Part shown: positions 1-59,566 of the stretch, one piece after another
Position numbering within the stretch: position 1 is the stretch's first letter
How the letters are laid out: each line of letters begins with the position of its first letter
Assembly: GCF_000338295.1 (NCBI RefSeq)
Contig: NZ_ANMO01000024.1
Location: 1-59,566 of the forward strand
Reading direction: 5' to 3'
From: Rhodopirellula europaea 6C
Lineage (GTDB): Bacteria; Planctomycetota; Planctomycetia; Pirellulales; Pirellulaceae
DNA: 59,566 nt
Notes under the pieces: generated by a model
The model's input: the letters and a program-made list of their open reading frames with translations, nothing else
What the model was told of the DNA's origin: nothing
Database searches by the model: none
Program-made: the position numbers and the translations under genes

Positions 1-2317
1 GTGTTTCAATGACATCTGATTCGATTCGCCTGAACAACTCGCGAAGTGACCGCGGCAATAGATCCAAATCGTAGTAGTCGACGTCGTCATTGCAGGTGTT
101 GTGATAGGCACCGACGAAGCGGACTTCATCGGGCAGTTTGATTCCCTGTTCGGCAACGCGGCGACGCACCCGAGGATCGTTGGCCATCACGGCGAACGCC
201 CGAGCATTGGGGCCGCCTCGACCGCCACTGCACGCGCCGCAGTTGTAAGCGGATTCGTGTGGGTTGTTCAGGCTGCCGCTGCCATGACCAAAGAACACGA
301 TGATTGGTGGGAAGGCATCGACCATGCCGATGTCTTGCAAAATCCGAACGACAATTTGAGACATCTCATCGAGGCTGTACCCCATCGACTCGGCATCGGG
401 ACCGGGGGCTTCTGCCAGTCGTTCGAGATGCAACTCTGTTGCTGGCGGACGAACCAAGCTTCCCATCGATTCGCGAATTTGCGATGTCAATCGAGGTGCC
501 AAGATGCGCGCGACCATCGGTACCGTCGCAATGGCACCAAACAACCCGGTGACCCAACCGCCAATCAACGTTCGCGAATTTTGATGAACTTGGTGAGCGA
601 ACCAACCCAGCCGGCGTCGCCGAACGGCACGTCGTTCACCAGCGGCCATTGAAGAAAACAACGGTTCTTCGCGGACGTAGTGCTGTGGTTTTACGATCGC
701 CGGACAAAGAGGACGAAAGCTAGCGTGGTCGGCACCCTGGTAGTACATCGCCACGGCAAAGAAGCCGGCAGCCGATGCGGTGCGGCAATCCGGAGCGACT
801 TCTTCCAGATGTCGGCGAAAGGATTCTTCGCGATCGTCGATGCAGAAGATCGCAGCGTAGGCCGGACGCCGTCGCGAATTCGCGGGCAATTCACGTCGGC
901 GACGAGAGTGAATCGAAATCGCATCAAGTGCTTGGTTGGCGTAGTGGCGTTCGTACGCGGCATGCAACAACCGGCGGCGATCCAACGATGTGAATGACTC
1001 GATTTCGGTTATCAAACATCGCCATTGAGCGGCCGACATGTTCAACATTTGTTCGGGAGTCCAGCCTCCCAATTGAGCCAGCTGAAAAATCGTGTGGGTG
1101 CGAGAACGCGTCGACGGCGTGGACCGGACATCCGCCGATTTCAACGCAAGTCGAAGGATCGCGCTCGCAGTTCCGATGTTGAACTTGGCTTTGCCGAAGT
1201 GCTCGATGGCGTGTGCCAACAAAATCAAACGAACGGCCAAGTACTCGTTGAGCGATCCATTGGGGATTGGATTGGCCAAGAATGGACTGTTCGTTTCCAT
1301 TTGCCAAATCATGCCTGCCCAACCTCTCAGCGAAAGCAGACATTCCGACAGGAAACTTTCGCAGTCGTTGTCCGAGATGCCCAGCCGTTCCAGCGATTGT
1401 TCAATGCTTTGAATGGCATCCCAATCCGACGACTGGACTTCATGTAGCGAAGCGTCAACGTGTTTCATCCAATCGGCACGGATGCTCCACCGGCCCAAGT
1501 ACAAACCCGCGAAAGCCTTGGCGAAGCCGTTTTCTCGTTCGGGCAATGTCCAATCCGCGAAACCTTGGTCGAGGAAGCAGCCACAAAAACGAATCAGGAC
1601 GTCGTCGATCTTCGTATTCAGATCCATCCCGAGTTCACTCAGCATCAGCCGATGGAGTGAATCATTGCTCACCGCCTTCGGTGGTTGAACGTCGGCTGTC
1701 TCAACACCCAGTTGGCAAGTCTCCCACAACGCGTGCAGGGTGAAGGCTTCCCATTGTTGATCGCTCCAGCGATGGATCTGGGATTCACCGGCCGCTTTCA
1801 AGCGATCTTGCAATGGAGCGGGAAGTGGCGATGCCGGATTCGACGACGCGGTGTCAGTGGTGATTGATTCCAGGTGTCGCATTACCCAACCGCGAGTTTG
1901 GGTGATTGTTTTTTCCCGATACGGCGTGGGGACTTCGTCTCGAAAGCGTTTCAGCAATTCGCTCTCGGCCAGGACCCAGCTCAGCCCTGATTCGGGCATC
2001 GGTTGCAGTTCGGTTTGCAACATCGACAAACGCAGCGTGTAGCGAGTCCCAAAGGACGCCACCAGTTTGTCAGCGTCATCCTGCAAGTCAGCCATCAACA
2101 CTTCACGAAGATCCTCGCGGCTGATACGACCTCGCAGAAGCTCTTCGTGGTAGCGTTCCTCGCTGAGATAAGGCTCGCAACCAAATCGGCGTCCACCCTC
2201 GATCACTGCTTTCTCGAAAGGCAGGTCTTCGAAAGCGTGCAACGTGTTGTGGTGAACGAATACTGAGATAGGGCCCTGCGCAGGCAAGAAGTGACGTGCG
2301 TGTTCGATCGCTTGCAG
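1..2317 (-). CDS. dabA: DabA-type inorganic carbon transporter subunit (DUF2309/UPF0753), 3' part outside window
   Basis: The minus strand is open from about 2482 to the left edge, so the C-terminus is outside the window. The predicted protein has the family's N-terminal hallmark FVHHNTLHAFEDLPFE (around 2203-2260), the FCIDDREES motif (about 820-850) and FFGHGSGSLNNPHESAYNCG followed by GACSGG (about 220-297). In characterised DabA a Cys, an Asp, a His and a second Cys bind zinc in a carbonic-anhydrase-like site; all four have counterparts here. DabA works with the NuoL-like membrane protein DabB to take up CO2/bicarbonate; no dabB is visible, so it would have to lie to the left or be absent. 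No ATG or GTG exists in this frame between an in-frame stop at 2483-2485 and the conserved block. The start at 2317 (CTG) is a guess that fits a sigma-54 promoter with a predicted transcript start near 2408. Family call is firm, start is not. Confidence 0.85.
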   Translation of the reverse strand, partial: MQAIEHARHFLPAQGPISVFVHHNTLHAFEDLPFEKAVIEGGRRFGCEPYLSEERYHEELLRGRISREDLREVLMADLQDDADKLVASFGTRYTLRLSMLQTELQPMPESGLSWVLAESELLKRFRDEVPTPYREKTITQTRGWVMRHLESITTDTASSNPASPLPAPLQDRLKAAGESQIHRWSDQQWEAFTLHALWETCQLGVETADVQPPKAVSNDSLHRLMLSELGMDLNTKIDDVLIRFCGCFLDQGFADWTLPERENGFAKAFAGLYLGRWSIRADWMKHVDASLHEVQSSDWDAIQSIEQSLERLGISDNDCESFLSECLLSLRGWAGMIWQMETNSPFLANPIPNGSLNEYLAVRLILLAHAIEHFGKAKFNIGTASAILRLALKSADVRSTPSTRSRTHTIFQLAQLGGWTPEQMLNMSAAQWRCLITEIESFTSLDRRRLLHAAYERHYANQALDAISIHSRRRRELPANSRRRPAYAAIFCIDDREESFRRHLEEVAPDCRTASAAGFFAVAMYYQGADHASFRPLCPAIVKPQHYVREEPLFSSMAAGERRAVRRRRLGWFAHQVHQNSRTLIGGWVTGLFGAIATVPMVARILAPRLTSQIRESMGSLVRPPATELHLERLAEAPGPDAESMGYSLDEMSQIVVRILQDIGMVDAFPPIIVFFGHGSGSLNNPHESAYNCGACSGGRGGPNARAFAVMANDPRVRRRVAEQGIKLPDEVRFVGAYHNTCNDDVDYYDLDLLPRSLRELFRRIESDVIET

Positions 2318-2418
2318 GACGTTTGTGGTTCGATGTGAAGTGTTTGGTTGAGTGTCCTTGTGAAAGGCGCGAAGCGGCGATTTGGGATGCGTCCAAGAAA
2401 ACAGAAGGTCGTTGGGAA

Positions 2419-2434
2419 AGCACGTGTTGTGCCA
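2419..2434 (-). promoter_or_regulatory. Sigma-54 (-24/-12) promoter for dabA
   Basis: Reading the minus strand, TGGCACAACACGTGCT matches the sigma-54 consensus TGGCACG-N4-TTGCA/T, with GG and GC separated by exactly 10 nt. The transcript would start near 2408. That lies downstream of the in-frame stop at 2483, so it limits where dabA can begin. Two inverted repeats sit about 143 and 166 bp upstream, the usual position for NtrC-type activators. Confidence 0.65.
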
Positions 2435-2543
2435 AGGGCGGTTCTGGGAGAAAACGAGTGCGACTGGCGGGCTAAAACAGCGTCAAAAACGGAGTTTCCG
2501 CCCGCTGAGGCAATCTCGCTCACGTTGCATTTCTCCTGACGGT

Positions 2544-2582
2544 GTGCAGGATCTTGCACGCAATGTGTGCAAAGCATTGCAC
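2544..2582. promoter_or_regulatory. Paired inverted-repeat operators (putative NtrC-type enhancer)
   Basis: Two copies of a dyad occur in tandem: GTGCAG-GATC-TTGCAC at 2544-2559 and GTGCAA-AGCA-TTGCAC at 2567-2582, with centres 23 bp apart. The same dyad occurs twice more at 5372-5408. The pair lies between the divergent dabA and histidine kinase genes and ends about 40 bp before the kinase start. It could therefore act as enhancer for dabA and as an autoregulatory site for the two-component genes. NtrC itself binds a related TGCAC-type dyad. Binding by the local regulator is inferred. Confidence 0.65.
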
Positions 2583-2624
2583 GCTGACCGCGAATGAACA
2601 TGACCCTTCAACCACGCAATCCCG

Positions 2625-4004
2625 ATGTTTGACAACCACGATGGACCCAGCGTCAGGCGATTCGCAGCGGTGCTGGCACTGTTGAGCCTGACAGCTTTCG
2701 CGGTCACCGCGTCCATGCTGTACCACGTGCATCATGAACAAGAAATCTTTGCCAAACTGACCCAGCACCTGCCGAAGAGTGATCTCGAGGCCGCTCGTGA
2801 ATTGTCAGGCGAACTCAGTCTGCAAGGCGGATTGTTGGTCCTGTTGGGGCTGAACACAATCGGAACCGCGGTCGCCTTTGCTTGGGTCGTGCGAGGCTAC
2901 CTGACCAGCGAACGGACTTTGGAAGATGTCAAAGTTTATTCAGCAGACGTGCTGGCCAGCATGGACGCCGGAGTGATCACCACCGATCGAAACGGACGGA
3001 TGACCAGTATCAACCCGAGCGGAAAGCAGTTGGTCAGTTGCGATGAAGAACATTTGGGGCGAACATTGGAATCACTCGGAAAGCGGCACGCGTTGCTGGC
3101 CGAGATTCGCGAAGACGTCGCGACTTATCATCACCCGATCCGCGACCGCGACTACAACCTCGACAATCAAGGCCATCGTCAAACGCTGCGAGCCGGATGC
3201 ACTCTGTTGAGAAATCGAAGGGGTGAGGAAATCGGCACTGTCCTGCACGTGCGGGATGTGTCGGAACGAGCCTTGATGGAAGAACGTCTCCGCCGGATGG
3301 AACGTTACATGGGTTTGGGATCACTCGCGGCGGGTTTGCAGCACGAAATCAAAAATCCGCTCAGTGCCTTGTCGCTGCATATTCAGTTGCTTTGCGAGCG
3401 ATTGGAAACAACCACGCAGGACGCGGAAGTTGATGAACTTCTGGACGTTTTGCACACTGAGATCCGCCGCATCAATGATGTTCTCGATGGGTTTCGCAAT
3501 TACGCTTCCACCAACGAAGTTGGCCGGACATCAGTGGACGTCGCGATTCTGATCGAACGATTGGTGCGTTTGCTGCGTCCGCAAGGTGAGCAGCAATCGG
3601 TGAAGCTAGACGTGCAGCTTCCCGCTGAAATGCTGGGACTGATCGAGGGTGATTCCGTGGGTCTTGAACAAGTCCTGCTGAACTTGGCGCTCAACGGAAT
3701 GGCTGCGATGACTGACGGAGGAAAGCTTACATTCCGGCTTAGTCGCCAGGACGAGTTTGTTCGGATCGATGTGCGTGACGAAGGCATCGGCATTCCCGAA
3801 GAAATTCGGTCTCAGATTTTTGACCCTTACTTCACGACTCGCAACAACGGCACTGGCATGGGGTTGGCCTTGTGTGACAAGATCGTTCGCCAGCACGATG
3901 GCAGCATCGATTTTCGGGTGATTGAGAACACCAATCCCGACTCCGACCACTCCGTTTTGGGTACCGAGTTCACGGTCCTCCTTCCACTGAGTCAATCAGC
4001 ATGA
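2625..4004 (+). CDS. NtrB-like PAS sensor histidine kinase
   Basis: A 459-residue inner-membrane sensor kinase. Two hydrophobic segments (about residues 13-35 and 66-90) flank a short, mostly extracytoplasmic stretch of some 30 residues. A PAS-like domain follows (about 105-215). The H-box is GLQHEIKNPLSALS with His240 as the phospho-acceptor. The ATPase domain has an N-box-like LLNLALNGMAAM, a G1 box DEGIGIP and a G2-type GTGMGLAL. Its stop overlaps the start of the response regulator by 4 nt, so the two are almost certainly co-translated partners. The gene lies between dabA and a SulP transporter, which suggests it senses a carbon- or pH-related cue. The very small external loop argues for sensing in the membrane or by the cytoplasmic PAS domain. 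Confidence 0.92.
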   Translation: MFDNHDGPSVRRFAAVLALLSLTAFAVTASMLYHVHHEQEIFAKLTQHLPKSDLEAARELSGELSLQGGLLVLLGLNTIGTAVAFAWVVRGYLTSERTLEDVKVYSADVLASMDAGVITTDRNGRMTSINPSGKQLVSCDEEHLGRTLESLGKRHALLAEIREDVATYHHPIRDRDYNLDNQGHRQTLRAGCTLLRNRRGEEIGTVLHVRDVSERALMEERLRRMERYMGLGSLAAGLQHEIKNPLSALSLHIQLLCERLETTTQDAEVDELLDVLHTEIRRINDVLDGFRNYASTNEVGRTSVDVAILIERLVRLLRPQGEQQSVKLDVQLPAEMLGLIEGDSVGLEQVLLNLALNGMAAMTDGGKLTFRLSRQDEFVRIDVRDEGIGIPEEIRSQIFDPYFTTRNNGTGMGLALCDKIVRQHDGSIDFRVIENTNPDSDHSVLGTEFTVLLPLSQSA

Positions 4005-5368
4005 ACCGCAGCGAATTTTCGGTACTGATCGTCGATGATGAACCCAACATTCGTTCGGGGCTTCAGAAAGGATTGGTCAACGAAGCGGATCGAATCGAAA
4101 CCGCTGCCAACGCGGAAGAAGGCTTGGCGACGTTCGAATCCGGTGTCTACCAGTTGGTGATTGCCGATGTTCGACTGGGTGGCGGCATGGACGGAATTGA
4201 ATTGCTGGGGCGAATTCGGCACCTTGATCCGGAGGTGGCCGTCATCGTCATCACCGCCCACGGGACGGTTGAAACCGCCGTCGATGCGATGCGTGCTGGC
4301 GCGTTTGATTTCATCTCCAAACCGCTCGATCTGAATTTGGTTCGGCAACAGGTTCGAAAGGCACGCGAGCACCGAGAGCTGCGTCAGGAAAATCAATCGC
4401 TGCGAACTCGGTTGGCCGACGCTGGTGAGTTGTCAAACATCATCGGTCAGTGTGCCGCGATGCAGGATGTGTTTCATCAAATCCGACAGGTCGCCGCGAC
4501 CGAAGCCACCGTGATGATCCAGGGCGAGAGCGGTTCGGGCAAAGAACTGGTGGCGCGAGCGTTGCACGATTTGAGCGACCGAAGCGGTGGGCCATTTGTG
4601 GCGGTCAACTTGGGAGCAATGCCCGAGACTCTTCTCGAGAGCGAATTGTTCGGCCACGAGAAAGGGTCGTTCAGCGGTGCTTCGCGGCAAAAACCAGGCT
4701 GCTTTGAGCAGGCGACCGGTGGAACATTGTTCCTCGACGAAGTCACCGAGATGTCAGCGAAAAGCCAAGTCGATTTGCTGCGGGTGTTGGAGTCACGTCG
4801 CTTCACGCGAGTCGGCGGTGAGAAGTTGTTGGAAACCGACGTGCGAGTGGTTTCCGCCACAAACAAATCGGTGCCAGAGCTGATTCAAGACGGCACCTTT
4901 CGCGAAGACCTTTACTACCGATTGAATGTCATTCCAATCGAAGTGCCTTCGCTTCGGCAGCGTCGCGATGACATCCCTTTGTTGATTGAACACTTCCTTC
5001 AACACTTCTGCACACGTCATAGGCGGCCGATGAAACAGATCGCTCCGGACGCCATGCGTGTGCTGGTCGGAGCCCAGTGGCCGGGCAATGTTCGGCAGCT
5101 CCGCAATTTGGTCGAGCGTTTGGTGGTGACTCACACCGGCGACGTGATCGATTCAAACGAACTCCCCGCCGATTCGCAGCCCGCTACAACAGATCGAGGG
5201 GTAAAGACGCTGCCTGCTTCGCTCAGCGAAGCGGTCGAAAACTGCGAGCGTGAGATGATCTCGACCGTTCTGGCCGAATGTGACTTCCACCGAGAGAACA
5301 CGGCCAAACGTCTGGGTGTCAGCGTTCGGACGCTCCACTACAAAATGGGCCGCTACGGTCTGCACTGA
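4001..5368 (+). CDS. NtrC-family sigma-54-dependent response regulator
   Basis: A 455-residue activator with the three classic parts. The receiver has Asp12/Asp13, phospho-acceptor Asp56, Thr85 and Lys107. The AAA+ domain has Walker A GESGSGKE (175-182), the sigma-54 contact loop GSFSGA (222-227, a variant of GAFTGA) and Walker B GGTLFLDEV (240-248). A Fis-type helix-turn-helix fills the last 45 residues. Proteins of this type bind upstream dyads, contact sigma-54 polymerase through the loop and drive open-complex formation. Two dyads begin 4 nt after its stop codon and two more precede its operon. Both dabA and the SulP gene carry matching -24/-12 promoters, so these are its likely targets. 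Confidence 0.93.
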   Translation: MNRSEFSVLIVDDEPNIRSGLQKGLVNEADRIETAANAEEGLATFESGVYQLVIADVRLGGGMDGIELLGRIRHLDPEVAVIVITAHGTVETAVDAMRAGAFDFISKPLDLNLVRQQVRKAREHRELRQENQSLRTRLADAGELSNIIGQCAAMQDVFHQIRQVAATEATVMIQGESGSGKELVARALHDLSDRSGGPFVAVNLGAMPETLLESELFGHEKGSFSGASRQKPGCFEQATGGTLFLDEVTEMSAKSQVDLLRVLESRRFTRVGGEKLLETDVRVVSATNKSVPELIQDGTFREDLYYRLNVIPIEVPSLRQRRDDIPLLIEHFLQHFCTRHRRPMKQIAPDAMRVLVGAQWPGNVRQLRNLVERLVVTHTGDVIDSNELPADSQPATTDRGVKTLPASLSEAVENCEREMISTVLAECDFHRENTAKRLGVSVRTLHYKMGRYGLH

Positions 5369-5371
5369 TTC

Positions 5372-5408
5372 GTGCAATTCTTTGCATGTTCCACGCAATC
5401 GTTTGCAC
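5372..5408. promoter_or_regulatory. Paired inverted-repeat operators upstream of the SulP gene
   Basis: Two dyads, GTGCAA-TTCT-TTGCAT (5372-5387) and ACGCAA-TCGT-TTGCAC (5393-5408), have centres 21 bp apart, so they lie on the same DNA face. They match the pair at 2544-2582. Their centres lie about 186 and 165 bp before the predicted sigma-54 transcript start at 5566, closely matching the dabA arrangement. Confidence 0.65.
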
Positions 5409-5477
5409 GTTCAGTTGGCGGAGGCTCCTTCGACGCGGCGATTTCTTCAATTTCCAAGAAATTTGAGAAGTGTTTCG

Positions 5478-5495
5478 CCCCAGAAAATGCTGGGG
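5478..5495 (+). other. Short GC hairpin, possible end of the two-component transcript
   Basis: CCCCAG and CTGGGG form a 6-bp stem around an AAAATG loop, 110 nt after the response regulator gene and before the SulP promoter. No T-run follows, so it is at best a weak terminator. Confidence 0.3.
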
Positions 5496-5539
5496 AAATG
5501 AGCGGACTGCCCCAGGTCACGCGTGTTGTGAAGATGGGT

Positions 5540-5555
5540 TGGTACGACGCCTGCA
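5540..5555 (+). promoter_or_regulatory. Sigma-54 (-24/-12) promoter for the SulP transporter gene
   Basis: TGGTACGACGCCTGCA matches the sigma-54 consensus, with GG and GC 10 nt apart (GG at 5541-5542, GC at 5553-5554). The predicted transcript start near 5566 lies 50 nt before the ATG at 5616. Paired dyads lie upstream at 5372-5408. Confidence 0.6.
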
Positions 5556-5615
5556 ATTGAGTGCGTTGACCTCTGCAATGGCAGTGGTTTTCACTCAATT
5601 CGCAATGCCAACTTC

Positions 5616-7313
5616 ATGATGAATGCACCTTCGAATTCTTCGACTGCCAGCATGGATACCCCACCCCGCGGTGACATCAGCGGGTTCAAGCGGTTTCTAA
5701 AAGACGATTTGATCGCCGGCGGCTTGGTGTTCTTGATCGCCCTGCCACTCTGTTTGGGGATTTCACTCGCCTCTGGGTTCCCGGCGATCGCTGGTGTGTT
5801 CACCGCGATCGTCGGTTCGATTCTGACGACTTTTCTGAGCAACAGCGAGCTAACCATCAAAGGTCCTGCGGCCGGGATGATCGTGATCGTATTGGGGGCC
5901 GTGAATAGCTTTGGCTATACCGCTGGAGTGGACCCCGTCGCCGACATGCAAGCGTACAAAATGGCTCTCGCAGTTGGTGTTGTTGCCGGTTTAGTTCAGA
6001 TTGCATTCGGTTTGCTGCGAGCGGGGATTCTCGGCGACTTCTTCCCGACCGCTGCCGTCCACGGAATGCTGGCGGCGATCGGTGTCATCATCATGGTCAA
6101 ACAACTTCCCATCGTGGTCGGGCAAACTGCCAGCGGTGAACCACTCGAGATTTTGCAGGAGCTGCCGCACCTCTTGATGAATGCGAATCCCGAGATCGCG
6201 TTGATTGGTGGCGTGTCGCTGCTGATCTTGTTTGGTTTGGCATTTTTGAAGAGTCGAACCAGCGACGGTTTCATCAACAAGGTGCCCGGTCCACTGGTGG
6301 TTCTGTTGGTCGCGATTCCGATGGGAATGGCGATGAACCTAAGCAGCGATCACACATACACACTGATGGGAAAAGAATTCGCGGTCGGCGAAAGCGACTT
6401 GGTGACCGTGCCGTTCAACTTGTTTGGTGCGATCACCTTTCCTGACTTTGGCGTTTTCCTGAGCAGCGAAACACTTCCCGCGGCTTTGGGCTGGGTTCTG
6501 ATGTTTGCGTTGATTGGTTCATTGGAATCGTTGCTCAGCGCCAAAGCGGTCGACATGTTGGATCCCCACAAACGAAAAACCAACTTGGACCGAGACCTTT
6601 GGGCGGTTGGTGTTGGCAACATGGCGGCCTCGTTGATTGGCGGTTTGCCCATGATCTCAGAAATTGTCCGCAGCAAAGCCAACATTGATAATCAGGCCAA
6701 AACTCGTTTCGCGAATATGTGGCATGGAGTTTTCTTGCTTGGATTCGTCGCTTTGTTGCCTGGTTTGATTCACAACATTCCACGAGCGGCGTTGGCCGCG
6801 ATGCTGGTCTTCACCGGCTTTCGTTTGGCATCGCCCAGCGAATTCCGAAGTGTGTACCGCGTTGGCCGCGAACAATTGATCATTTTCGCGACAACGTTGG
6901 TTGCCGTCCTCGCAACGGATCTGTTGATTGGGATTGCGATCGGCATTGCCACCAAGTTTGCCATTCACATGATCAATGGAGTTCCTCTGCGATCGTTGTT
7001 TGTTCCGACGTTGGAGTTCGATGAAGCTTCCGAAACGGAAGTCAACGTTCACGCGGGCGATTCGGCTGTGTTCAGCAACTGGATCGGTTTTCGGCGTCAG
7101 GTCGTCGAAAAAAGCCTCAAACAAGGCAAGAACTGCACCGTCGACTTCAGTGAAGTTCATTTGATCGATCACAGCGTGATGGAAAAATTGCACGAACTCG
7201 AAGGCGAATTCGCTCGCGAAGGGATTGAATTGAACGTCGTTGGGATGGATCATCATCAACCGTTCTCACGACACCCGATGGCTGCTCGAAAGCGATCTCT
7301 CGTGAGTCATTGA
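5616..7313 (+). CDS. SulP-family anion/bicarbonate transporter with STAS domain
   Basis: A 565-residue polytopic inner-membrane protein. After a soluble N-terminus (to about residue 28) comes the SulP signature region beginning [20 protein letters not shown], then many hydrophobic segments to about residue 450. A cytoplasmic STAS domain follows (about 475-555, with [16 protein letters not shown]). SulP proteins move sulfate, bicarbonate or other anions, usually with Na+ or H+, and several bacterial members are bicarbonate importers. Sulfate cannot be ruled out from sequence alone, but sharing a predicted regulator and promoter type with dabA favours bicarbonate. The start is one of two adjacent ATGs (5616 or 5619). 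No clear ribosome-binding site is visible. Confidence 0.9.
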
Positions 7314-7340
7314 TTCGATCCTTTTGCCCCCTCCGACGTC

Positions 7341-7724
7341 ATGACGCGTCTCTTCGCGGGAACTCCGTTTGATATTCCTCCGACCTGCGATTTGTGCGGT
7401 CAGAAGGAATCCGAGTGCAAATGCACACCCCAGCAAAAGGCCGAGGCTGAAGCCCAACAGCAACGTGAAGCCGACCGGTTGCCGCCGGAAAAGCAAACCG
7501 CACGGGTTCGATTGGACCGGCGCAAAGGTGGCCGAACCGTAACGCTGGTCGAAGGTTTGACGTCCCGCGCGAATGATTTGCCAGACTTGCTTGGAACGTT
7601 GCAGTCTGCATGCGGTGCGGGCGGCACGGTGAAAAAGGCCGACGATTTGATCGAACTGCAAGGTGACCACGTCGAACGCGTGCGGCAGAAACTGGGCGAG
7701 ATCGGCTATCGTCTCAAGAAGTGA
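7341..7724 (+). CDS. SUI1/eIF1-like translation factor (YciH family)
   Basis: A 127-residue protein. The N-terminal third has two CxxC-like pairs (CDLCGQ and CKC) and an acidic/Gln-rich linker. The C-terminal SUI1 fold (about 50-127) has RRKGGRTVTLVEGL, GAGGTVK and a terminal VRQKLGEIGYRLKK, all typical of bacterial eIF1 homologues. These proteins bind the small ribosomal subunit and affect start-codon selection; their role in bacteria is not well settled. It follows the SulP gene by 27 nt but its job gives no reason to link them. Its 3' end overlaps the convergent trmK gene by 19 nt. Confidence 0.92.
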   Translation: MTRLFAGTPFDIPPTCDLCGQKESECKCTPQQKAEAEAQQQREADRLPPEKQTARVRLDRRKGGRTVTLVEGLTSRANDLPDLLGTLQSACGAGGTVKKADDLIELQGDHVERVRQKLGEIGYRLKK

Positions 7725-8389
7725 CCGGACGTCAGGAGTTGGCGGATCGTTTCCAACCTCGCCTGGCTCGTTTCGGTGAGGTTGGGTCTTGCTTGCAGAT
7801 AGCGTTGTTCCTCTGCCAATCGCTGCAACAACTGTTCGTCTTTTCGCAACAGAAACCACGGCCCGAACATCAGGCCCATGGACTCATCCAAACCAGCCCG
7901 GTCTAGCTTCTGATAGACGGGATCGGGTGAAGATCCGGATCGTCTGAAAACCAGCACTTCGAAACGCCGTTTGATGCCGGTGCACTTTTCATCTGTCAAC
8001 CAATAGCCGTTGTCTCTGGCCCATTGTCGGACGGAGTCGATTGCCTTGTTGGGTTGCAACACGATTTGTTGAGGCAGTCGGTTTGGATGCTCACTGAGAA
8101 TGCGAACGATGGATTGGCCACCCATGCCACAAATGCTCAGTGAGTCAATTTCATTTTCCTCGATGACGTCCATCCCATCGCCAAGTCGAACTTCCGCGTT
8201 CAGTCGTTCCAAGGTGGCGGAGGAATTCTGATGCGGTTGCGGTTTGTTCTCCACCGCGATGCCTCGTTCGATCCGGCTGGCTGACAACAGAGCGGCGAGC
8301 AGATGACCATGATCCGATCCAATGTCGGCGTGGATCTTTCCTCGGATTTCTGCCGCAACCAGTTTGAGGCGGGCATCAAGTCGAGGCAT
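7706..8389 (-). CDS. trmK: tRNA (adenine-22-N1) methyltransferase, TrmK family
   Basis: A 227-residue cytoplasmic SAM-dependent methyltransferase. The N-terminal RLKLVAAEIRGKIHADIGSD holds the SAM-binding motif I (ADIGSDHGHL). The SICGMGGQSIVRIL stretch and LQPNKAIDSVRQW are typical of the TrmK/COG2384 family, which methylates N1 of A22 in bacterial tRNAs. Its length fits the family. It starts 6 nt after the receiver-kinase gene and is probably the last gene of that transcript. No functional link to the signalling genes is evident. Confidence 0.85.
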   Translation of the reverse strand: MPRLDARLKLVAAEIRGKIHADIGSDHGHLLAALLSASRIERGIAVENKPQPHQNSSATLERLNAEVRLGDGMDVIEENEIDSLSICGMGGQSIVRILSEHPNRLPQQIVLQPNKAIDSVRQWARDNGYWLTDEKCTGIKRRFEVLVFRRSGSSPDPVYQKLDRAGLDESMGLMFGPWFLLRKDEQLLQRLAEEQRYLQARPNLTETSQARLETIRQLLTSGHFLRR

Positions 8390-8395
8390 GGCAGA

Positions 8396-9649
8396 TCAAA
8401 GAGTTTGCGTTCGCAACGCAGCACGATCGTTCAGGAAATCGCGAAGCTCTTGGGCCAACTGGCCTGCTGATTGGGGGCGTTCCTCGGGATCGTCGGACAG
8501 GCATCGAGAAAGGATGGATTCGAGTTTTGGGTTGAACTTGGGGTTGATCTCGGTCGCCGGTCGCGGATCGGTGTTCGCAATCGCATCGATCGTTTCTTCG
8601 CGGCTCAGCGACAGCGCACCGTGCGGGTGCTCTCGAAGCAGAAACAGATAAAGCATCGTTGCGACGGCGTAAAGGTCCGATCGATGATCCACGCTGTTGG
8701 CGTCACCGCGGGCTTGTTCCGGTGACATGTAAAGTGGCGTTCCCAGGACAGCCCCATCGTGGGTGCTGTTTGCCGAGACGGGTGATTTGGTTCGGAACAT
8801 GGATTTGCTCAATCCAAAATCAACCAGTTTGGGTTGCTCATCGGGACCCACCATGATATTGGACGGTTTCACGTCTCGATGGATCACACCATGATCATGC
8901 GCGTGCTGTAAGGCATCGCAGACCATCGCCATCATCTCGATAATGCGAGTCGCACGCGGAGATTCCCGAGCAATGTAATTCGCCAAAGAATCGCCGTCGA
9001 TCAATTCCATCGCATAGTAAGCCAAGTCACGCTCTAAGTGGCTCGCATAGATTGTCGCGATTCCCGGATGATCCATTTTCCGCATCACCTGAATTTCGCG
9101 AGCGAACCGTTCGAAGACCAAATCGGTTGCAAGATCCGCGCGGATGATTTTGATCGCGGCCGGTTTGCCCGAGGCGCGGTGCATGCCTTTCCAAACGGTT
9201 GCAAAGGCCCCGCGTCCAATCAGATGATCAATGTCGAAACCTTCGATTTGAGGTTTTGTCCATTTCATCGGTGGAACGGCTTCAACAATTCGTCTCGCTG
9301 CGGTCAAGCGACTCTTTAGAAGCGGCGCGACAATCGGTTTGGTGAGGTAGTCGTCGGCACCCGCGTCCAACCCCTGAATCATGTCTTCATCACGATCGCG
9401 ACTGGTAAGCAGAATGATATAGGTGAATTGGTTTTCCGGATCCTGTTTGATTCGGCGACAGATTTCGACGCCTTCCATCCCTGGCATCAACCAATCAAGC
9501 AATGCCAAACGAGGCGGATCGTCGGACTGGAGAAGCTCGTAAGCCTCGTTGCCATCCGACGCCAACTCGATCCGATAGCCCCAATTCTCGACAGCTGCCG
9601 AAATCAGATTTCGCCAAACTGGATTGTCGTCAGCGATCAGCAATTTCAT
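8396..9649 (-). CDS. Receiver domain-Ser/Thr protein kinase fusion
   Basis: A 417-residue cytoplasmic protein. The N-terminal receiver (1-120) has phospho-acceptor Asp52 and Lys104. A Hanks-type kinase follows (about 138-405) with glycine loop GRGAFATVW, Lys167, HRDVKPSN (257-264), DFG (277-279) and an SPE in place of APE. All catalytic residues are present, so an active kinase is expected, controlled by phosphorylation of Asp52. The gene overlaps the upstream hybrid histidine kinase by 4 nt, and that protein ends in an Hpt domain, which makes it the natural phosphodonor. The fusion would pass a His-Asp signal on to Ser/Thr targets. Confidence 0.93.
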   Translation of the reverse strand: MKLLIADDNPVWRNLISAAVENWGYRIELASDGNEAYELLQSDDPPRLALLDWLMPGMEGVEICRRIKQDPENQFTYIILLTSRDRDEDMIQGLDAGADDYLTKPIVAPLLKSRLTAARRIVEAVPPMKWTKPQIEGFDIDHLIGRGAFATVWKGMHRASGKPAAIKIIRADLATDLVFERFAREIQVMRKMDHPGIATIYASHLERDLAYYAMELIDGDSLANYIARESPRATRIIEMMAMVCDALQHAHDHGVIHRDVKPSNIMVGPDEQPKLVDFGLSKSMFRTKSPVSANSTHDGAVLGTPLYMSPEQARGDANSVDHRSDLYAVATMLYLFLLREHPHGALSLSREETIDAIANTDPRPATEINPKFNPKLESILSRCLSDDPEERPQSAGQLAQELRDFLNDRAALRTQTL

Positions 9650-12228
9650 AGTGTTTCGTTTCCGGGGTGTTCTCTTCCGGATGAAGAACGCAGAAACTTC
9701 TTTAGTTCAGTTTGGGCCAAATCGAAGGCACTGACGAGTGCTTTCATTTGATTGTTAAAAAAATATGATGCCTTCTCTTCAGACGTCTCCCATGAAGGAA
9801 AGGTTTCCAACCTGTCGGCGATTTCTTGCGCCCGCGTCGCACCAATTGCCGAGGCGGTTCCTTTTAACGTGTGCGCGGCTCGAGCAATTTGCGTTGAATC
9901 ACCCACTTCGATGGCCTGTCGCAGCCTTTGCATTTGCGGTGGCAATTCATCGGTGATGGTTTGGACTAACATTGCGAGCACCTGCAAGTCACCACCGACA
10001 TTGTGAAGGATCACCTCGCGGTTCAATGGCTCAGCCAATGAATCGTCAACATTGGTTGAAGGCGTCTTTTCGATTGGTTGAGCCGGAGAAACCAAGTCGT
10101 CTTGATCGTCGGTATGAGACTCGAACGATTCGATTGTTTCAAACAACACCTCGGGCGGATAGGGCTTTGTGAGGCACTCATTCATCCCGGCATCCATGCA
10201 GCGTTGTCTGTCTTCACGCATGGCATGGGCGGTCAATGCGACGATGGGAACGTCGTTGGCCGGAGATGGTAAATCGTTTCGAATGATCTGGGTCGCAGTT
10301 AATCCATCGATGCCCGGCATTTGTACGTCCATCAGGACTAGGTCAAACGAATGCAATCGGAGTTGCTCCATGGCGTCTGTCGCATTGGAAACGGATGTCA
10401 CACGATGCCCTCGTGCACGCAGCATTGTTTCGGCGACGGTGCGATTGATAACACCATCTTCGACTAGCAATAGCTCACGCGGTTGATCGCACTGTCCAAA
10501 CGCCTTGGCGGACGTCTCAAGTGGTTGAGTCTTCGCTATCTCATGGGATGCCACTCCGTTGGTCGTTTGCAATGGAATGTCGAAGCGAAAGCTGCTGCCT
10601 TCGTTTGGAACACTGCTGACCTGAAGACGCCCACCCATTAACTCCACTAATTGTGAACTGATCGACAAGCCCAACCCGGTTCCGCCGAAACGCCGCGTCG
10701 TGGATGAGTCACCTTGGGTGAATGCCTCAAAGATTTTGGATTGCTGCTGCTTCGTCATGCCAATGCCGGTATCGGTGATCGTGAATGCGATGCGAGATCC
10801 TTTTGAATCGGAGGTGTCCAACGTCGTCGCGTCTTGTGTCTCGTTTTCGACGGTGACAATCACTCGGCCTTGTTCGGTGAACTTCAGGGCATTTCCGACC
10901 AAGTTGATCAGGACCTGACGAAGTCTTGTGGGATCACCGACAATGATTTCGGGGACACCGATGGGCGGTTGGAATTGCAGGTCAACCTCGTCGTTCTTGA
11001 GATTCGCAACGGCGTGCATGGTTTGGCTGAGTAGATCCTTTAACTCGAATGGGACGGACTCCAGCGTCATCTGTCCCGAATCAACCTTCGAAAAATCAAG
11101 GATGTCGTTCAGGACCGTGAGCAGACCTTTCGCAGAGGTCTGAATCATATGCATGTAGTGTCTTTGTTGCTCGTCGAGCGAACTGCGATTCATCAGTTCG
11201 GCAGTTCCCAAAATGCCGTGCATGGGCGTTCGAATTTCGTGACTCATGTTGGCCAGGAATTGGTTCTTGATGACGGCCGCCTGCCGGGCCTGTGCGGCGG
11301 CTTGGGTGGCCAAATCTCGCTGGTCCTGCAGCAGAGCGTGGTTCCGCTGTTGGGCAACAATACCCGCCTTCAGCATTCCTATGCTGGTGACTGCACCTAA
11401 AAACAACGTGATGAGTGCGGCAACGATTCCCATCGCGCCGAAACGGGTGACGACGATCGAACGAATGTAGTTTCGGGCTGGGAAATCGACTCCGACCAAC
11501 CCCTCGATGTTCCCGTTAGCATCAAATATGGGCGCATAGGCGGAAACCCATACTCCCCAACGGTCCACGCTGGGTTGATTGCCAAAGGTTGTTGCGCCTC
11601 GGAAAGCCTGTTCGATTTGTTCGACGCTTCTGTCGTAGAAGATTTCTCCAATCTCCGTGCGACTTTCTCGAACGCCTTCGATCTTTCCATCGCCGCTGTA
11701 GTCCGTTTCCGAGTCGACGATGATTTTGTAGGGATGTCCGTCGTTATTTTCGGGTTCGGGCAATGGACGGGTGGCCAAATCCGACTCACCTATCCGTCGC
11801 ATGGTGTAGATGTCGGCGACTTGTGGATTAACCGACAACCAACGCTTTTGAGCTTCGATCATGCCAAGGTATAGCGGATCATCCGGCGACGTTTGCTCGT
11901 CGATGTTCGCATGCCCAAGTTGTTGCAGTTCCGCAGCATAGGTTGGTGCAATTCCGAAAACTTGTTGTCGCATTCGCGATCGCTGGACACGGTCGGCGGT
12001 TTCGACCGCGATGAAACCTCCGACCAGCAACAACACGAGAATGCAGAATGACAATTTCGTGTGCAGGCCCGATCCGATTGCCTCGGGAGAGGTGGACGAT
12101 TCCGGGTGTGTTGTCGAAGGCGGCGGCATGGCCCGCCGGACCCGCGAAAGGATGGAGGAGTGCCCGACTAAGAACACGATGGTGAACAAAGCGTAGTCGA
12201 TGCGATATTCGTACCACGCTTGTCCCAT
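9646..12228 (-). CDS. Hybrid sensor histidine kinase (HisKA-HATPase-REC-Hpt)
   Basis: An 860-residue membrane protein. Hydrophobic segments lie at about 12-29 and 58-76. An extracytoplasmic sensor region (about 80-260, Cache/PAS-like with a VDFPARNYI end) and a further membrane helix (about 264-288) follow. The kinase core has H-box His330 (NMSHEIRTPMHGIL), an N-box around 440-450 and G boxes (DTGIG, GGTGLG). The receiver has Asp634 (VLMDVQMPG) and the C-terminal Hpt has His786 (AAHTLKGTASAIGA). The start at 12228 puts the gene 3 nt after the preceding small membrane gene; a later start (Met34) is possible and would remove the first helix. It overlaps the receiver-kinase gene by 4 nt. Confidence 0.93.
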   Translation of the reverse strand: MGQAWYEYRIDYALFTIVFLVGHSSILSRVRRAMPPPSTTHPESSTSPEAIGSGLHTKLSFCILVLLLVGGFIAVETADRVQRSRMRQQVFGIAPTYAAELQQLGHANIDEQTSPDDPLYLGMIEAQKRWLSVNPQVADIYTMRRIGESDLATRPLPEPENNDGHPYKIIVDSETDYSGDGKIEGVRESRTEIGEIFYDRSVEQIEQAFRGATTFGNQPSVDRWGVWVSAYAPIFDANGNIEGLVGVDFPARNYIRSIVVTRFGAMGIVAALITLFLGAVTSIGMLKAGIVAQQRNHALLQDQRDLATQAAAQARQAAVIKNQFLANMSHEIRTPMHGILGTAELMNRSSLDEQQRHYMHMIQTSAKGLLTVLNDILDFSKVDSGQMTLESVPFELKDLLSQTMHAVANLKNDEVDLQFQPPIGVPEIIVGDPTRLRQVLINLVGNALKFTEQGRVIVTVENETQDATTLDTSDSKGSRIAFTITDTGIGMTKQQQSKIFEAFTQGDSSTTRRFGGTGLGLSISSQLVELMGGRLQVSSVPNEGSSFRFDIPLQTTNGVASHEIAKTQPLETSAKAFGQCDQPRELLLVEDGVINRTVAETMLRARGHRVTSVSNATDAMEQLRLHSFDLVLMDVQMPGIDGLTATQIIRNDLPSPANDVPIVALTAHAMREDRQRCMDAGMNECLTKPYPPEVLFETIESFESHTDDQDDLVSPAQPIEKTPSTNVDDSLAEPLNREVILHNVGGDLQVLAMLVQTITDELPPQMQRLRQAIEVGDSTQIARAAHTLKGTASAIGATRAQEIADRLETFPSWETSEEKASYFFNNQMKALVSAFDLAQTELKKFLRSSSGREHPGNETL

Positions 12229-12231
12229 CGG

Positions 12232-12606
12232 TCAGTTGCCCTGTGCGGGGGCGAGCGTGTGTAGCACCAGCATGCCGACTACTGCGAAGAGGGCGATCGT
12301 GTAGACCAGCACCACGCTTGACCAAAGAACTCGTTGCCATGCAGAGAAGTTTGGATTTCGCCACAAGAGCGGAATCCCAAAGGCACCAGTCACAAAGAAC
12401 AAGACAGTCAACGTTGCCACGGGGCGATTGGACCACTGAGCCGCGTCGTCGTTGTGGGCACCGTTCAGGTAAGCCGGTGCAACCGTTCCTGGTTGAATCA
12501 CGACCGAACGATGAACACCATCGGAGACGCCATGCTTTTGCTCCGCTGACGAGTCAACGCCTTCGTTCGGCGACGGGAGTTCCAGGTTCGCTTCGGCGGA
12601 AGTCAT
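12232..12606 (-). CDS. Small two-helix membrane protein, unknown function
   Basis: A 124-residue protein starting at MTSAEANLELPS; earlier in-frame ATGs would overlap the pseudokinase gene. A hydrophilic N-terminal 60 residues is followed by two hydrophobic helices (about 63-83 and 94-119). I recognise no family. It sits between a membrane pseudokinase and a hybrid histidine kinase with gaps of 13 and 3 nt, so it is probably co-expressed with them and may be an accessory membrane component of that signalling unit. The role is inferred from position only. Confidence 0.7.
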   Translation of the reverse strand: MTSAEANLELPSPNEGVDSSAEQKHGVSDGVHRSVVIQPGTVAPAYLNGAHNDDAAQWSNRPVATLTVLFFVTGAFGIPLLWRNPNFSAWQRVLWSSVVLVYTIALFAVVGMLVLHTLAPAQGN

Positions 12607-12619
12607 CCAGACGATCTCG

Positions 12620-14281
12620 CTAAGGAAGTTTGTCGACGGCGGCACCGGCGGATGTTTCCGCCAATCGACTTTGTGCGGTGGCAACGAGTGGTTCGACAGC
12701 CGCATTGGATCCGTACAGTTCTTCGATGCTGTACCAGATCTTTCGCGCCGCGATGGTTCGCCCTTCAACGAACATCCGGTCAGCTTCTTTCAATCGGTCC
12801 GTGATGATGCGGGCGGCTTCGGTTTGGTTGGTGTCAGCCTGTGAGATTTGTGCGATGCGGTTGCGAGCGAGATTGACCAAAGGTTTGTATTGTTCTTCGT
12901 CGCCGAGCACCGTGATCATCGATTGGTACTTGTCGACCGCGGTGGCATTGTCACCAAATGTTTCGTACCGCATGGCTTCGGCAACGAGGCGTTCGGCTTC
13001 GTTCTGGAGCGGCAAGTTGCGATTCATTTTGACTGTCAAAGCGTGCTCCGCCTCGACCATTCGCACGCGGTCGATTTGTTCGGCAGCCCATTCGGAATGC
13101 TCTCCATCCGGGAACTGAGCCAACATCGGTTCCAGGTAACTGATGCGAGCTTGCGACATCGACGAACGTGTGTCTTGTGCGAGCAACTCCTCCGCTTCGT
13201 TTCGCATCTTTGATTCGTTCATTGGCCAAGCGACCCAAACCAGTATGCCAATCAAAACGGCCAGAATTGGTAGCAGCACCAACGCTTGATCATGCCACGG
13301 TGTCGCATCCGGAATCGAATCCACTTCAGCTTCGATTTCTTTTCGCCCCAACAACTTGCGGGCTTCTTTGCGATCCGCATCATCGGTCACGGACAGCGGA
13401 CTGAAACCACTCGAGGCATGCTCGGCGACGCCGCTGCGAGACATTGAACGTTTGCGGACTTCGGCTAGCTGAAGCTTGACCGCGGCAGCCGACACGGGAC
13501 GCTGACCGGGATCTTTGTTGAGCAACTGCATCACCAATCGATCCATCCACACGGGGCATTCCATCACGGTGGAAGCCACGGAAGTTGGCGACTGATATTT
13601 CAGATTGCTGGTGACTTCTTGAACGGTGGAACCGGTGATCGGCGGCGCACCGGTGAGTGCCTCGTAAAGCAACGCACCAAACAGATAGAGATCGGTGCGG
13701 GTCGTCACCGGATCGTTTGGCGTGGGGGCCTCCGGAGCCGATCGCATCATTTGGCCGATCGATGGTGGACGCGAAATGTGGTACGGGCCGCTTCGAAAGG
13801 GCGGCGTCCCGTCAACGTCGCGAACATCGATCAACACGGGACTCAACCCGGCGATGATGACTTTGTCAGGGGTGAGTCTTCCGTGAACGATGTCGCGGTC
13901 GTGCAGATACATCAATGCATCGATCAAAGGCTCCGCGAGTTCGAGAACCGATTCCCAAGGCAACCGACCTCGACGCTGGATCTCCTCTGCCAAGGTGGAT
14001 CCTTCGACCAATTCATGAGCCAGGTAGGCTTCCGACTCTTCGAAGCCGCCACCGTAGCATTTGACGATAGCTGGATGATCGAGTCGTTTGAGGCGATCCC
14101 ATTCTTCCGCGAAAGCCTGTCGTGATTCTTGGGTTCCGCCAAATGGCATCTGGAAGACGCGAACGGCCACCGCTTTTCGCATTTTGATGTGCACGGCACG
14201 CCAAACACGCGCGTCCCTCGCCGACGGATCGGGACCCAGCGGGGATTCAATGGCGAGCGGACCGAGACGACTGCGAGGCAT
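12620..14281 (-). CDS. Membrane-anchored Hanks-type pseudokinase with extracytoplasmic repeat region
   Basis: A 553-residue protein. Residues 1-280 fold as a Ser/Thr kinase (HPAIVKCYGGGFEESEAYLAH, then LIDALMYLHDRDIVHG), but key residues are missing. The ATP-binding Lys is Arg41, HRD reads HGR (133-135), the following catalytic Lys and Asn are Thr and Lys, and DFG reads DVR (152-154). A single hydrophobic helix (about 325-345) precedes a helical, TPR-like C-terminal part predicted outside the membrane. Pseudokinases usually act as scaffolds or ligand-controlled switches. It heads the gene set small membrane protein, hybrid histidine kinase, receiver-kinase, trmK and is separated from uppS by 80 nt. 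Confidence 0.88.
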   Translation of the reverse strand: MPRSRLGPLAIESPLGPDPSARDARVWRAVHIKMRKAVAVRVFQMPFGGTQESRQAFAEEWDRLKRLDHPAIVKCYGGGFEESEAYLAHELVEGSTLAEEIQRRGRLPWESVLELAEPLIDALMYLHDRDIVHGRLTPDKVIIAGLSPVLIDVRDVDGTPPFRSGPYHISRPPSIGQMMRSAPEAPTPNDPVTTRTDLYLFGALLYEALTGAPPITGSTVQEVTSNLKYQSPTSVASTVMECPVWMDRLVMQLLNKDPGQRPVSAAAVKLQLAEVRKRSMSRSGVAEHASSGFSPLSVTDDADRKEARKLLGRKEIEAEVDSIPDATPWHDQALVLLPILAVLIGILVWVAWPMNESKMRNEAEELLAQDTRSSMSQARISYLEPMLAQFPDGEHSEWAAEQIDRVRMVEAEHALTVKMNRNLPLQNEAERLVAEAMRYETFGDNATAVDKYQSMITVLGDEEQYKPLVNLARNRIAQISQADTNQTEAARIITDRLKEADRMFVEGRTIAARKIWYSIEELYGSNAAVEPLVATAQSRLAETSAGAAVDKLP

Positions 14282-14361
14282 GAGGCAACGAACGAAAACG
14301 GAATGGAAAAAACACCTTCTCTATCATACCCACGTCATGGAAGATTGGGTCGGGAAGTGTG

Positions 14362-15096
14362 TCAGGCTCCCACGTTTAACCCGCCAAAACGACGTTGTCT
14401 GCCGGCAAACTCGTCCAAAGCCGCCTGGAAGTCGTCCCGCTCGAACTCGGGCCAGCATTTCGGGGTGAAGTACAACTCGGCATAGCTGATTTGCCACAGC
14501 AAATAGTTGCTGATGCGGATGTCTCCGCCTGTGCGAATCATCAAATCGACGTCAGGCAGTCCCGCCGTGTCCAGCGATTCATCCACCAGCGACTCAGTGA
14601 TCTCGTCGATGGACCGCTCGCCGTCCCGGACTTGCTGAGCGAGTTGCCGAGTCATTCGAGTCAGTTCGTCGCGTCCGCCGTAGTCGACGGCCAGGACCAG
14701 TTCTGTGCCGGTGTTGTTCTCGCTCACCGCCTGCGTTTTCGCAATTTCTTTCAGGACTTCATCGCTCAGCCGATCGCGTCTTCCGATGAAACGCAATCGC
14801 ATATTCTGATCGCGAATGGTTCGTCGTTCCTCAACCAGATACTGCTGCAGCAGGTGCATCAAGAAGTCAAGTTCAGCCTGCGGCCGTTTCCAATTCTCGC
14901 TCGAAAGGCAATACAACGTCAGTGCGTCGAGTTCCAGTTCGCTGGCCATTTCCGTGACCGTTCGCACCGTCGTGACGCCTCGTCGGTGGCCTTCGATGCG
15001 AGGTAAATCGCGTGCTTGGGCCCAACGGCCATTGCCGTCCATGATGATCGCGACGTGACGTGGAAGATTCATGCTGAGAAGTGGAACAGAAGTCAT
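14362..15096 (-). CDS. uppS: Isoprenyl transferase (undecaprenyl diphosphate synthase)
   Basis: A 244-residue cis-prenyltransferase that makes the C55 lipid carrier for cell-wall and polysaccharide synthesis. The catalytic signature HVAIIMDGNGRWA lies near residue 14-26, TLYCLSSENWKRP lies near 60, and the C-terminal RTGGDIRISNYLLWQ and ELYFTPKCWPEF are fully conserved. The start at 15096 overlaps the stop of the upstream TPR gene by 4 nt, which supports it over a second Met eight codons in. It appears co-transcribed with rpoD and the TPR gene. Confidence 0.97.
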   Translation of the reverse strand: MTSVPLLSMNLPRHVAIIMDGNGRWAQARDLPRIEGHRRGVTTVRTVTEMASELELDALTLYCLSSENWKRPQAELDFLMHLLQQYLVEERRTIRDQNMRLRFIGRRDRLSDEVLKEIAKTQAVSENNTGTELVLAVDYGGRDELTRMTRQLAQQVRDGERSIDEITESLVDESLDTAGLPDVDLMIRTGGDIRISNYLLWQISYAELYFTPKCWPEFERDDFQAALDEFAGRQRRFGGLNVGA

Positions 15097-16553
15097 GCGA
15101 GTTTGGAAAGGACCGTTTCAACGCACGGTTTCCAATCCCCAAGTTCGGTTTGGCGAACGATTTCAACGCTGGGGTACCAAACGGTCGTCTCCCCCGATCG
15201 GAGCCAACGCCAGTCGGGGACTTTGCCCAGCAGCAATATCGTGCGTACACCAAGGGATCCCGCCAAGTGGGCAATGGCTGTATCGGTGGTGACCAACGCA
15301 TCCAAGTTGCACAGCACAGCCGCGGTATCCACAAATTGTCCACCCGATTGATCGATGTCGTCGGGCAATCGGTGGATCGAACTTCCCAAATCGCTTTGCT
15401 CGAGTTGTTCTGAGCCATGGCCAAATTGCAGGCTGATCGATCCCACGTTTGGCATTTCGATCAGCGGACGAAACGTTTCCAGAGGAACGCTGCGATATAC
15501 ATCGGCATGGTGTTCGGGATTTCCCTGCCAGTTGAGCCCGATCAGCTTCTTGCCAGGTTGCTTCAGTGGTTCCAGGAAATTTGTCCAGTAGTGGACGGTC
15601 GAATCAGGAACGCTCAAGTAGCCTGCACAGTGGCTCGATTCATCCTGCTGAAACAAGTCGGCCCCGTCGTACAGTTTGCCATCGCGTTGATACAAACCGT
15701 CGAGAACCTCGAGGAACGATCCCTGGTAATCGATCTCGACACCCGCGGGCAAACTCATCAGCCCGGATTGAGCGTCGATGTCTGGGATCAAACGTTCGAT
15801 TCCCAAACCCGATGGACCGACGGCGGAGGAAAACAGCGGGATCATCTTTGGCGGGCAGACGACCATCACGCGAGCACCATCCTGAGCAAGTGCCGCGGCG
15901 ACACGCAGGAAGTGAATCGCATCACCGAGTCCCTGTTCGGGATAGATCAAAACGGTTTTGCCATTGAGTGGTTGGCCGGACCAAACCGGCACATGTCCAC
16001 CCGCGGAACGCACGTGATCTGTGATCGCGGGACGACCGACGCCGGGCATTCGCCAACGCCACCGGTATTCGTTCCAACCACGGTCGTAATCACCCAGCAA
16101 CAGCGAGATCACACCGAGGTTGCGGTGCAGTTCGGCATTGTCGGGCTGGATCGCGAGTCCTTCTTCGTACCATTTCAGACCGCGTTCGATTTCGCCGTTC
16201 CAGATCCAAAGCGTTCCGCGATTCTTGATCGCAGAAAGATAGCCTGGTTGAAGCTCCATCGCTTTGGCGAAGCTTGCCTCGGCTTGATCGACCTGGCCGA
16301 GCATTCGAAAAGCGTTGCCAAGGTTGTTCCAAGCGATCGGGAAATTGGAACGCAGGCCGATCGCTTTTTGGTACGAGTCCACCGCTCCGGTGAAATCTCG
16401 TTTGTCGAACTGAGCGATGCCCAGGTAGACCCAGGCATCAGCGGAGTTGGGTACCTGACGCAAAACGCCGCGATACATTTGCATCGCGGCGTCCACGTTA
16501 CCCGATTGATGAACTTGCCAGCTTTGCTGCAAGATCTCGGCCAAGGTTGGCAT
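15093..16553 (-). CDS. TPR protein with glycosyltransferase-9-like C-terminal domain
   Basis: A 486-residue cytoplasmic protein. Four or five tetratricopeptide repeats fill residues 1-165 (for example ADAWVYLGIAQFDKRDFTGA and PIAWNNLGNAFRMLGQVDQA). The C-terminal half (about 195-480) has KTVLIYPEQGLGDAIHFLR, KKLIGLNWQGNPEHHADVYR and VTTDTAIAHLAGSLGVRT. These resemble the heptosyltransferase/ADP-glycan donor site of GT9-like TPR proteins, as found in flagellin and adhesin glycosylation systems. The acceptor is unknown. It sits between rpoD (1-nt overlap) and uppS (4-nt overlap), which may reflect envelope glycan synthesis. Confidence 0.85.
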   Translation of the reverse strand: MPTLAEILQQSWQVHQSGNVDAAMQMYRGVLRQVPNSADAWVYLGIAQFDKRDFTGAVDSYQKAIGLRSNFPIAWNNLGNAFRMLGQVDQAEASFAKAMELQPGYLSAIKNRGTLWIWNGEIERGLKWYEEGLAIQPDNAELHRNLGVISLLLGDYDRGWNEYRWRWRMPGVGRPAITDHVRSAGGHVPVWSGQPLNGKTVLIYPEQGLGDAIHFLRVAAALAQDGARVMVVCPPKMIPLFSSAVGPSGLGIERLIPDIDAQSGLMSLPAGVEIDYQGSFLEVLDGLYQRDGKLYDGADLFQQDESSHCAGYLSVPDSTVHYWTNFLEPLKQPGKKLIGLNWQGNPEHHADVYRSVPLETFRPLIEMPNVGSISLQFGHGSEQLEQSDLGSSIHRLPDDIDQSGGQFVDTAAVLCNLDALVTTDTAIAHLAGSLGVRTILLLGKVPDWRWLRSGETTVWYPSVEIVRQTELGDWKPCVETVLSKLA

Positions 16554-18112
16554 CAGTCCAGGAAACCAACCAAATCTTGGCTGCGGCTCGGCTGTTGTAG
16601 CTTGCGAACCGCTTTGGCTTCGATTTGACGAATTCGTTCGCGGGTCACCTTGAAGATGTGCCCGACTTCTTCCAGCGTGTAGCTGTAACCGTCGCCCAGA
16701 CCGTAACGCAGTTTGATGATTTCACGTTCGCGGTAGGACAGGCTTTTCAGCACGCCGGTGATTCGTTGACGAAGCATTTCTTGCGTCGCACCAATCTGTG
16801 GGCTTTCTGCTGTGCCATCGGGCAGCAGGTCGCCGAACTGGCTGTCTTCGCTGTTGCCAACGGGACGATCCAACGAGATTGGGAAACGGCTCATCGTCAA
16901 AACGCGACGTGCTTCTTCGATGGTGACATCGGCCCGACGAGCGGTTTCTTCGATCGAAGGTTCACGACCAAGTTCTTGCAACAACTGGCGAGCCACGTTG
17001 CGAACACGGCTCATGGTTTCAACCATGTGAACCGGAATTCGAATCGTACGGCTTTGATCCGCAACGGCACGGGTGATCGCTTGGCGAATCCACCATGTCG
17101 CGTAGGTGCAGAATTTGAAACCACGACGGTATTCGAACTTGTCGACCGCTCGCATCAAACCGGCGTTGCCTTCTTGGATCAGGTCCAAGAACGACAGACC
17201 ACGGTTGCGATACTTTTTCGCGATCGAGACGACCAGACGAAGGTTACCTTCGCTCAGTTCACGTTTGGCTTGTTGGTAATCGCTGTAAACCGATCCCAAC
17301 ATCTTCACGCGGTTGCGAAGCGAGGTGGGCGTTTCCTGACAAGCGGTCAGAATCTGACGACGCTCGTGCAGCAACTGCTCACGAACTTCGCGGCCGTGCT
17401 TGGTTCGTTTTTGCTGACGCACCAACTCATCGATCTCGTCCAATCGGCGAGAGAATTTCTCTAGCAAGCCGATTCGGGTTTCGATGCGTTGTGTACGCAG
17501 ACCGAGTTCCTCGACCAAACGAACCGCACGACGACGGCGACGAGCCAGTGCACGCCAAGCTTCCGCACGACGGCGGGCAGGTGCACTCTTGCTCATCGCG
17601 ACTTTCCAGTCGTGACGGTTGCGATTGAGCAGCGTTTGAAGGGTTTTCAGGTTGTGTGGCAAACGACCAATGATCTGTTCTTTTTCCAAGCGGTCGGTCA
17701 CGCTGACCTGAACGGTTCGGTCGAACGGCAGTTGGCCGCGGTAAACCTTCTTCAACGTCTTGTAGGCTTCGACCAATACGTAGTGGTTCTCGAGCAGCTT
17801 CGTGCGGAAGCGGCGGCGAGTTTCTTCGATACGTTTGGCTAACTCGATTTCTTGACGACGCGTCAGCAAAGGGATCTCGCCCATTTGCGTCAGGTACATT
17901 CGAACAGGGTCGTCCGACCAAGTTTCCGACTCATCGAGTGCAATCAGTTCGTCCGGGCTGTCCAATTGGACTTCGCCTTCGGGCGCATCGGCAACGCTGA
18001 CCGCGTTGTCGTCTTCGCTGTCGTCGACTGGTAACTTGCGGAATCCTCCCGTGACCACGTCAGTGCTTTGTGCTGAAACGTCGTCGAAATCATCCATCAT
18101 CGGATCAAACAA
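16553..18112 (-). CDS. rpoD: RNA polymerase primary-type sigma factor (sigma-70 family)
   Basis: A 519-residue sigma factor. Region 1.2 begins [20 protein letters not shown] (about 67). A basic, helical insertion with many Arg and Lys follows (about 100-280). Region 2 contains [20 protein letters not shown], with [15 protein letters not shown] for promoter melting and -10 recognition. Regions 3 and 4 end in [13 protein letters not shown] and [17 protein letters not shown], the -35-binding helix-turn-helix. Strong region 1.2 and complete regions 2-4 support a primary or primary-like factor. Planctomycetes can carry more than one such gene, so essentiality is inferred. It overlaps the next gene by 1 nt. 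An earlier start is unlikely because the leader has no matching coding features. Confidence 0.9.
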
Positions 18113-18907
18113 AGTAGATACTCCTTTAGGTGGCTGTCTTTTCTATGTTCGACGACCGCGATTGGTTTGGTGGGTCGTCACAAAGAACGCTGTGGCGAAT
18201 CAGCGTTCGGGGCAATTCAATTGGTTTTGGAACATCCGTGTCGTGGGGCGGCGGCACTCGTATGAGCAGCTCGTCGTCGGAGTGTAGTTACGCCGAATGT
18301 GAGGTCGAGACGTAATCTGCCGCCGGGCATTCGGTCACTGGCGAAGTCGGTCAGGAGAAGTTCGAGAAGCACTTGGGTTTCGAGAAGAACAATCAATCAA
18401 TAACGAATTCGAAACGGTCCATGTGTTGGGAATGTTGCCAGTGCGAGAGACGCGGGTGCAGATCAATTGACCGACCGACGACGTCCATTGAAGAAAATTC
18501 CGACACACAGTGACTCTACCACCCGTTAACCTGCGAACCTCCGAATCAACTGCCAATTGGAAAAATTTTCCGATTGACCCGATATTCCATCCTGGAGGCT
18601 GAAAAGGGACGGTGGACCGTTTGTTGCGCGAACCGAATCCCATTCGGAAGCGAAGACGAACGATAGCTCGTTGTGGTTGTATCGCGACTCATCCAGAGGA
18701 TGTCCGGTCAGCAAACGTGATTCTCGTGATCGATTGGCCAAGCAAGTTGAAGAATTTCAGATGAAACTCTGAATCAACTTGCCGCCAAATGGCCGTTCGA
18801 CGAGAGTGACGTCCTGACGGGAGCGATTGGTCGTGTGTTACCCTCAGCACACCGTGATTCTAGTTCCCAGAATGTCTCGGTCCACCCGGGCGTTGTTCTT
18901 TTGACCC
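18113..18907. other. 795-nt gene-free region upstream of rpoD
   Basis: No open frame here has protein-like composition or a recognisable motif, and no RNA gene is evident. It separates divergent rpoD and a zinc-ribbon gene and probably carries both promoters. An imperfect 21-nt dyad at 18555-18575 (AATTGGAAAA-A-TTTTCCGATT) is the only clear structure. Confidence 0.5.
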
Positions 18908-19465
18908 GTGATTTCAGCCATGTATTTGCTTCCCTGTCCGCACTGCGAAGAGTCCGCCGAGGTCAGTCCCGCCCGAGCCGGTGACGAGATCTCCTGCCCT
19001 CATTGCGGTCAGAACATCCCCGTTCCGAAATTGGGTGAACTGCGTCAGCTCCCCACCGCAGAGGGCGACGCGGCGACGGAGAAGTCCAATGCCAAGGCGG
19101 CCGCGGGCCGTGCCAATCGGCCGACGGTGCTGTTCACGGCACTCGGTTTGCTAGCAGCAGGCCTCTTTCTGGCAGCCGCGTTTTGTGTCGTGAATTGGGC
19201 CACTATCAGCGTTCCACTGAACACCGAAGGACACATTGATGAGTTCCGTCAGGCCTACAAAGAGGTCAGCTCGGCTCAAATGATTCGGGAATGGGAAGAA
19301 ATCAATCGCAACGGAGTCGACCTTCCGGCGATGTATCAGTACCGCGTCATGGAGCTTGACAAACAGGCTTGGCTGACCAACGCCGGGCTGTTTTCTGGAG
19401 CCGGTTTGCTGGCTGTCATCGGAGCATTTTTTGTCGGTCGATCGGGTCGAACCAGCGAGGTGTGA
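18908..19465 (+). CDS. Zinc-ribbon membrane protein, unknown function
   Basis: A 185-residue protein. An N-terminal zinc ribbon has two CPHC pairs (about residues 10-13 and 30-33). A low-complexity Ala/Lys linker follows, then a membrane helix (about 76-100) and a second helix near the C-terminus (about 158-177). The 55-residue part between the helices is probably outside the membrane. Met5 (18920) is an equally good start because the zinc ribbon begins just after it. Short ribbons joined to membrane helices are common in planctomycetes and poorly understood. It stands alone between rpoD and a convergent methyltransferase gene. Confidence 0.75.
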   Translation: MISAMYLLPCPHCEESAEVSPARAGDEISCPHCGQNIPVPKLGELRQLPTAEGDAATEKSNAKAAAGRANRPTVLFTALGLLAAGLFLAAAFCVVNWATISVPLNTEGHIDEFRQAYKEVSSAQMIREWEEINRNGVDLPAMYQYRVMELDKQAWLTNAGLFSGAGLLAVIGAFFVGRSGRTSEV

Positions 19466-19567
19466 ACCTGTTCAAAATCCAGAAAAAAAATTTGGGCCGA
19501 TACAAATCTACACTGCTTGGTTGAGGGACACTTGGTTGGCGTCCTAATCGGGGGCATCTTTCCGTAC

Positions 19568-20395
19568 TCAACCTTTGTTCTGCAGCACGTAGACGACATC
19601 TTCGGTCGACGCATCGACGGTGATGGGATCGTCCATGTCGTACGCGAAGTCGTAAGTCGCCAAGCATTCCCACTGGCCGTCCGCCGCGATCAACCGATTC
19701 ATCTGGGCCGGTGTGTAACTTCGCAAATGAAGTTCATCGTTGATGCGGAAACTTCGACTGGGAGTGTGCACGTCAAAACGAATTCCGAAACGTTCCATTC
19801 GTTTCTTCTTGTCTCGGTTGATCGTCCACATGTGCGTGTTGATCGCCAAGTTGCCACGACGAGCCGACCATGACTCCGTTTCGCTGGGCGGCACCTTTGT
19901 TGGCGTCAGGTGCACACCGAGTAAGTAGATCCCGCCACGGCGAACCATCGACGCCATGCTGCGTAGGTGCCCGCGAGCGGCGGCTTCGGAATCGACGTGC
20001 CGGAAACTGTTGATCGTGTTGAATGCGACGCAGGCTGGCCCTTCCGCTTTGGACGTCTTGGCTTTGCCGAGTGCGGATCGGAAGTCAGCGGGTGAGAAGT
20101 CGCACATGTCCGCCACGATCGCGGTTGGTTTGAATCCGGCTCGTTCCAAACGTTGGTTGCAAAACTTGACGGCTTTCTCGTTCAAGTCCAATCCGCAGGT
20201 CGCATAACCTTTACGGTTCAGCGAAGCCATCAACCGTCCTGTCCCGCAAGCAGGTTCGAAGAACAACTTCGGTTTGCGGGTGAGAAAGGTGTCGGCGCAG
20301 TCCAGAATGAACTGCGTCTCCGCGGCGATGTCAGCTCCAAAGACCAAGTCGTAGTACTTGGGATGGTCGTAGATCGATTCTTCGAGGACTTCCAT
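19568..20395 (-). CDS. SAM-dependent class I methyltransferase
   Basis: A 275-residue cytoplasmic enzyme. Motif I is LFFEPACGTGRLMASL (about 44-59), followed by TCGLDLNEKAVKFCNQRL for the acidic ribose contact. IVADMCDF and AFNTINSFRHV mark motifs II/III. The C-terminal half is beta-rich with DELHLRSYTPAQMNRLI, as in small-molecule methyltransferases of the Methyltransf_25 type. Substrate cannot be read from the sequence. It follows the DinB-like gene on the same strand with a 21-nt gap, so the two may be co-transcribed. Confidence 0.85.
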   Translation of the reverse strand: MEVLEESIYDHPKYYDLVFGADIAAETQFILDCADTFLTRKPKLFFEPACGTGRLMASLNRKGYATCGLDLNEKAVKFCNQRLERAGFKPTAIVADMCDFSPADFRSALGKAKTSKAEGPACVAFNTINSFRHVDSEAAARGHLRSMASMVRRGGIYLLGVHLTPTKVPPSETESWSARRGNLAINTHMWTINRDKKKRMERFGIRFDVHTPSRSFRINDELHLRSYTPAQMNRLIAADGQWECLATYDFAYDMDDPITVDASTEDVVYVLQNKG

Positions 20396-20416
20396 GGATT
20401 CAGTTTCTTTCAGTTC

Positions 20417-20971
20417 CTAGCGAACAGATTCCAGGCCGAGCCCACGTCGCAGCATTCCGATTTGGCCCGCGTGCAAACCTTCGTGAATCGGGCAAAACAA
20501 CACCGCACCCAATTTGCAGGGGTACACCGCGTACGGCATGTCGATCTCCACGAGCAATTCGGCGGGATCCAGTGAGTCGAGCTCCGCCGTCGACAATTCG
20601 TGCACGCGATTCAATTTGTCCAGCAACTCTTGTGCGGACGGTTGGCCGTCGGTCGCCGCAGATGGTTGGCTGCCCCGAGCATAGGTCTTCCGAAAGCGAC
20701 CTGGGATCAGTTCCAGGTCATCGGGGTGGCGACCTCGCATTCGAAACATCATTAAACCGTATTGGCTGACGGCCAAGTGCCCGACTTGCCAAGCCACATG
20801 GGATACGCCGCCCGGTGGAATCTCGAACCAGCGATCCATCGGAGTCGCTCGAAGAAGTTCCAGTGTGTACTGACGGGCAAATTCAATTTGGCCACGTGCG
20901 GCTTCGAACATCCGAATCGCGTCGGACAGCTCTGGCAGTGGCTTGTCGGAAGAGGGAGGTATTTGGCTCAT
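20417..20971 (-). CDS. DinB-superfamily protein
   Basis: A 184-residue four-helix-bundle protein of the DinB/YfiT type. Conserved histidines that usually bind a metal appear as VSHVAWQVGHLAVSQYG (about 56-72) and the C-terminal PIHEGLHAGQIGMLRRGLG (about 160-178). Family members include thiol transferases using mycothiol or bacillithiol and many uncharacterised metalloproteins. No specific substrate can be given. It is the first gene of a likely two-gene unit with the methyltransferase downstream. Confidence 0.82.
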   Translation of the reverse strand: MSQIPPSSDKPLPELSDAIRMFEAARGQIEFARQYTLELLRATPMDRWFEIPPGGVSHVAWQVGHLAVSQYGLMMFRMRGRHPDDLELIPGRFRKTYARGSQPSAATDGQPSAQELLDKLNRVHELSTAELDSLDPAELLVEIDMPYAVYPCKLGAVLFCPIHEGLHAGQIGMLRRGLGLESVR

Positions 20972-21100
20972 CGCCGAACTTTAGCCCGGCCGCGCGGCTC
21001 TGTCACCCAGCGTCCAACGCTCTCCTACCGTTCAGATTCGATGTCACGTGCAAGTGAGGTCACCTCGGCGGTGCCTGACACGCCTTTTCCCGATCACGGC

Positions 21101-21592
21101 TCAGTGAATCGAACAACTTCCTGAGTCACACGATTTACCTGCCAGCCGATACCGACGTTTGGCGACTTCGTGATACAGCCGACGCCACAATTTTGCGGTC
21201 CCCGGCAGATGCAAAATCGGAGCAGCAAACCACAGCATTGGTAGTCGCCGCGAAAGATAGCGAACCGCATCGGCACCACCGTGACGTTGGCCTTGCTGAT
21301 CAATCACGTACATCTGATCCATCAGCTGTTCTCGCGTCAGATCGGGATAACGGTCTGAAACCCGATCGTCATGGAGCGACAAAAATGCCAGTCGATTTCC
21401 GCCCCAATCCAGACGCCGAAGGTTCTGGACGCCCGCCTTGCAGAAATTGCAGTGCCCGTCGTAGATCACCACATCGCACGCCGGACACTGGTCAGGATCC
21501 GGCAAATTGCCAGATCCTCGTGTCGGTTGCGAAGCAGCGGATGACGGCTCAGCGGCCGTTTTCGCGTCGGTGATGGGTTGGGTTTGGGACAT
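21101..21592 (-). CDS. DCC-family (DUF393) thiol-disulfide oxidoreductase-like protein
   Basis: A 163-residue protein. The family signature DxxCxxC is present as VIYDGHCNFCKAG (about 41-53), preceded by a low-complexity Ser/Ala/Pro-rich N-terminus with an extra CPAC pair (about 35-38). LAFLSLHDDRVSDRYPDLT and a C-terminal LHLPGTAKLWRRLYHEVAKR match the DCC fold, which resembles thioredoxin. The protein ends with a CDSGSCS motif. It is a single gene between convergent and divergent neighbours. Redox activity is known for few members, so function remains inferred. Confidence 0.88.
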   Translation of the reverse strand: MSQTQPITDAKTAAEPSSAASQPTRGSGNLPDPDQCPACDVVIYDGHCNFCKAGVQNLRRLDWGGNRLAFLSLHDDRVSDRYPDLTREQLMDQMYVIDQQGQRHGGADAVRYLSRRLPMLWFAAPILHLPGTAKLWRRLYHEVAKRRYRLAGKSCDSGSCSIH

Positions 21593-21733
21593 ATGTGAAA
21601 GTGTACGTCACTGGTGAACCCGCCGAATAGGATTCTCGTTCCGTCGGCGAATTTGGTGAACGGCTTGGATTCCGCCGCACAGATTCTGCTGCCAGGAGCC
21701 AGATTCGGCGTGCGGGAAAAGCGTTCACCGCGC

Positions 21734-21739
21734 TATAAT
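21734..21739 (+). promoter_or_regulatory. Perfect -10 hexamer before the coiled-coil membrane gene
   Basis: TATAAT occurs 60 nt before the ATG at 21800. The -35 position holds no good match to TTGACA, so the promoter call is tentative. Confidence 0.35.
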
Positions 21740-21799
21740 GCTGATAATTGAACCGCACTCGTTCCGAGTTCACAACTTCGGGCACCCACGGAGCTATCC

Positions 21800-23563
21800 A
21801 TGACCAGCGTCGCCCCATCGCAGGATCCGCACGACGAGTTGACCCAGTGGTCGCCCGAGGAAGCCAAGGCCAAAGTTGAATCGAAAGTTCGATCGGCCCG
21901 CAGACGAATGATGCTCGGCAAGTTTGGACGCACGTTCGCGGTGACTTGGTTCGTCGGTTTGATTGTCGCAACGATCGCGGTCGGGGCGATGGCCATCACC
22001 CCGTTGCCGCTGGACCGCTTTGGATTGGAATCGTCCGACGTTGGAGCGACCGAGTTGACGGTGCAGCAATGGGCGATGGGATGGATCGTGGCTGTCACAG
22101 TGGTTTCCATTCTCGTGTCCGCGATTGTGACATTGGTCACGGCTCCATCGGTGATGCGCGTCGCTGCCGAAGTCGATTCGCGATTCGGTTTGAAAGAACG
22201 CTTGAGTAGTGCGTTGTCATCCGATGGTTCGTCAGATGGAAAATCCGCGGCGGGCAACGCTCTCCGACAAGACGCTGCCCGACGAGCCAACAAGCTGAAC
22301 GTGGCGGAGAAGTTTGCATTGTCACCTCAGCGAGTTTCTTGGTTGCCGCTGGCGATTGTTCCGATCTTGGCCGTCATGGTTTTCGCAATTGAGCCGGCAA
22401 CCGAAATCACTTCCGAGCTGAACAACGAAGTCAACGCGAGCGAAGTTCGGCAAGTCAAAATTGCCGCCGCGGAATTGAAGAAGCGTCTGGCTCAACAAAA
22501 ACGCGAAGCCGATGCGAAAGGTTTGCTCGAGGCTCGCGAGCTGTTCGAGAAGATGGAATCGCAGCTCGACAAGATCACCGAAAGCAAAACGCTGAAACGC
22601 AAAGACGCGTTGCTGGAACTCAACGACATCAAAGAACAAATCCAAGCTCGCAAGGATCGACTGGGCTCACCGGAAGAGATGCGGAAGACGCTCGCTCAGA
22701 TGAAGGGGCTCGACGGCGGCCCGGCCCAGAAGGTCTTGTCGCAGATTCAGAAAGGTGAGTTTGGTAAAGCAGCGGAAGAGATCAAAAAGCTTGCTGAGCA
22801 AGTGAAAAATGGCAAGCTCACCGATCAGCAGAAAGAGAAGCTGAACAAGCAGATCAAGAAGATGGCTGAGCAGATGAAAGCGGCTGCGAAGAACCACGAG
22901 GAGAAGAAGAAACAACTGCAAGAAAAGATTGACCAGGCCAAACGAGAAGGACGCAACGAAGAGGCTGCCAAGCTGCAACAGAAGTTGAACGAGTCTGAAT
23001 CGGCCGATGCACAGATGCAGCAAATGCAAAAGATGGCTGATGCGATGCAGCAAGCCGCTGACGCAATGCAGCAAGGCGACGAATCCGCAGCTGCTCAAGC
23101 GATGGAAGAAATGTCCAACCAGTTGGGCGAAATGCAGATGGCCATGTCCGAGCTGGAAGATTTGGAATCGGCCTTGGGTGACCTGTCGCAGTCCAAAAAC
23201 CAAATGAACTGCAAGCAGTGCAACGGCGATGGTTGCCAAGCGTGTCAGGGACAGGGATTCGGCGAAGGCGAAAAACCAGGGATGGGAATGGGACGCGGGA
23301 AAGGCAAAGGTGACCGACCCGAAGAAGAAACAGACATCAACACCTACGACACCCAAGTTCGTGGCAAGGTCAAACGTGGACGAGCGATCATCGCCGGTTT
23401 CGCGGACGGTCCCAACCGAAAAGGTGTGACACGCGCAGACATCCAGTCGGCGATCGAGTCGAACCTCAGCGAAGAAAGTGATCCACTCGAGGACCAGGTC
23501 TTGCCTCGCGACGAACGGGAACAAACTCGCGAATACTTTGACCGATTGCGAGAGGGTTCATGA
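21800..23563 (+). CDS. Membrane-anchored long coiled-coil protein with CxxC zinc-like motif
   Basis: A 587-residue protein. Three hydrophobic segments (about 47-67, 91-113, 178-196) anchor the N-terminal third. Residues 205-450 are a nearly unbroken, Lys/Glu/Gln/Met-rich coiled coil with heptad-like repeats. A DnaJ-like cysteine cluster follows (CKQCNGDGCQACQGQG, about 470-485), then a Gly/Met/Lys-rich stretch. The C-terminal domain of about 90 residues ends EREQTREYFDRLREGS. I recognise no characterised family. Its stop overlaps the next gene by 4 nt, so the secreted protein 23560-24165 is its likely partner. It may be a structural or tethering protein at the envelope. Confidence 0.8.
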   Translation: MTSVAPSQDPHDELTQWSPEEAKAKVESKVRSARRRMMLGKFGRTFAVTWFVGLIVATIAVGAMAITPLPLDRFGLESSDVGATELTVQQWAMGWIVAVTVVSILVSAIVTLVTAPSVMRVAAEVDSRFGLKERLSSALSSDGSSDGKSAAGNALRQDAARRANKLNVAEKFALSPQRVSWLPLAIVPILAVMVFAIEPATEITSELNNEVNASEVRQVKIAAAELKKRLAQQKREADAKGLLEARELFEKMESQLDKITESKTLKRKDALLELNDIKEQIQARKDRLGSPEEMRKTLAQMKGLDGGPAQKVLSQIQKGEFGKAAEEIKKLAEQVKNGKLTDQQKEKLNKQIKKMAEQMKAAAKNHEEKKKQLQEKIDQAKREGRNEEAAKLQQKLNESESADAQMQQMQKMADAMQQAADAMQQGDESAAAQAMEEMSNQLGEMQMAMSELEDLESALGDLSQSKNQMNCKQCNGDGCQACQGQGFGEGEKPGMGMGRGKGKGDRPEEETDINTYDTQVRGKVKRGRAIIAGFADGPNRKGVTRADIQSAIESNLSEESDPLEDQVLPRDEREQTREYFDRLREGS

Positions 23564-24165
23564 ACCGCGGCAACGTCTTGATGGTTGTTGTTGTTTTGCT
23601 GGGATGCGTTTGGCGAGGGCTGTGGCTGTCCGCCGGCGTGACGGATTCGACCTCGGTGGCCGATGCGACTCGTACTAAGTTGCTCAGCCAAATCGCTGAT
23701 GAACTGAAGGCACGCGGCCAAGTCACCGGTCTGCAGAGCCTGCATCGCGTTCAGGTGTTGGCGTATTTTGATGATGCTGGATTTGCGGATTCAACAGTTG
23801 CGTCCTCGCGATCGTGGAAGCTTGATTCCGTTCAACGATTCGATCCCGACGCGGAAGTTTGGATCGTGTCGGGGGCTGATGGCAAACCAGGTTGGGATGG
23901 TTGGGATGACAACCAAAATGGCACGGTCGACGACCTGAGCGAGCTTGGTGCCGCGTGGAGCGATGATCATTGTCTGACGCCGCTGGACTCCGGGTACGAA
24001 CAAGTCGATCCAGCCTATTCGCGGATCATCAATCGCGGCACGTTTGTACCATCCGACTTCGAATCTTTCGCGGCGGACCATGCCATCAAGACGGACGAAA
24101 GCGACCGCCGACCAAATTCGTGGCGAGTGACGTTCGTTGATCAGGCCGCGGCTGATTCTCTTTGA
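23560..24165 (+). CDS. Secreted or membrane-anchored protein with EF-hand-like loop
   Basis: A 201-residue protein with an N-terminal hydrophobic segment (about 6-27, VLMVVVVLLGCVWRGLWL) that could be a signal peptide or anchor. Residues 111-125 (DDNQNGTVDDLSELG) match the Dx-NxNGxVxxxE calcium loop of an EF-hand or dockerin-like half-site. The rest is soluble with no family I recognise. The ATG overlaps the upstream coiled-coil gene's stop by 4 nt, which indicates translational coupling. The 3' end overlaps a convergent gene by 25 nt. Confidence 0.75.
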   Translation: MNRGNVLMVVVVLLGCVWRGLWLSAGVTDSTSVADATRTKLLSQIADELKARGQVTGLQSLHRVQVLAYFDDAGFADSTVASSRSWKLDSVQRFDPDAEVWIVSGADGKPGWDGWDDNQNGTVDDLSELGAAWSDDHCLTPLDSGYEQVDPAYSRIINRGTFVPSDFESFAADHAIKTDESDRRPNSWRVTFVDQAAADSL

Positions 24166-24917
24166 GCAACTGTTGCAGAAGCCCAAGCTTGACGTTGCTG
24201 GTCCAACCGATGGATCGCTTGTTCATCGATTCGTTGACATCGTTCGCGTGCTCCCCATGCCAGCACGACGTGCGTCCAAAGCGCCAATTGACGGTAGTTT
24301 TTGCCAGCCCACTGGGCGATGTATTGTGCAGCGGATTCGGTCATGCGAGGTTGAAATTGACCGGCGTGCGATAACGCTGCCAGGAGACAACGGGCGAGCG
24401 AGTGTTTGGAAACGCTCATTTCGTGACTGACACCGGAGAAGGTTGCTGGTCCCATCACAAGCAACGTCATTGGGCTGCGCCGTGGATCGAGCTTCAATGA
24501 TTGCCTGTACCACTGGATCGTTGCTTGGTCGGGTGTTCCGTCGACGATGCACAACGTGTGGATGCCAACGGTCTGATTGCTTCTTGCAGTCGACAGCCAT
24601 TGATGACAAACGTCACGGTCGAAGTTCGTCGCTTCGGTTCCCATGACGTCCAGCGGCAGGTCAGCCAAACCGTGTGTCGCCATCCACTGTCGAGCCCAGG
24701 TGGTTGCTCCGGATCCCGGGCGGGTGATCAACTTCGCGATTCCGACGTTGTTTCGCAGAATGGTTTCCAGCCAGATTCGAGCCTGCGAGTGTTCTGCAGA
24801 CGCGAATAGAAAATCGTCCGGCTGCGATGGAACGTTGACCGCAGGAGATTCGGCAAATGGTTGGCGGAACAATCCCCAGTGGCTTTGATCGGCCGGGCTG
24901 AGCAACGGGATCGGCAT
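24141..24917 (-). CDS. Degenerate ExeA-like AAA ATPase
   Basis: About 258 residues from MPIPLLSPADQSHWGLFRQP, the usual ExeA-type opening (short start, then HWGLFRQPF). An in-frame ATG 18 codons upstream (24971) gives a longer version. The P-loop region reads LITRPGSGATTWARQW, so the nucleotide-binding Lys of GxxGxGKT is Ala. A weak Walker B is HTLCIVDGTPD. The C-terminal part resembles the helical lid of secretion-type ATPases (QPRMTESAAQYIAQWAGKN). It probably binds no ATP or binds it unusually, and may be a structural paralogue. The next genes to the right are rsmE and a full AAA ATPase on the other strand. Confidence 0.7.
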   Translation of the reverse strand: MPIPLLSPADQSHWGLFRQPFAESPAVNVPSQPDDFLFASAEHSQARIWLETILRNNVGIAKLITRPGSGATTWARQWMATHGLADLPLDVMGTEATNFDRDVCHQWLSTARSNQTVGIHTLCIVDGTPDQATIQWYRQSLKLDPRRSPMTLLVMGPATFSGVSHEMSVSKHSLARCLLAALSHAGQFQPRMTESAAQYIAQWAGKNYRQLALWTHVVLAWGARERCQRIDEQAIHRLDQQRQAWASATVAQRESAAA

Positions 24918-25094
24918 CGACGGCAGTCTCTCTCTCGGAAAAGAATCGGCTGGCCCGGCGGGGCGATGCATAAACGAAGCTGACGTGGCTGCAATTCGTT
25001 TCAGGCATCTCTGTTGGCGTGGGGCACCAACCGGGCTTCGCTATTCAGTCAGATCGACTGACCCGCTCGCCGATCACTTTCCGTTTCGGTTACC

Positions 25095-25112
25095 TTGCAC
25101 CGATCGGTGCAA
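25095..25112. promoter_or_regulatory. Perfect 18-bp palindrome upstream of rsmE
   Basis: TTGCACCGATCGGTGCAA is self-complementary over 18 bp and begins 80 nt before the rsmE ATG. It lies between divergent genes. The arms are TTGCAC and GTGCAA, the opposite order to the operators near dabA, so it is probably a different site. The binding protein is unknown. Confidence 0.45.
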
Positions 25113-25174
25113 CCGGCACGATCAGACCTTTTGGCATCTTTTGTATCTCCTCGAATTTTCCTGAACCGCCCGCG

Positions 25175-25948
25175 ATGACTCGACGCTACTACGTTCCCGA
25201 TCTGCGAACCCAAGCACCCATTGTGCAACTGCCCGATGAAGAGGCTTCCCACGCGTCGCGGGTCATGAGGGTGCAAACTGGCGACTGGATCGAGTTGTTT
25301 GACGGGTGTGGGCACCAGGCGGATGCGGAAGTGGTTACTGTCAGCAAACGAGAATGTGTTGTCCGGTGCGATGCGATCAAGGCGGTTGATCGCGAGCCAA
25401 GCGTTGCGATTGATCTCGCGATCGGTTTGCCCAAACCGGATCGAGCCAAAGAGATGATCGAGCGATTGACCGAGTTGGGCGTCGCACGCGTATTTCCGAT
25501 TGTCTTTGAAAGAACCCAGCGGCCTCCCAAAGACAACTTTCTCGACAAGCTTCGAAGGATCGTGATTGAGTCGTGCAAGCAATCGGGACGCAACGTTCTG
25601 ATGACAATCGAATCACCAACCGACTTCGCCAGCTTCGCCGAGACAATCGCCGCGAACAACAGCATCAGTGATGAGGGAGATGCCCCGTCGAGTTGGCAAC
25701 GGGTGCTGGTCGCGATGCCGGACTCACCGCCGCTCAACGCAATGGATGTCAATCAAAACGACATGGGCCAATCCGATGTAAACGGCCGACCGAGCACGCT
25801 GGCATTGATCGGCCCCGAGGGTGGGTTGTCGGAAGCGGAGCACCAACGATGCATCGACATCGGAGCAGAATCCATCGGATTAGGGCGACGGATTCTGAGG
25901 ATTGAAACGGCTGCGGCAATTGTTGCGGCACGTTTGGTAGTGGATTGA
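25175..25948 (+). CDS. rsmE: 16S rRNA (uracil-1498-N3) methyltransferase
   Basis: A 257-residue SPOUT-family methyltransferase starting at MTRRYYVPD, the family's usual first residues; a longer frame from 25019 lacks homology. The N-terminal PUA-like part has LPDEEASHASRVMRVQTGD. The knot region has LAIGLPKPDRAKEMIERLTE with LGVARVFPI, KLRRIVIESCKQSGRN, ALIGPEGGLSEAE and LGRRILRIETAA for SAM binding. Residues 150-200 hold a somewhat Asn/Asp-rich insertion compared with typical RsmE. It methylates U1498 in the ribosomal decoding centre. Confidence 0.96.
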   Translation: MTRRYYVPDLRTQAPIVQLPDEEASHASRVMRVQTGDWIELFDGCGHQADAEVVTVSKRECVVRCDAIKAVDREPSVAIDLAIGLPKPDRAKEMIERLTELGVARVFPIVFERTQRPPKDNFLDKLRRIVIESCKQSGRNVLMTIESPTDFASFAETIAANNSISDEGDAPSSWQRVLVAMPDSPPLNAMDVNQNDMGQSDVNGRPSTLALIGPEGGLSEAEHQRCIDIGAESIGLGRRILRIETAAAIVAARLVVD

Positions 25949-26068
25949 TAGATATGTTCACTAGGGAGGCAGGTTGCGGTTCGGTCTCGAATCGCAAGCT
26001 AGGTTTGCATGGCCAACGATCTCGTCCCGCTGGGGTGGGTTGTTCGGAACTAATGCAAACAACTCCAA

Positions 26069-27409
26069 ATGCTTGCTTCACGCATGAATGCCCTGCTAAC
26101 CGACACACACAATTTCGAATCAGCCGCGTTGGGCGGTCTGTTGACGGACGATACGTTTTGGCCAGCGGAACCCCGCTCGCTGAATGAACTCGGCCTGTCG
26201 GTCAGCTTTATCGAAGCATTGACAATCAAGTCGATCCATCAAATCGGAACCATCAGCGGCCGCAGTGTGGCAACGATGATGGGTTTGCCCTTTCGTTTGG
26301 TGGAACCCATTGTCGATGCGCTTCGAACTCGGAAGTTTGTCGCACACGTGCGGCCGGCGGCATTCAACGACTACTACTACTCGCTGACCGAACTGGGGCA
26401 AAAGCGGGCGCAAACTCACCTGCAACAATGCAGCTACATTGGGCCGGCACCCGTGCCATTGGCTGACTACTCACTCAGCGTGGAAGCTCAAGCCGCCGGC
26501 GTCGATCCCATCGAGCGAGATGATTTGCAAGCTTCGCTTTCGAAGATCTCCTACCAGGATGAGTTGCTCGACCAGATTGGTCCCGCCATCAACAGCAACA
26601 CCGGGATGTTTTTGTTTGGTCCTCCCGGCAATGGCAAGACCACCATCGCTCGAAGCTTGACTCAGTGTTTGGGCCAGGAAATTTGGATCCCTCATGCAAT
26701 TCTGGATGATGGCAACCTGATCAAAGTCAAAGACGATGCCTATCACCAAGAAGCTCCCGTGCCGGAAGGCGACGGTCAATTGTTGAAGGCACAAGAATGG
26801 GACAAGCGTTGGGTGCGAATTCAACGACCCAGCGTTGTTGTCGGCGGTGAGTTGGTGATGGAGAACCTCGAAGTTCGCCACGATCATCGATCGAATATCT
26901 GCGAAGCGCCGCTTCAGATGAAAAGCAATTGTGGTTGTCTGTTGATCGACGACTTTGGTCGTCAACGAATCGCTCCGGAAGAGTTGCTCAACCGGTGGAT
27001 TGTGCCGCTGGAAAATCGATGCGATTACCTGACGTTGCCAACGGGAAAGAAGATTCAGATCCCATTTGAGCAGCTCATTTTGTTCTCGACCAATCTGAAT
27101 CCGGATGACCTCGTTGACGAAGCATTTCTTCGCCGCGTGCCCTACAAGATCTTCGTGAACGATCCGTCGCCGGATGAGTTTCGGTCACTGATGAAAACGG
27201 TTGCTTCACAAATGGGTTTCCCTGAGACACCCGAAGCCGCCAATCATTTGCTCGCCTATTACAAACAAAACAATCGACCACCGCGTCGATGTCACCCCCG
27301 AGACTTGTTGACGCAGGTCGCGAATTTCTGTCGCTACCGTCGATTGCCTTTGACATTGCGACCGGAGTACCTCGATCAAGCCTGCCGCAGCTACTTCAGT
27401 GCTCTCTAG
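26069..27409 (+). CDS. AAA ATPase with winged-helix-like N-terminal domain
   Basis: A 446-residue cytoplasmic protein (Met6 at 26084 is an alternative start). The N-terminal 115 residues look like a winged helix (LGLSVSFIEALTIKSIHQIG, then a wing ending DYYYSLTELGQKRA). The AAA module has Walker A FLFGPPGNGKTT (181-192), Walker B CGCLLIDDFGRQ (about 290-301), LFSTNLNPDDLVDEAFLRRV as sensor 1 with arginine-finger-like residues, and a lid domain ending in CHPRDLLTQVANFCRYR. It belongs to a predicted-ATPase group I associate with planctomycetes but cannot name. It is followed on the same strand by the kinase-tubulin fusion 141 nt later, so the two may form one system. Confidence 0.85.
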   Translation: MLASRMNALLTDTHNFESAALGGLLTDDTFWPAEPRSLNELGLSVSFIEALTIKSIHQIGTISGRSVATMMGLPFRLVEPIVDALRTRKFVAHVRPAAFNDYYYSLTELGQKRAQTHLQQCSYIGPAPVPLADYSLSVEAQAAGVDPIERDDLQASLSKISYQDELLDQIGPAINSNTGMFLFGPPGNGKTTIARSLTQCLGQEIWIPHAILDDGNLIKVKDDAYHQEAPVPEGDGQLLKAQEWDKRWVRIQRPSVVVGGELVMENLEVRHDHRSNICEAPLQMKSNCGCLLIDDFGRQRIAPEELLNRWIVPLENRCDYLTLPTGKKIQIPFEQLILFSTNLNPDDLVDEAFLRRVPYKIFVNDPSPDEFRSLMKTVASQMGFPETPEAANHLLAYYKQNNRPPRRCHPRDLLTQVANFCRYRRLPLTLRPEYLDQACRSYFSAL

Positions 27410-27550
27410 GATTAGTACTAAACGGGCTCGCCCCTTTTCGAGCAAGGCTCGATCCTTCCTCATTTTTCAAAGCTTCGGATTCCATCAAGGAATTCGTGAC
27501 GAACCAAACTTTCCAATTCGCCGCTCAACAATGTTGTTCACAGTCGTCCG

Positions 27551-30500
27551 ATGACCGTCAAGACAACCCAAACGATCGCTCCCGGATACGAACCAATCAC
27601 TGGCTACACGCTGGAAAAAAAGATTGGTGAAGGGGGATTTGGTGAAGTGTGGTTGGCCAATGCGCCAGGCGGATTGAAAAAGGCGGTCAAGTTCGTGTTT
27701 GGTGCCAACGACGCCCGACGCGGTTCACGCGAGCTGAAATCGTTGGAGCGAATCAAGGGAGTTCACCACCCGTTTTTGTTGACTCTGGAGCGATTCGGAA
27801 TCGTGGACGATCGCTTGGTGATCGTCACGGAACTGGCGGACGGATCGCTCGAAGACGTTTTGAAACGACACCAAGACCGCGGTTCATGCGGCATTCCTCG
27901 GGCAGCATTGCTGTCGTATCTGCACGATGCTGCGGACGCGTTGGACTATTTGCACGGCAGCTATCAACTGCAGCACCTCGACGTGAAGCCGGGGAACTTG
28001 TTGTTGGTCGGTGGACACGTCAAAGTCGGTGACTTTGGTTTGTTGAAAGATCTGCGAGAGATCGATCACTCGGTGATTGGCGGATTGACGCCCATCTACG
28101 CTCCGCCGGAACTGTTCGACGGTCGGCCATGCATCAACAGCGATCAGTATTCGCTTGCGGTGATGTATCAAGAATTGTTGACGGGAACGCGTCCATTCAC
28201 CGGTCGCACGATCGCTCAATTGGCAACGCAGCACATCCATGCGGCACCCGTGTTGGATTCATTGCCAGCGGCAGACCGTGTGGCGGTGGCGCGCGCATTG
28301 GAGAAAGATCCGGAGCGTCGTTTCGACTCGTGCAAAGACTTCGTCGAAGCCCTGCGAACGACCCGTGGACGCGACGAGACGCCGATCCACACCTCCGCCA
28401 AACCAAGCATTCGGACTCGTCAGGAAGCGGTTGAAGACTTGCCAAGTCTGAAGTCCGGAAAAGCAATGGTACACGCCCGTGTGACGGGACATGCTTTGGT
28501 GGTTGCCGTCGGCGGTGTCGGAGCAGAATGCTTGCATGAACTGCGCAACCGTGTTGCGACTTTGCACAGTGCATGTCCTTTGGATTTGCATTCGGTGTTG
28601 ATCGATACGGATATGCATACCATTCACGCGGCTCGTTTGGCGGAGGCATCGGACCGCATTCCACCGGCGACGATCCTGCACACACCACTCAAATCAGCTC
28701 AGCAATATCGCGAAGGACGGACCGATCACTTCCGATCGTTGTCGCGTCGTTGGATCTACAACGTGCCTCGCAGTGGTACGACCGAGGGCATGCGTCCACT
28801 GGGACGACTGGCGATGATTGACCACGCGAAAACCATTGACTTGGGGCTTCGCGAATCGATCGATCACTTGGCGGCCGTTTGTGGTGACCGTATTCCATCG
28901 GTCTATATCATCGGTTCGCTTTCAGGCGGAACGGCGAGCGGAATGGTGATGGACTTGGCACCTCGCATTCGGACCATCTTGGATGAAGCAGGCTTGGAAA
29001 GTGCTTCGGTGTTGCCGTTGCTTTCGACTGTGTCGCTGCAAGGCAACCCGCACCAACCATTGACGTTGCACGATTCATTCGCAGCGATCTCTGAGATCGG
29101 TCACTACATGTTGCCCGAGAATAGCTATCCCGGGGATCCCGGCGTTGACTGGTCCGGTGTTCCGGCGTCTCGGAATCCGCTGCGAAATGCGTATGTCGTC
29201 GTCGACGGCGATCACGCTCTTCCGTCAGGTTCTGCCGCGGCAACGATGGTGGACTACTTATGGGCGGATGCGACCGGCGCAGGCGAGTTGTTGGCGGAAG
29301 CTCGACGAAGTGACCAAGCCGACGCGGCGGTGCTCGCGAAGCCTATGTTGCGATCTGTCGGAGTGGCCCGATTGAAATGTGTTCGAGCGTTGGAAGAGAA
29401 CCTGCTCGCACCCGCCGCCGCACGTCACCTGTTGTTGCGTTGGCTCGGCAATCCCAACGAGTCACGCCAGATCGCAGGCCCAACGACCGAACGTTTGCGG
29501 AAGCGGTGCGGTTTGGAGATCGCGAATTATTTGGACGAAGTGAAGGCACCCTTTGGCCAAGACGCAGACGCAATTGCTCGAAATCTATCTGAGATGCTTT
29601 CGCGACTATCGGTCCAGGAGATGATGGATGGCCCACGAATCGCGCGACTGTTGAAAGAAAAACTGAGCGAGTGTGATGTCTTGGATCGGTTGGACCGTCG
29701 GGCAGCGACCCAAATGGTCATGCTTCGTCGCGAAGTTTCGGTCCGGATGCACGACGGACGAATCGACGTCACGTCGAGCATCCAGGCCACCGAAGGATTG
29801 ATGAAGTGGTGCTCGACCCAAGTCCAGAAACTCGAACAATTCCGAACCGACCTGCGAGAGCAGCAGACCGCCTTGCGGCAAGAGCTACGCTCCGATACCG
29901 ATTTGGAACGCGAAATCGAAGCGGCTGAGAAGTTGGCGATGATGGAGTTGAATCTGATCGCATCGGAAATGGCAGGCGAACAACTCAAAGCATTTGCAAA
30001 ACGAATCGAGAGTCTGCATGCGACTTTGACCAAGATGGCGGTTGGAATCGCAAAAGCCATTCGATGTGTTCCCGGTGACAATCGTGACACTGAAAACCCG
30101 TGGACGGAGATGCCCCAGGAGATTCAGATGCGTTTCAATGCGGTTCTAGAAAACCTGCATTCACAAACCGCGTCGCCTTGGTTGCTTGGTCCGTTGCGTG
30201 ATGCAAAGGTCGAGTGGGACGAACAGGAAATGGCAACCGATTTAGTCGGGAAGTGTCTGCCCGTTGTCGAGAACGTGATCGACGCTCATCGACAATCGTC
30301 TGCTAGTTTGAACGATTCGACGACCTCATCGGCGTCGGTTCTGACTCAGGATTCAGATCTGACGAACACCCAAACAATCCATGAACAACGCGACACCAAC
30401 ACGGATCAGTTAGCACGGACAGGAGTCTGCGAAACTCAGACGTTTGAGCAACCACAGAACGGCACTTCTTTGTGGAATGAACAAACGACGATTGAATCCG

Positions 30501-30784
30501 CGCTGCAAGTTGCATCGCCACCGTTGCTGCAATGCGGCGGTCGCCAACGCCTGTTGTTGTTGGTCGGAAGTGAGTCGGACCGCGAACGTTTGGAACCTCA
30601 GGTTTCATCCGCTCACACGGGATCACTGACGACGGTGGTGATACCAGGCGTCACGCCAATCCTTGTTCACGAAGCCCAGCAAATTCCGATCGACAATGTT
30701 TTGGAACAGTTGGAATTGGTTTCTGGTGGCAACACGCAGGTCAGTAAACGCTTGCATGCTCGCAGCGACGTGAATTGGAAATAA
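27551..30784 (+). CDS. Ser/Thr protein kinase fused to tubulin/FtsZ-superfamily (Tubulin_2-like) domain
   Basis: A 1077-residue cytoplasmic protein without membrane helices. The kinase (about 19-270) has GEGGFGEVW, Lys47, HLDVKPGN (142-149, catalytic Asp144), DFG (161-163) and APPE, so it should be active. After a 40-residue linker a GTPase fold begins: ALVVAVGGVGAECLHELRNR (about 315-334), SVLIDTDMHTIHAARL, and the tubulin/FtsZ-type glycine signature GSLSGGTASGM (455-465). The order and spacing match the Tubulin_2-like family, with GGTASG in place of the usual GGTGSG. Residues 650-880 are largely helical. A Ser/Thr/Gln-rich stretch (about 915-975) precedes a short conserved C-terminal domain. 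Polymerisation and phosphorylation targets are unknown. Confidence 0.85.
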   Translation: MTVKTTQTIAPGYEPITGYTLEKKIGEGGFGEVWLANAPGGLKKAVKFVFGANDARRGSRELKSLERIKGVHHPFLLTLERFGIVDDRLVIVTELADGSLEDVLKRHQDRGSCGIPRAALLSYLHDAADALDYLHGSYQLQHLDVKPGNLLLVGGHVKVGDFGLLKDLREIDHSVIGGLTPIYAPPELFDGRPCINSDQYSLAVMYQELLTGTRPFTGRTIAQLATQHIHAAPVLDSLPAADRVAVARALEKDPERRFDSCKDFVEALRTTRGRDETPIHTSAKPSIRTRQEAVEDLPSLKSGKAMVHARVTGHALVVAVGGVGAECLHELRNRVATLHSACPLDLHSVLIDTDMHTIHAARLAEASDRIPPATILHTPLKSAQQYREGRTDHFRSLSRRWIYNVPRSGTTEGMRPLGRLAMIDHAKTIDLGLRESIDHLAAVCGDRIPSVYIIGSLSGGTASGMVMDLAPRIRTILDEAGLESASVLPLLSTVSLQGNPHQPLTLHDSFAAISEIGHYMLPENSYPGDPGVDWSGVPASRNPLRNAYVVVDGDHALPSGSAAATMVDYLWADATGAGELLAEARRSDQADAAVLAKPMLRSVGVARLKCVRALEENLLAPAAARHLLLRWLGNPNESRQIAGPTTERLRKRCGLEIANYLDEVKAPFGQDADAIARNLSEMLSRLSVQEMMDGPRIARLLKEKLSECDVLDRLDRRAATQMVMLRREVSVRMHDGRIDVTSSIQATEGLMKWCSTQVQKLEQFRTDLREQQTALRQELRSDTDLEREIEAAEKLAMMELNLIASEMAGEQLKAFAKRIESLHATLTKMAVGIAKAIRCVPGDNRDTENPWTEMPQEIQMRFNAVLENLHSQTASPWLLGPLRDAKVEWDEQEMATDLVGKCLPVVENVIDAHRQSSASLNDSTTSSASVLTQDSDLTNTQTIHEQRDTNTDQLARTGVCETQTFEQPQNGTSLWNEQTTIESALQVASPPLLQCGGRQRLLLLVGSESDRERLEPQVSSAHTGSLTTVVIPGVTPILVHEAQQIPIDNVLEQLELVSGGNTQVSKRLHARSDVNWK

Positions 30785-30796
30785 ATACCTAGCCTT

Positions 30797-31465
30797 TCAA
30801 GCGTTGGTGGGCTGCGGTAGCAATTCCCAAAGTCGCGGATCGGCAAGTGAATCGGCGATCAACTGGACCTCCTCAAAAACATGCGACCGAGTGTGCTCGT
30901 TGGGGACGGCAACCGTGAACGCACCGGCCGAAACCGCCGCTTTCGATCCGTTGCCGCTGTCTTCCAATACGAGCATTTCTGAGGGCGATACGCGGAGCCG
31001 ATCGGCCGCTTTCAGATACATTTCTGGATTGGGTTTGCCGTGAGTGACATCGTCACCGGTCAATATAAACGCCAGATCGCCGGACCATTCGGTCGTCGGC
31101 AAGATCATGTCCACGAACTTGCGACGACTGCTGGTGGCCAAACCAAACGGCAGTCCACTGGTTCGCAACCGATCGATCCATTCTGCCAGACCTGGCATCG
31201 GCCGAAGTTCTTCAAGCAACAGATCGCCATAGACGTCATCAGACTCAGCGAGCAAAGACACCGGGTCGTCGTCCAATTGGTGGTGATCGATCATTTGACC
31301 AACCGCGGACAAGCCTACCCGGCCCATCATCTTTTGTTGCAGTTCCAAGGTGAACGTGTGACCGCGACGTTCCATCAACACTTGGCCGACTTGGAAATAG
31401 ATCCGCTCGGTATCGAATAGCAGCCCATCCATGTCCAAAGCGACGCCTCGAAGATGCATGTTCAA
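30797..31465 (-). CDS. HAD-superfamily hydrolase, beta-phosphoglucomutase-like
   Basis: A 222-residue cytoplasmic phosphatase of HAD subfamily IA. Motif I is ALDMDGLLFDTE (about 9-20, nucleophile Asp), motif II is GLATSSRRKF (Ser/Thr), and motif III/IV is HGKPNPEMYLKAADRL with VLEDSGNGSKAAVSAG. The DMDG form and helical cap match beta-phosphoglucomutase or sugar-phosphate phosphatases. The substrate cannot be told. Its start overlaps the MMPL gene stop by 4 nt, making it the last gene of an lspA-MMPL-HAD operon. Confidence 0.92.
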   Translation of the reverse strand: MNMHLRGVALDMDGLLFDTERIYFQVGQVLMERRGHTFTLELQQKMMGRVGLSAVGQMIDHHQLDDDPVSLLAESDDVYGDLLLEELRPMPGLAEWIDRLRTSGLPFGLATSSRRKFVDMILPTTEWSGDLAFILTGDDVTHGKPNPEMYLKAADRLRVSPSEMLVLEDSGNGSKAAVSAGAFTVAVPNEHTRSHVFEEVQLIADSLADPRLWELLPQPTNA

Positions 31466-33801
31466 TCCAGTTTACAGTATGAGTGTTTCGAACGATCGAC
31501 CGCGACAATGGCAGCGGGCAACAACGTGAGGTTAATCAAGGCGGACGCCGCCAATGTCGCGGCGATCAACATGCCAAAGGTGGCCGTGGGGATGAAGGGG
31601 CTGGTCATCAAAATGCCAAACCCAATCACCAATGCCAATGTCGCAAGCAAGATCGGAGTCGCCACATCCGTCGCCGCGTCGGTCGCGGCCACCACCACAA
31701 CCACGCCCGCAGATCGTGCACGTTGATAGCCCGCCAGGAAGTGAATCGAACCGTCGATAGACAAACCGATGGAGACCGCACCGATCATGGCGGATCCCAG
31801 GTCCAAGCCTCCGCCGGCGAGTCCCATCGCGGCCAGAACTAACATGACTGGCAACGTGTTGGTCAACAATGCGACAAGAGAGTATCGCAGGCTTCCCGTC
31901 GCAATTCCAATCAAGATGCCGACCAAGGCCAGAGCGATCGCCAAGGCTTTCCATTGATCGCGAAGCAAGCTGCTGACGAGCTGAGACATTAAAACTGAGT
32001 AACCCGTGACGAGTCCTCCTTCATCAAATTCATGCGTCAATTGCGCGACTTGATGAATGAGTTCTCGTTTTACCTTGCCGGGCATGCTTTCTTCGCTTCG
32101 CAGCATGATTCTCAGTTCTCGCGTCCCGCCTTCTTTGGGTGGATCGAACGTCAACAGAGCGTCGGCGAAAGTTGGGATCGCGGTTCTCATGCCTGCCAAG
32201 CGGACTTCGGGTGTCACGATGGATAGCAGTGGACTCTGGGCCGCAACTGCGTCGGCGTCTGCGAGTGACAAGACCTTCGTCAGACGGTGAGTTTGTCCGG
32301 TGGAGGAATCAACAACTTCCAGTTCACGCAGCTTGTTCTCAAAGGTTTGAACCCGAGACACATACTCCGGCGAAATGGTTTCTGGTGCGGGAAGTACCAC
32401 GTCCCAGACCCCCGCGCCACCCAGTTGCTGTTCCACTCGAGCGTAAGCTTGAACGATGCCGCTGGTTTCGCGAAAGTTGCTGAGGAAGCTGGTTTCCGTT
32501 CTTAATCGAGTGACCATTGTCGTGCTCAGAACCAGAGCAATGATGGAGACAATCGACAACAGTTTGCTGTGGCGAAGGCTGGTTGTTACCAAGTGAACGA
32601 GAAATCGTTTCAAGAGATTCGGTGTCTGGTATGACTGCGCCGGTTGAGACGGAGTTCGTTTGCCCGACGGCAGGCTCATCAGGGCGGCAGTGAACCAAAC
32701 CAGTGCGGCGACGATCGCTAGGGCGGCGACGGCGGTCATCGTGCCGAATTGCTGAACCGGTCGCACTTGGGAATTTAAAAGTGAAGCGAACCCGCCCGCA
32801 TCTGTTAGGCAGGTCCAAAGAATTGGGATCGCCAAGAATGCGGTGACTCGGACGATCGATTCGCTCGTATTGGATTCGCCTGGGGCGTTGGAGTTGTCTC
32901 GCGAGCGGACTCCGATATGCATCACAGCAGCCACCACGATGACCGCGATGATTGCAATCAGAATGGTCGAGACCAATGACATTTCCATGCCCAACGCGAC
33001 GATGGACGCTCGTGTGCAAAGCGTTGCCCATACGATTGCCATGGCGGCCAGCAAGACAACGCGGTAATCGCGAAGCGTCAACATCATCACCAGGCTCAGC
33101 AGGCCGATCGTGCCCCACGCCAATCGGTTGCCATCAGCTTGGATCATGTCAAAAGCATCGTCGAGCAGCACCGGTTCACCAATCAAAACCGGGGCTCGCT
33201 CGGAGGGGATTTGATCAGCGAGCCGTCGCAATTCCGCGATGGCCGATTCGGTCTGCCCCGGTTGAAGCATCGCCACAATCGCAGCGGTCTTCTCGTCCTG
33301 CCCATGTGTGTACCCCGCGAAGAGATCTCGAAACGAATTCGCGACCGGGTCGTCTTTCGCCAGCATCTTTGACGGAGGCGGCGGAGCCTGCGAATTGGAT
33401 GGAAGAGATCCTGTCAGGAGCGAAAACTGTGGCCGAATATACGCAAACGCCTGGACCAATTTCGAGACTGACAAAACGCCTCGAACGCCATCGATTGATT
33501 CAGCAGAGGTGGTCCAGGCTTGATTCCGGGCGACTCCTTCTGGGGTCATCAACTCGGCGTCATCGTAGACCAACATGACGACCAAATTGCCGCCAAAGGT
33601 TTGCTGTAGATGTTGATACTGAATGAGCGTCGGATCGGTTGGCGAAAACATCGCCGCCAGCGACCGGTCCATCCCCAGATCCGTCTGATAGATCGCGAGC
33701 GGGATCGCCGAAACACATCCGGCGAGGAACAACCACCAACGCCAAACCCAGAGCAATCGAGCCAGAGTGTGTCGCGGCGACGCGATCAGCGAAGTCTTCA
33801 C
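31462..33801 (-). CDS. MMPL/RND-family membrane transporter
   Basis: A 779-residue inner-membrane protein with the RND/MMPL plan. A first helix (about 17-37) precedes a large external loop (about 40-215), a block of five helices (about 218-400), a further helix near 435-452, a second external loop to about 600, and a final block of five helices with GAVSIGLSIDGSIHFLAGYQ. Such proteins use the proton gradient to move lipids, hopanoid-like molecules or drugs. In planctomycetes they often accompany lipid-related genes. It overlaps lspA and the HAD gene by 4 nt each. Confidence 0.9.
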   Translation of the reverse strand: MKTSLIASPRHTLARLLWVWRWWLFLAGCVSAIPLAIYQTDLGMDRSLAAMFSPTDPTLIQYQHLQQTFGGNLVVMLVYDDAELMTPEGVARNQAWTTSAESIDGVRGVLSVSKLVQAFAYIRPQFSLLTGSLPSNSQAPPPPSKMLAKDDPVANSFRDLFAGYTHGQDEKTAAIVAMLQPGQTESAIAELRRLADQIPSERAPVLIGEPVLLDDAFDMIQADGNRLAWGTIGLLSLVMMLTLRDYRVVLLAAMAIVWATLCTRASIVALGMEMSLVSTILIAIIAVIVVAAVMHIGVRSRDNSNAPGESNTSESIVRVTAFLAIPILWTCLTDAGGFASLLNSQVRPVQQFGTMTAVAALAIVAALVWFTAALMSLPSGKRTPSQPAQSYQTPNLLKRFLVHLVTTSLRHSKLLSIVSIIALVLSTTMVTRLRTETSFLSNFRETSGIVQAYARVEQQLGGAGVWDVVLPAPETISPEYVSRVQTFENKLRELEVVDSSTGQTHRLTKVLSLADADAVAAQSPLLSIVTPEVRLAGMRTAIPTFADALLTFDPPKEGGTRELRIMLRSEESMPGKVKRELIHQVAQLTHEFDEGGLVTGYSVLMSQLVSSLLRDQWKALAIALALVGILIGIATGSLRYSLVALLTNTLPVMLVLAAMGLAGGGLDLGSAMIGAVSIGLSIDGSIHFLAGYQRARSAGVVVVVAATDAATDVATPILLATLALVIGFGILMTSPFIPTATFGMLIAATLAASALINLTLLPAAIVAVDRSKHSYCKLD

Positions 33802-34526
33802 GACGCGGCCGGCTTCGTGCCTTCGGTCGGTTCGTCCGGCACCCTCCGGCCTGGTAGCTCATTGCCGTCGGCCTCACCGTGCGGTGGCGGCGGGAAGAAG
33901 AAGGATTGAACCAACAGCATGATCGCTCCGGTGACCAACAATGAATCCGCAATGTTGAAGTTGGGCCATTTCCATTGATCGGATGCCTGCCAAAGGATCC
34001 AATCGCGAACGCCGCTTTGCCATTGATCCGGCATTCCCGGTTCCCACCAGAACCCTAGCCGGTCGTAAAGGTTGCCGATGATTCCGCCGGTGATGCACCC
34101 CAGGGCGAACGTCAACCAACACGACCGCGCGGCTTTGAAGAAGAACAGCCAAATGATGATCGCCGCAGCGGCAAAGACAGAAATCGCCGCGAACACCAAA
34201 CCTTGGCCGGCTCCCAAACCGAAGACCGCCCCGATGTTCACCGCGGTTTCAATTCCGAAGTAGCCTTCAATGATCCAGTGAATATCTTTGGTTCCCGGCA
34301 AGCCGCGCCATTGGAAGATGGCCTCTTTGCTCCACAGGTCCAACGCGCCACCAGCGATGGCGAGACCGAAGAACAATGCATAGCGGCTGGCGGGAAACGC
34401 TGGCCCCTGACTAGCGGTTTTCGCTGGGGTGGGGGCGTGTCCGGAAGGATTCACTTTGGCTGAATTCATTCGGGCGGGCCAAATGGAGGAACGCGAAGCA
34501 GAACGTGCCTGCTCGGAGTGCTTCAA
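33798..34526 (-). CDS. lspA: Lipoprotein signal peptidase (signal peptidase II)
   Basis: A 242-residue inner-membrane aspartic protease that removes signal peptides from prolipoproteins. Four hydrophobic segments are visible. The two catalytic aspartates are in GCITGGIIGNLYDRLGF and KWPNFNIADSLLVTG, and the substrate-binding ETAVNIGAVFGLGAGQG is conserved. The protein is longer than the usual 160-170 residues because of a hydrophilic N-terminus (Met20 at 34469 is an alternative start) and a Pro/Glu-rich C-terminal tail of about 30 residues. Several lipoproteins in this window are likely substrates. It overlaps the MMPL gene by 4 nt. Confidence 0.96.
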   Translation of the reverse strand: MKHSEQARSASRSSIWPARMNSAKVNPSGHAPTPAKTASQGPAFPASRYALFFGLAIAGGALDLWSKEAIFQWRGLPGTKDIHWIIEGYFGIETAVNIGAVFGLGAGQGLVFAAISVFAAAAIIIWLFFFKAARSCWLTFALGCITGGIIGNLYDRLGFWWEPGMPDQWQSGVRDWILWQASDQWKWPNFNIADSLLVTGAIMLLVQSFFFPPPPHGEADGNELPGRRVPDEPTEGTKPAAS

Positions 34527-34672
34527 TCAGCCAGCACCGTAGATTGCGGAGACAAAATTTCCCAGATGACTATTCGAGAAGAAGCCGCAAACGTTTCAGA
34601 ATGTTGGAAAGCGATTGGGCCCGCATTCCAAAGAGCCAGCAATTTCGCATATCTAGGCTGGCTCAGCCGGGG

Positions 34673-35107
34673 TCACTGATAATTGGCGATCCAACTTCGA
34701 AGCTGAGATTCCGAACGATAGCCCACTTCGTCCGCCAAGACCTCGCCGTTTCGGACCAGGAACATTCTTGGGATGCCCTGGATTCCAAATTGGGTGGCGA
34801 CGCCTGGTTGCTCGTCCACATCGATTTTGACGACACGAACCTCCCCCGCGAGCGTTGGTTCGAGTGATTCCAATTCCTTGTCGATTTGCCGACACGGTCC
34901 GCACCATGGCGCGCCAAACTTAACGAGCACCAAGTCCTGGTCGTCCGCTGAACCGACCACCTGTTGGATGGCTTCGGCGGGGACGTTCACGGTCGGCGAA
35001 GGATTGTTGGGGACGTTGCACCCAATGAAGAACAACGAAGCCAAACCGATACCAGCAGCCGCAATCGAAGTCACGGCAAGCGAAGCGGGGCGAGGATAGG
35101 ACGTCAT
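34673..35107 (-). CDS. Thioredoxin-like lipoprotein
   Basis: A 144-residue protein starting at MTSYPRPASLAVT; an upstream in-frame ATG (35194) gives an unlikely hydrophobic extension. A signal segment (about 8-30) ends in the lipobox LFFIGC, so it is probably a lipoprotein. The thioredoxin fold has the redox site KFGAPWCGPCRQIDKEL and the cis-Pro loop FGIQGIPRMFLVRNGEVL. It would act as a periplasmic disulfide reductase or redox carrier. It lies 146 nt upstream of lspA on the same strand. Confidence 0.9.
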   Translation of the reverse strand: MTSYPRPASLAVTSIAAAGIGLASLFFIGCNVPNNPSPTVNVPAEAIQQVVGSADDQDLVLVKFGAPWCGPCRQIDKELESLEPTLAGEVRVVKIDVDEQPGVATQFGIQGIPRMFLVRNGEVLADEVGYRSESQLRSWIANYQ

Positions 35108-35288
35108 GATCAGACTCCGCGAACAAAGCACCGTCAGAAAATGCGGTGCAAGAATGGGCAACGCGAAAAAACGCAATGCGAGGAACGGAAACAAACGATT
35201 GTACTTCTAAGAATGCAATGTCTGTTCCACCGATTTCCCCGCACTGGATTTCATTTCAAATTCGCCCGGTTTCAGGCGGACATCCCAC

Positions 35289-36191
35289 TCAAGAGTGGAA
35301 GTTGTAGTCCTTGTTGTACGGATCGAAATCCGCGTCGGTTAGTCCAACATTGACTTCAAGATTGAGGTAGTTGTACTCCTCGATCACTTCGCCGCGTCCG
35401 TCCGCGTTGCTCGGCCAATCGTAGGCGATGTAGCGGATTGGCATGTTCAGTTCGTCGTCCATGTAAACCTCAGCTTTATGGAATTCCGCGTCTGGACGAC
35501 GGGTCGGCTGGGTCAGACGCAACAAGGTGCACGCGCGATTTTGAAAGCGAGCCCCACTTCGCAATTCTGCGTGGACATCTTCGAACTGAAGAGCCTTCTC
35601 GCCTCGTTCGATCAGTTTTAGAATCATGTTCTCGACCCCGATCTCGGTCATTGGATATCGCTGGCCGCGCATGGCAAGCATTCCGGTCGGCGGAATGGAG
35701 ACGGTCGGCAAGAAGCGGCCTTTGAATCCGCCTTCGTGAGCGACGATGTTGCCGTTGTTCTGATTCTCAACGTAAATGACTTCGCGACCTTTCACCGAAG
35801 TAGGTTTTACGAACGCCAAATAGACGCTGAATGGTTGCACCAGACGACCGTTCTCCTCTTTGCGATTGCGAACCTTGATCTGCATGTATTCGTGTTCGCC
35901 GACGGTTTCGCCGATGCGTTCCCGTTTCACCAGAACGGCCGTGTAGTCCCTGACTTCCGTTTTGGATCGCGTCAGCGATTGACGAGCCATCTCCAAGCCA
36001 CGAACCAAAGCGGCTTTCGCGGAACTGGCAGGGGTAGCCGGTGCAGCCTTTTGAGCGGACAGGGCGGCGTTGGCGACTCGGTGAACCGGTTTGGTCCACT
36101 GTGGGTCTTGCCCAAAGAGGGCCGATTGAGAGAGTCCACCGGCCAGCAGTCCGCCGGCGAGTCCCAAAAATTGACGACGGGGTGTATTCAT
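35289..36191 (-). CDS. DUF1571 secreted protein with Tat-like signal
   Basis: A 300-residue exported protein. The N-terminus MNTPRRQFLGLAGGLLAGGL has a twin-arginine-type motif and a hydrophobic core, ending at about residue 28. The DUF1571 domain (about 65-300) includes DYTAVLVKRERIGE, IKVRNRKEENGRLVQPFSVY, KGRFLPTVSIPPTG and a final NVGLTDADFDPYNKDYNF. The family is frequent in planctomycetes and has an LolA-like look, but no function is established. It lies 181 nt upstream of the thioredoxin gene and is probably transcribed separately. Confidence 0.9.
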   Translation of the reverse strand: MNTPRRQFLGLAGGLLAGGLSQSALFGQDPQWTKPVHRVANAALSAQKAAPATPASSAKAALVRGLEMARQSLTRSKTEVRDYTAVLVKRERIGETVGEHEYMQIKVRNRKEENGRLVQPFSVYLAFVKPTSVKGREVIYVENQNNGNIVAHEGGFKGRFLPTVSIPPTGMLAMRGQRYPMTEIGVENMILKLIERGEKALQFEDVHAELRSGARFQNRACTLLRLTQPTRRPDAEFHKAEVYMDDELNMPIRYIAYDWPSNADGRGEVIEEYNYLNLEVNVGLTDADFDPYNKDYNFHS

Positions 36192-36492
36192 CTCAGCTTC
36201 CTTGCTGCTTGTGGGTCAGGCATTGAGTGGGAGGAACGCCACGGGAAGACGGTCCAAGGGTCTGCGTCAATTAGGATCGACCGACTTGGTGTGCAGCAGC
36301 CAATCGAGTGTTCGACTCAACTACAACCCGAACAATCCGAGTAACCAATCGGACAGATTCGTTCCGCGGCCATCGTGAAAAGTGCCGAAGTGCCCTGACC
36401 GTAGCAAAAAGCCAGGATGAAGACCAAGCCAATCACGCCCACACGCTACGAAAAACTAGGCGTTTTTCGTGGTGCAGAGCCACGCTCAGTCA
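36192..36492. other. 301-nt gene-free spacer
   Basis: I see no open frame with protein-like composition, no strong hairpin with a T-run and no repeat. It probably carries the promoter of the DUF1571 gene. Confidence 0.4.
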
Positions 36493-36729
36493 CTAGCGAG
36501 ATTCTTTCAGTCCACGCGAAATGGAACCGTGCGATTGAAAAGCGGACAAACGGGTTTCCATGTCCGACAAATCCGTGTCAATCCAATCGCCAAATGCGGC
36601 GCTGACTGATTCGGTGTCAAAAAGAGCCGTGATCCGTCCCCAATCGAGACATTGGATTTCATGCCGGGGCGAGCCGGTTTCAGACGGCACCCATTCGGAT
36701 GGATTCGGCGTTGGTGATGAAGTTGACAT
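36493..36729 (-). CDS. Small conserved-looking protein (78 aa), unknown function
   Basis: A 78-residue soluble protein starting MSTSSPTPNPSEWVPS. The start is supported by GGAGA 8 nt upstream, one of the few clear ribosome-binding sites in this window. It is acidic and Ser/Thr-rich with a central hydrophobic patch (QCLDWGRITALFD, then FGDWIDTDLSDME). No cysteine pair, membrane segment or family match is apparent. The composition looks like a real protein rather than a chance frame. Confidence 0.55.
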   Translation of the reverse strand: MSTSSPTPNPSEWVPSETGSPRHEIQCLDWGRITALFDTESVSAAFGDWIDTDLSDMETRLSAFQSHGSISRGLKESR

Positions 36730-37061
36730 GGTTGTTTCTCCAGGACCATTCCAGATGGCTTCACCCAGGATAAGGTTCGGCAAAAAATGGGCCGAAGAAT
36801 CAATCTGGTTTATTAAAAACCTACGTTAAACGCGATTGAGACGCGTCCGAATCGGCTGAAAGAGAAAAGAAAACGCCAGCCTGGGAATAATGTTTCTACG
36901 AATGGGAACCGCGGCAGGTCGCCGGAATTCACCCTGTTTGTGGGATTTTCGGTTTTTTTGCGCCCGTTTGCCAAGACGCGACCGCCTGGAACGAAGAACA
37001 CACTGATGCGGCACTGACTCCGCCCCGAAATCCCACGAAATGTTTTCTCAGGAGAACACAC
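36730..37061. other. 332-nt divergent intergenic region
   Basis: It lies between the 78-residue gene and the secreted coiled-coil gene. It is richer in A and T than its surroundings near 36780-36960. An AGGAG ribosome-binding site ends 9 nt before the ATG at 37062. No convincing -10/-35 pair or dyad stood out. Confidence 0.4.
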
Positions 37062-37895
37062 ATGCTCAAAAAACTAGTGCTGGCAGGAACCGCTGCCACC
37101 TTGTTGTCTGGTTTGACCATCGCCACCCCCATCGGCAGCTACGCTCGTTGCGGTTGGTCGTACATGACCAACACCGCCAGCGATGCGGTGCCTTTGGAAT
37201 GGGAGCTCAACCGAGCCCGCCAATTGATCGTTGATTTGAAGCCCGAAATTCAACAAAACGCTCGCCGAATCGCTCAGGAAAAAACTGAGGTGGTTCGTTT
37301 GCAACGTGAGTTGTCGACAACCGACGAGAAGTTGGCCAAGGCGAAAAACGACATCGAACGACTGACCAATGACCTGCGGGATGATAGTTCCGTTTACTCC
37401 TACGGCGGAGTGACTTACACGTCGGCTCAGGTGAAATCGGATTTGGGAAATCGTTTCAAACGTTTCCAAACTCGTCAGCAAACCTCGGAAAAGCTCCGTC
37501 AAATGCTCGCTGCTCGCGAAGCTTCGCTGGCCGCCGCTTCTGAGCGGATGGACGCAATGCTGGACGCAAAACGCCAGTTGGAAGTCGAAGTGGAAAACCT
37601 GCAGGCTCGCTTGGGTGCCCTTCGCGTTGCTCAAACCAGCACTCAGCTGCACCTCGATGACAGTGCTTTGTCGGACACTCGACGTTTGTTGGATGACATT
37701 GCCACGCGAATCGACGTGGAAGAGGAAACGATGAAGGTCGATGTCGAGTACTTCGGCGAGATCAACTTGGACGAACCTTCGGACGAGAACCTGCTCGACG
37801 ACGTCACCGCTTACATGCAAAAGCTGGATGGCGGCAAAGATCAGGCCTACGTTTCGATTCAATTGGAAGATGAAAGCAGCGATTCGTCGCTGTGA
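37062..37895 (+). CDS. Secreted coiled-coil protein, unknown function
   Basis: A 277-residue exported protein. The signal peptide is MLKKLVLAGTAATLLSGLTI, with likely cleavage after about residue 28. Residues 45-105 and 140-195 form two heptad-rich coiled coils around a short insertion (DDSSVYSYGGVTYTSAQVKS). The C-terminal 50 residues are strongly acidic. AGGAG ends 9 nt before the ATG. It is followed by a perfect hairpin and then the polytopic kinase gene, so the two may share a transcript. I recognise it as a planctomycete-type secreted protein but cannot assign a function. Confidence 0.8.
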   Translation: MLKKLVLAGTAATLLSGLTIATPIGSYARCGWSYMTNTASDAVPLEWELNRARQLIVDLKPEIQQNARRIAQEKTEVVRLQRELSTTDEKLAKAKNDIERLTNDLRDDSSVYSYGGVTYTSAQVKSDLGNRFKRFQTRQQTSEKLRQMLAAREASLAAASERMDAMLDAKRQLEVEVENLQARLGALRVAQTSTQLHLDDSALSDTRRLLDDIATRIDVEEETMKVDVEYFGEINLDEPSDENLLDDVTAYMQKLDGGKDQAYVSIQLEDESSDSSL

Positions 37896-37905
37896 TCTGT
37901 CCGGC

Positions 37906-37930
37906 ACGGGGAGCATCGGGCTCCCCGTGT
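37906..37930 (+). terminator. Perfect 10-bp hairpin between coiled-coil and kinase genes
   Basis: CACGGGGAGC and GCTCCCCGTG pair perfectly around an ATCGG loop, 11 nt after the coiled-coil gene's stop. No T-run follows, so it may act as a partial terminator or an RNA-stability element that sets different levels of the two gene products. Confidence 0.5.
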
Positions 37931-37965
37931 GACCGTCCGAGTCAATCTGACGGAACGTTCTCGTC

Positions 37966-40047
37966 TTGATGAAAAGGCATGCGATGAGTGCTTTGGCCGA
38001 TACAATGGAACTTCCCGCAGACTACTCGAACCCAATGCCATCAACTCGTTCGATGAAATTCACCCACTCCCCTAACGATCTGGTCCTGGACCGATACACG
38101 ATTCGTCGTGGCATCGGGGTGGGCGGATTTGGCGAGGTGTATTTCGCGGTCAGCCAAGCGGGCAAGGAAGTCGCACTGAAACGCATCCAGCGGAATCTGG
38201 AAGTTGAACTGCGAGGGGTTTCTCACTGTTTGAATCTCAAACACCTGAACCTGGTCTCGCTTCACGACGTGTGTCGGGATGCCGACGACCAAGCTTGGGT
38301 GGTGATGGAGTATGTCGCCGGTCCCAACTTGCGGGAAGTATTGGACGACGCGGCCAAATCCGCCACGTCCGACTCTCGCAATGTCTTGCCGAGCGGCATG
38401 TTCGAATCGCAGGTCCGCCACTGGTTTGCGGGAGCCGCGGCTGGCGTTGCCCATTTGCACTCGGCCGGTTTGGTCCACCGTGATATCAAACCTGGCAACT
38501 TGTTTGACGACAACGGCATCGTCAAAGTCGGTGACTATGGGCTGAGCAAATTTATTTCCGCCTCTCACAGAAGCGGACACACCGAGAGCATCGGAACGTT
38601 CCACTACATGGCTCCCGAGATCGGTCGTGGGCAGTACGGTCGCGAAATTGATTTGTATGCACTTGGCGTGATCTTGTTTGAAATGCTGACGGGCGAATTG
38701 CCGTTTGATGGCGAGACCCCGCAAGAGATCATTGTCAAACACCTGACCGACTCGCCCGACTTGTCGCGTGTGCCAAATCAATACCGAAACGTGATCCATC
38801 GCTGTCTGCAAAAGGATCCTCGCAAACGTCCTCGCGATGTTGCAGAGATGCTTTCGCTAGCTTCAATGCCAACCGATGAGACGCCCGTTTTGGCCGAAGT
38901 GGTTTCGTCCGATCCGAAAGAACGAAATAGCGATACATATCATTCTTATCCCAAAAACAACCGACGCAGCGAGCCTGTTGGTGCCGCAGATGGTGTGACT
39001 TCACCAAATGCTGATACGGCAACGATGGTTTTGAATGCACCGGTCGATGAAGAACCGATCGCACGAGCGGTTCGAAATAGTTTTTCCGATGCACGAGCTT
39101 GGTGGCGGGCACTTGAGACATCGCCTGGTATCAAGCTGGTCTTGGCCATTTCGGCAGTCGCGATTTTGTTGATCAACACGCACTGGTTGTTGCCAGTTTT
39201 GTCGATGGTTGGATTCTTTTACGTTCCGTACTACGTGATTCGTCACGTTGTGCTGCAGCTATCCGAACCGACATCGTATTCAACAAACGCAGCGGATTCG
39301 CGAAGTGTGCCACAACATGATTCCCCTGTTCATGCCGTCGCGAATGTTCGACCGGCTGGAAAGCCCGTGATGACGAAGACGCAAGTCCGATCGCTGCTGA
39401 GAACCAGTTTGTCTGAACGGACTCGGTTGTCGCGTTCGGCGGAATGGGCGACATCAGGAATGACATCGATGATCGTGGCCGGCGTGCTGCTGTTGCTTAG
39501 TTCTGTGATCGGAATGCGAAGCACCCCGCTCACCCCCATCGCTTTGGCGCCCTACGTTTGGATGGCGTTGGTGATTTGGCTGGGAGCCTTTGGGTTGCTC
39601 GGCATTGGTAAGTTCTGGGAAGGCAGTGAAGGCGAAGGATTGGTTCGTCGCCTAGTCTCCGCTTCTTGGGGAGCCTGCGTTGGACTTCTCGCTTACGCTC
39701 TCGGCCATTTCCTGATGGTGCCAATGGATGAGGGATTGGGACGAGACATCGATGCAACGGTGCTGCCGGTTTCGTTCTATCTGGAATCGGGCGTTCCCAA
39801 AGCCGCGGCGATGATGGGGCACTTCGCTCTGCTGTTTGCACTCCTTCGGATGTGGAAACCAGTTGATCCCTTGCGTCGAGTTCGATTGAGTTTGTGGGCG
39901 GTTACCGTCGCGGTGGTTGGTGAATGGGTTGTTCATCAAATCGTTCCCGTTCCTCAGCCCGCAGGCATGTTGATTGCCGGCGGCGTGATCGTGATGACAC
40001 AATTGTCAGCTCCCTGGGTGAAATCCAATGCAATCTCAACAGTCTGA
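37966..40047 (+). CDS. Polytopic membrane Ser/Thr protein kinase
   Basis: A 693-residue protein (a second ATG at 37984 is an alternative start). The kinase domain (about 42-300) has GIGVGGFGEVY, an ATP-binding Lys in EVALKRI, HRDIKPGN, an unusual DYG in place of DFG (KVGDYGLSKF) and APE in HYMAPEIGRGQYG. Catalytic residues are intact, so it should be active. The C-terminal half contains hydrophobic segments (about 380-425, 495-515, 528-545, 565-590, 603-625 and 640-680), so the kinase is anchored by several helices. The next gene starts 20 nt before its stop, indicating co-expression. Confidence 0.92.
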   Translation: MMKRHAMSALADTMELPADYSNPMPSTRSMKFTHSPNDLVLDRYTIRRGIGVGGFGEVYFAVSQAGKEVALKRIQRNLEVELRGVSHCLNLKHLNLVSLHDVCRDADDQAWVVMEYVAGPNLREVLDDAAKSATSDSRNVLPSGMFESQVRHWFAGAAAGVAHLHSAGLVHRDIKPGNLFDDNGIVKVGDYGLSKFISASHRSGHTESIGTFHYMAPEIGRGQYGREIDLYALGVILFEMLTGELPFDGETPQEIIVKHLTDSPDLSRVPNQYRNVIHRCLQKDPRKRPRDVAEMLSLASMPTDETPVLAEVVSSDPKERNSDTYHSYPKNNRRSEPVGAADGVTSPNADTATMVLNAPVDEEPIARAVRNSFSDARAWWRALETSPGIKLVLAISAVAILLINTHWLLPVLSMVGFFYVPYYVIRHVVLQLSEPTSYSTNAADSRSVPQHDSPVHAVANVRPAGKPVMTKTQVRSLLRTSLSERTRLSRSAEWATSGMTSMIVAGVLLLLSSVIGMRSTPLTPIALAPYVWMALVIWLGAFGLLGIGKFWEGSEGEGLVRRLVSASWGACVGLLAYALGHFLMVPMDEGLGRDIDATVLPVSFYLESGVPKAAAMMGHFALLFALLRMWKPVDPLRRVRLSLWAVTVAVVGEWVVHQIVPVPQPAGMLIAGGVIVMTQLSAPWVKSNAISTV

Positions 40048-40696
40048 ATACCGATGGATGACCGTCGCGATCGCGATGGTTTTGCTCGGCGCTCTGCCCG
40101 GTTCGGGGCTTTCCAATGCACACCGATGCTTTGCCGATGATGAAGTCAAAGCGAAAGTGGAGCCAAAAGAAAACGAGACCGCTGAACTCAGCGTCGCGCC
40201 GCTTTCGCACTTGATCTATCCGGACGATCGACCCGGCTGGATTGATGAGCCGATCGCGAACGACGGTACGGATTACAGCTTGGTTGTGACTTCGGGACCG
40301 AGCGGTTCGATAGAGGAAGCCGATGAACTCATTGGAGTTTACGCTCGCGGTGCGGTTCAGAGTTACGTCGATAAACTCGTGTCGGAGCAAGAATGGGCGA
40401 CCGAGCCCGAGATGATTCCGCTGGACATCAATTGGATTCGCGATGAACTTGTCGTGCGGCGTTACGAGGGCGTTGTCCAGGTGGGCGATGAGCAGCAGTT
40501 CGAAAAAGCGATCTTGATCCGAATTGAACCGGACGACAAAAAGGTTTTTGAAACCGCTATCGCGGACATGAAGCTCAAAGAACGGTTGGCAGCGACGGGA
40601 ATCGTGATCCTGGGCGGTTTCTCATTGCTGGTCGGAGGTTCAATTGTCCTCGGCGGATTGGCTTCGCGTCAGAAGCAACCCACCGCTGCAGTTTGA
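40028..40696 (+). CDS. Exported protein with C-terminal membrane anchor
   Basis: A 222-residue protein. The N-terminus has a signal-like hydrophobic segment (about 12-30, ending SGLSNA). The middle is acidic and soluble (DDRPGWIDEPIANDG and DELIGVYARGAVQSYVDKLV). A second helix (about 192-214) is near the C-terminus, so the body lies outside the inner membrane. The gene overlaps the kinase gene by 20 nt. It may be the external partner or a substrate of that kinase. No family assignment. Confidence 0.75.
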   Translation: MQSQQSEYRWMTVAIAMVLLGALPGSGLSNAHRCFADDEVKAKVEPKENETAELSVAPLSHLIYPDDRPGWIDEPIANDGTDYSLVVTSGPSGSIEEADELIGVYARGAVQSYVDKLVSEQEWATEPEMIPLDINWIRDELVVRRYEGVVQVGDEQQFEKAILIRIEPDDKKVFETAIADMKLKERLAATGIVILGGFSLLVGGSIVLGGLASRQKQPTAAV

Positions 40697-40787
40697 GTTC
40701 CCGCTAGGACGTGTTCGCAATGTCCTGGCGATTGTCAGGACTGATTCGTCGGCGGTCGACTATTCTCTGTTGGCTTTTCTCAGCGAC

Positions 40788-43697
40788 TCACTTTTGAGCC
40801 GTCAATTCATTGGCGGCCCGAAACAGTTCGGTTGAAAACGCTCTTTCGGACTGCATGCGAAACTCCGCCAAATCCACAACAATGTCTTGGTGTTGTTCGG
40901 CGTCGTCATTCGGATCGTCCGCTGCGAGACTTAAGTCAGGGGTGTCGGCTTCCTTAATGACCTCTTCGCTTAAGTCGTACGGAAAAGCGGAGTCATCAAG
41001 GTAAACTGCGTCTGTGGGCGTCAGGTAGTCACTTGCGCTAGCCTTCGGGATCGGGGATGAGCGTTTGCGAACACGACAACCGATCAAACGGGTATGAAAT
41101 GGAGGTGCGAAGTTGACGAAAAATGTCTGATCGTGAACGCCCAAATCCAATGTCAGCCGAGGATTCAACGCCAGCAAATTAGCAATTTGTTTCGGATTCA
41201 GGGAACAGTCTTTCAGGACAACGCGACGAAGCGATTGCGAGTTTGCCAGGGTGTCGAGATGCGACTTGCTAAGTTTGCACCCGGTTAGGTCCAGAGCCTC
41301 AAGGTTGCCAGCAGCGAGGAGTCGCTGCAAATCCTCGGCCGGAAATTCGCATCCGCTCAAGTTTAAAGAGGACAGTTGGTACAGAGTGCTGACCATTCGT
41401 CGTGAGTCGGCGTTCAAAGGTACTCGAGCAATGGATAGTCGGCGCAGCGATGGAATCGCATGCAGCCATTCGAACGTTCGCAATGAAACCCGAGTGTCGT
41501 CAAAATTTGCGACTCGGAGACGAAGCAATTTAGTCCAGTGAGCTGTCACCTTGTCATCCACTTGGCAACCTGGGATCTCCAGTCCGGTCAGGTACTTGTA
41601 TTGCCCTAGAGATTGAAGCCTGTCAGCGGAAACATTTGGATACGCCAGAACGATGTGATCGAGCTGTTTGAACTTTAGCAGTTGATCAATCACATCATCG
41701 TTCAACTCAGGGCCACCGCCACCGAAATAGCGCAGGTTGGTTAAGCCTTCCAAGCTCGCCTTTCGAGGCCACGGGCTCTCGACTAGCAACTCATCGAGAA
41801 GTGGTAAATTGACAAGATTCACATCGTCAATCTTGCCGCGAATTTGAATGGAACCACGAAGTCGAGGAAGATTCCTCAATTCCAGTTTGTTCAAGTTGGA
41901 AACTTCGAAGTAATCAAGCGAAACTAGGTTTGGATTCTCAGCAATTTCTAGTTGGTCCAGATCGGAAAGATCGGCTTGGACCATTCGCAAACTCGGAAGC
42001 TTTGCCAGGCAGTTTTGAAGCCACTGAGCCGAAATTCGGCAGTCACGAATGCCGAGCGATTGGAGCTTTTCCAGACTCAAAACCCAATCGAGATCCGTGT
42101 ACTTCAGTCCGCACTGTTGGATGCTGAGCTGTTTCAGATAAGACAGCGTTGCAAGTTGTTCGAGAGACTCGGGCCGGAAGTGAACGCTCGCCAAGTCGAA
42201 TTTGGTCAATGATGGTATTTGGGCGATCTGCTGCAACCAGGCTTCGTTACCGACGACCGTTTGCGAGTTGGTCGTGACTTGCCCTTGCGAGTCATAGGAG
42301 TACACGCCTAAGTAGAACTCCTTCAGTCGGCCCACGTCCGATAGCCGAAGTTCTTTCAAATCGGCAGCATGGCACTGCAATCGACGAAGGTTGGGAACAT
42401 CATGGAGGTCGACGCTTTCGAATCGTGTGAGACCTTGCAATTGGTCGTTCCGGCCATACAAAAGCATCAGGTCAATCGGTTCTAAGATCCGCCGGAGTCT
42501 TGGCAGGTTCTTTGCGTGCAGCGAATGCTTTTGCGAACGGTCCAGTTCAATCTCGATGAGGGACGGCAGGTTCGTAAGTGTCAACTTAAGGGGCGCATTG
42601 TTGTATATGCGAATCGAACTGCGAATGGACAACCGTTCAAGACTAGGCCATTGGTAGAGATTTAAATGCCCTTTTTCACCTGGCGCAGGACGACTCAGAA
42701 GCAATTTACGGCAAGTGGTTGACCATTCTGGTTTTGAGATCGAATCTAACTTCAGTGGGTTTCTGCGTAGGTCGACGTACTGCAGCTTGTCCATCTCATT
42801 GATGGGTGCTGCCATCTGAGATGTCAGATTGCATTGGTTCAGGCTAAGAAACATCAGCCGTTTGCAATCACGAATGTCCTCGCAGACTTCGTTTGATACG
42901 GGGGACCGGTTCAGCGTCAGGCTGGTCAGTTCGGTGGCGTTGCGAAGTGGATCGAGCGTGTGCGATCCAAGACGACCGTCCGTGATCAGGACCGATCGCA
43001 AGGTCTTGGTTCTGATCAGCGAATTCAGTCTGTCTTCGGTCGGTGAATAGAGTTCCAGCGTGCGAAGCCGCAGGAAGCACGGATGCAGTTGTTCCGGGAT
43101 CCGTTTCTTCAAAAAGCGAGGAGCTTCGAATGTGAACTGATAACCACCTCGCGATGTCGATGATTCGATACTCGCCAATTGCGCCTTGGCGGTCCAGTTG
43201 CTCGCGAGAACCAAGACGCCCGGCAGAAGGAAGCAAGTCGAAGCGACGGCGATGTCAAACTTTCGACGCGTTCGCTCAGGGGTTTCAGACACCGCGATGC
43301 GTTCGCCTCGCCAGCACCACAGTCGAAACGTCAGACCGACCAACATGCAAGCAAAGGCAAGGTCGGCCAGCAACGCCCATTCGGACCAATACTGCGGAGC
43401 ATTGTTGGCAAGCGAACGTGCCGCGAGAACATTGCTGGTGGATTGTTTCGAAATTCCGTCCGGGCCTTCGTCGACGACAACCTGATACCGCCAAGGCCAG
43501 CCAGCCCGCGTGATTTGATCCGCTTCCAAAGTGGGCACACGTTGCACCAGCGTGAATGGTTCGCCCATCCAGCGTTCACTGATCTGGGTGTACCGCCATG
43601 GCAAGTTGAGAAGAACCGCTAAGACTGCAATCAAAGCGGCAACGGCATAAGCTGTCAGCCGAGTGCGACGGCGATACTGCGAGACTGAATCCAACAA
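40788..43697 (-). CDS. Large membrane-anchored leucine-rich-repeat protein
   Basis: A 969-residue protein. Three hydrophobic segments occupy the N-terminal 165 residues (about 14-32, 107-128, 147-166). The remainder is a long series of irregular leucine-rich repeats with the pattern LxxLxLxxC/N (for example LTSLTLNRSPVSN, LMFLSLNQCNLTS and LEALDLTGCKLSK), ending in an acidic tail. It resembles the LRR proteins common in planctomycetes that may mediate protein contacts at the envelope. The cysteine at the end of several repeats is typical of RNI-like or GALA-type LRRs. No enzymatic domain is seen. It stands alone. Confidence 0.85.
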   Translation of the reverse strand: MLDSVSQYRRRTRLTAYAVAALIAVLAVLLNLPWRYTQISERWMGEPFTLVQRVPTLEADQITRAGWPWRYQVVVDEGPDGISKQSTSNVLAARSLANNAPQYWSEWALLADLAFACMLVGLTFRLWCWRGERIAVSETPERTRRKFDIAVASTCFLLPGVLVLASNWTAKAQLASIESSTSRGGYQFTFEAPRFLKKRIPEQLHPCFLRLRTLELYSPTEDRLNSLIRTKTLRSVLITDGRLGSHTLDPLRNATELTSLTLNRSPVSNEVCEDIRDCKRLMFLSLNQCNLTSQMAAPINEMDKLQYVDLRRNPLKLDSISKPEWSTTCRKLLLSRPAPGEKGHLNLYQWPSLERLSIRSSIRIYNNAPLKLTLTNLPSLIEIELDRSQKHSLHAKNLPRLRRILEPIDLMLLYGRNDQLQGLTRFESVDLHDVPNLRRLQCHAADLKELRLSDVGRLKEFYLGVYSYDSQGQVTTNSQTVVGNEAWLQQIAQIPSLTKFDLASVHFRPESLEQLATLSYLKQLSIQQCGLKYTDLDWVLSLEKLQSLGIRDCRISAQWLQNCLAKLPSLRMVQADLSDLDQLEIAENPNLVSLDYFEVSNLNKLELRNLPRLRGSIQIRGKIDDVNLVNLPLLDELLVESPWPRKASLEGLTNLRYFGGGGPELNDDVIDQLLKFKQLDHIVLAYPNVSADRLQSLGQYKYLTGLEIPGCQVDDKVTAHWTKLLRLRVANFDDTRVSLRTFEWLHAIPSLRRLSIARVPLNADSRRMVSTLYQLSSLNLSGCEFPAEDLQRLLAAGNLEALDLTGCKLSKSHLDTLANSQSLRRVVLKDCSLNPKQIANLLALNPRLTLDLGVHDQTFFVNFAPPFHTRLIGCRVRKRSSPIPKASASDYLTPTDAVYLDDSAFPYDLSEEVIKEADTPDLSLAADDPNDDAEQHQDIVVDLAEFRMQSERAFSTELFRAANELTAQK

Positions 43698-43839
43698 ATC
43701 GATGCCCCATGCGAGTGCTTTTCCGCAGAGGGGTTCCCGTGCGGCTCTCCGGTCAATCTGTCGTCAGTTTAACAGACTCATTTGACGGAGGATCACGTGA
43801 AATTTGCAACTTCGCTCGGATCGTTGATGGCTTATTGGC

Positions 43840-44637
43840 TTACCAAATTTGAGCTTCCACGAGTTGGCTGGTCGCCTTTCCCGCCCAATCCTTGTTCGCC
43901 GCCGGTGACGCGGGGCTGGGATGCAAGATCCGATGGATCGAAATGGACGATGCACTTTTGCCCGCAGATTTTTTGGCTGAATCGTCCTCGGACGTTTGCT
44001 CGATGGACTTCATGACGCGTTTGAGGCAATTTTCAGCAAACGCTCCCACGCCGACCAGATCCGTCCACGGTGCCGCGGCAATCACCTTTTTCAAATGCGC
44101 ATCGCAGACTGCTTGCAATGCGTCTCTTTCGGTCGCGGGTAATTTGTCCGGGGTTCGGTTTCTGCCACTCTCTTCCATGAAAACCAGCGGGCAGTAGTTC
44201 GCGACGAAGTGATGCTGGAAAAAGTCGGCCGGCTCGGGATACCTTTCGGAAATCAATCCCCACAGTCGACGTCCACTGACTTCGCTACGTGAACAGTTCA
44301 AACCTTCGACGGGACGCTTGGGATGTTCGTTGCTCGGGCGTTCAACTTCGCCTTTCAAACCCATCCACTGAACCACGGACTCGATCTCACCGAATGGAAC
44401 CCCACTTTGCGCCATGCCCCATGGCCCCGGGTTCATGCCGAGAAACAACACGTGAGCATCGGCACCGATTTGCCGGACGTATTGTTCGTGAAGATTCCAC
44501 GCATATCGCAGCGGGTTGTAGACGTGAGTGACCGGTTCAGCGAATTGCAGTTGATCGACTTCATCCGAAAGTTCGCTCGCGGCGTCGAGCAATTGCTTTT
44601 GAATCTTCTTCTGACTTGGAGTTTTGGCTGACGTCAT
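43840..44637 (-). CDS. SMUG1-type uracil-DNA glycosylase
   Basis: About 265 residues from MTSAKTPSQKK; upstream in-frame ATGs would overlap the neighbouring gene. The catalytic loop FLGMNPGPWGMAQSGVPFGE, the family's VNYCPL-like VANYCPLVFMEE, and the C-terminal HPSPASPAANKDW closely match SMUG1 (UDG family 3). It removes uracil and oxidised pyrimidines from DNA for base-excision repair. A Ser/Lys-rich insertion of about 20 residues precedes the final motif. The start lies 2 nt after the membrane-protein gene's stop, so it ends a three-gene unit starting at 46356. Confidence 0.93.
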   Translation of the reverse strand: MTSAKTPSQKKIQKQLLDAASELSDEVDQLQFAEPVTHVYNPLRYAWNLHEQYVRQIGADAHVLFLGMNPGPWGMAQSGVPFGEIESVVQWMGLKGEVERPSNEHPKRPVEGLNCSRSEVSGRRLWGLISERYPEPADFFQHHFVANYCPLVFMEESGRNRTPDKLPATERDALQAVCDAHLKKVIAAAPWTDLVGVGAFAENCLKRVMKSIEQTSEDDSAKKSAGKSASSISIHRILHPSPASPAANKDWAGKATSQLVEAQIW

Positions 44638-44639
44638 GG

Positions 44640-45404
44640 TCACTGCGGGTTTGGGTTGCGAGTCGGCGTCGTGGTTCCAACGGACTGGTTGAGGATCATG
44701 ATCTTCTGCCAAATTTTTCGCGACAAACCGGTGGAGAGTTGTTCCACTTCGCTGACGGCAGCGACGGAGGCGGAGTCGTCGAAATTCTTCACGTACAAAG
44801 CAGCAATTTTGCCGGTCAAGGACAGCATCTCGCTGCAATAGTCGAGGTATCGATTCAGCTCCAGCGGCGTCATTGTCTGTCGCGGCGAGTTGTCAGTGCC
44901 GCGAAAGTTGGACAGCACCCGCTCGGGATCTTTGGTGAGCTGATGCATATCGATGATGTGACAGATCGAACGTAATTCGTGAATCGCTGTGAGAGCACGG
45001 CGACGTTTCAGGCGTGTTTCCAACGAGATCAAAAAGTAGATGCCCGCACTGAGTAACAGCATCACCTGGCTGGACGAATCCGCCATCGCAATCAGATTGG
45101 GCAGCTTCATGTCATCGCTGGACAAATCCGTCGTTGCGGGTTGTGCGATGGAGAAGATCAGGACGACCAATGATCCGATCAATCCGGCCAGCAGCAGGTA
45201 GCTGGCGAATCGTATGCGCCGAATCGGGCGGCCGATTTCTTGTGATCGCTGAGAGGCACTGCGTCCAACTTCCAGCAATTCTCCACACAAATGCTGGAGT
45301 CCTGAATCGGGGAACCGCTCGCTGATACGACGTTGCAATTTTGCAATCGTTTCCACGATGTGGGTGTCTTGCAGCGTTAAGCGAGAGAGCAATTGCTTTT
45401 CCAT
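44640..45404 (-). CDS. Membrane protein with two helices, unknown function
   Basis: A 254-residue protein starting at MEKQLLSRLTLQDTHIV; an earlier in-frame ATG (45545) runs into the preceding gene. Two hydrophobic helices (about 66-88 and 108-127) are flanked by soluble helical regions, with an N-terminal amphipathic stretch (ETIAKLQRRISERF) and a C-terminal stretch containing LNRYLDYCSEMLSLTGKIAALY. No known family comes to mind. Spacing of 7 nt to the upstream and 2 nt to the downstream gene indicates one transcript with the AroE-like and SMUG1-type genes. Confidence 0.75.
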   Translation of the reverse strand: MEKQLLSRLTLQDTHIVETIAKLQRRISERFPDSGLQHLCGELLEVGRSASQRSQEIGRPIRRIRFASYLLLAGLIGSLVVLIFSIAQPATTDLSSDDMKLPNLIAMADSSSQVMLLLSAGIYFLISLETRLKRRRALTAIHELRSICHIIDMHQLTKDPERVLSNFRGTDNSPRQTMTPLELNRYLDYCSEMLSLTGKIAALYVKNFDDSASVAAVSEVEQLSTGLSRKIWQKIMILNQSVGTTTPTRNPNPQ

Positions 45405-45411
45405 CGTAGCC

Positions 45412-46356
45412 TTAAACGGATAGATACTCTTCCATCGCTTCGCGAAGCACATCCACCTGCACTTCGGAACCAAGCCACTGAGGAACGACTTTTGCCAAGC
45501 AGGCAGCGTGGATGTCCCAGCGAGTGATGCAGTTGCTGCCCGCATCCATTTTGCAGCGTTCCCACACGCTGATGTCGTTGGCGTCCCAATTTTCGTTCAG
45601 ATCCACCAGCACTGTTCCTGGAGGTGTTGTCGAACGACGGAAGGCATCAATGATTTCGGATGCAGGACCGTCGACTGCCAACCAAACGTTTGCCAGCGAC
45701 GTCGTGGTGATCTCGTCTGGCGAAGTCACCGTCACGACGCGGTCCAACGTCGATTCAAGCTCTGGTTCAACGCCCGCCGGACAATCAGGAGTGCTCTGTT
45801 TTGCAGAGGCATCCTTGTCAGGTGGAATGGTTTGCTTTGATTCGGTCGCAGCGAGTTGATTTTCAGCGACCAGCCTTTGTTCGAGTTGTTTGCGAACGTC
45901 CGCATCTGCACTGATGATCAACACTTGTTGAACTGAAAATCCGCCTCGTTCGAGCTGATCTCGGACCAACTGAGTCCAGGTGTTTTCTCGAACCGCAATC
46001 GCTTTCCAGTTTGATCGGGGCTCATCGCCTGATTTGGATTCCGGTGCGTTTCGCAATGCTTCAACGGGGGATGATTGGTCCACGCCGGTGATGTGAAGCT
46101 GGTCGGCGGTGTTAGAGTCCTTCGAGATTTGGTCGCGACAGCTCACGTCGACCCAAACGCCTCGAAAGCTCATGGCATGCATGCCGCTCAGTGCGATAGG
46201 CAATTGCTCTGGATTGAGATCGAACGACAAAACGCGGCAATCCACGTTGGCTTGTTCCAGTGCGCTCTCAAGAGCAAATTGGGTGGGGTTGCCGGCAACC
46301 GGATGGCCAATCACCGCTAGCACGGGCTCGATCTTTTCGTCCATGGATGGCGGCAT
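45412..46356 (-). CDS. Shikimate dehydrogenase-like protein lacking the catalytic lysine
   Basis: A 314-residue protein whose N-terminal 75 residues follow the AroE substrate domain (VIGHPVAGNPTQFALESALE, then QLPIALSGMHAMSFRGVWVDV). The active-site motif NVTxPxK is replaced by VDVSCRDQIS, so the catalytic Lys is absent. The C-terminal half has Rossmann-like strands (QVLIISADADVRKQLEQRL, TTTSLANVWLAVDGP and GTVLVDLNENWDAND) with a low-complexity insertion. It is unlikely to be a shikimate dehydrogenase. The fold call rests on pattern similarity, so it is moderate. It is the first gene of a three-gene unit. Confidence 0.55.
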   Translation of the reverse strand: MPPSMDEKIEPVLAVIGHPVAGNPTQFALESALEQANVDCRVLSFDLNPEQLPIALSGMHAMSFRGVWVDVSCRDQISKDSNTADQLHITGVDQSSPVEALRNAPESKSGDEPRSNWKAIAVRENTWTQLVRDQLERGGFSVQQVLIISADADVRKQLEQRLVAENQLAATESKQTIPPDKDASAKQSTPDCPAGVEPELESTLDRVVTVTSPDEITTTSLANVWLAVDGPASEIIDAFRRSTTPPGTVLVDLNENWDANDISVWERCKMDAGSNCITRWDIHAACLAKVVPQWLGSEVQVDVLREAMEEYLSV

Positions 46357-46556
46357 GCCGTGAGTGGTGGGGCGTTCGATCTTGTCAGAGGCATTCCATT
46401 TGGAAGTTGCGATCCGCGTCGCGCCTCTCTGTGTTCAGTCTACCGTTATCTATCTTGATGCACGACCTTGGTATGCTGGGCCAATCGGCCGCGGTCTTGT
46501 TTTGCTTGCTTTCCCTTTTGCGGCCGGGGTGATGCCACGACACGACGATCAACTTC

Positions 46557-47855
46557 ATGGAACCTTCTCGATCTGAATTCCGCTCGATGGACCGCGACAG
46601 CCTTCGCGCACATCAATGGGCCAAGTTGCAAAGCGTTTGGCAAGGGCTGAAAGAATCCAAGCATCCGCTCTATCAACAGGCAGTCACCGCGACACCGGAT
46701 TTGCTTGATTGGAATTCATTCGAATCTCTGCCGTTCCTCACCAAATCTGATTTGCTTGGAAATTCTCGCGAGGAGCCGTCCAGGCTTTTCACTCTTCCAC
46801 GGCAAGCCTATTCGCGAGCACATCAGACCAGCGGTTCACGCGGTTGGCCGATGCCAATCTTTGACACGCCTGATGATTGGCGTTGGTGGTTGAATTGTTG
46901 GCAGTACGTTTTGGATGCAGCTGATGTCACGCCCGCTGACACGGTCATGATGGCGTTTTCGTTCGGCCCGTTCATCGGGTTTTGGACTGCCAACGATGCT
47001 TTGGTCGAGCGAGGTTGCCTCGTCGTTCCAGGTGGTGGTCTGTCTTCATCGGCTCGTTTGCAGATGATGCTCGATCGCGAGTGCACGGTCGTGTGTTGCA
47101 CTCCGACCTACGCGTTGCATTTGGTATCGGTCGCAAATGAACATGGAATCGATTTGAAAGGCAGCCACGTTACACGATTGATTGTCGCGGGAGAGCCGGG
47201 CGGAAGCGTGCCCGAAATCCGTCGTGCAATCGAGGAACCCTGGGGGGCTCGTGTGATCGATCATGCCGGTGCCAGCGAGCTTGGAGCGTGGGGATTTCCG
47301 ACCTCTGACGATCGTGGCTTGCACATCATCGAGTCAGAGTTCATCGCTGAGTTTGTGGTGTTTGACGAAGACGGACGGGCCGTGCGTTTCGCGGGGCCCG
47401 GTGAAGAATCGGAATTGGTAATGACCAACTTGGGACGCTCAGGCGGACCGATTGTTCGCTATCGAACAGGTGACATCGTTCGGCCGGTCTGGGATCACGG
47501 ACTGCCGTGTCAGTTCGTCAAGCTAGACGGCGGTGTGATTGGGCGAGCAGACGACATGCTGGTCATTCGTGGTGTCAACGTTTTTCCCGCCAGCATTGAA
47601 GCGATTGTTCGTCAGACGTTGCCCGAAGCGGAATTTCGAATGATCGCGACCCGTCAGGATCATTTGGACCAACTTTCGATCGAAATTGAAGCACCGGACG
47701 AAACGGACACCAAATCCGGCAGGCTGGGAGATCTGCGAAACCTGCAAAATGCCTTTCGTGAGCGATTGGCTTTGCGAGTTGAAATCGCTTCGGTGCCGGA
47801 AGGATCGTTACCTCGTTCGGAGGGAAAATCCAAACGCTTTGTGGATCATCGCTGA
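46557..47855 (+). CDS. Phenylacetate-CoA ligase-like adenylate-forming enzyme
   Basis: A 432-residue cytoplasmic enzyme of the AMP-binding (PaaK-type) superfamily. The P-loop-like motif is SRAHQTSGSRGWPMP (about 83-97). GARVIDHAGASELGAWGFP is the acyl-adenylate region, YRTGDIVRPVW the ribose contact, and GGVIGRADDMLVIRGVNVFP the hinge and C-domain. The lid domain is short, as in PaaK. The acid substrate is unknown. A position beside polysaccharide genes hints at modification of an envelope molecule, but this is inference. It is divergent from the AroE-like gene. Confidence 0.85.
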   Translation: MEPSRSEFRSMDRDSLRAHQWAKLQSVWQGLKESKHPLYQQAVTATPDLLDWNSFESLPFLTKSDLLGNSREEPSRLFTLPRQAYSRAHQTSGSRGWPMPIFDTPDDWRWWLNCWQYVLDAADVTPADTVMMAFSFGPFIGFWTANDALVERGCLVVPGGGLSSSARLQMMLDRECTVVCCTPTYALHLVSVANEHGIDLKGSHVTRLIVAGEPGGSVPEIRRAIEEPWGARVIDHAGASELGAWGFPTSDDRGLHIIESEFIAEFVVFDEDGRAVRFAGPGEESELVMTNLGRSGGPIVRYRTGDIVRPVWDHGLPCQFVKLDGGVIGRADDMLVIRGVNVFPASIEAIVRQTLPEAEFRMIATRQDHLDQLSIEIEAPDETDTKSGRLGDLRNLQNAFRERLALRVEIASVPEGSLPRSEGKSKRFVDHR

Positions 47856-47906
47856 TCTGTTTTGGTCGTTTGTGCGGATCGCACGGATTGTCTCGGCTTT
47901 AATTCT

Positions 47907-47933
47907 GAAGTGCTGTCACATTGACAGCACTTC
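47907..47933. repeat. Perfect 12-bp inverted repeat before the tyrosine-kinase gene
   Basis: GAAGTGCTGTCA and TGACAGCACTTC flank a CAT loop. It lies 51 nt after the PaaK-like gene's stop and 133 nt before the Wzc-type ATG. No T-run follows. It could be an operator for the polysaccharide gene or a transcript-end hairpin. Confidence 0.5.
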
Positions 47934-48066
47934 GCAAAGGGAAAAGCGGGCAAAAACGCTTTTTCGCTTGACGATATCGAGAGCGCAAGTGAACATCGGT
48001 TTGTCACGGTAGGGGGATTCCACGAAACCCTGCGGTCCACAATCGATCGATCTCGAGAAATAATCT

Positions 48067-50466
48067 ATGGCTGAGTCTGCCAAACCGACCAACCGACTTC
48101 CATCACGCAGTCCATCAAGCTCAACGTCTGACGGCGAAGAAACGCTGGATGTTCTGCAGATATTGAGCCGCCAACGCTGGTTGATCGCGTTTCTGTCAAT
48201 CGCCGGGCTCGCCGCTGGTGTGGCTTACGCGTTGAACGCTCAGGTTTGGTACGAGTCCAACGCCAAGGTTTTGATCAACCAAGCGAGTGCAGGTTTGGGT
48301 GGCGATAGCACCGGCGCTGACATGGTTGATGAGGATATTCTCGCCAACCACATGGAATTGCTTCTTAGCCGGAAAATTGTTGGTGAGGCACTTGATCCCG
48401 AGCCCGTCAAGGATGAGGAAACGGACGAGCTAATCAAGCGGGAGAAGTTGATTGATTTGCCATCCGTCTTGCCTCATCTCGACGAAAAAACGGATGCGAT
48501 CGACTACGTCATCGACCAGCTTTCGATCGTTAAAGGTGGAGACGGCTCCGCGAAGACGGCTCGAACTCTCAACATCACCTTCACTCACACGGACCCGGAT
48601 GATGCGAAACGGATCTTGACCGCCGTGATGAGTCGATACCAGCAGTTTCTTATCGATCAAATTGATCAAGTGATGGGCCATGCCAACGACATGGTGACAG
48701 AGGCCAAGTCGAAAGTGGAAAAAAGCCTGGAGGATGCTGAGAACGAATATTTAGCAGCCCGCCAAAAGGCGCCGTTGTTCTTCCAAGGTGAGGGTAGCAG
48801 CAACATTTATCAGGATCGGTACCGCCGGTTGCAGGACGAATTACTTGATCTGGATATCCAGGAATCAACGGTCAAGACGCGTTTGACTCGGGTCGATGAA
48901 ACGCTCAAAGAGATGGATGAGTCGGTTGACCCAATCGATCAACTGGACAAACTTGCTTTGATTGATAGCGAGAGTTTGGAACGTCTTGGCGTCTTTGCAG
49001 GACTGCAGATGAACTCTGCCAACACGGCTGAATTCAAAGCGGCGATGCCAGCCAAAATGGAAGAAGCTCGGACGCAGATCACTCACCTGTTGAGGCTTAA
49101 CAGTGAAAAGCAACGGTTGACTTCGGTCTTTGGACCTGGGCATCCGAAGGTGCAGGAACTTGAGAGCGAAATCACGCTGGTCAAAGAGTTTTTGCAGGAC
49201 CAAAAGGATCTCACCAGCCCGGCAGAAATGTTCGGTGACAGTGCGCTCACGCCCGAGGGATTGTTGAAAGCTTATGTGGGCTTTTTGAATCATGATTTGG
49301 CGGCTCTTTCTGAGCGTCGCAAGGAACTGACCTATCTTGCGGACGACGCCGGAACGAAAGCGAAAGAACTGATCGAGTACGAGCTTCGCGACATGATGCT
49401 GCGAAAAGCGATTGAACGTCAGGAAGCTCTCTTCGATGGTGTTGTTCAGCAACTTCAGAATCTGGACACCACAAGTGAATTGACTGGTTATCTGTACGAA
49501 ATCCTTACTATTCCGCGGACGGGCGAAAAGTCATGGCCGAAACTGCCGCTTTGCGGACTTGGCGGTTTGATGCTGGGTTTGTTTTCTGGACTGTTCCTGG
49601 CTGTTGCCAATGACGTTCGTGATGGACGATTCCGGTCGGCCGCTGAGCTGGACGAAGCAATCGGATTGCCAAGCCTGGGGCGTGTTGGCAAGCTGAACTC
49701 GATCAACCAGGGCATCAAGGGATTGATCGCAACGGAGCTTTCGCCTGACGCTGAAGCTTTCCGTTTGGGACGCACAGTCTTGCTACCTGATGTCCGAAAC
49801 GGGAATGTTCGTGCGATCGGGTTCACCAGTCCTATGCAGGGCGATGGCAAATCGACCGTGGTATCCAACTTTGCCGTGTCGTTCTCTCAAGTCGGATTGA
49901 AGGTATTAGTCATCGACGCCGACCTTCGCCGTCCGAGTGCTCATCGATACTTCAGCATTGGGAAAGAAGACGGTCTCTGTGATGTTCTTGAAGGTCGCTT
50001 GGAAATTCCGGAAGCGATCAAAGTGACCGAGGCTGACAACGTTTCAGTGATGACAGCAGGATCATCGAGCCAAACACCTGCCGAACTATTGCAGTCGCAA
50101 CGACTCGATGAGGTTTTGGCGGTTGTGAAAGAAGATTTCGACTTGGTCTTGGTTGACCTGCCACCTGTGCTGGCAGTTTCCGACCCCGTGGTGGTGATGC
50201 CGCGACTGGATGGTGGTATTTTGGTTGTCAAAGTTGCCAATGTCCGTCGAGATGAAGTGGTCAACACGCTTCGCCGGATTGATAGTTCCGGCGGTGAGAT
50301 GCTGGGCTGCATGCTCAACGCTTTCGGAGCCGGCAAGAAGTTTGACTCCGATGGCGGCTACTATGGGTACTACAAGAGCGACTACACACGACCGTCATCG
50401 TCAACGACTCGCCAAGCCGCTCCAAAGGCTGCGACCATTTCCAGCAATGGACGTGTAGCAGAGTAG
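48067..50466 (+). CDS. Polysaccharide-chain regulator/tyrosine autokinase (Wzc-type BY-kinase)
   Basis: A 799-residue inner-membrane protein. A Wzz-type N-terminus has a helix at about 37-56, and a long helical external region follows (about 60-480, mostly coiled coil). A second helix (about 490-512) precedes the cytoplasmic BY-kinase. That domain has Walker A GFTSPMQGDGKSTVV (Lys near 595), Walker A' VLVIDADLRRPSAH and Walker B LVLVDLPPVL. The C-terminal tail carries a tyrosine cluster (GGYYGYYKSDY) as expected for autophosphorylation. It controls chain length and export of polysaccharide with a Wza-type partner, which lies convergently beyond a shared terminator. Confidence 0.94.
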   Translation: MAESAKPTNRLPSRSPSSSTSDGEETLDVLQILSRQRWLIAFLSIAGLAAGVAYALNAQVWYESNAKVLINQASAGLGGDSTGADMVDEDILANHMELLLSRKIVGEALDPEPVKDEETDELIKREKLIDLPSVLPHLDEKTDAIDYVIDQLSIVKGGDGSAKTARTLNITFTHTDPDDAKRILTAVMSRYQQFLIDQIDQVMGHANDMVTEAKSKVEKSLEDAENEYLAARQKAPLFFQGEGSSNIYQDRYRRLQDELLDLDIQESTVKTRLTRVDETLKEMDESVDPIDQLDKLALIDSESLERLGVFAGLQMNSANTAEFKAAMPAKMEEARTQITHLLRLNSEKQRLTSVFGPGHPKVQELESEITLVKEFLQDQKDLTSPAEMFGDSALTPEGLLKAYVGFLNHDLAALSERRKELTYLADDAGTKAKELIEYELRDMMLRKAIERQEALFDGVVQQLQNLDTTSELTGYLYEILTIPRTGEKSWPKLPLCGLGGLMLGLFSGLFLAVANDVRDGRFRSAAELDEAIGLPSLGRVGKLNSINQGIKGLIATELSPDAEAFRLGRTVLLPDVRNGNVRAIGFTSPMQGDGKSTVVSNFAVSFSQVGLKVLVIDADLRRPSAHRYFSIGKEDGLCDVLEGRLEIPEAIKVTEADNVSVMTAGSSSQTPAELLQSQRLDEVLAVVKEDFDLVLVDLPPVLAVSDPVVVMPRLDGGILVVKVANVRRDEVVNTLRRIDSSGGEMLGCMLNAFGAGKKFDSDGGYYGYYKSDYTRPSSSTTRQAAPKAATISSNGRVAE

Positions 50467-50589
50467 AACCGTCGATCCAGTTGCTTCGTGAGAGAGTCTG
50501 AGCTTGCAGCAGTTCTCTGCGGATTTGATGAGCAGCTTGGCAAGAGTCTTTCGGCATTTCAAATGATTGGCAAGCGTGGTTGCTCCCAC

Positions 50590-50640
50590 GTACAACCGGG
50601 GCTAACGTCCAAACGGCTCACATGGTTATGCCCGATCATT
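50590..50640. repeat. Possible dispersed intergenic repeat
   Basis: The minus-strand text here reads GAGCCGTTTGGACGTTAGCC followed by CCGGTTGTACG. It resembles short GC-rich intergenic repeats I associate with Rhodopirellula-type genomes. Only one copy is in this window, so the call rests on memory. Confidence 0.3.
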
Positions 50641-50663
50641 CCTACCGGCCTGCTTCGCAACGC

Positions 50664-50704
50664 AAAAAAAGGCCGCGAACAAAAATTTTGTTCGCGGCCT
50701 TTTG
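50664..50704. terminator. Bidirectional rho-independent terminator
   Basis: A 16-bp perfect stem (AAAGGCCGCGAACAAAA with its complement) has A-runs to its left and T-runs to its right. It lies between the convergent Wzc-type and Wza-type genes and would end transcription from both sides. Confidence 0.85.
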
Positions 50705-50725
50705 GCTTTTTCGATCAGGCAATCA

Positions 50726-52051
50726 CTATTCTCGAGTGAATGCGACCAAGATTGAATCGCCGCTGAAGTAGTTCAGGAACCCGTTGAAGAACGCTCCACC
50801 TGGTTTCTGTTGTAGCATCACAACGTCATCAGGAAGAATTCGAATCCGTTCTTTCGGATCTTTCATGGCACGGTCAAGATCGCAACGAATTGTCATTTGC
50901 CGACCGTCAGACAGCGTTCGTAGAATCAAGACGCGGCTTGGTTCGCGAAGGTAACCCGGCGTTCCGCCGGCCAAAACGCTTCCGTCTCGTCCAAGTGGAC
51001 CGCCGGCTGAACCGCTTGCAAGAGCGATCGCTTCGATCACGTCGACATCTTGATCACGCGGCAACGGTACGCGTCCACCAGGTAGCAAGCCGCCCGAGAT
51101 GAAGTATTCGTTTCGACGTGGGATGTAGACAACATCGCCCTCTTCCAGGATCACGTCTTCCTGCGTGAACGGTAGGTTGTCGCAAGGGCATCCCGCGAGC
51201 GGAATGCGGATGACACCCGCATTGCACTGGCCGCCTTCACCGCCAGAGACGATGCTCTGAAGTTGACCGCCACTGATGAAGCTGTTGTTCAGACCGGCAC
51301 TGGCACGGATTACGTACAGTTCACGAGCCGCATCGGTGCCCGGCAAACCACCGGTCGACGCCAAAGCATGCAGCACGTCATTTTCGTAGATGGGCAAGTC
51401 GATGACTTCACCCGATCCGCGATGGATTTCGTCGACGGCTTGCGGCGACACCAGCGCGACTTGAGTGTTTGGAGTGTCTTCACGAAGGACAACGACTCGC
51501 TTGACACGTGGGATCAAGAGATCAACCGTCACACGTTCCTTGCCTTCTTGAACGACTTCTTCTTCGATCAAACGCGAGGTAATGCGTTCAATCGTTTCAG
51601 CCATCGTCAGACCATTGACGTCCAGTCGACCGATGATGGGAAGCGTGATACTGCCATCAGCGTCGACTTGAATCGGAAGGCCCGTTGTTGGTGCAACGAC
51701 ACTACCACGTGGTGGGTAGTACCGTTGATTGACGGCCTGGGTTCGTTGCTGAACCGGAGTCTCGTCTTCATTCGGCGGAAATACCCCGAAGACATAGACA
51801 CTGAGAGTGTCACCAGCGGCGATACGGTGGGCAGCTGGCTTGGGTTGCCCAAGTGTCGCATAGGGCAGCGGCCCCAATGCTTCTCGTGAGCAAGCAAACA
51901 GCTCTGGGTCGAGTCGGTGCGCCGGAACTGCGTGAGCAGCGGACGAAACCAAGTGTTGATGGCAACCGGTGGTGCCGATCGCAGCCAGAGCAAGCAATCC
52001 GCATGCGGTCTGTGCCACGCTTTTCAGAATGGATTCTTTTGAGCGAGTCAT
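50726..52051 (-). CDS. Polysaccharide export outer-membrane lipoprotein (Wza-like)
   Basis: A 441-residue exported protein starting MTRSKESILKSV; an earlier ATG (52150) would overlap the upstream lipoprotein gene. A signal peptide ends in the lipobox LAAIGTTGC. The Poly_export domain is HRIAAGDTLSVYVFGVFPPN with VDADGSITLPIIGRLDVNGL. It is followed by SLBB-type modules (KRVVVLREDTPN, HALASTGGLPG, VILEEGDVVYIPRR and IEAIALASGSAGGP). The protein should form the outer-membrane channel for the Wzc-controlled polysaccharide. It is 64 nt downstream of the Cys-rich lipoprotein gene. Confidence 0.93.
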   Translation of the reverse strand: MTRSKESILKSVAQTACGLLALAAIGTTGCHQHLVSSAAHAVPAHRLDPELFACSREALGPLPYATLGQPKPAAHRIAAGDTLSVYVFGVFPPNEDETPVQQRTQAVNQRYYPPRGSVVAPTTGLPIQVDADGSITLPIIGRLDVNGLTMAETIERITSRLIEEEVVQEGKERVTVDLLIPRVKRVVVLREDTPNTQVALVSPQAVDEIHRGSGEVIDLPIYENDVLHALASTGGLPGTDAARELYVIRASAGLNNSFISGGQLQSIVSGGEGGQCNAGVIRIPLAGCPCDNLPFTQEDVILEEGDVVYIPRRNEYFISGGLLPGGRVPLPRDQDVDVIEAIALASGSAGGPLGRDGSVLAGGTPGYLREPSRVLILRTLSDGRQMTIRCDLDRAMKDPKERIRILPDDVVMLQQKPGGAFFNGFLNYFSGDSILVAFTRE

Positions 52052-52115
52052 TGCTGAGTCCCTTCGCAATGCAAGGAATGTATGTGTTGTTAAAGTTGCA
52101 AAAACGGGAACTCGA

Positions 52116-53003
52116 CTATTCGGCGAGTTTGACAACCGATTCGGTTTCAATCATTTCAAAGAAGCCGGTTGGCAATGCGATTGCGTTGCCGCTGGCATCT
52201 TTCAACTCAGCCGTTGCCTTCAAGCCTTTGTCAATTGGCTCTACCATGCGAACGATGGTTGTTCGAGCTGAGGCGGGCGTTGCCTCAATTGATCGAACAT
52301 TCTTTTTCGCCACGAGTTCCGACTCGTGCTTGGGAACAGCACGGCGGGCTGCTGTATCTGCTGACACTGCCTTGGAAGACGGTTGGTTGACTTCAGTCTC
52401 GTTGCTTGGCAGAACGCCAGCGTCCAAGTTGATGATCGCGTTCTTCTTGGCGGCGGCCGCTTGCAAGTCGCTGAACGACTTTTCGATGTCGGTCGTTTCG
52501 ACGGTTGGCATCGGAACCGGAGCCATTTCGATCATTTCATCCGAAACAGGCATGCCCATCGTTGGCATTCCACAAGGCACGCAGGTCCCGTCCGCACAGG
52601 GCTCTTCGCATCGCGGGAACGGGCATTCGCAAGTTTCAAAAATGCGAATGGTGTGTGTGTCGGGGAACTGCTCGGCACGTGCTGCACCGTCTTGCCAACC
52701 GCTGTAGTAGGCGTGTCGTTTGTTGTCACAATCCTTCAGGATCTGACCCGGTTTCCAATACCGCGATGGAGCGACGGCTGGCGGGCATGTGCTCCCGCCG
52801 GTCGAGACTTCGTAGAAGCCATCGATCCAACCGCATTTGTAGTCATGCGGGTAGCAGGACGACTCAGGGTTTCCGCACTTGACGTACTGGACCATCGCTC
52901 GAGCTGATTGAGTGTGCTCGTAGCAACAATCATTCAGCGATGCACAACCGCCGAACGGGACCATCAGCAGCATGGTCGCTAAAAGTTTTCGTTTCATTTT
53001 CAT
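52116..53003 (-). CDS. Cysteine-rich lipoprotein of the exopolysaccharide locus
   Basis: A 295-residue protein with a signal peptide ending in the lipobox LLMVPFGGC. The N-terminal half has many cysteines (CASLNDCCYEHT, NPESSCYPHDYKCGW, CECPFPRCEEPCADG and TCVPCG), likely paired as disulfides outside the cytoplasm. It contains a WIDGFYEVSTGGSTCPP region and YYSGWQDGAARAE. The C-terminal half is Ala/Ser/Thr-rich and probably flexible. No known family. It directly precedes the Wza-like gene, so a role in polysaccharide export or surface attachment is likely but inferred. Confidence 0.8.
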   Translation of the reverse strand: MKMKRKLLATMLLMVPFGGCASLNDCCYEHTQSARAMVQYVKCGNPESSCYPHDYKCGWIDGFYEVSTGGSTCPPAVAPSRYWKPGQILKDCDNKRHAYYSGWQDGAARAEQFPDTHTIRIFETCECPFPRCEEPCADGTCVPCGMPTMGMPVSDEMIEMAPVPMPTVETTDIEKSFSDLQAAAAKKNAIINLDAGVLPSNETEVNQPSSKAVSADTAARRAVPKHESELVAKKNVRSIEATPASARTTIVRMVEPIDKGLKATAELKDASGNAIALPTGFFEMIETESVVKLAE

Positions 53004-53654
53004 ACTCGCACCGTGGCTCGTTCGAGGCCCGTGATTGGGATCGCCTACCGGTGTTTTCGGAAAGTCAAGCGAATTGCCGGTGGGGAACTCGGGAAAACAC
53101 GGCCAATTGGCACTCCCCCCATCCTGCGAGCTTCAAAACCGGCGCGACTGCAACAGCCGTCAAAGTTTGCCCAGGCGGTTCGCTAGGGTTTGGGCGACTG
53201 CTCGCAACCCGCCACGCAACAACGTTTTGCACGTCTTTGCCTACCATTCATAACCCGCAGCGTCAGCAAGGAAGCGTATACCTCGCAGCCGTCTCTTTCA
53301 TCCAAACGCTGGCAAGCAAGGCAGACCCGCCGTTGGGCTCTCCATGCACTTCTCACCGCAGCAAACGAACGCGACCCAGACTAAACTGATGTCACGCTGA
53401 ACTGGTTGCCTTCCGCCCGGCAGCCAAATTCGCCAGGACCGACCGTTGTTCGCAACCTACCGCCGAAACACGATCTAATTTCAGCAGCAGGACGCTCCAG
53501 GCCCGTATCTGCGTCCTAACCCGCAGCGTTAGCAAGGCTCCCAAAGTCAACGTGCTAGACCGCAAGGGGTGACCGGTGAAATCCTAAGTTTTTTGGGCGG
53601 CAACGATCCATCTGCGGCTCTTTTCTTCGTTTCTCTTTCAACCTTCACCTGCAC
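53004..53654. repeat. 651-nt intergenic region with two copies of a 21-bp repeat
   Basis: No gene is evident. TAACCCGCAGCGTCAGCAAG at 53251-53270 recurs at 53517-53536 with one change (T for C in the middle), both on the plus strand and each followed by G. It resembles dispersed short repeats. The region also carries the promoters of the divergent lipoprotein and O-antigen-ligase-like genes, but no clear -10/-35 pair was seen. Confidence 0.55.
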
Positions 53655-55061
53655 ATGCTCAGCCCCGAAATCTCTTTTTGGATCATGCTGGCCTTTTCGC
53701 TTGGCTTCGCAGGATGGTTCGGCTGGCGGCACGGCAAGCACTACGCGCTAGGGGCGGGTATGGCAGCCTCGCTGCTCGCTGGCACGTGGTTTGACATCAT
53801 CGCGATGGGCACTCGGATCAACGTGACGATGGCGACTGCGATTGTGCTTCTCGTGGTCTATTGCACGCACTCATGGCGAGAAATCTTTCGCTTTTTGGGG
53901 CCGCTCGACTACTTGATCGGAGCGATGACTATCTGGCACATCGTCGTCGACACATACTATGGCGAGCAACCACTCGCAGTCGCCGCCCAAGCCTACGGCC
54001 AATGGATGCTTCCCTACGCAGCAGGGCGATATGCATTTCTGCATCGGGATGCCTTGCTCAAACTCGCGCCCGTCTTCGGCATCATCGGTGCCGCTATCTC
54101 CATGTTTTGTATCGCGGAAGCTTGGACCGGGATCAATTTGTGGGAGGCAGCGTTTTCGCCTCGTGACGAACTCGTCACTTTCACCGGGCGACTGCGTTAC
54201 GGAATTGCTTATCGCGCCTGCGGTCCGACCCGACACGCAATCTTTCTGAGCAACGTGCTACTCACCCTGGTCCCCTTTGCCGTTTTGATGACGCAGCGAG
54301 AAATTACCTGGGTTCCCGGACTCGGCAAATGGAATCGATGGATCGGTTCCATCCTTTTAGCCGTGCTCCTTTTAGGCGTCGCATCGTCGCTGTCTCGCGG
54401 TCCCATCGTGACACTCATTTTAGCGGGCGGTCTGGCCCTAGCATGGCACTATCGCCCGGCCGCTTTGGGACTGTCAGTAGTCGTTGTCGTTTTAATAGGA
54501 TTGATCGCAAGCGATTGGGACGGATTCCTCCGTCTACTTGAGTCTGATGCAGATGAGCACAAACGAGCAGCGGTGTTGGTCGTCGACGATCAACAGGTGG
54601 TGTACACCGGGACTCGGAATCGTTTGGTCAATCTGCAGGTTTACGTGCCGATCTTGATCGAGGGCGGACCATTGGGCTACGGAACAATCAGCAGCACAGG
54701 ATTTCCGCCTGCAAACCTGCCGGGACTGCCAACCGATCCAAAAGTAAGGAAACGCCTCGGAATCGTTGACAACGCGTTCCTAAACAACGGCCTACGTTTT
54801 GGCTGGGTTGGACTCGCTTTGTTTTCGGGCTTGTTTATCGCCGCGGCAACCACCGCGTTCCAACTGTCGCGTCGAGCGAGCACCTATTTCTTCCCACTCG
54901 ATCAACGCTACTTCATCGCGGCCGCAACGCTCACCCTGGCGTTTCTATTCGAAATCGCCACAGTGTTCTGGTCGTATGATTACGCCCTCTGGATCATCTT
55001 CGGGTTCGGGTTACTTTCTGGCTTGGCATCGAGCTTGAAACGAACCAACTTTTGTGATTAA
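53655..55061 (+). CDS. O-antigen ligase/polymerase-like membrane protein (Wzy_C type)
   Basis: A 468-residue polytopic inner-membrane protein with about ten hydrophobic segments. The large external loop is between segments around residue 290-370. The family's conserved patch includes SLSRGPIVTLILAGGLALAW, followed by RNRLVNLQVYVPILIEGGPL and GYGTISSTGFPP. Wzy/WaaL-type proteins join or polymerise lipid-linked glycans on the outer face of the membrane. It lies near the Wza- and Wzc-type genes, consistent with one polysaccharide pathway. Confidence 0.82.
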   Translation: MLSPEISFWIMLAFSLGFAGWFGWRHGKHYALGAGMAASLLAGTWFDIIAMGTRINVTMATAIVLLVVYCTHSWREIFRFLGPLDYLIGAMTIWHIVVDTYYGEQPLAVAAQAYGQWMLPYAAGRYAFLHRDALLKLAPVFGIIGAAISMFCIAEAWTGINLWEAAFSPRDELVTFTGRLRYGIAYRACGPTRHAIFLSNVLLTLVPFAVLMTQREITWVPGLGKWNRWIGSILLAVLLLGVASSLSRGPIVTLILAGGLALAWHYRPAALGLSVVVVVLIGLIASDWDGFLRLLESDADEHKRAAVLVVDDQQVVYTGTRNRLVNLQVYVPILIEGGPLGYGTISSTGFPPANLPGLPTDPKVRKRLGIVDNAFLNNGLRFGWVGLALFSGLFIAAATTAFQLSRRASTYFFPLDQRYFIAAATLTLAFLFEIATVFWSYDYALWIIFGFGLLSGLASSLKRTNFCD

Positions 55062-55230
55062 GAAATCCTATTGTTTGCCAGCGGTTTTTTCGCGTGACTA
55101 GAGCACAGCAGAAGACCACAATTCTGCAAGCGTTGCTGCGGTTGGCACCTTTAACGGTGCCGTTGGTGCGTTTTCGCGAACGACGCAAATTGGTGTCGTC
55201 GCTCTATTGCAATGTCAATACTGATGGAGC

Positions 55231-58200
55231 TTAAAAGAGGTCTGTTGAGATACCTAAGTTGTGTTCCAACAGGAAGTCTTCATCAGAAGCAAATACCTCA
55301 TCAGCGTCCCATCGGGGAACTGTTTTGTTTTCGTCTGTTTTCGAGCCAATGTCGCTCTGTTTGGTCAAATAATTGATGACGACAAGTGCGTCACGAGCGG
55401 TGACGAACCCGTCCCCATTCGCATCGAACGACTCCACTACGTTTGGTAGCGAAACGTCTGCTGGCTCACTCGAGCTGTAATTGGAAAGGAAGTTGATAAT
55501 GACCAAGGCGTCTAGCGCGCTTATGGAGCCATCGCGATTTGAGTCCATTGCGATACCATCATTGTTGTCGTAGGTCGCTGCATTGCTAGACGTCATCGCC
55601 ACAGCTTGGTTGAGAGAGGCATTTGATGTTGCGGCTCGTGCGAGAATGGCACCGATTTCGAAGGCTGCGAATCCAACGTTTTCGTCCGAGTGGCTGGTTT
55701 CTGCGTCGGCAGACTGTTCCTCTTCGACGAAGACCTGGACCGAGTTTTTGTCGAGATTGCGGAATCGCAATCCAGCAGGATCGGCCCCGGTGGTGGTTTG
55801 CATCGCAGCCAAGAATGCGGGTGGGGCATCGAAACCTGTGCCAAGGTTGATTGATGCGAAGGCTTCGGAGATTCTCTCGCCGGTGCGGCCGACACGATAC
55901 GCCGTTCCAGCCGCGTTGCCAGTGCCGGCTTCGATGGCGACATAACCAACACGCTCATTGCTGTGGCTGTTGTCGGCTCCCTCTTCTTCTTGCAAGCGAA
56001 CACTGAAACCGACTCGCCCAATATCCTGCTGACGAGTAACAATCGCTGCGGGACCGTTGACTGTTTGGCTCTGGCTGAGAACGACCGGGGACGTCTCGAA
56101 GATGTCCGGAAAATCGACGCGTTTCAGGTTCTGATTGACACTCGTTGTTCCCGCGTGCAGCACACGTCCATCGGGTAGCGCGTAGGAGCCTTTTTCAACG
56201 ACCAAGTAGCTCACTGTTTCTAGGGAGTGGTTCCCGTCGTCGTAGTCCCATTCTTGCAACCGAACTTGGAAACTATTGGATGTCACGTTGCGGACACGCA
56301 CGGTGACTGGATCTGAGCCACCGAAGGACGCGGGAGAAGCGATCACGACCGGATCTACATAAGCGTTTTGCAGCTGGATCGTTTTCCAATCCTGATCCAC
56401 GCGGAACGTCCCCGACTCGCCGACTACTTCAACGGGCTGACCCACGAGTGAGCCGATTTCGAAGGCTGCGAATCCAACGTTTTCGTCTGAGTGGCTGGTT
56501 TCTGCGTCGGCAGACTGTTCCTCTTCGACGAAGACCTGGACCGAGTTTTTGTCGAGATTGCGGAATCGCAATCCAGCAGGATCGGCCCCGGTGGTGGTTT
56601 GCATCGCAGCCAAGAATGCAGGTGGGGCATCGAAACCTGTGCCAAGGTTGATTGATGCGAAGGCTTCGGAGATTCTCTCGCCGGTGCGGCCGACACGATA
56701 CGCCGTTCCAGCCGCGTTGCCAGTGCCGGCTTGAATGGCGACATAGCCAACACGCTCATTGCTATGATTGCCATCTGCTCCCTGCTCTTCCTGAACACGA
56801 ACCCTGAACCCAGTTCGGCTGATCTCCTGCTGACGAGTAACAATCGCTGCGGGACCGTTGACTGTTTGGCTCTGGCTGAGAACGACCGGGGACGTCTCGA
56901 AGATGTCCGGAAAATCGACGCGTTTCAGGTTCTGATTGACACTCGTTGTTCCCGCGTGCAGCACACGTCCATCGGGTAGCGCGTAGGAGCCTTTTTCAAC
57001 GACCAAGTAGCTCACTGTTTCTAGGGAGTGGTTCCCGTCGTCGTAGTCCCATTCTTGCAGCCGAACTTGGAAACTATTGGAAGTCACGTTGCGGACACGC
57101 ACGGTGACTGGATCCGGGCCGCCGAAGGATGCGGGAGAAGCGATCACGACCGGATCTACATAAGCATTTTGCAACTGGATCGTTTTCCAATCCTGATCCA
57201 CACGGAACGTCCCCGACTCGCCGATTTCACGATCGATCAGTGATGGGCTTGGAGGATTAGGAGGAGGCGGTGGTGGAGGAGGCGGTGGTGGATTTGTATT
57301 TCTGACGGCCGCGACGGCAGCATTCGCGTCGATAAGCCCAAATCCTGTGAAGTGATCAAACCCGTTACCGGTCAGCGGGATGTCGATGGCAGTATTGGCC
57401 ATGGCGGCGCGAATCTGGGCGGGCGTTAATGAGCCTCGCCCGCCAGCAGCTTGAAGCATCAACGCTGCAACGGCAGCGGCGTTGGGCGCGGCAGCCGATG
57501 TGCCCGCGAAATTGAAGATTCCGTCGCCTTCAACGTCTAGCGGTGAGCCAAAAAACGAATTATTGATTGTGTCGGGAGCGGTAACAACTGGCTGAGTCCG
57601 GATCTCGGGTGTTGCAAGCCGGTTGCCCGCGGTATCGAACAGAATAGGCAAACCTCCTTCACTGGTTGATTCTTGGACTCCAGGTGGGGAGACGCCAAAA
57701 GCTGGAGTTTGCCGATAGTCGACGGCAGCAATCGCGGCAACACCCGGCGCTTGATGGTGTCCGAACAGTGTTCCACCGAACGTTTCGAACTGAAAAATAT
57801 CGAAGTCGGTCGGCGAAGTGAGCGGGTGGTAGTGAACGATGTTAGGCCGCGGGCCTCCCGCACTGACATTACGAAAAATGCCAACCTCAAGAATTAGTGG
57901 ACTATTGGTCGGATTAGAAAGTGGAAAGATCTCAATGGGGTCCTGGCCAACGTTGTTTTGCACGCCTCCGGAAACGGGCGTCCCAAACTCATTGAATACA
58001 ATGATGTCCATGTCGGTCGACGCACCGGGGCCACCCAAACTTGCCGACGGCTGGTCCCACTGGAACGTGATTGTTGTTGAACGTCCGGAGCCGAGAACGA
58101 CCCTCTGAAAATTGTCGACTCCCGGTCCGGGATCAAAGTCGTGAGGTTCGTAGACTTTGCCCGCCGTTGGGGGGAAATTAGGGATGGTACTGGTCCGTCC

Positions 58201-59274
58201 GTCCGTCTGATACAGCGCACTGTAGGCTTCACTGCCTTGATTACCGGCCGATGAAAAGAAAGAAATCCCCGCACTTGTCGCTTGAGCGACAGCCTGCGCA
58301 GTGACCCCGTCTTGGAAAATTTGCATCCCAGCATAAGTGACATCATCAACGATGATATCAACGCCCGCTGCACTCAGTGCTTGCACTGCTTCTGCGAACT
58401 GCACTGGCCCTGTGATTGCGGTGTGGAAAAACAGTTGTGCGCCAGGGGCAATGTCGTGGATCAACTCCAGCATTGCTCGCCCTTCATCTTTGCCATTACC
58501 TGCGGTTGGCCCCGTCGTTGGTGCATCCTGCAACACGGTAACCGGGATTGTGAAGCCGTTCGGGTTACCGGGTCCAGGTAGATTGCCCGACGCAACGCTT
58601 CCACCAGCTCCTCCGCCTCCATTGGTTCGGCTGTAGCTGTCCGAGATCACACCAATCTTGATTCCGGCTCCATTCACATTGAATTGTGACCGTGCGAGAT
58701 TGCTTCGCATCGCCGGATCCGCTTGGCTAGAAACGGTTCCCGCATTGAAAATGGCGGCCGAATTTTCACGAACGACCTGGACCATCGGCAATTCTGCCGC
58801 CTCCACCATTTTGCCTCGCGCCAAATAGCCTTCCAGATTCCAGCCAAAGGAAGCGGTTTCCTCGAAATCCAATTCGGCTAGTGCGGCCTGAGCATCCTGC
58901 GTCGAAAACGCATCGTCGACCCGGATCTCCACCGAAATCAATTCCGTAGGATCACTGGCTTCCCAAAATCCAGAAAAGTCATTGGGTGAAATTGTGTGGG
59001 TGAATGCCGAGCTTTCACGTTGAGTCAACGCGGCATTTGAGTTCCCATTCAGAAACGCCGGGAAGTCAGCAAAACTCCGGATTTCTGGCAGTACCTCGGC
59101 GGCCAAGAGTTCTCGACGCTCCAGCGGCTCGCATCGCATGGATCGTTTACGACGAACACTCGCCCTACGGGACGAAACTACGGACTGAATGACGGAAGGA
59201 CTGCTGTTCGGAGTGAGAAAACTGTCCAGGTTGCCGGTCTGTAACAGCTTCGTAATCAGAGTTCGAATGGCCAT
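55231..59274 (-). CDS. Secreted subtilisin-like (S8) protease with LEPR-XLL motif, beta-repeats and dockerin-like C-terminus
   Basis: A 1347-residue protein. The N-terminus has the planctomycete export-type motif CEPLERRELLAAE (about 48-60). The S8 domain (about 195-660) has the Asp motif GIKIGVISDSYSR and the Ser motif FAGTSAAAPNAAAVAALML; a clear subtilase His motif was not located with certainty. An 11-proline linker follows. Two tandem 267-residue beta-rich repeats (GESGTFRVDQDWKTIQLQNA, period 801 bp) have H-type-lectin-like FxVRxxEW patterns. The C-terminus holds two dockerin-like calcium loops (DSNRDGSISALDALVIINFL and DANGDGFVTARDALVVINYL). It is probably an extracellular or cell-surface enzyme. 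Confidence 0.88.
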   Translation of the reverse strand: MAIRTLITKLLQTGNLDSFLTPNSSPSVIQSVVSSRRASVRRKRSMRCEPLERRELLAAEVLPEIRSFADFPAFLNGNSNAALTQRESSAFTHTISPNDFSGFWEASDPTELISVEIRVDDAFSTQDAQAALAELDFEETASFGWNLEGYLARGKMVEAAELPMVQVVRENSAAIFNAGTVSSQADPAMRSNLARSQFNVNGAGIKIGVISDSYSRTNGGGGAGGSVASGNLPGPGNPNGFTIPVTVLQDAPTTGPTAGNGKDEGRAMLELIHDIAPGAQLFFHTAITGPVQFAEAVQALSAAGVDIIVDDVTYAGMQIFQDGVTAQAVAQATSAGISFFSSAGNQGSEAYSALYQTDGRTSTIPNFPPTAGKVYEPHDFDPGPGVDNFQRVVLGSGRSTTITFQWDQPSASLGGPGASTDMDIIVFNEFGTPVSGGVQNNVGQDPIEIFPLSNPTNSPLILEVGIFRNVSAGGPRPNIVHYHPLTSPTDFDIFQFETFGGTLFGHHQAPGVAAIAAVDYRQTPAFGVSPPGVQESTSEGGLPILFDTAGNRLATPEIRTQPVVTAPDTINNSFFGSPLDVEGDGIFNFAGTSAAAPNAAAVAALMLQAAGGRGSLTPAQIRAAMANTAIDIPLTGNGFDHFTGFGLIDANAAVAAVRNTNPPPPPPPPPPPNPPSPSLIDREIGESGTFRVDQDWKTIQLQNAYVDPVVIASPASFGGPDPVTVRVRNVTSNSFQVRLQEWDYDDGNHSLETVSYLVVEKGSYALPDGRVLHAGTTSVNQNLKRVDFPDIFETSPVVLSQSQTVNGPAAIVTRQQEISRTGFRVRVQEEQGADGNHSNERVGYVAIQAGTGNAAGTAYRVGRTGERISEAFASINLGTGFDAPPAFLAAMQTTTGADPAGLRFRNLDKNSVQVFVEEEQSADAETSHSDENVGFAAFEIGSLVGQPVEVVGESGTFRVDQDWKTIQLQNAYVDPVVIASPASFGGSDPVTVRVRNVTSNSFQVRLQEWDYDDGNHSLETVSYLVVEKGSYALPDGRVLHAGTTSVNQNLKRVDFPDIFETSPVVLSQSQTVNGPAAIVTRQQDIGRVGFSVRLQEEEGADNSHSNERVGYVAIEAGTGNAAGTAYRVGRTGERISEAFASINLGTGFDAPPAFLAAMQTTTGADPAGLRFRNLDKNSVQVFVEEEQSADAETSHSDENVGFAAFEIGAILARAATSNASLNQAVAMTSSNAATYDNNDGIAMDSNRDGSISALDALVIINFLSNYSSSEPADVSLPNVVESFDANGDGFVTARDALVVINYLTKQSDIGSKTDENKTVPRWDADEVFASDEDFLLEHNLGISTDLF
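55652..57224 (-). repeat. Tandem 801-bp coding repeats inside the S8 protease gene
   Basis: Two copies, about 55652-56423 and 56453-57224, have a period of 801 bp (267 codons). Most of their length is identical at the DNA level, but a window of about 95 bp (roughly 55940-56035 against 56741-56836) differs much more. This points to recent duplication or gene conversion. Confidence 0.9.
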
Positions 59275-59510
59275 GATTCAAAGCAGAAAGTTTCAGGGTT
59301 GATCGCCAGACAAATGATTGCGTGTTGGAGTTGGCGTCCTTTAGCGTCAACTCTGCGGCCCTCATTTCCAGGGGGATCATACAGCTCAACAAGGGTGGTC
59401 TCAAGCAAATTGTTTGGGCTCTCTGGTTCGGTCTCGGCAGGACGTGGATGTTGCGTCAGCACTGAGACTCAGAATCCCTCGCCTTTTCGCCCGCATTATT
59501 CACCAAGCCT
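59275..59510. other. Right-end intergenic region
   Basis: No convincing gene is present between the protease start and a possible plus-strand start near 59511. It probably carries the protease promoter. Confidence 0.35.
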
Positions 59511-59566
59511 GTGGCTCGTTGGTTTTTGTTGGTGGCGTGGACGGGAGCATTGCTGTCCGAGCTGGG
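59511..59566 (+). CDS. Possible start of a plus-strand gene with signal peptide, cut by the window edge
   Basis: From a GTG at 59511 the frame reads VARWFLLVAWTGALLSELG and is still open at the edge. It has the positively charged, hydrophobic look of a signal peptide. Upstream, the frame is open back to a stop at 59463-59465. Too short to be sure it is coding. Confidence 0.3.
   Translation, partial: MARWFLLVAWTGALLSEL

What the first reader, a model, noticed from the sequence alone, without database searches (positions are those of the whole stretch)
26069..30784. AAA ATPase next to a Ser/Thr kinase fused to a tubulin-like GTPase domain
One polypeptide combines an apparently active Hanks kinase with a Tubulin_2-like domain that has the glycine signature GSLSGGTASGM and an N-terminal GGVGAE motif. 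An AAA ATPase with a winged-helix-like domain lies just upstream on the same strand. Tubulin-like families in bacteria have been proposed to act in membrane remodelling, but a kinase in the same chain suggests a phosphorylation-controlled cytoskeletal or membrane system in an organism group with unusual cell biology.
Basis: partly seen in the sequence, partly recalled or inferred. Interest (0 to 1): 0.85.

Follow-up and report, generated by a model that had tools for sequence, protein, structure and literature searches.

The report
Kinase-tubulin fusion in c-di-GMP module
Two neighbouring genes of a planctomycete, a bacterium without the usual division protein FtsZ, encode a molecular machine (AAA ATPase) and a protein kinase fused to a tubulin-like domain; in relatives they travel with a third gene that joins a reader of phosphorylated proteins to a domain of the kind that breaks down the signal molecule c-di-GMP, which suggests a signalling-controlled tubulin-like system.

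The parts
26069..27409 (+). AAA+ ATPase gene, 446 aa; N-terminal winged-helix-like region (about residues 38-106) and AAA+ core
   Evidence: ORF; motifs; fold; conserved beside kinase-tubulin genes
26618..26644 (+). Walker A, GPPGNGKTT (residues 184-192)
   Evidence: its G, P, G, N, G, K columns invariant in the 54 aligned sequences, window included
26936..26965 (+). Walker B, CLLIDDFGRQ (residues 290-299)
   Evidence: D-D invariant in the 54 aligned sequences, window included
27551..30784 (+). kinase-tubulin fusion gene (PK-FtsZl1), 1077 aa
   Evidence: ORF; Pfam; 79 of 80 relatives have the kinase in the same frame, the other (L109) is cut by a contig end
27605..28321 (+). Hanks-type Ser/Thr kinase domain (residues 19-257), with K, E, HLD, DFG and APE residues present
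   Evidence: residue counts
28496..29119 (+). Tubulin_2 (PF13809) match, residues 316-523
   Evidence: 62.4 bits against a cut-off of 27
28511..28528 (+). T1-like loop GGVGAE (residues 321-326)
   Evidence: conservation; loop name recalled
28913..28945 (+). T4-like tubulin signature GSLSGGTASGM (residues 455-465)
   Evidence: conservation; the family profile aligns here to CetZ SGGTGS (weak match)
29372..30538 (+). long, mostly helical insertion (about residues 608-996; low confidence at 927-977)
   Evidence: AlphaFold2 model
30542..30751 (+). C-terminal alpha/beta module (about residues 998-1067) that probably completes the second tubulin domain
   Evidence: alignments run to model residues 748-771

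Best explanation
The two genes are two parts of a three- or four-part module of the window's class (judged to be Planctomycetia from its named relatives). The kinase phosphorylates threonines on itself or on partners. The FHA domain of a separate FHA-EAL protein reads the phosphothreonine and docks on the tubulin-like protein. In the type found in this genome the EAL domain then degrades c-di-GMP locally (some relatives add a GGDEF cyclase). In the other type the EAL and GGDEF signatures are gone and these proteins presumably sense or scaffold. The tubulin-like domain binds GTP and acts as an assembling or switching core, and the AAA ATPase remodels or disassembles it. Shown here: domains, kinase and FHA residues, EAL residues of this genome's copy, predicted tubulin fold with conserved nucleotide-loop residues, gene linkage, and co-retention when unlinked. 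Inferred: that the FHA reads what this kinase makes, that the EAL is active, that the core assembles, and what the AAA acts on. A cellular role in surface or cell-shape control is a guess.
For: Linkage: of 80 loci found by the tubulin region alone, 49 have AAA and FHA-EAL within 7 kb, 18 FHA-EAL only, 9 AAA only, 4 neither (all 4 on contigs that end within 3.2 kb upstream; one of them, L117, shows a cut FHA-EAL at the contig end); of the 50 with at least 4 kb upstream and 5 kb downstream, 37 both, 9 FHA-EAL only, 4 AAA only, 0 neither. Co-retention when unlinked: own genome, FHA-EAL on another contig with 8 of 8 EAL residues; relatives L094-L097, 4 of 4; of the 9 full-flank loci without a nearby AAA, 8 genomes have a module-type AAA elsewhere and the ninth a contig-edge fragment. 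Co-occurrence in the window's family: 15 chosen genomes with the tubulin gene all have module-type AAA and full FHA-EAL; of the 12 without it, 0 and 3 do (Fisher p 5.8e-8 and 4.7e-5). Kinase catalytic residues: no substitution at the G-loop Gly, Lys, Glu, HxD and DFG D and G positions wherever a letter is aligned. FHA residues (8 positions) kept in all 102 adjacent proteins but for one G to K. EAL 8 of 8 residues in 62 of 65 type A loci, 0 of 37 type B. GGDEF string in 4 of 4 type A GGDEF neighbours scoring above 150 bits, and GGDEF or GGEEF in 1 of 38 RGC-type genes. Fold. Three genomes carry two modules of different type.
Against: No biochemistry. The FtsZ T7 acid is not recognisable, so hydrolysis and polymerisation may be absent. 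Foldseek TM-scores are modest (0.16-0.24 by query, 0.27-0.50 by target for the 40 best), since one domain of a long model is matched. In the window FHA-EAL is not linked. Two other families of the class (f114, f117) keep the fusion (12 of 12 loci fetched) without AAA or FHA-EAL beside it; 0 of those 12 genomes have the module-type AAA and 1 of 12 a full FHA-EAL, so the fusion can work alone. Three of 12 family genomes without the tubulin gene keep a full FHA-EAL. L100's genome shows no full FHA-EAL, though it is in many pieces. Three of 65 type A proteins lack some EAL residues (L133, L142, L146). Shared descent inflates tree correlations, and type B is not one clade in the tubulin, kinase or AAA trees.
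Confidence: 0.5

Rival explanations
1. Signalling switch only: the tubulin-like domain no longer polymerises and serves as a GTP-dependent regulatory and scaffold domain for the kinase, with FHA-EAL as phospho-dependent effector and AAA as remodeler.
For: No recognisable T7 acid; long helical insertion; the conserved neighbours that were identified are signalling proteins or an ATPase. A reviewer of PMC2875224 proposed transport or signalling and asked whether FtsZl1 can form filaments.
Against: Nucleotide-loop residues are strongly conserved; Makarova and Koonin state that all superfamily members characterised by then form filaments.
Confidence: 0.3
2. Membrane-remodelling machine as proposed for FtsZl1 by Makarova and Koonin.
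For: Same domain family; G194 of the same class has a kinase-free Tubulin_2 gene beside a vWA-PKD gene, as in the published context.
Against: No vWA or OmpA match in the 20 window proteins scanned with Pfam, of 40 called, nor in the AAA, FHA-EAL, GGDEF and REC-GGDEF-CBS partners scanned. Other neighbours were not scanned and membrane anchors were not searched for.
Confidence: 0.12
3. FtsZ replacement for cell division in FtsZ-less planctomycetes.
For: PF00091 absent in own genome and 147 of 148 class genomes; predicted fold is tubulin-like.
Against: The clade profile is found in only 165 of 347 class genomes and 32 of 44 genomes of the window's family (one of the 32, G540, is marginal), while the 12 without it are 93-99% complete.
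Confidence: 0.04
4. Anti-phage or other conflict system.
For: PADLOC matches of the kinase to MADS6 and PD-T4-6 and of the AAA to IetA; Kaur et al. 2020 describe GTPase-centred conflict systems with tubulins (PMC7159879, passages).
Against: Those matches lie in the kinase part or the P-loop part. Distances of the components correlate across loci; each family genome with the gene has one copy; no variable effector was recognised, though not every neighbour was examined.
Confidence: 0.04

Closest known systems
FtsZl1 / Tubulin_2 family with N-terminal protein kinase in Planctomycetes (Makarova and Koonin 2010, PMC2875224)
   Same: Same fusion: four planctomycete proteins with an additional N-terminal kinase are mentioned; FtsZ-like domain followed by a coiled-coil and helical region.
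   Different: Their system is built on vWA, OmpA and GTPase genes. [quoted passage not shown] Here FHA-EAL and AAA partners are general among the 80 nearest kinase-fused loci.
CetZ, FtsZ, BtubA/B, TubZ
   Different: About 10% identity; kinase fused in front; long helical insertion; no clear T7 acid.
FHA and GGDEF/EAL signalling proteins
   Same: Standard domains above curated cut-offs.
   Different: FHA fused to EAL and tied to a kinase-tubulin protein; two evolutionary states, with EAL and GGDEF signatures lost together in one.
AAA+ protein Q8U0N8 of Pyrococcus furiosus (8p49), Lon, PspF, RuvB
   Different: 13% identity; no paper on 8p49 was found in the held library.

Membership tests
FtsZl1 / Tubulin_2 (PF13809) | match above the curated cut-off | tested here: met
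   62.4 bits against a cut-off of 27, positions 1-239 of 356
FtsZl1 / Tubulin_2 (PF13809) | FtsZ-like domain followed by an extended coiled-coil/helical C-terminal region | tested here: met
   AlphaFold2 model, mean pLDDT 88.6, pTM 0.70
Makarova-Koonin vWA/FtsZl1 system | vWA and OmpA or GTPase partner genes in the operon | tested here: not met
   none among 20 window proteins scanned with Pfam; the conserved partners are AAA and FHA-EAL
FtsZ/tubulin superfamily | tubulin fold | tested here: met
FtsZ/tubulin superfamily | nucleotide loops T1-T4 | tested here: met
   residues present in the window protein; key glycines and aspartates conserved in most of 130 loci; loop assignment by recalled FtsZ motifs and weak alignments
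FtsZ/tubulin superfamily | catalytic T7 acid | tested here: inconclusive
   no well-conserved acid in the columns taken as T7; the alignment there is uncertain
FtsZ/tubulin superfamily | GTP-dependent polymerisation | not testable with these tools
   needs purified protein
FtsZ proper (PF00091) | match to the FtsZ/tubulin GTPase profile | tested here: not met
   no match in own genome and none listed for the protein up to E 10
Hanks-type Ser/Thr kinase | G-loop, VAIK-type Lys, aC Glu, HxD, DFG, APE | tested here: met
   all present in the window protein; conserved in 129 aligned kinases
AAA+ ATPase | Walker A, Walker B, AAA+ fold | tested here: met
   Pfam PF00004 just below cut-off
MoxR-vWA ternary systems | MoxR ATPase with a vWA partner | tested here: not met
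   bpMoxR 18.6 bits against a cut-off of 27; no vWA match in 20 window proteins

The most novel reading that the evidence does not exclude
In many FtsZ-less planctomycetes the only recognisable tubulin-superfamily protein is this kinase fusion. It forms a dynamic GTP-dependent cytoskeleton whose assembly is set by its own kinase, whose phosphorylated form recruits an FHA-EAL protein to lower c-di-GMP on the spot, and whose filaments are severed or recycled by the partner AAA ATPase: a bacterial tubulin-like system wired directly into second-messenger signalling.
Probability: 0.18. Interest if true: 0.87.

Novelty: new variant of a known kind. Interest (0 to 1): 0.62.

Why it matters
FtsZl1 proteins have lacked a settled role since 2010: a proposed membrane-remodelling function, a reviewer's alternative of transport or signalling, and no general context for the planctomycete kinase fusions. 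A near-constant partnership with a phosphothreonine reader joined to a c-di-GMP phosphodiesterase domain, and with an AAA ATPase, gives a concrete, testable biochemical circuit. It also points to the only recognisable tubulin-fold protein in many bacteria that divide without FtsZ.

Tried and rejected
Defence system: PADLOC matches lie in the kinase or P-loop parts; rejected as main reading. FtsZ replacement: patchy distribution speaks against. vWA context: found at the kinase-free G194 locus, not here. Pfam's PF13809 under-detects the clade: 22 of 392 phylum genomes at E <= 0.001, 19 over the cut-off, whereas a clade profile finds 165 of 347 class genomes (at most the best 6 first-look candidates per genome were scored there).

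Tree test over 82 loci: pairwise distances correlate, tubulin-kinase 0.77, tubulin-AAA 0.83, tubulin-FHA-EAL 0.58 (0.79 within type A), AAA-FHA-EAL 0.48; permutation maxima 0.08-0.15. Shared descent alone would give such values, so this is weak support. Type B is one clade in the FHA-EAL tree but not in the tubulin, kinase or AAA trees: either FHA-EAL exchange or poor resolution.

A phosphothreonine site in the kinase-tubulin linker was looked for by eye in 20 sequences; several linkers are Thr-rich, but I saw no common motif. A profile search of PDB sequences gave E 0.024 to CetZ at best. The promoter and terminator scan was not above shuffles. A paper search for 8p49 found nothing. Searches of the held library that bear on this module; none of the passages or sections I opened describes it beyond the reviewer's remark on P. 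staleyi. Supplements and subscription papers were not searched. The general AAA paralogue of the own genome shows only a 46-residue match at the edge of a stretch open in several frames, probably an assembly gap; left.

Limits of the counts: local profiles were built from the first loci and their relatives, so they favour this clade; the thresholds and the 7-kb limit are mine; the names of FHA, EAL, GGDEF, kinase and tubulin-loop residues are recalled. The 80 loci are the best of 153 confirmed relatives, found by two peptide patterns. The 130 loci add the window, 9 loci and 40, chosen by me; kinase-free Tubulin_2 loci were left out. At least six organisms appear twice there (equal contig lengths: L132/L211, L150/L225, L157/L204, L160/L205, L164/L209, L173/L203), so the 80 loci are the main count; the counts contain such duplicates. 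Of the 38 RGC-type genes one (L108, not the nearest to the fusion gene) has GGEEF; the other 37 lack GGDEF/GGEEF. GGDEF genes scoring below 150 bits, and not RGC-type, were not checked.

Full report
What is there. The window is G000:C24 of a planctomycete; the nearest named relatives of its tubulin region are Rhodopirellula rubra, Aporhodopirellula aestuarii, R. sallentina and Neorhodopirellula pilleata (75-79% identity). Two co-directional genes, 26069-27409 and 27551-30784, follow an rRNA-methyltransferase-like gene (25019-25948, PF04452). The first encodes an AAA+ ATPase. The second encodes a 1077-residue protein with a kinase domain (19-257) and a Tubulin_2 domain (316-523; 62.4 bits, cut-off 27). 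Kinase catalytic residues are intact. The HxD motif reads HLD in all 128 aligned sequences with letters there, so the usual arginine is missing.

Neighbours. Comparing relatives brought in a partner that the window does not show: an FHA-EAL protein (both domains above Pfam cut-offs in the two scanned). Of 80 loci found by the tubulin region alone (the best 80 of 153 confirmed relatives), 49 have AAA and FHA-EAL within 7 kb, 18 FHA-EAL only, 9 AAA only and 4 neither; the four lie on contigs that end within 3.2 kb upstream. Of 50 loci with adequate flanks, 37 have both, 9 FHA-EAL only, 4 AAA only, 0 neither. AAA lies upstream on the same strand with less than 600 bp between open frames in 51 (median 3 bp between stop-to-stop frames, which overstates closeness). 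The four AAA-only loci with full flanks are the window's nearest relatives (L094-L097), and all four genomes keep a full-length FHA-EAL elsewhere, as does the window's own genome (contig C114, 43% identical to the linked one of G307; FHA and EAL above cut-offs). Conversely, the nine full-flank loci without a nearby AAA lie in genomes of which eight have a module-type AAA elsewhere and the ninth a contig-edge fragment.

Co-occurrence. In 27 genomes of the window's family chosen for contrast (15 of the 32 with the tubulin gene, all 12 sampled without), module-type AAA (at least 640 bits; the general paralogue reached 615) is in 15 of 15 and 0 of 12, and full-length FHA-EAL in 15 of 15 and 3 of 12 (Fisher values). 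G540, with a marginal tubulin match (3e-4), has neither. In families f114/f117 of the class (unnamed; often several copies) the fusion stands without the partners in the 12 loci fetched; module-type AAA is in 0 of 12 and full FHA-EAL in 1 of 12 of those genomes.

Two states. I call loci with a REC-GGDEF-CBS-type (RGC) gene within 7 kb type B and the others type A. FHA residues are kept in all 102 adjacent FHA-EAL proteins but for one substitution. All eight EAL residues checked are kept in 62 of 65 type A proteins and in this genome's copy, and in 0 of 37 type B proteins. The GGDEF string is kept in the 4 GGDEF neighbours of type A that score above 150 bits, and missing from 37 of 38 RGC-type genes; the exception, at L108, is not the nearest one. 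So phosphopeptide reading appears indispensable, while c-di-GMP catalysis was kept or lost as a whole. Three genomes (G439, G450, G695) carry both types as separate sets.

FtsZ. PF00091 matches 1 of 148 class genomes (23.3 bits) and not this one; 13 of 14 control genomes ring. Absence of FtsZ from Planctomycetota is stated in PMC11032199 (passage). The kinase-tubulin family itself is found in 165 of 347 class genomes, so it is not a universal division protein.

Literature. Makarova and Koonin 2010 (PMC2875224; abstract, section 6, reviewer 1 section and passages read) describe FtsZl1 and four planctomycete proteins with N-terminal kinase. [quoted passage not shown] PMC9871819 (passages) mentions the kinase domain in planctomycetes. 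PMC11032199 (passages and one section) reports the tubulin-like domain as the commonest partner among domains found solely in cytoplasmic kinases. PMC4672568 (passages) lists FtsZl1 in Gemmata massiliana. I found no description of the FHA-EAL/AAA association beyond the reviewer's remark in the held library (searches).

Reading. The best explanation is a phosphorylation- and c-di-GMP-coupled tubulin-like module. Linkage of the components I hold at about 0.9. That phosphothreonine made by this kinase is read by this FHA I hold at about 0.6, polymerisation at about 0.4, and any specific cellular role lower. The fusion is known; the module and its two states are the new part.

Noticed in passing
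window 37966-40047: A second Ser/Thr kinase gene (693 aa, Pkinase E 2.8e-47) about 7 kb downstream.
   Followed up: no
window 48067-55061: Polysaccharide-export genes: Wzz plus AAA_31 protein, Poly_export protein and O-antigen-ligase-like protein; not adjacent to the finding.
   Followed up: no
window 55231-59274: 1347-aa protein with subtilase, H-type lectin and dockerin matches.
   Followed up: no
L193 7495-14753: Two tandem kinase-tubulin fusion genes in a genome of family f114; many genomes of that family have two or three copies, most of which were not fetched.
   Followed up: partly
L060 1410-7780: Kinase-free Tubulin_2 gene next to a vWA-PKD gene in the same class, like the published FtsZl1 context.
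   Followed up: partly
G000:C269:32501-32638 (L236): 46-residue C-terminal match to the general AAA paralogue at the edge of a stretch open in several frames, probably an assembly gap.
   Followed up: partly
L137: A contig filed under Candidatus Nealsonbacteria encodes a kinase-tubulin fusion, while nearly all other loci are filed under planctomycete names; perhaps a binning error.
   Followed up: no
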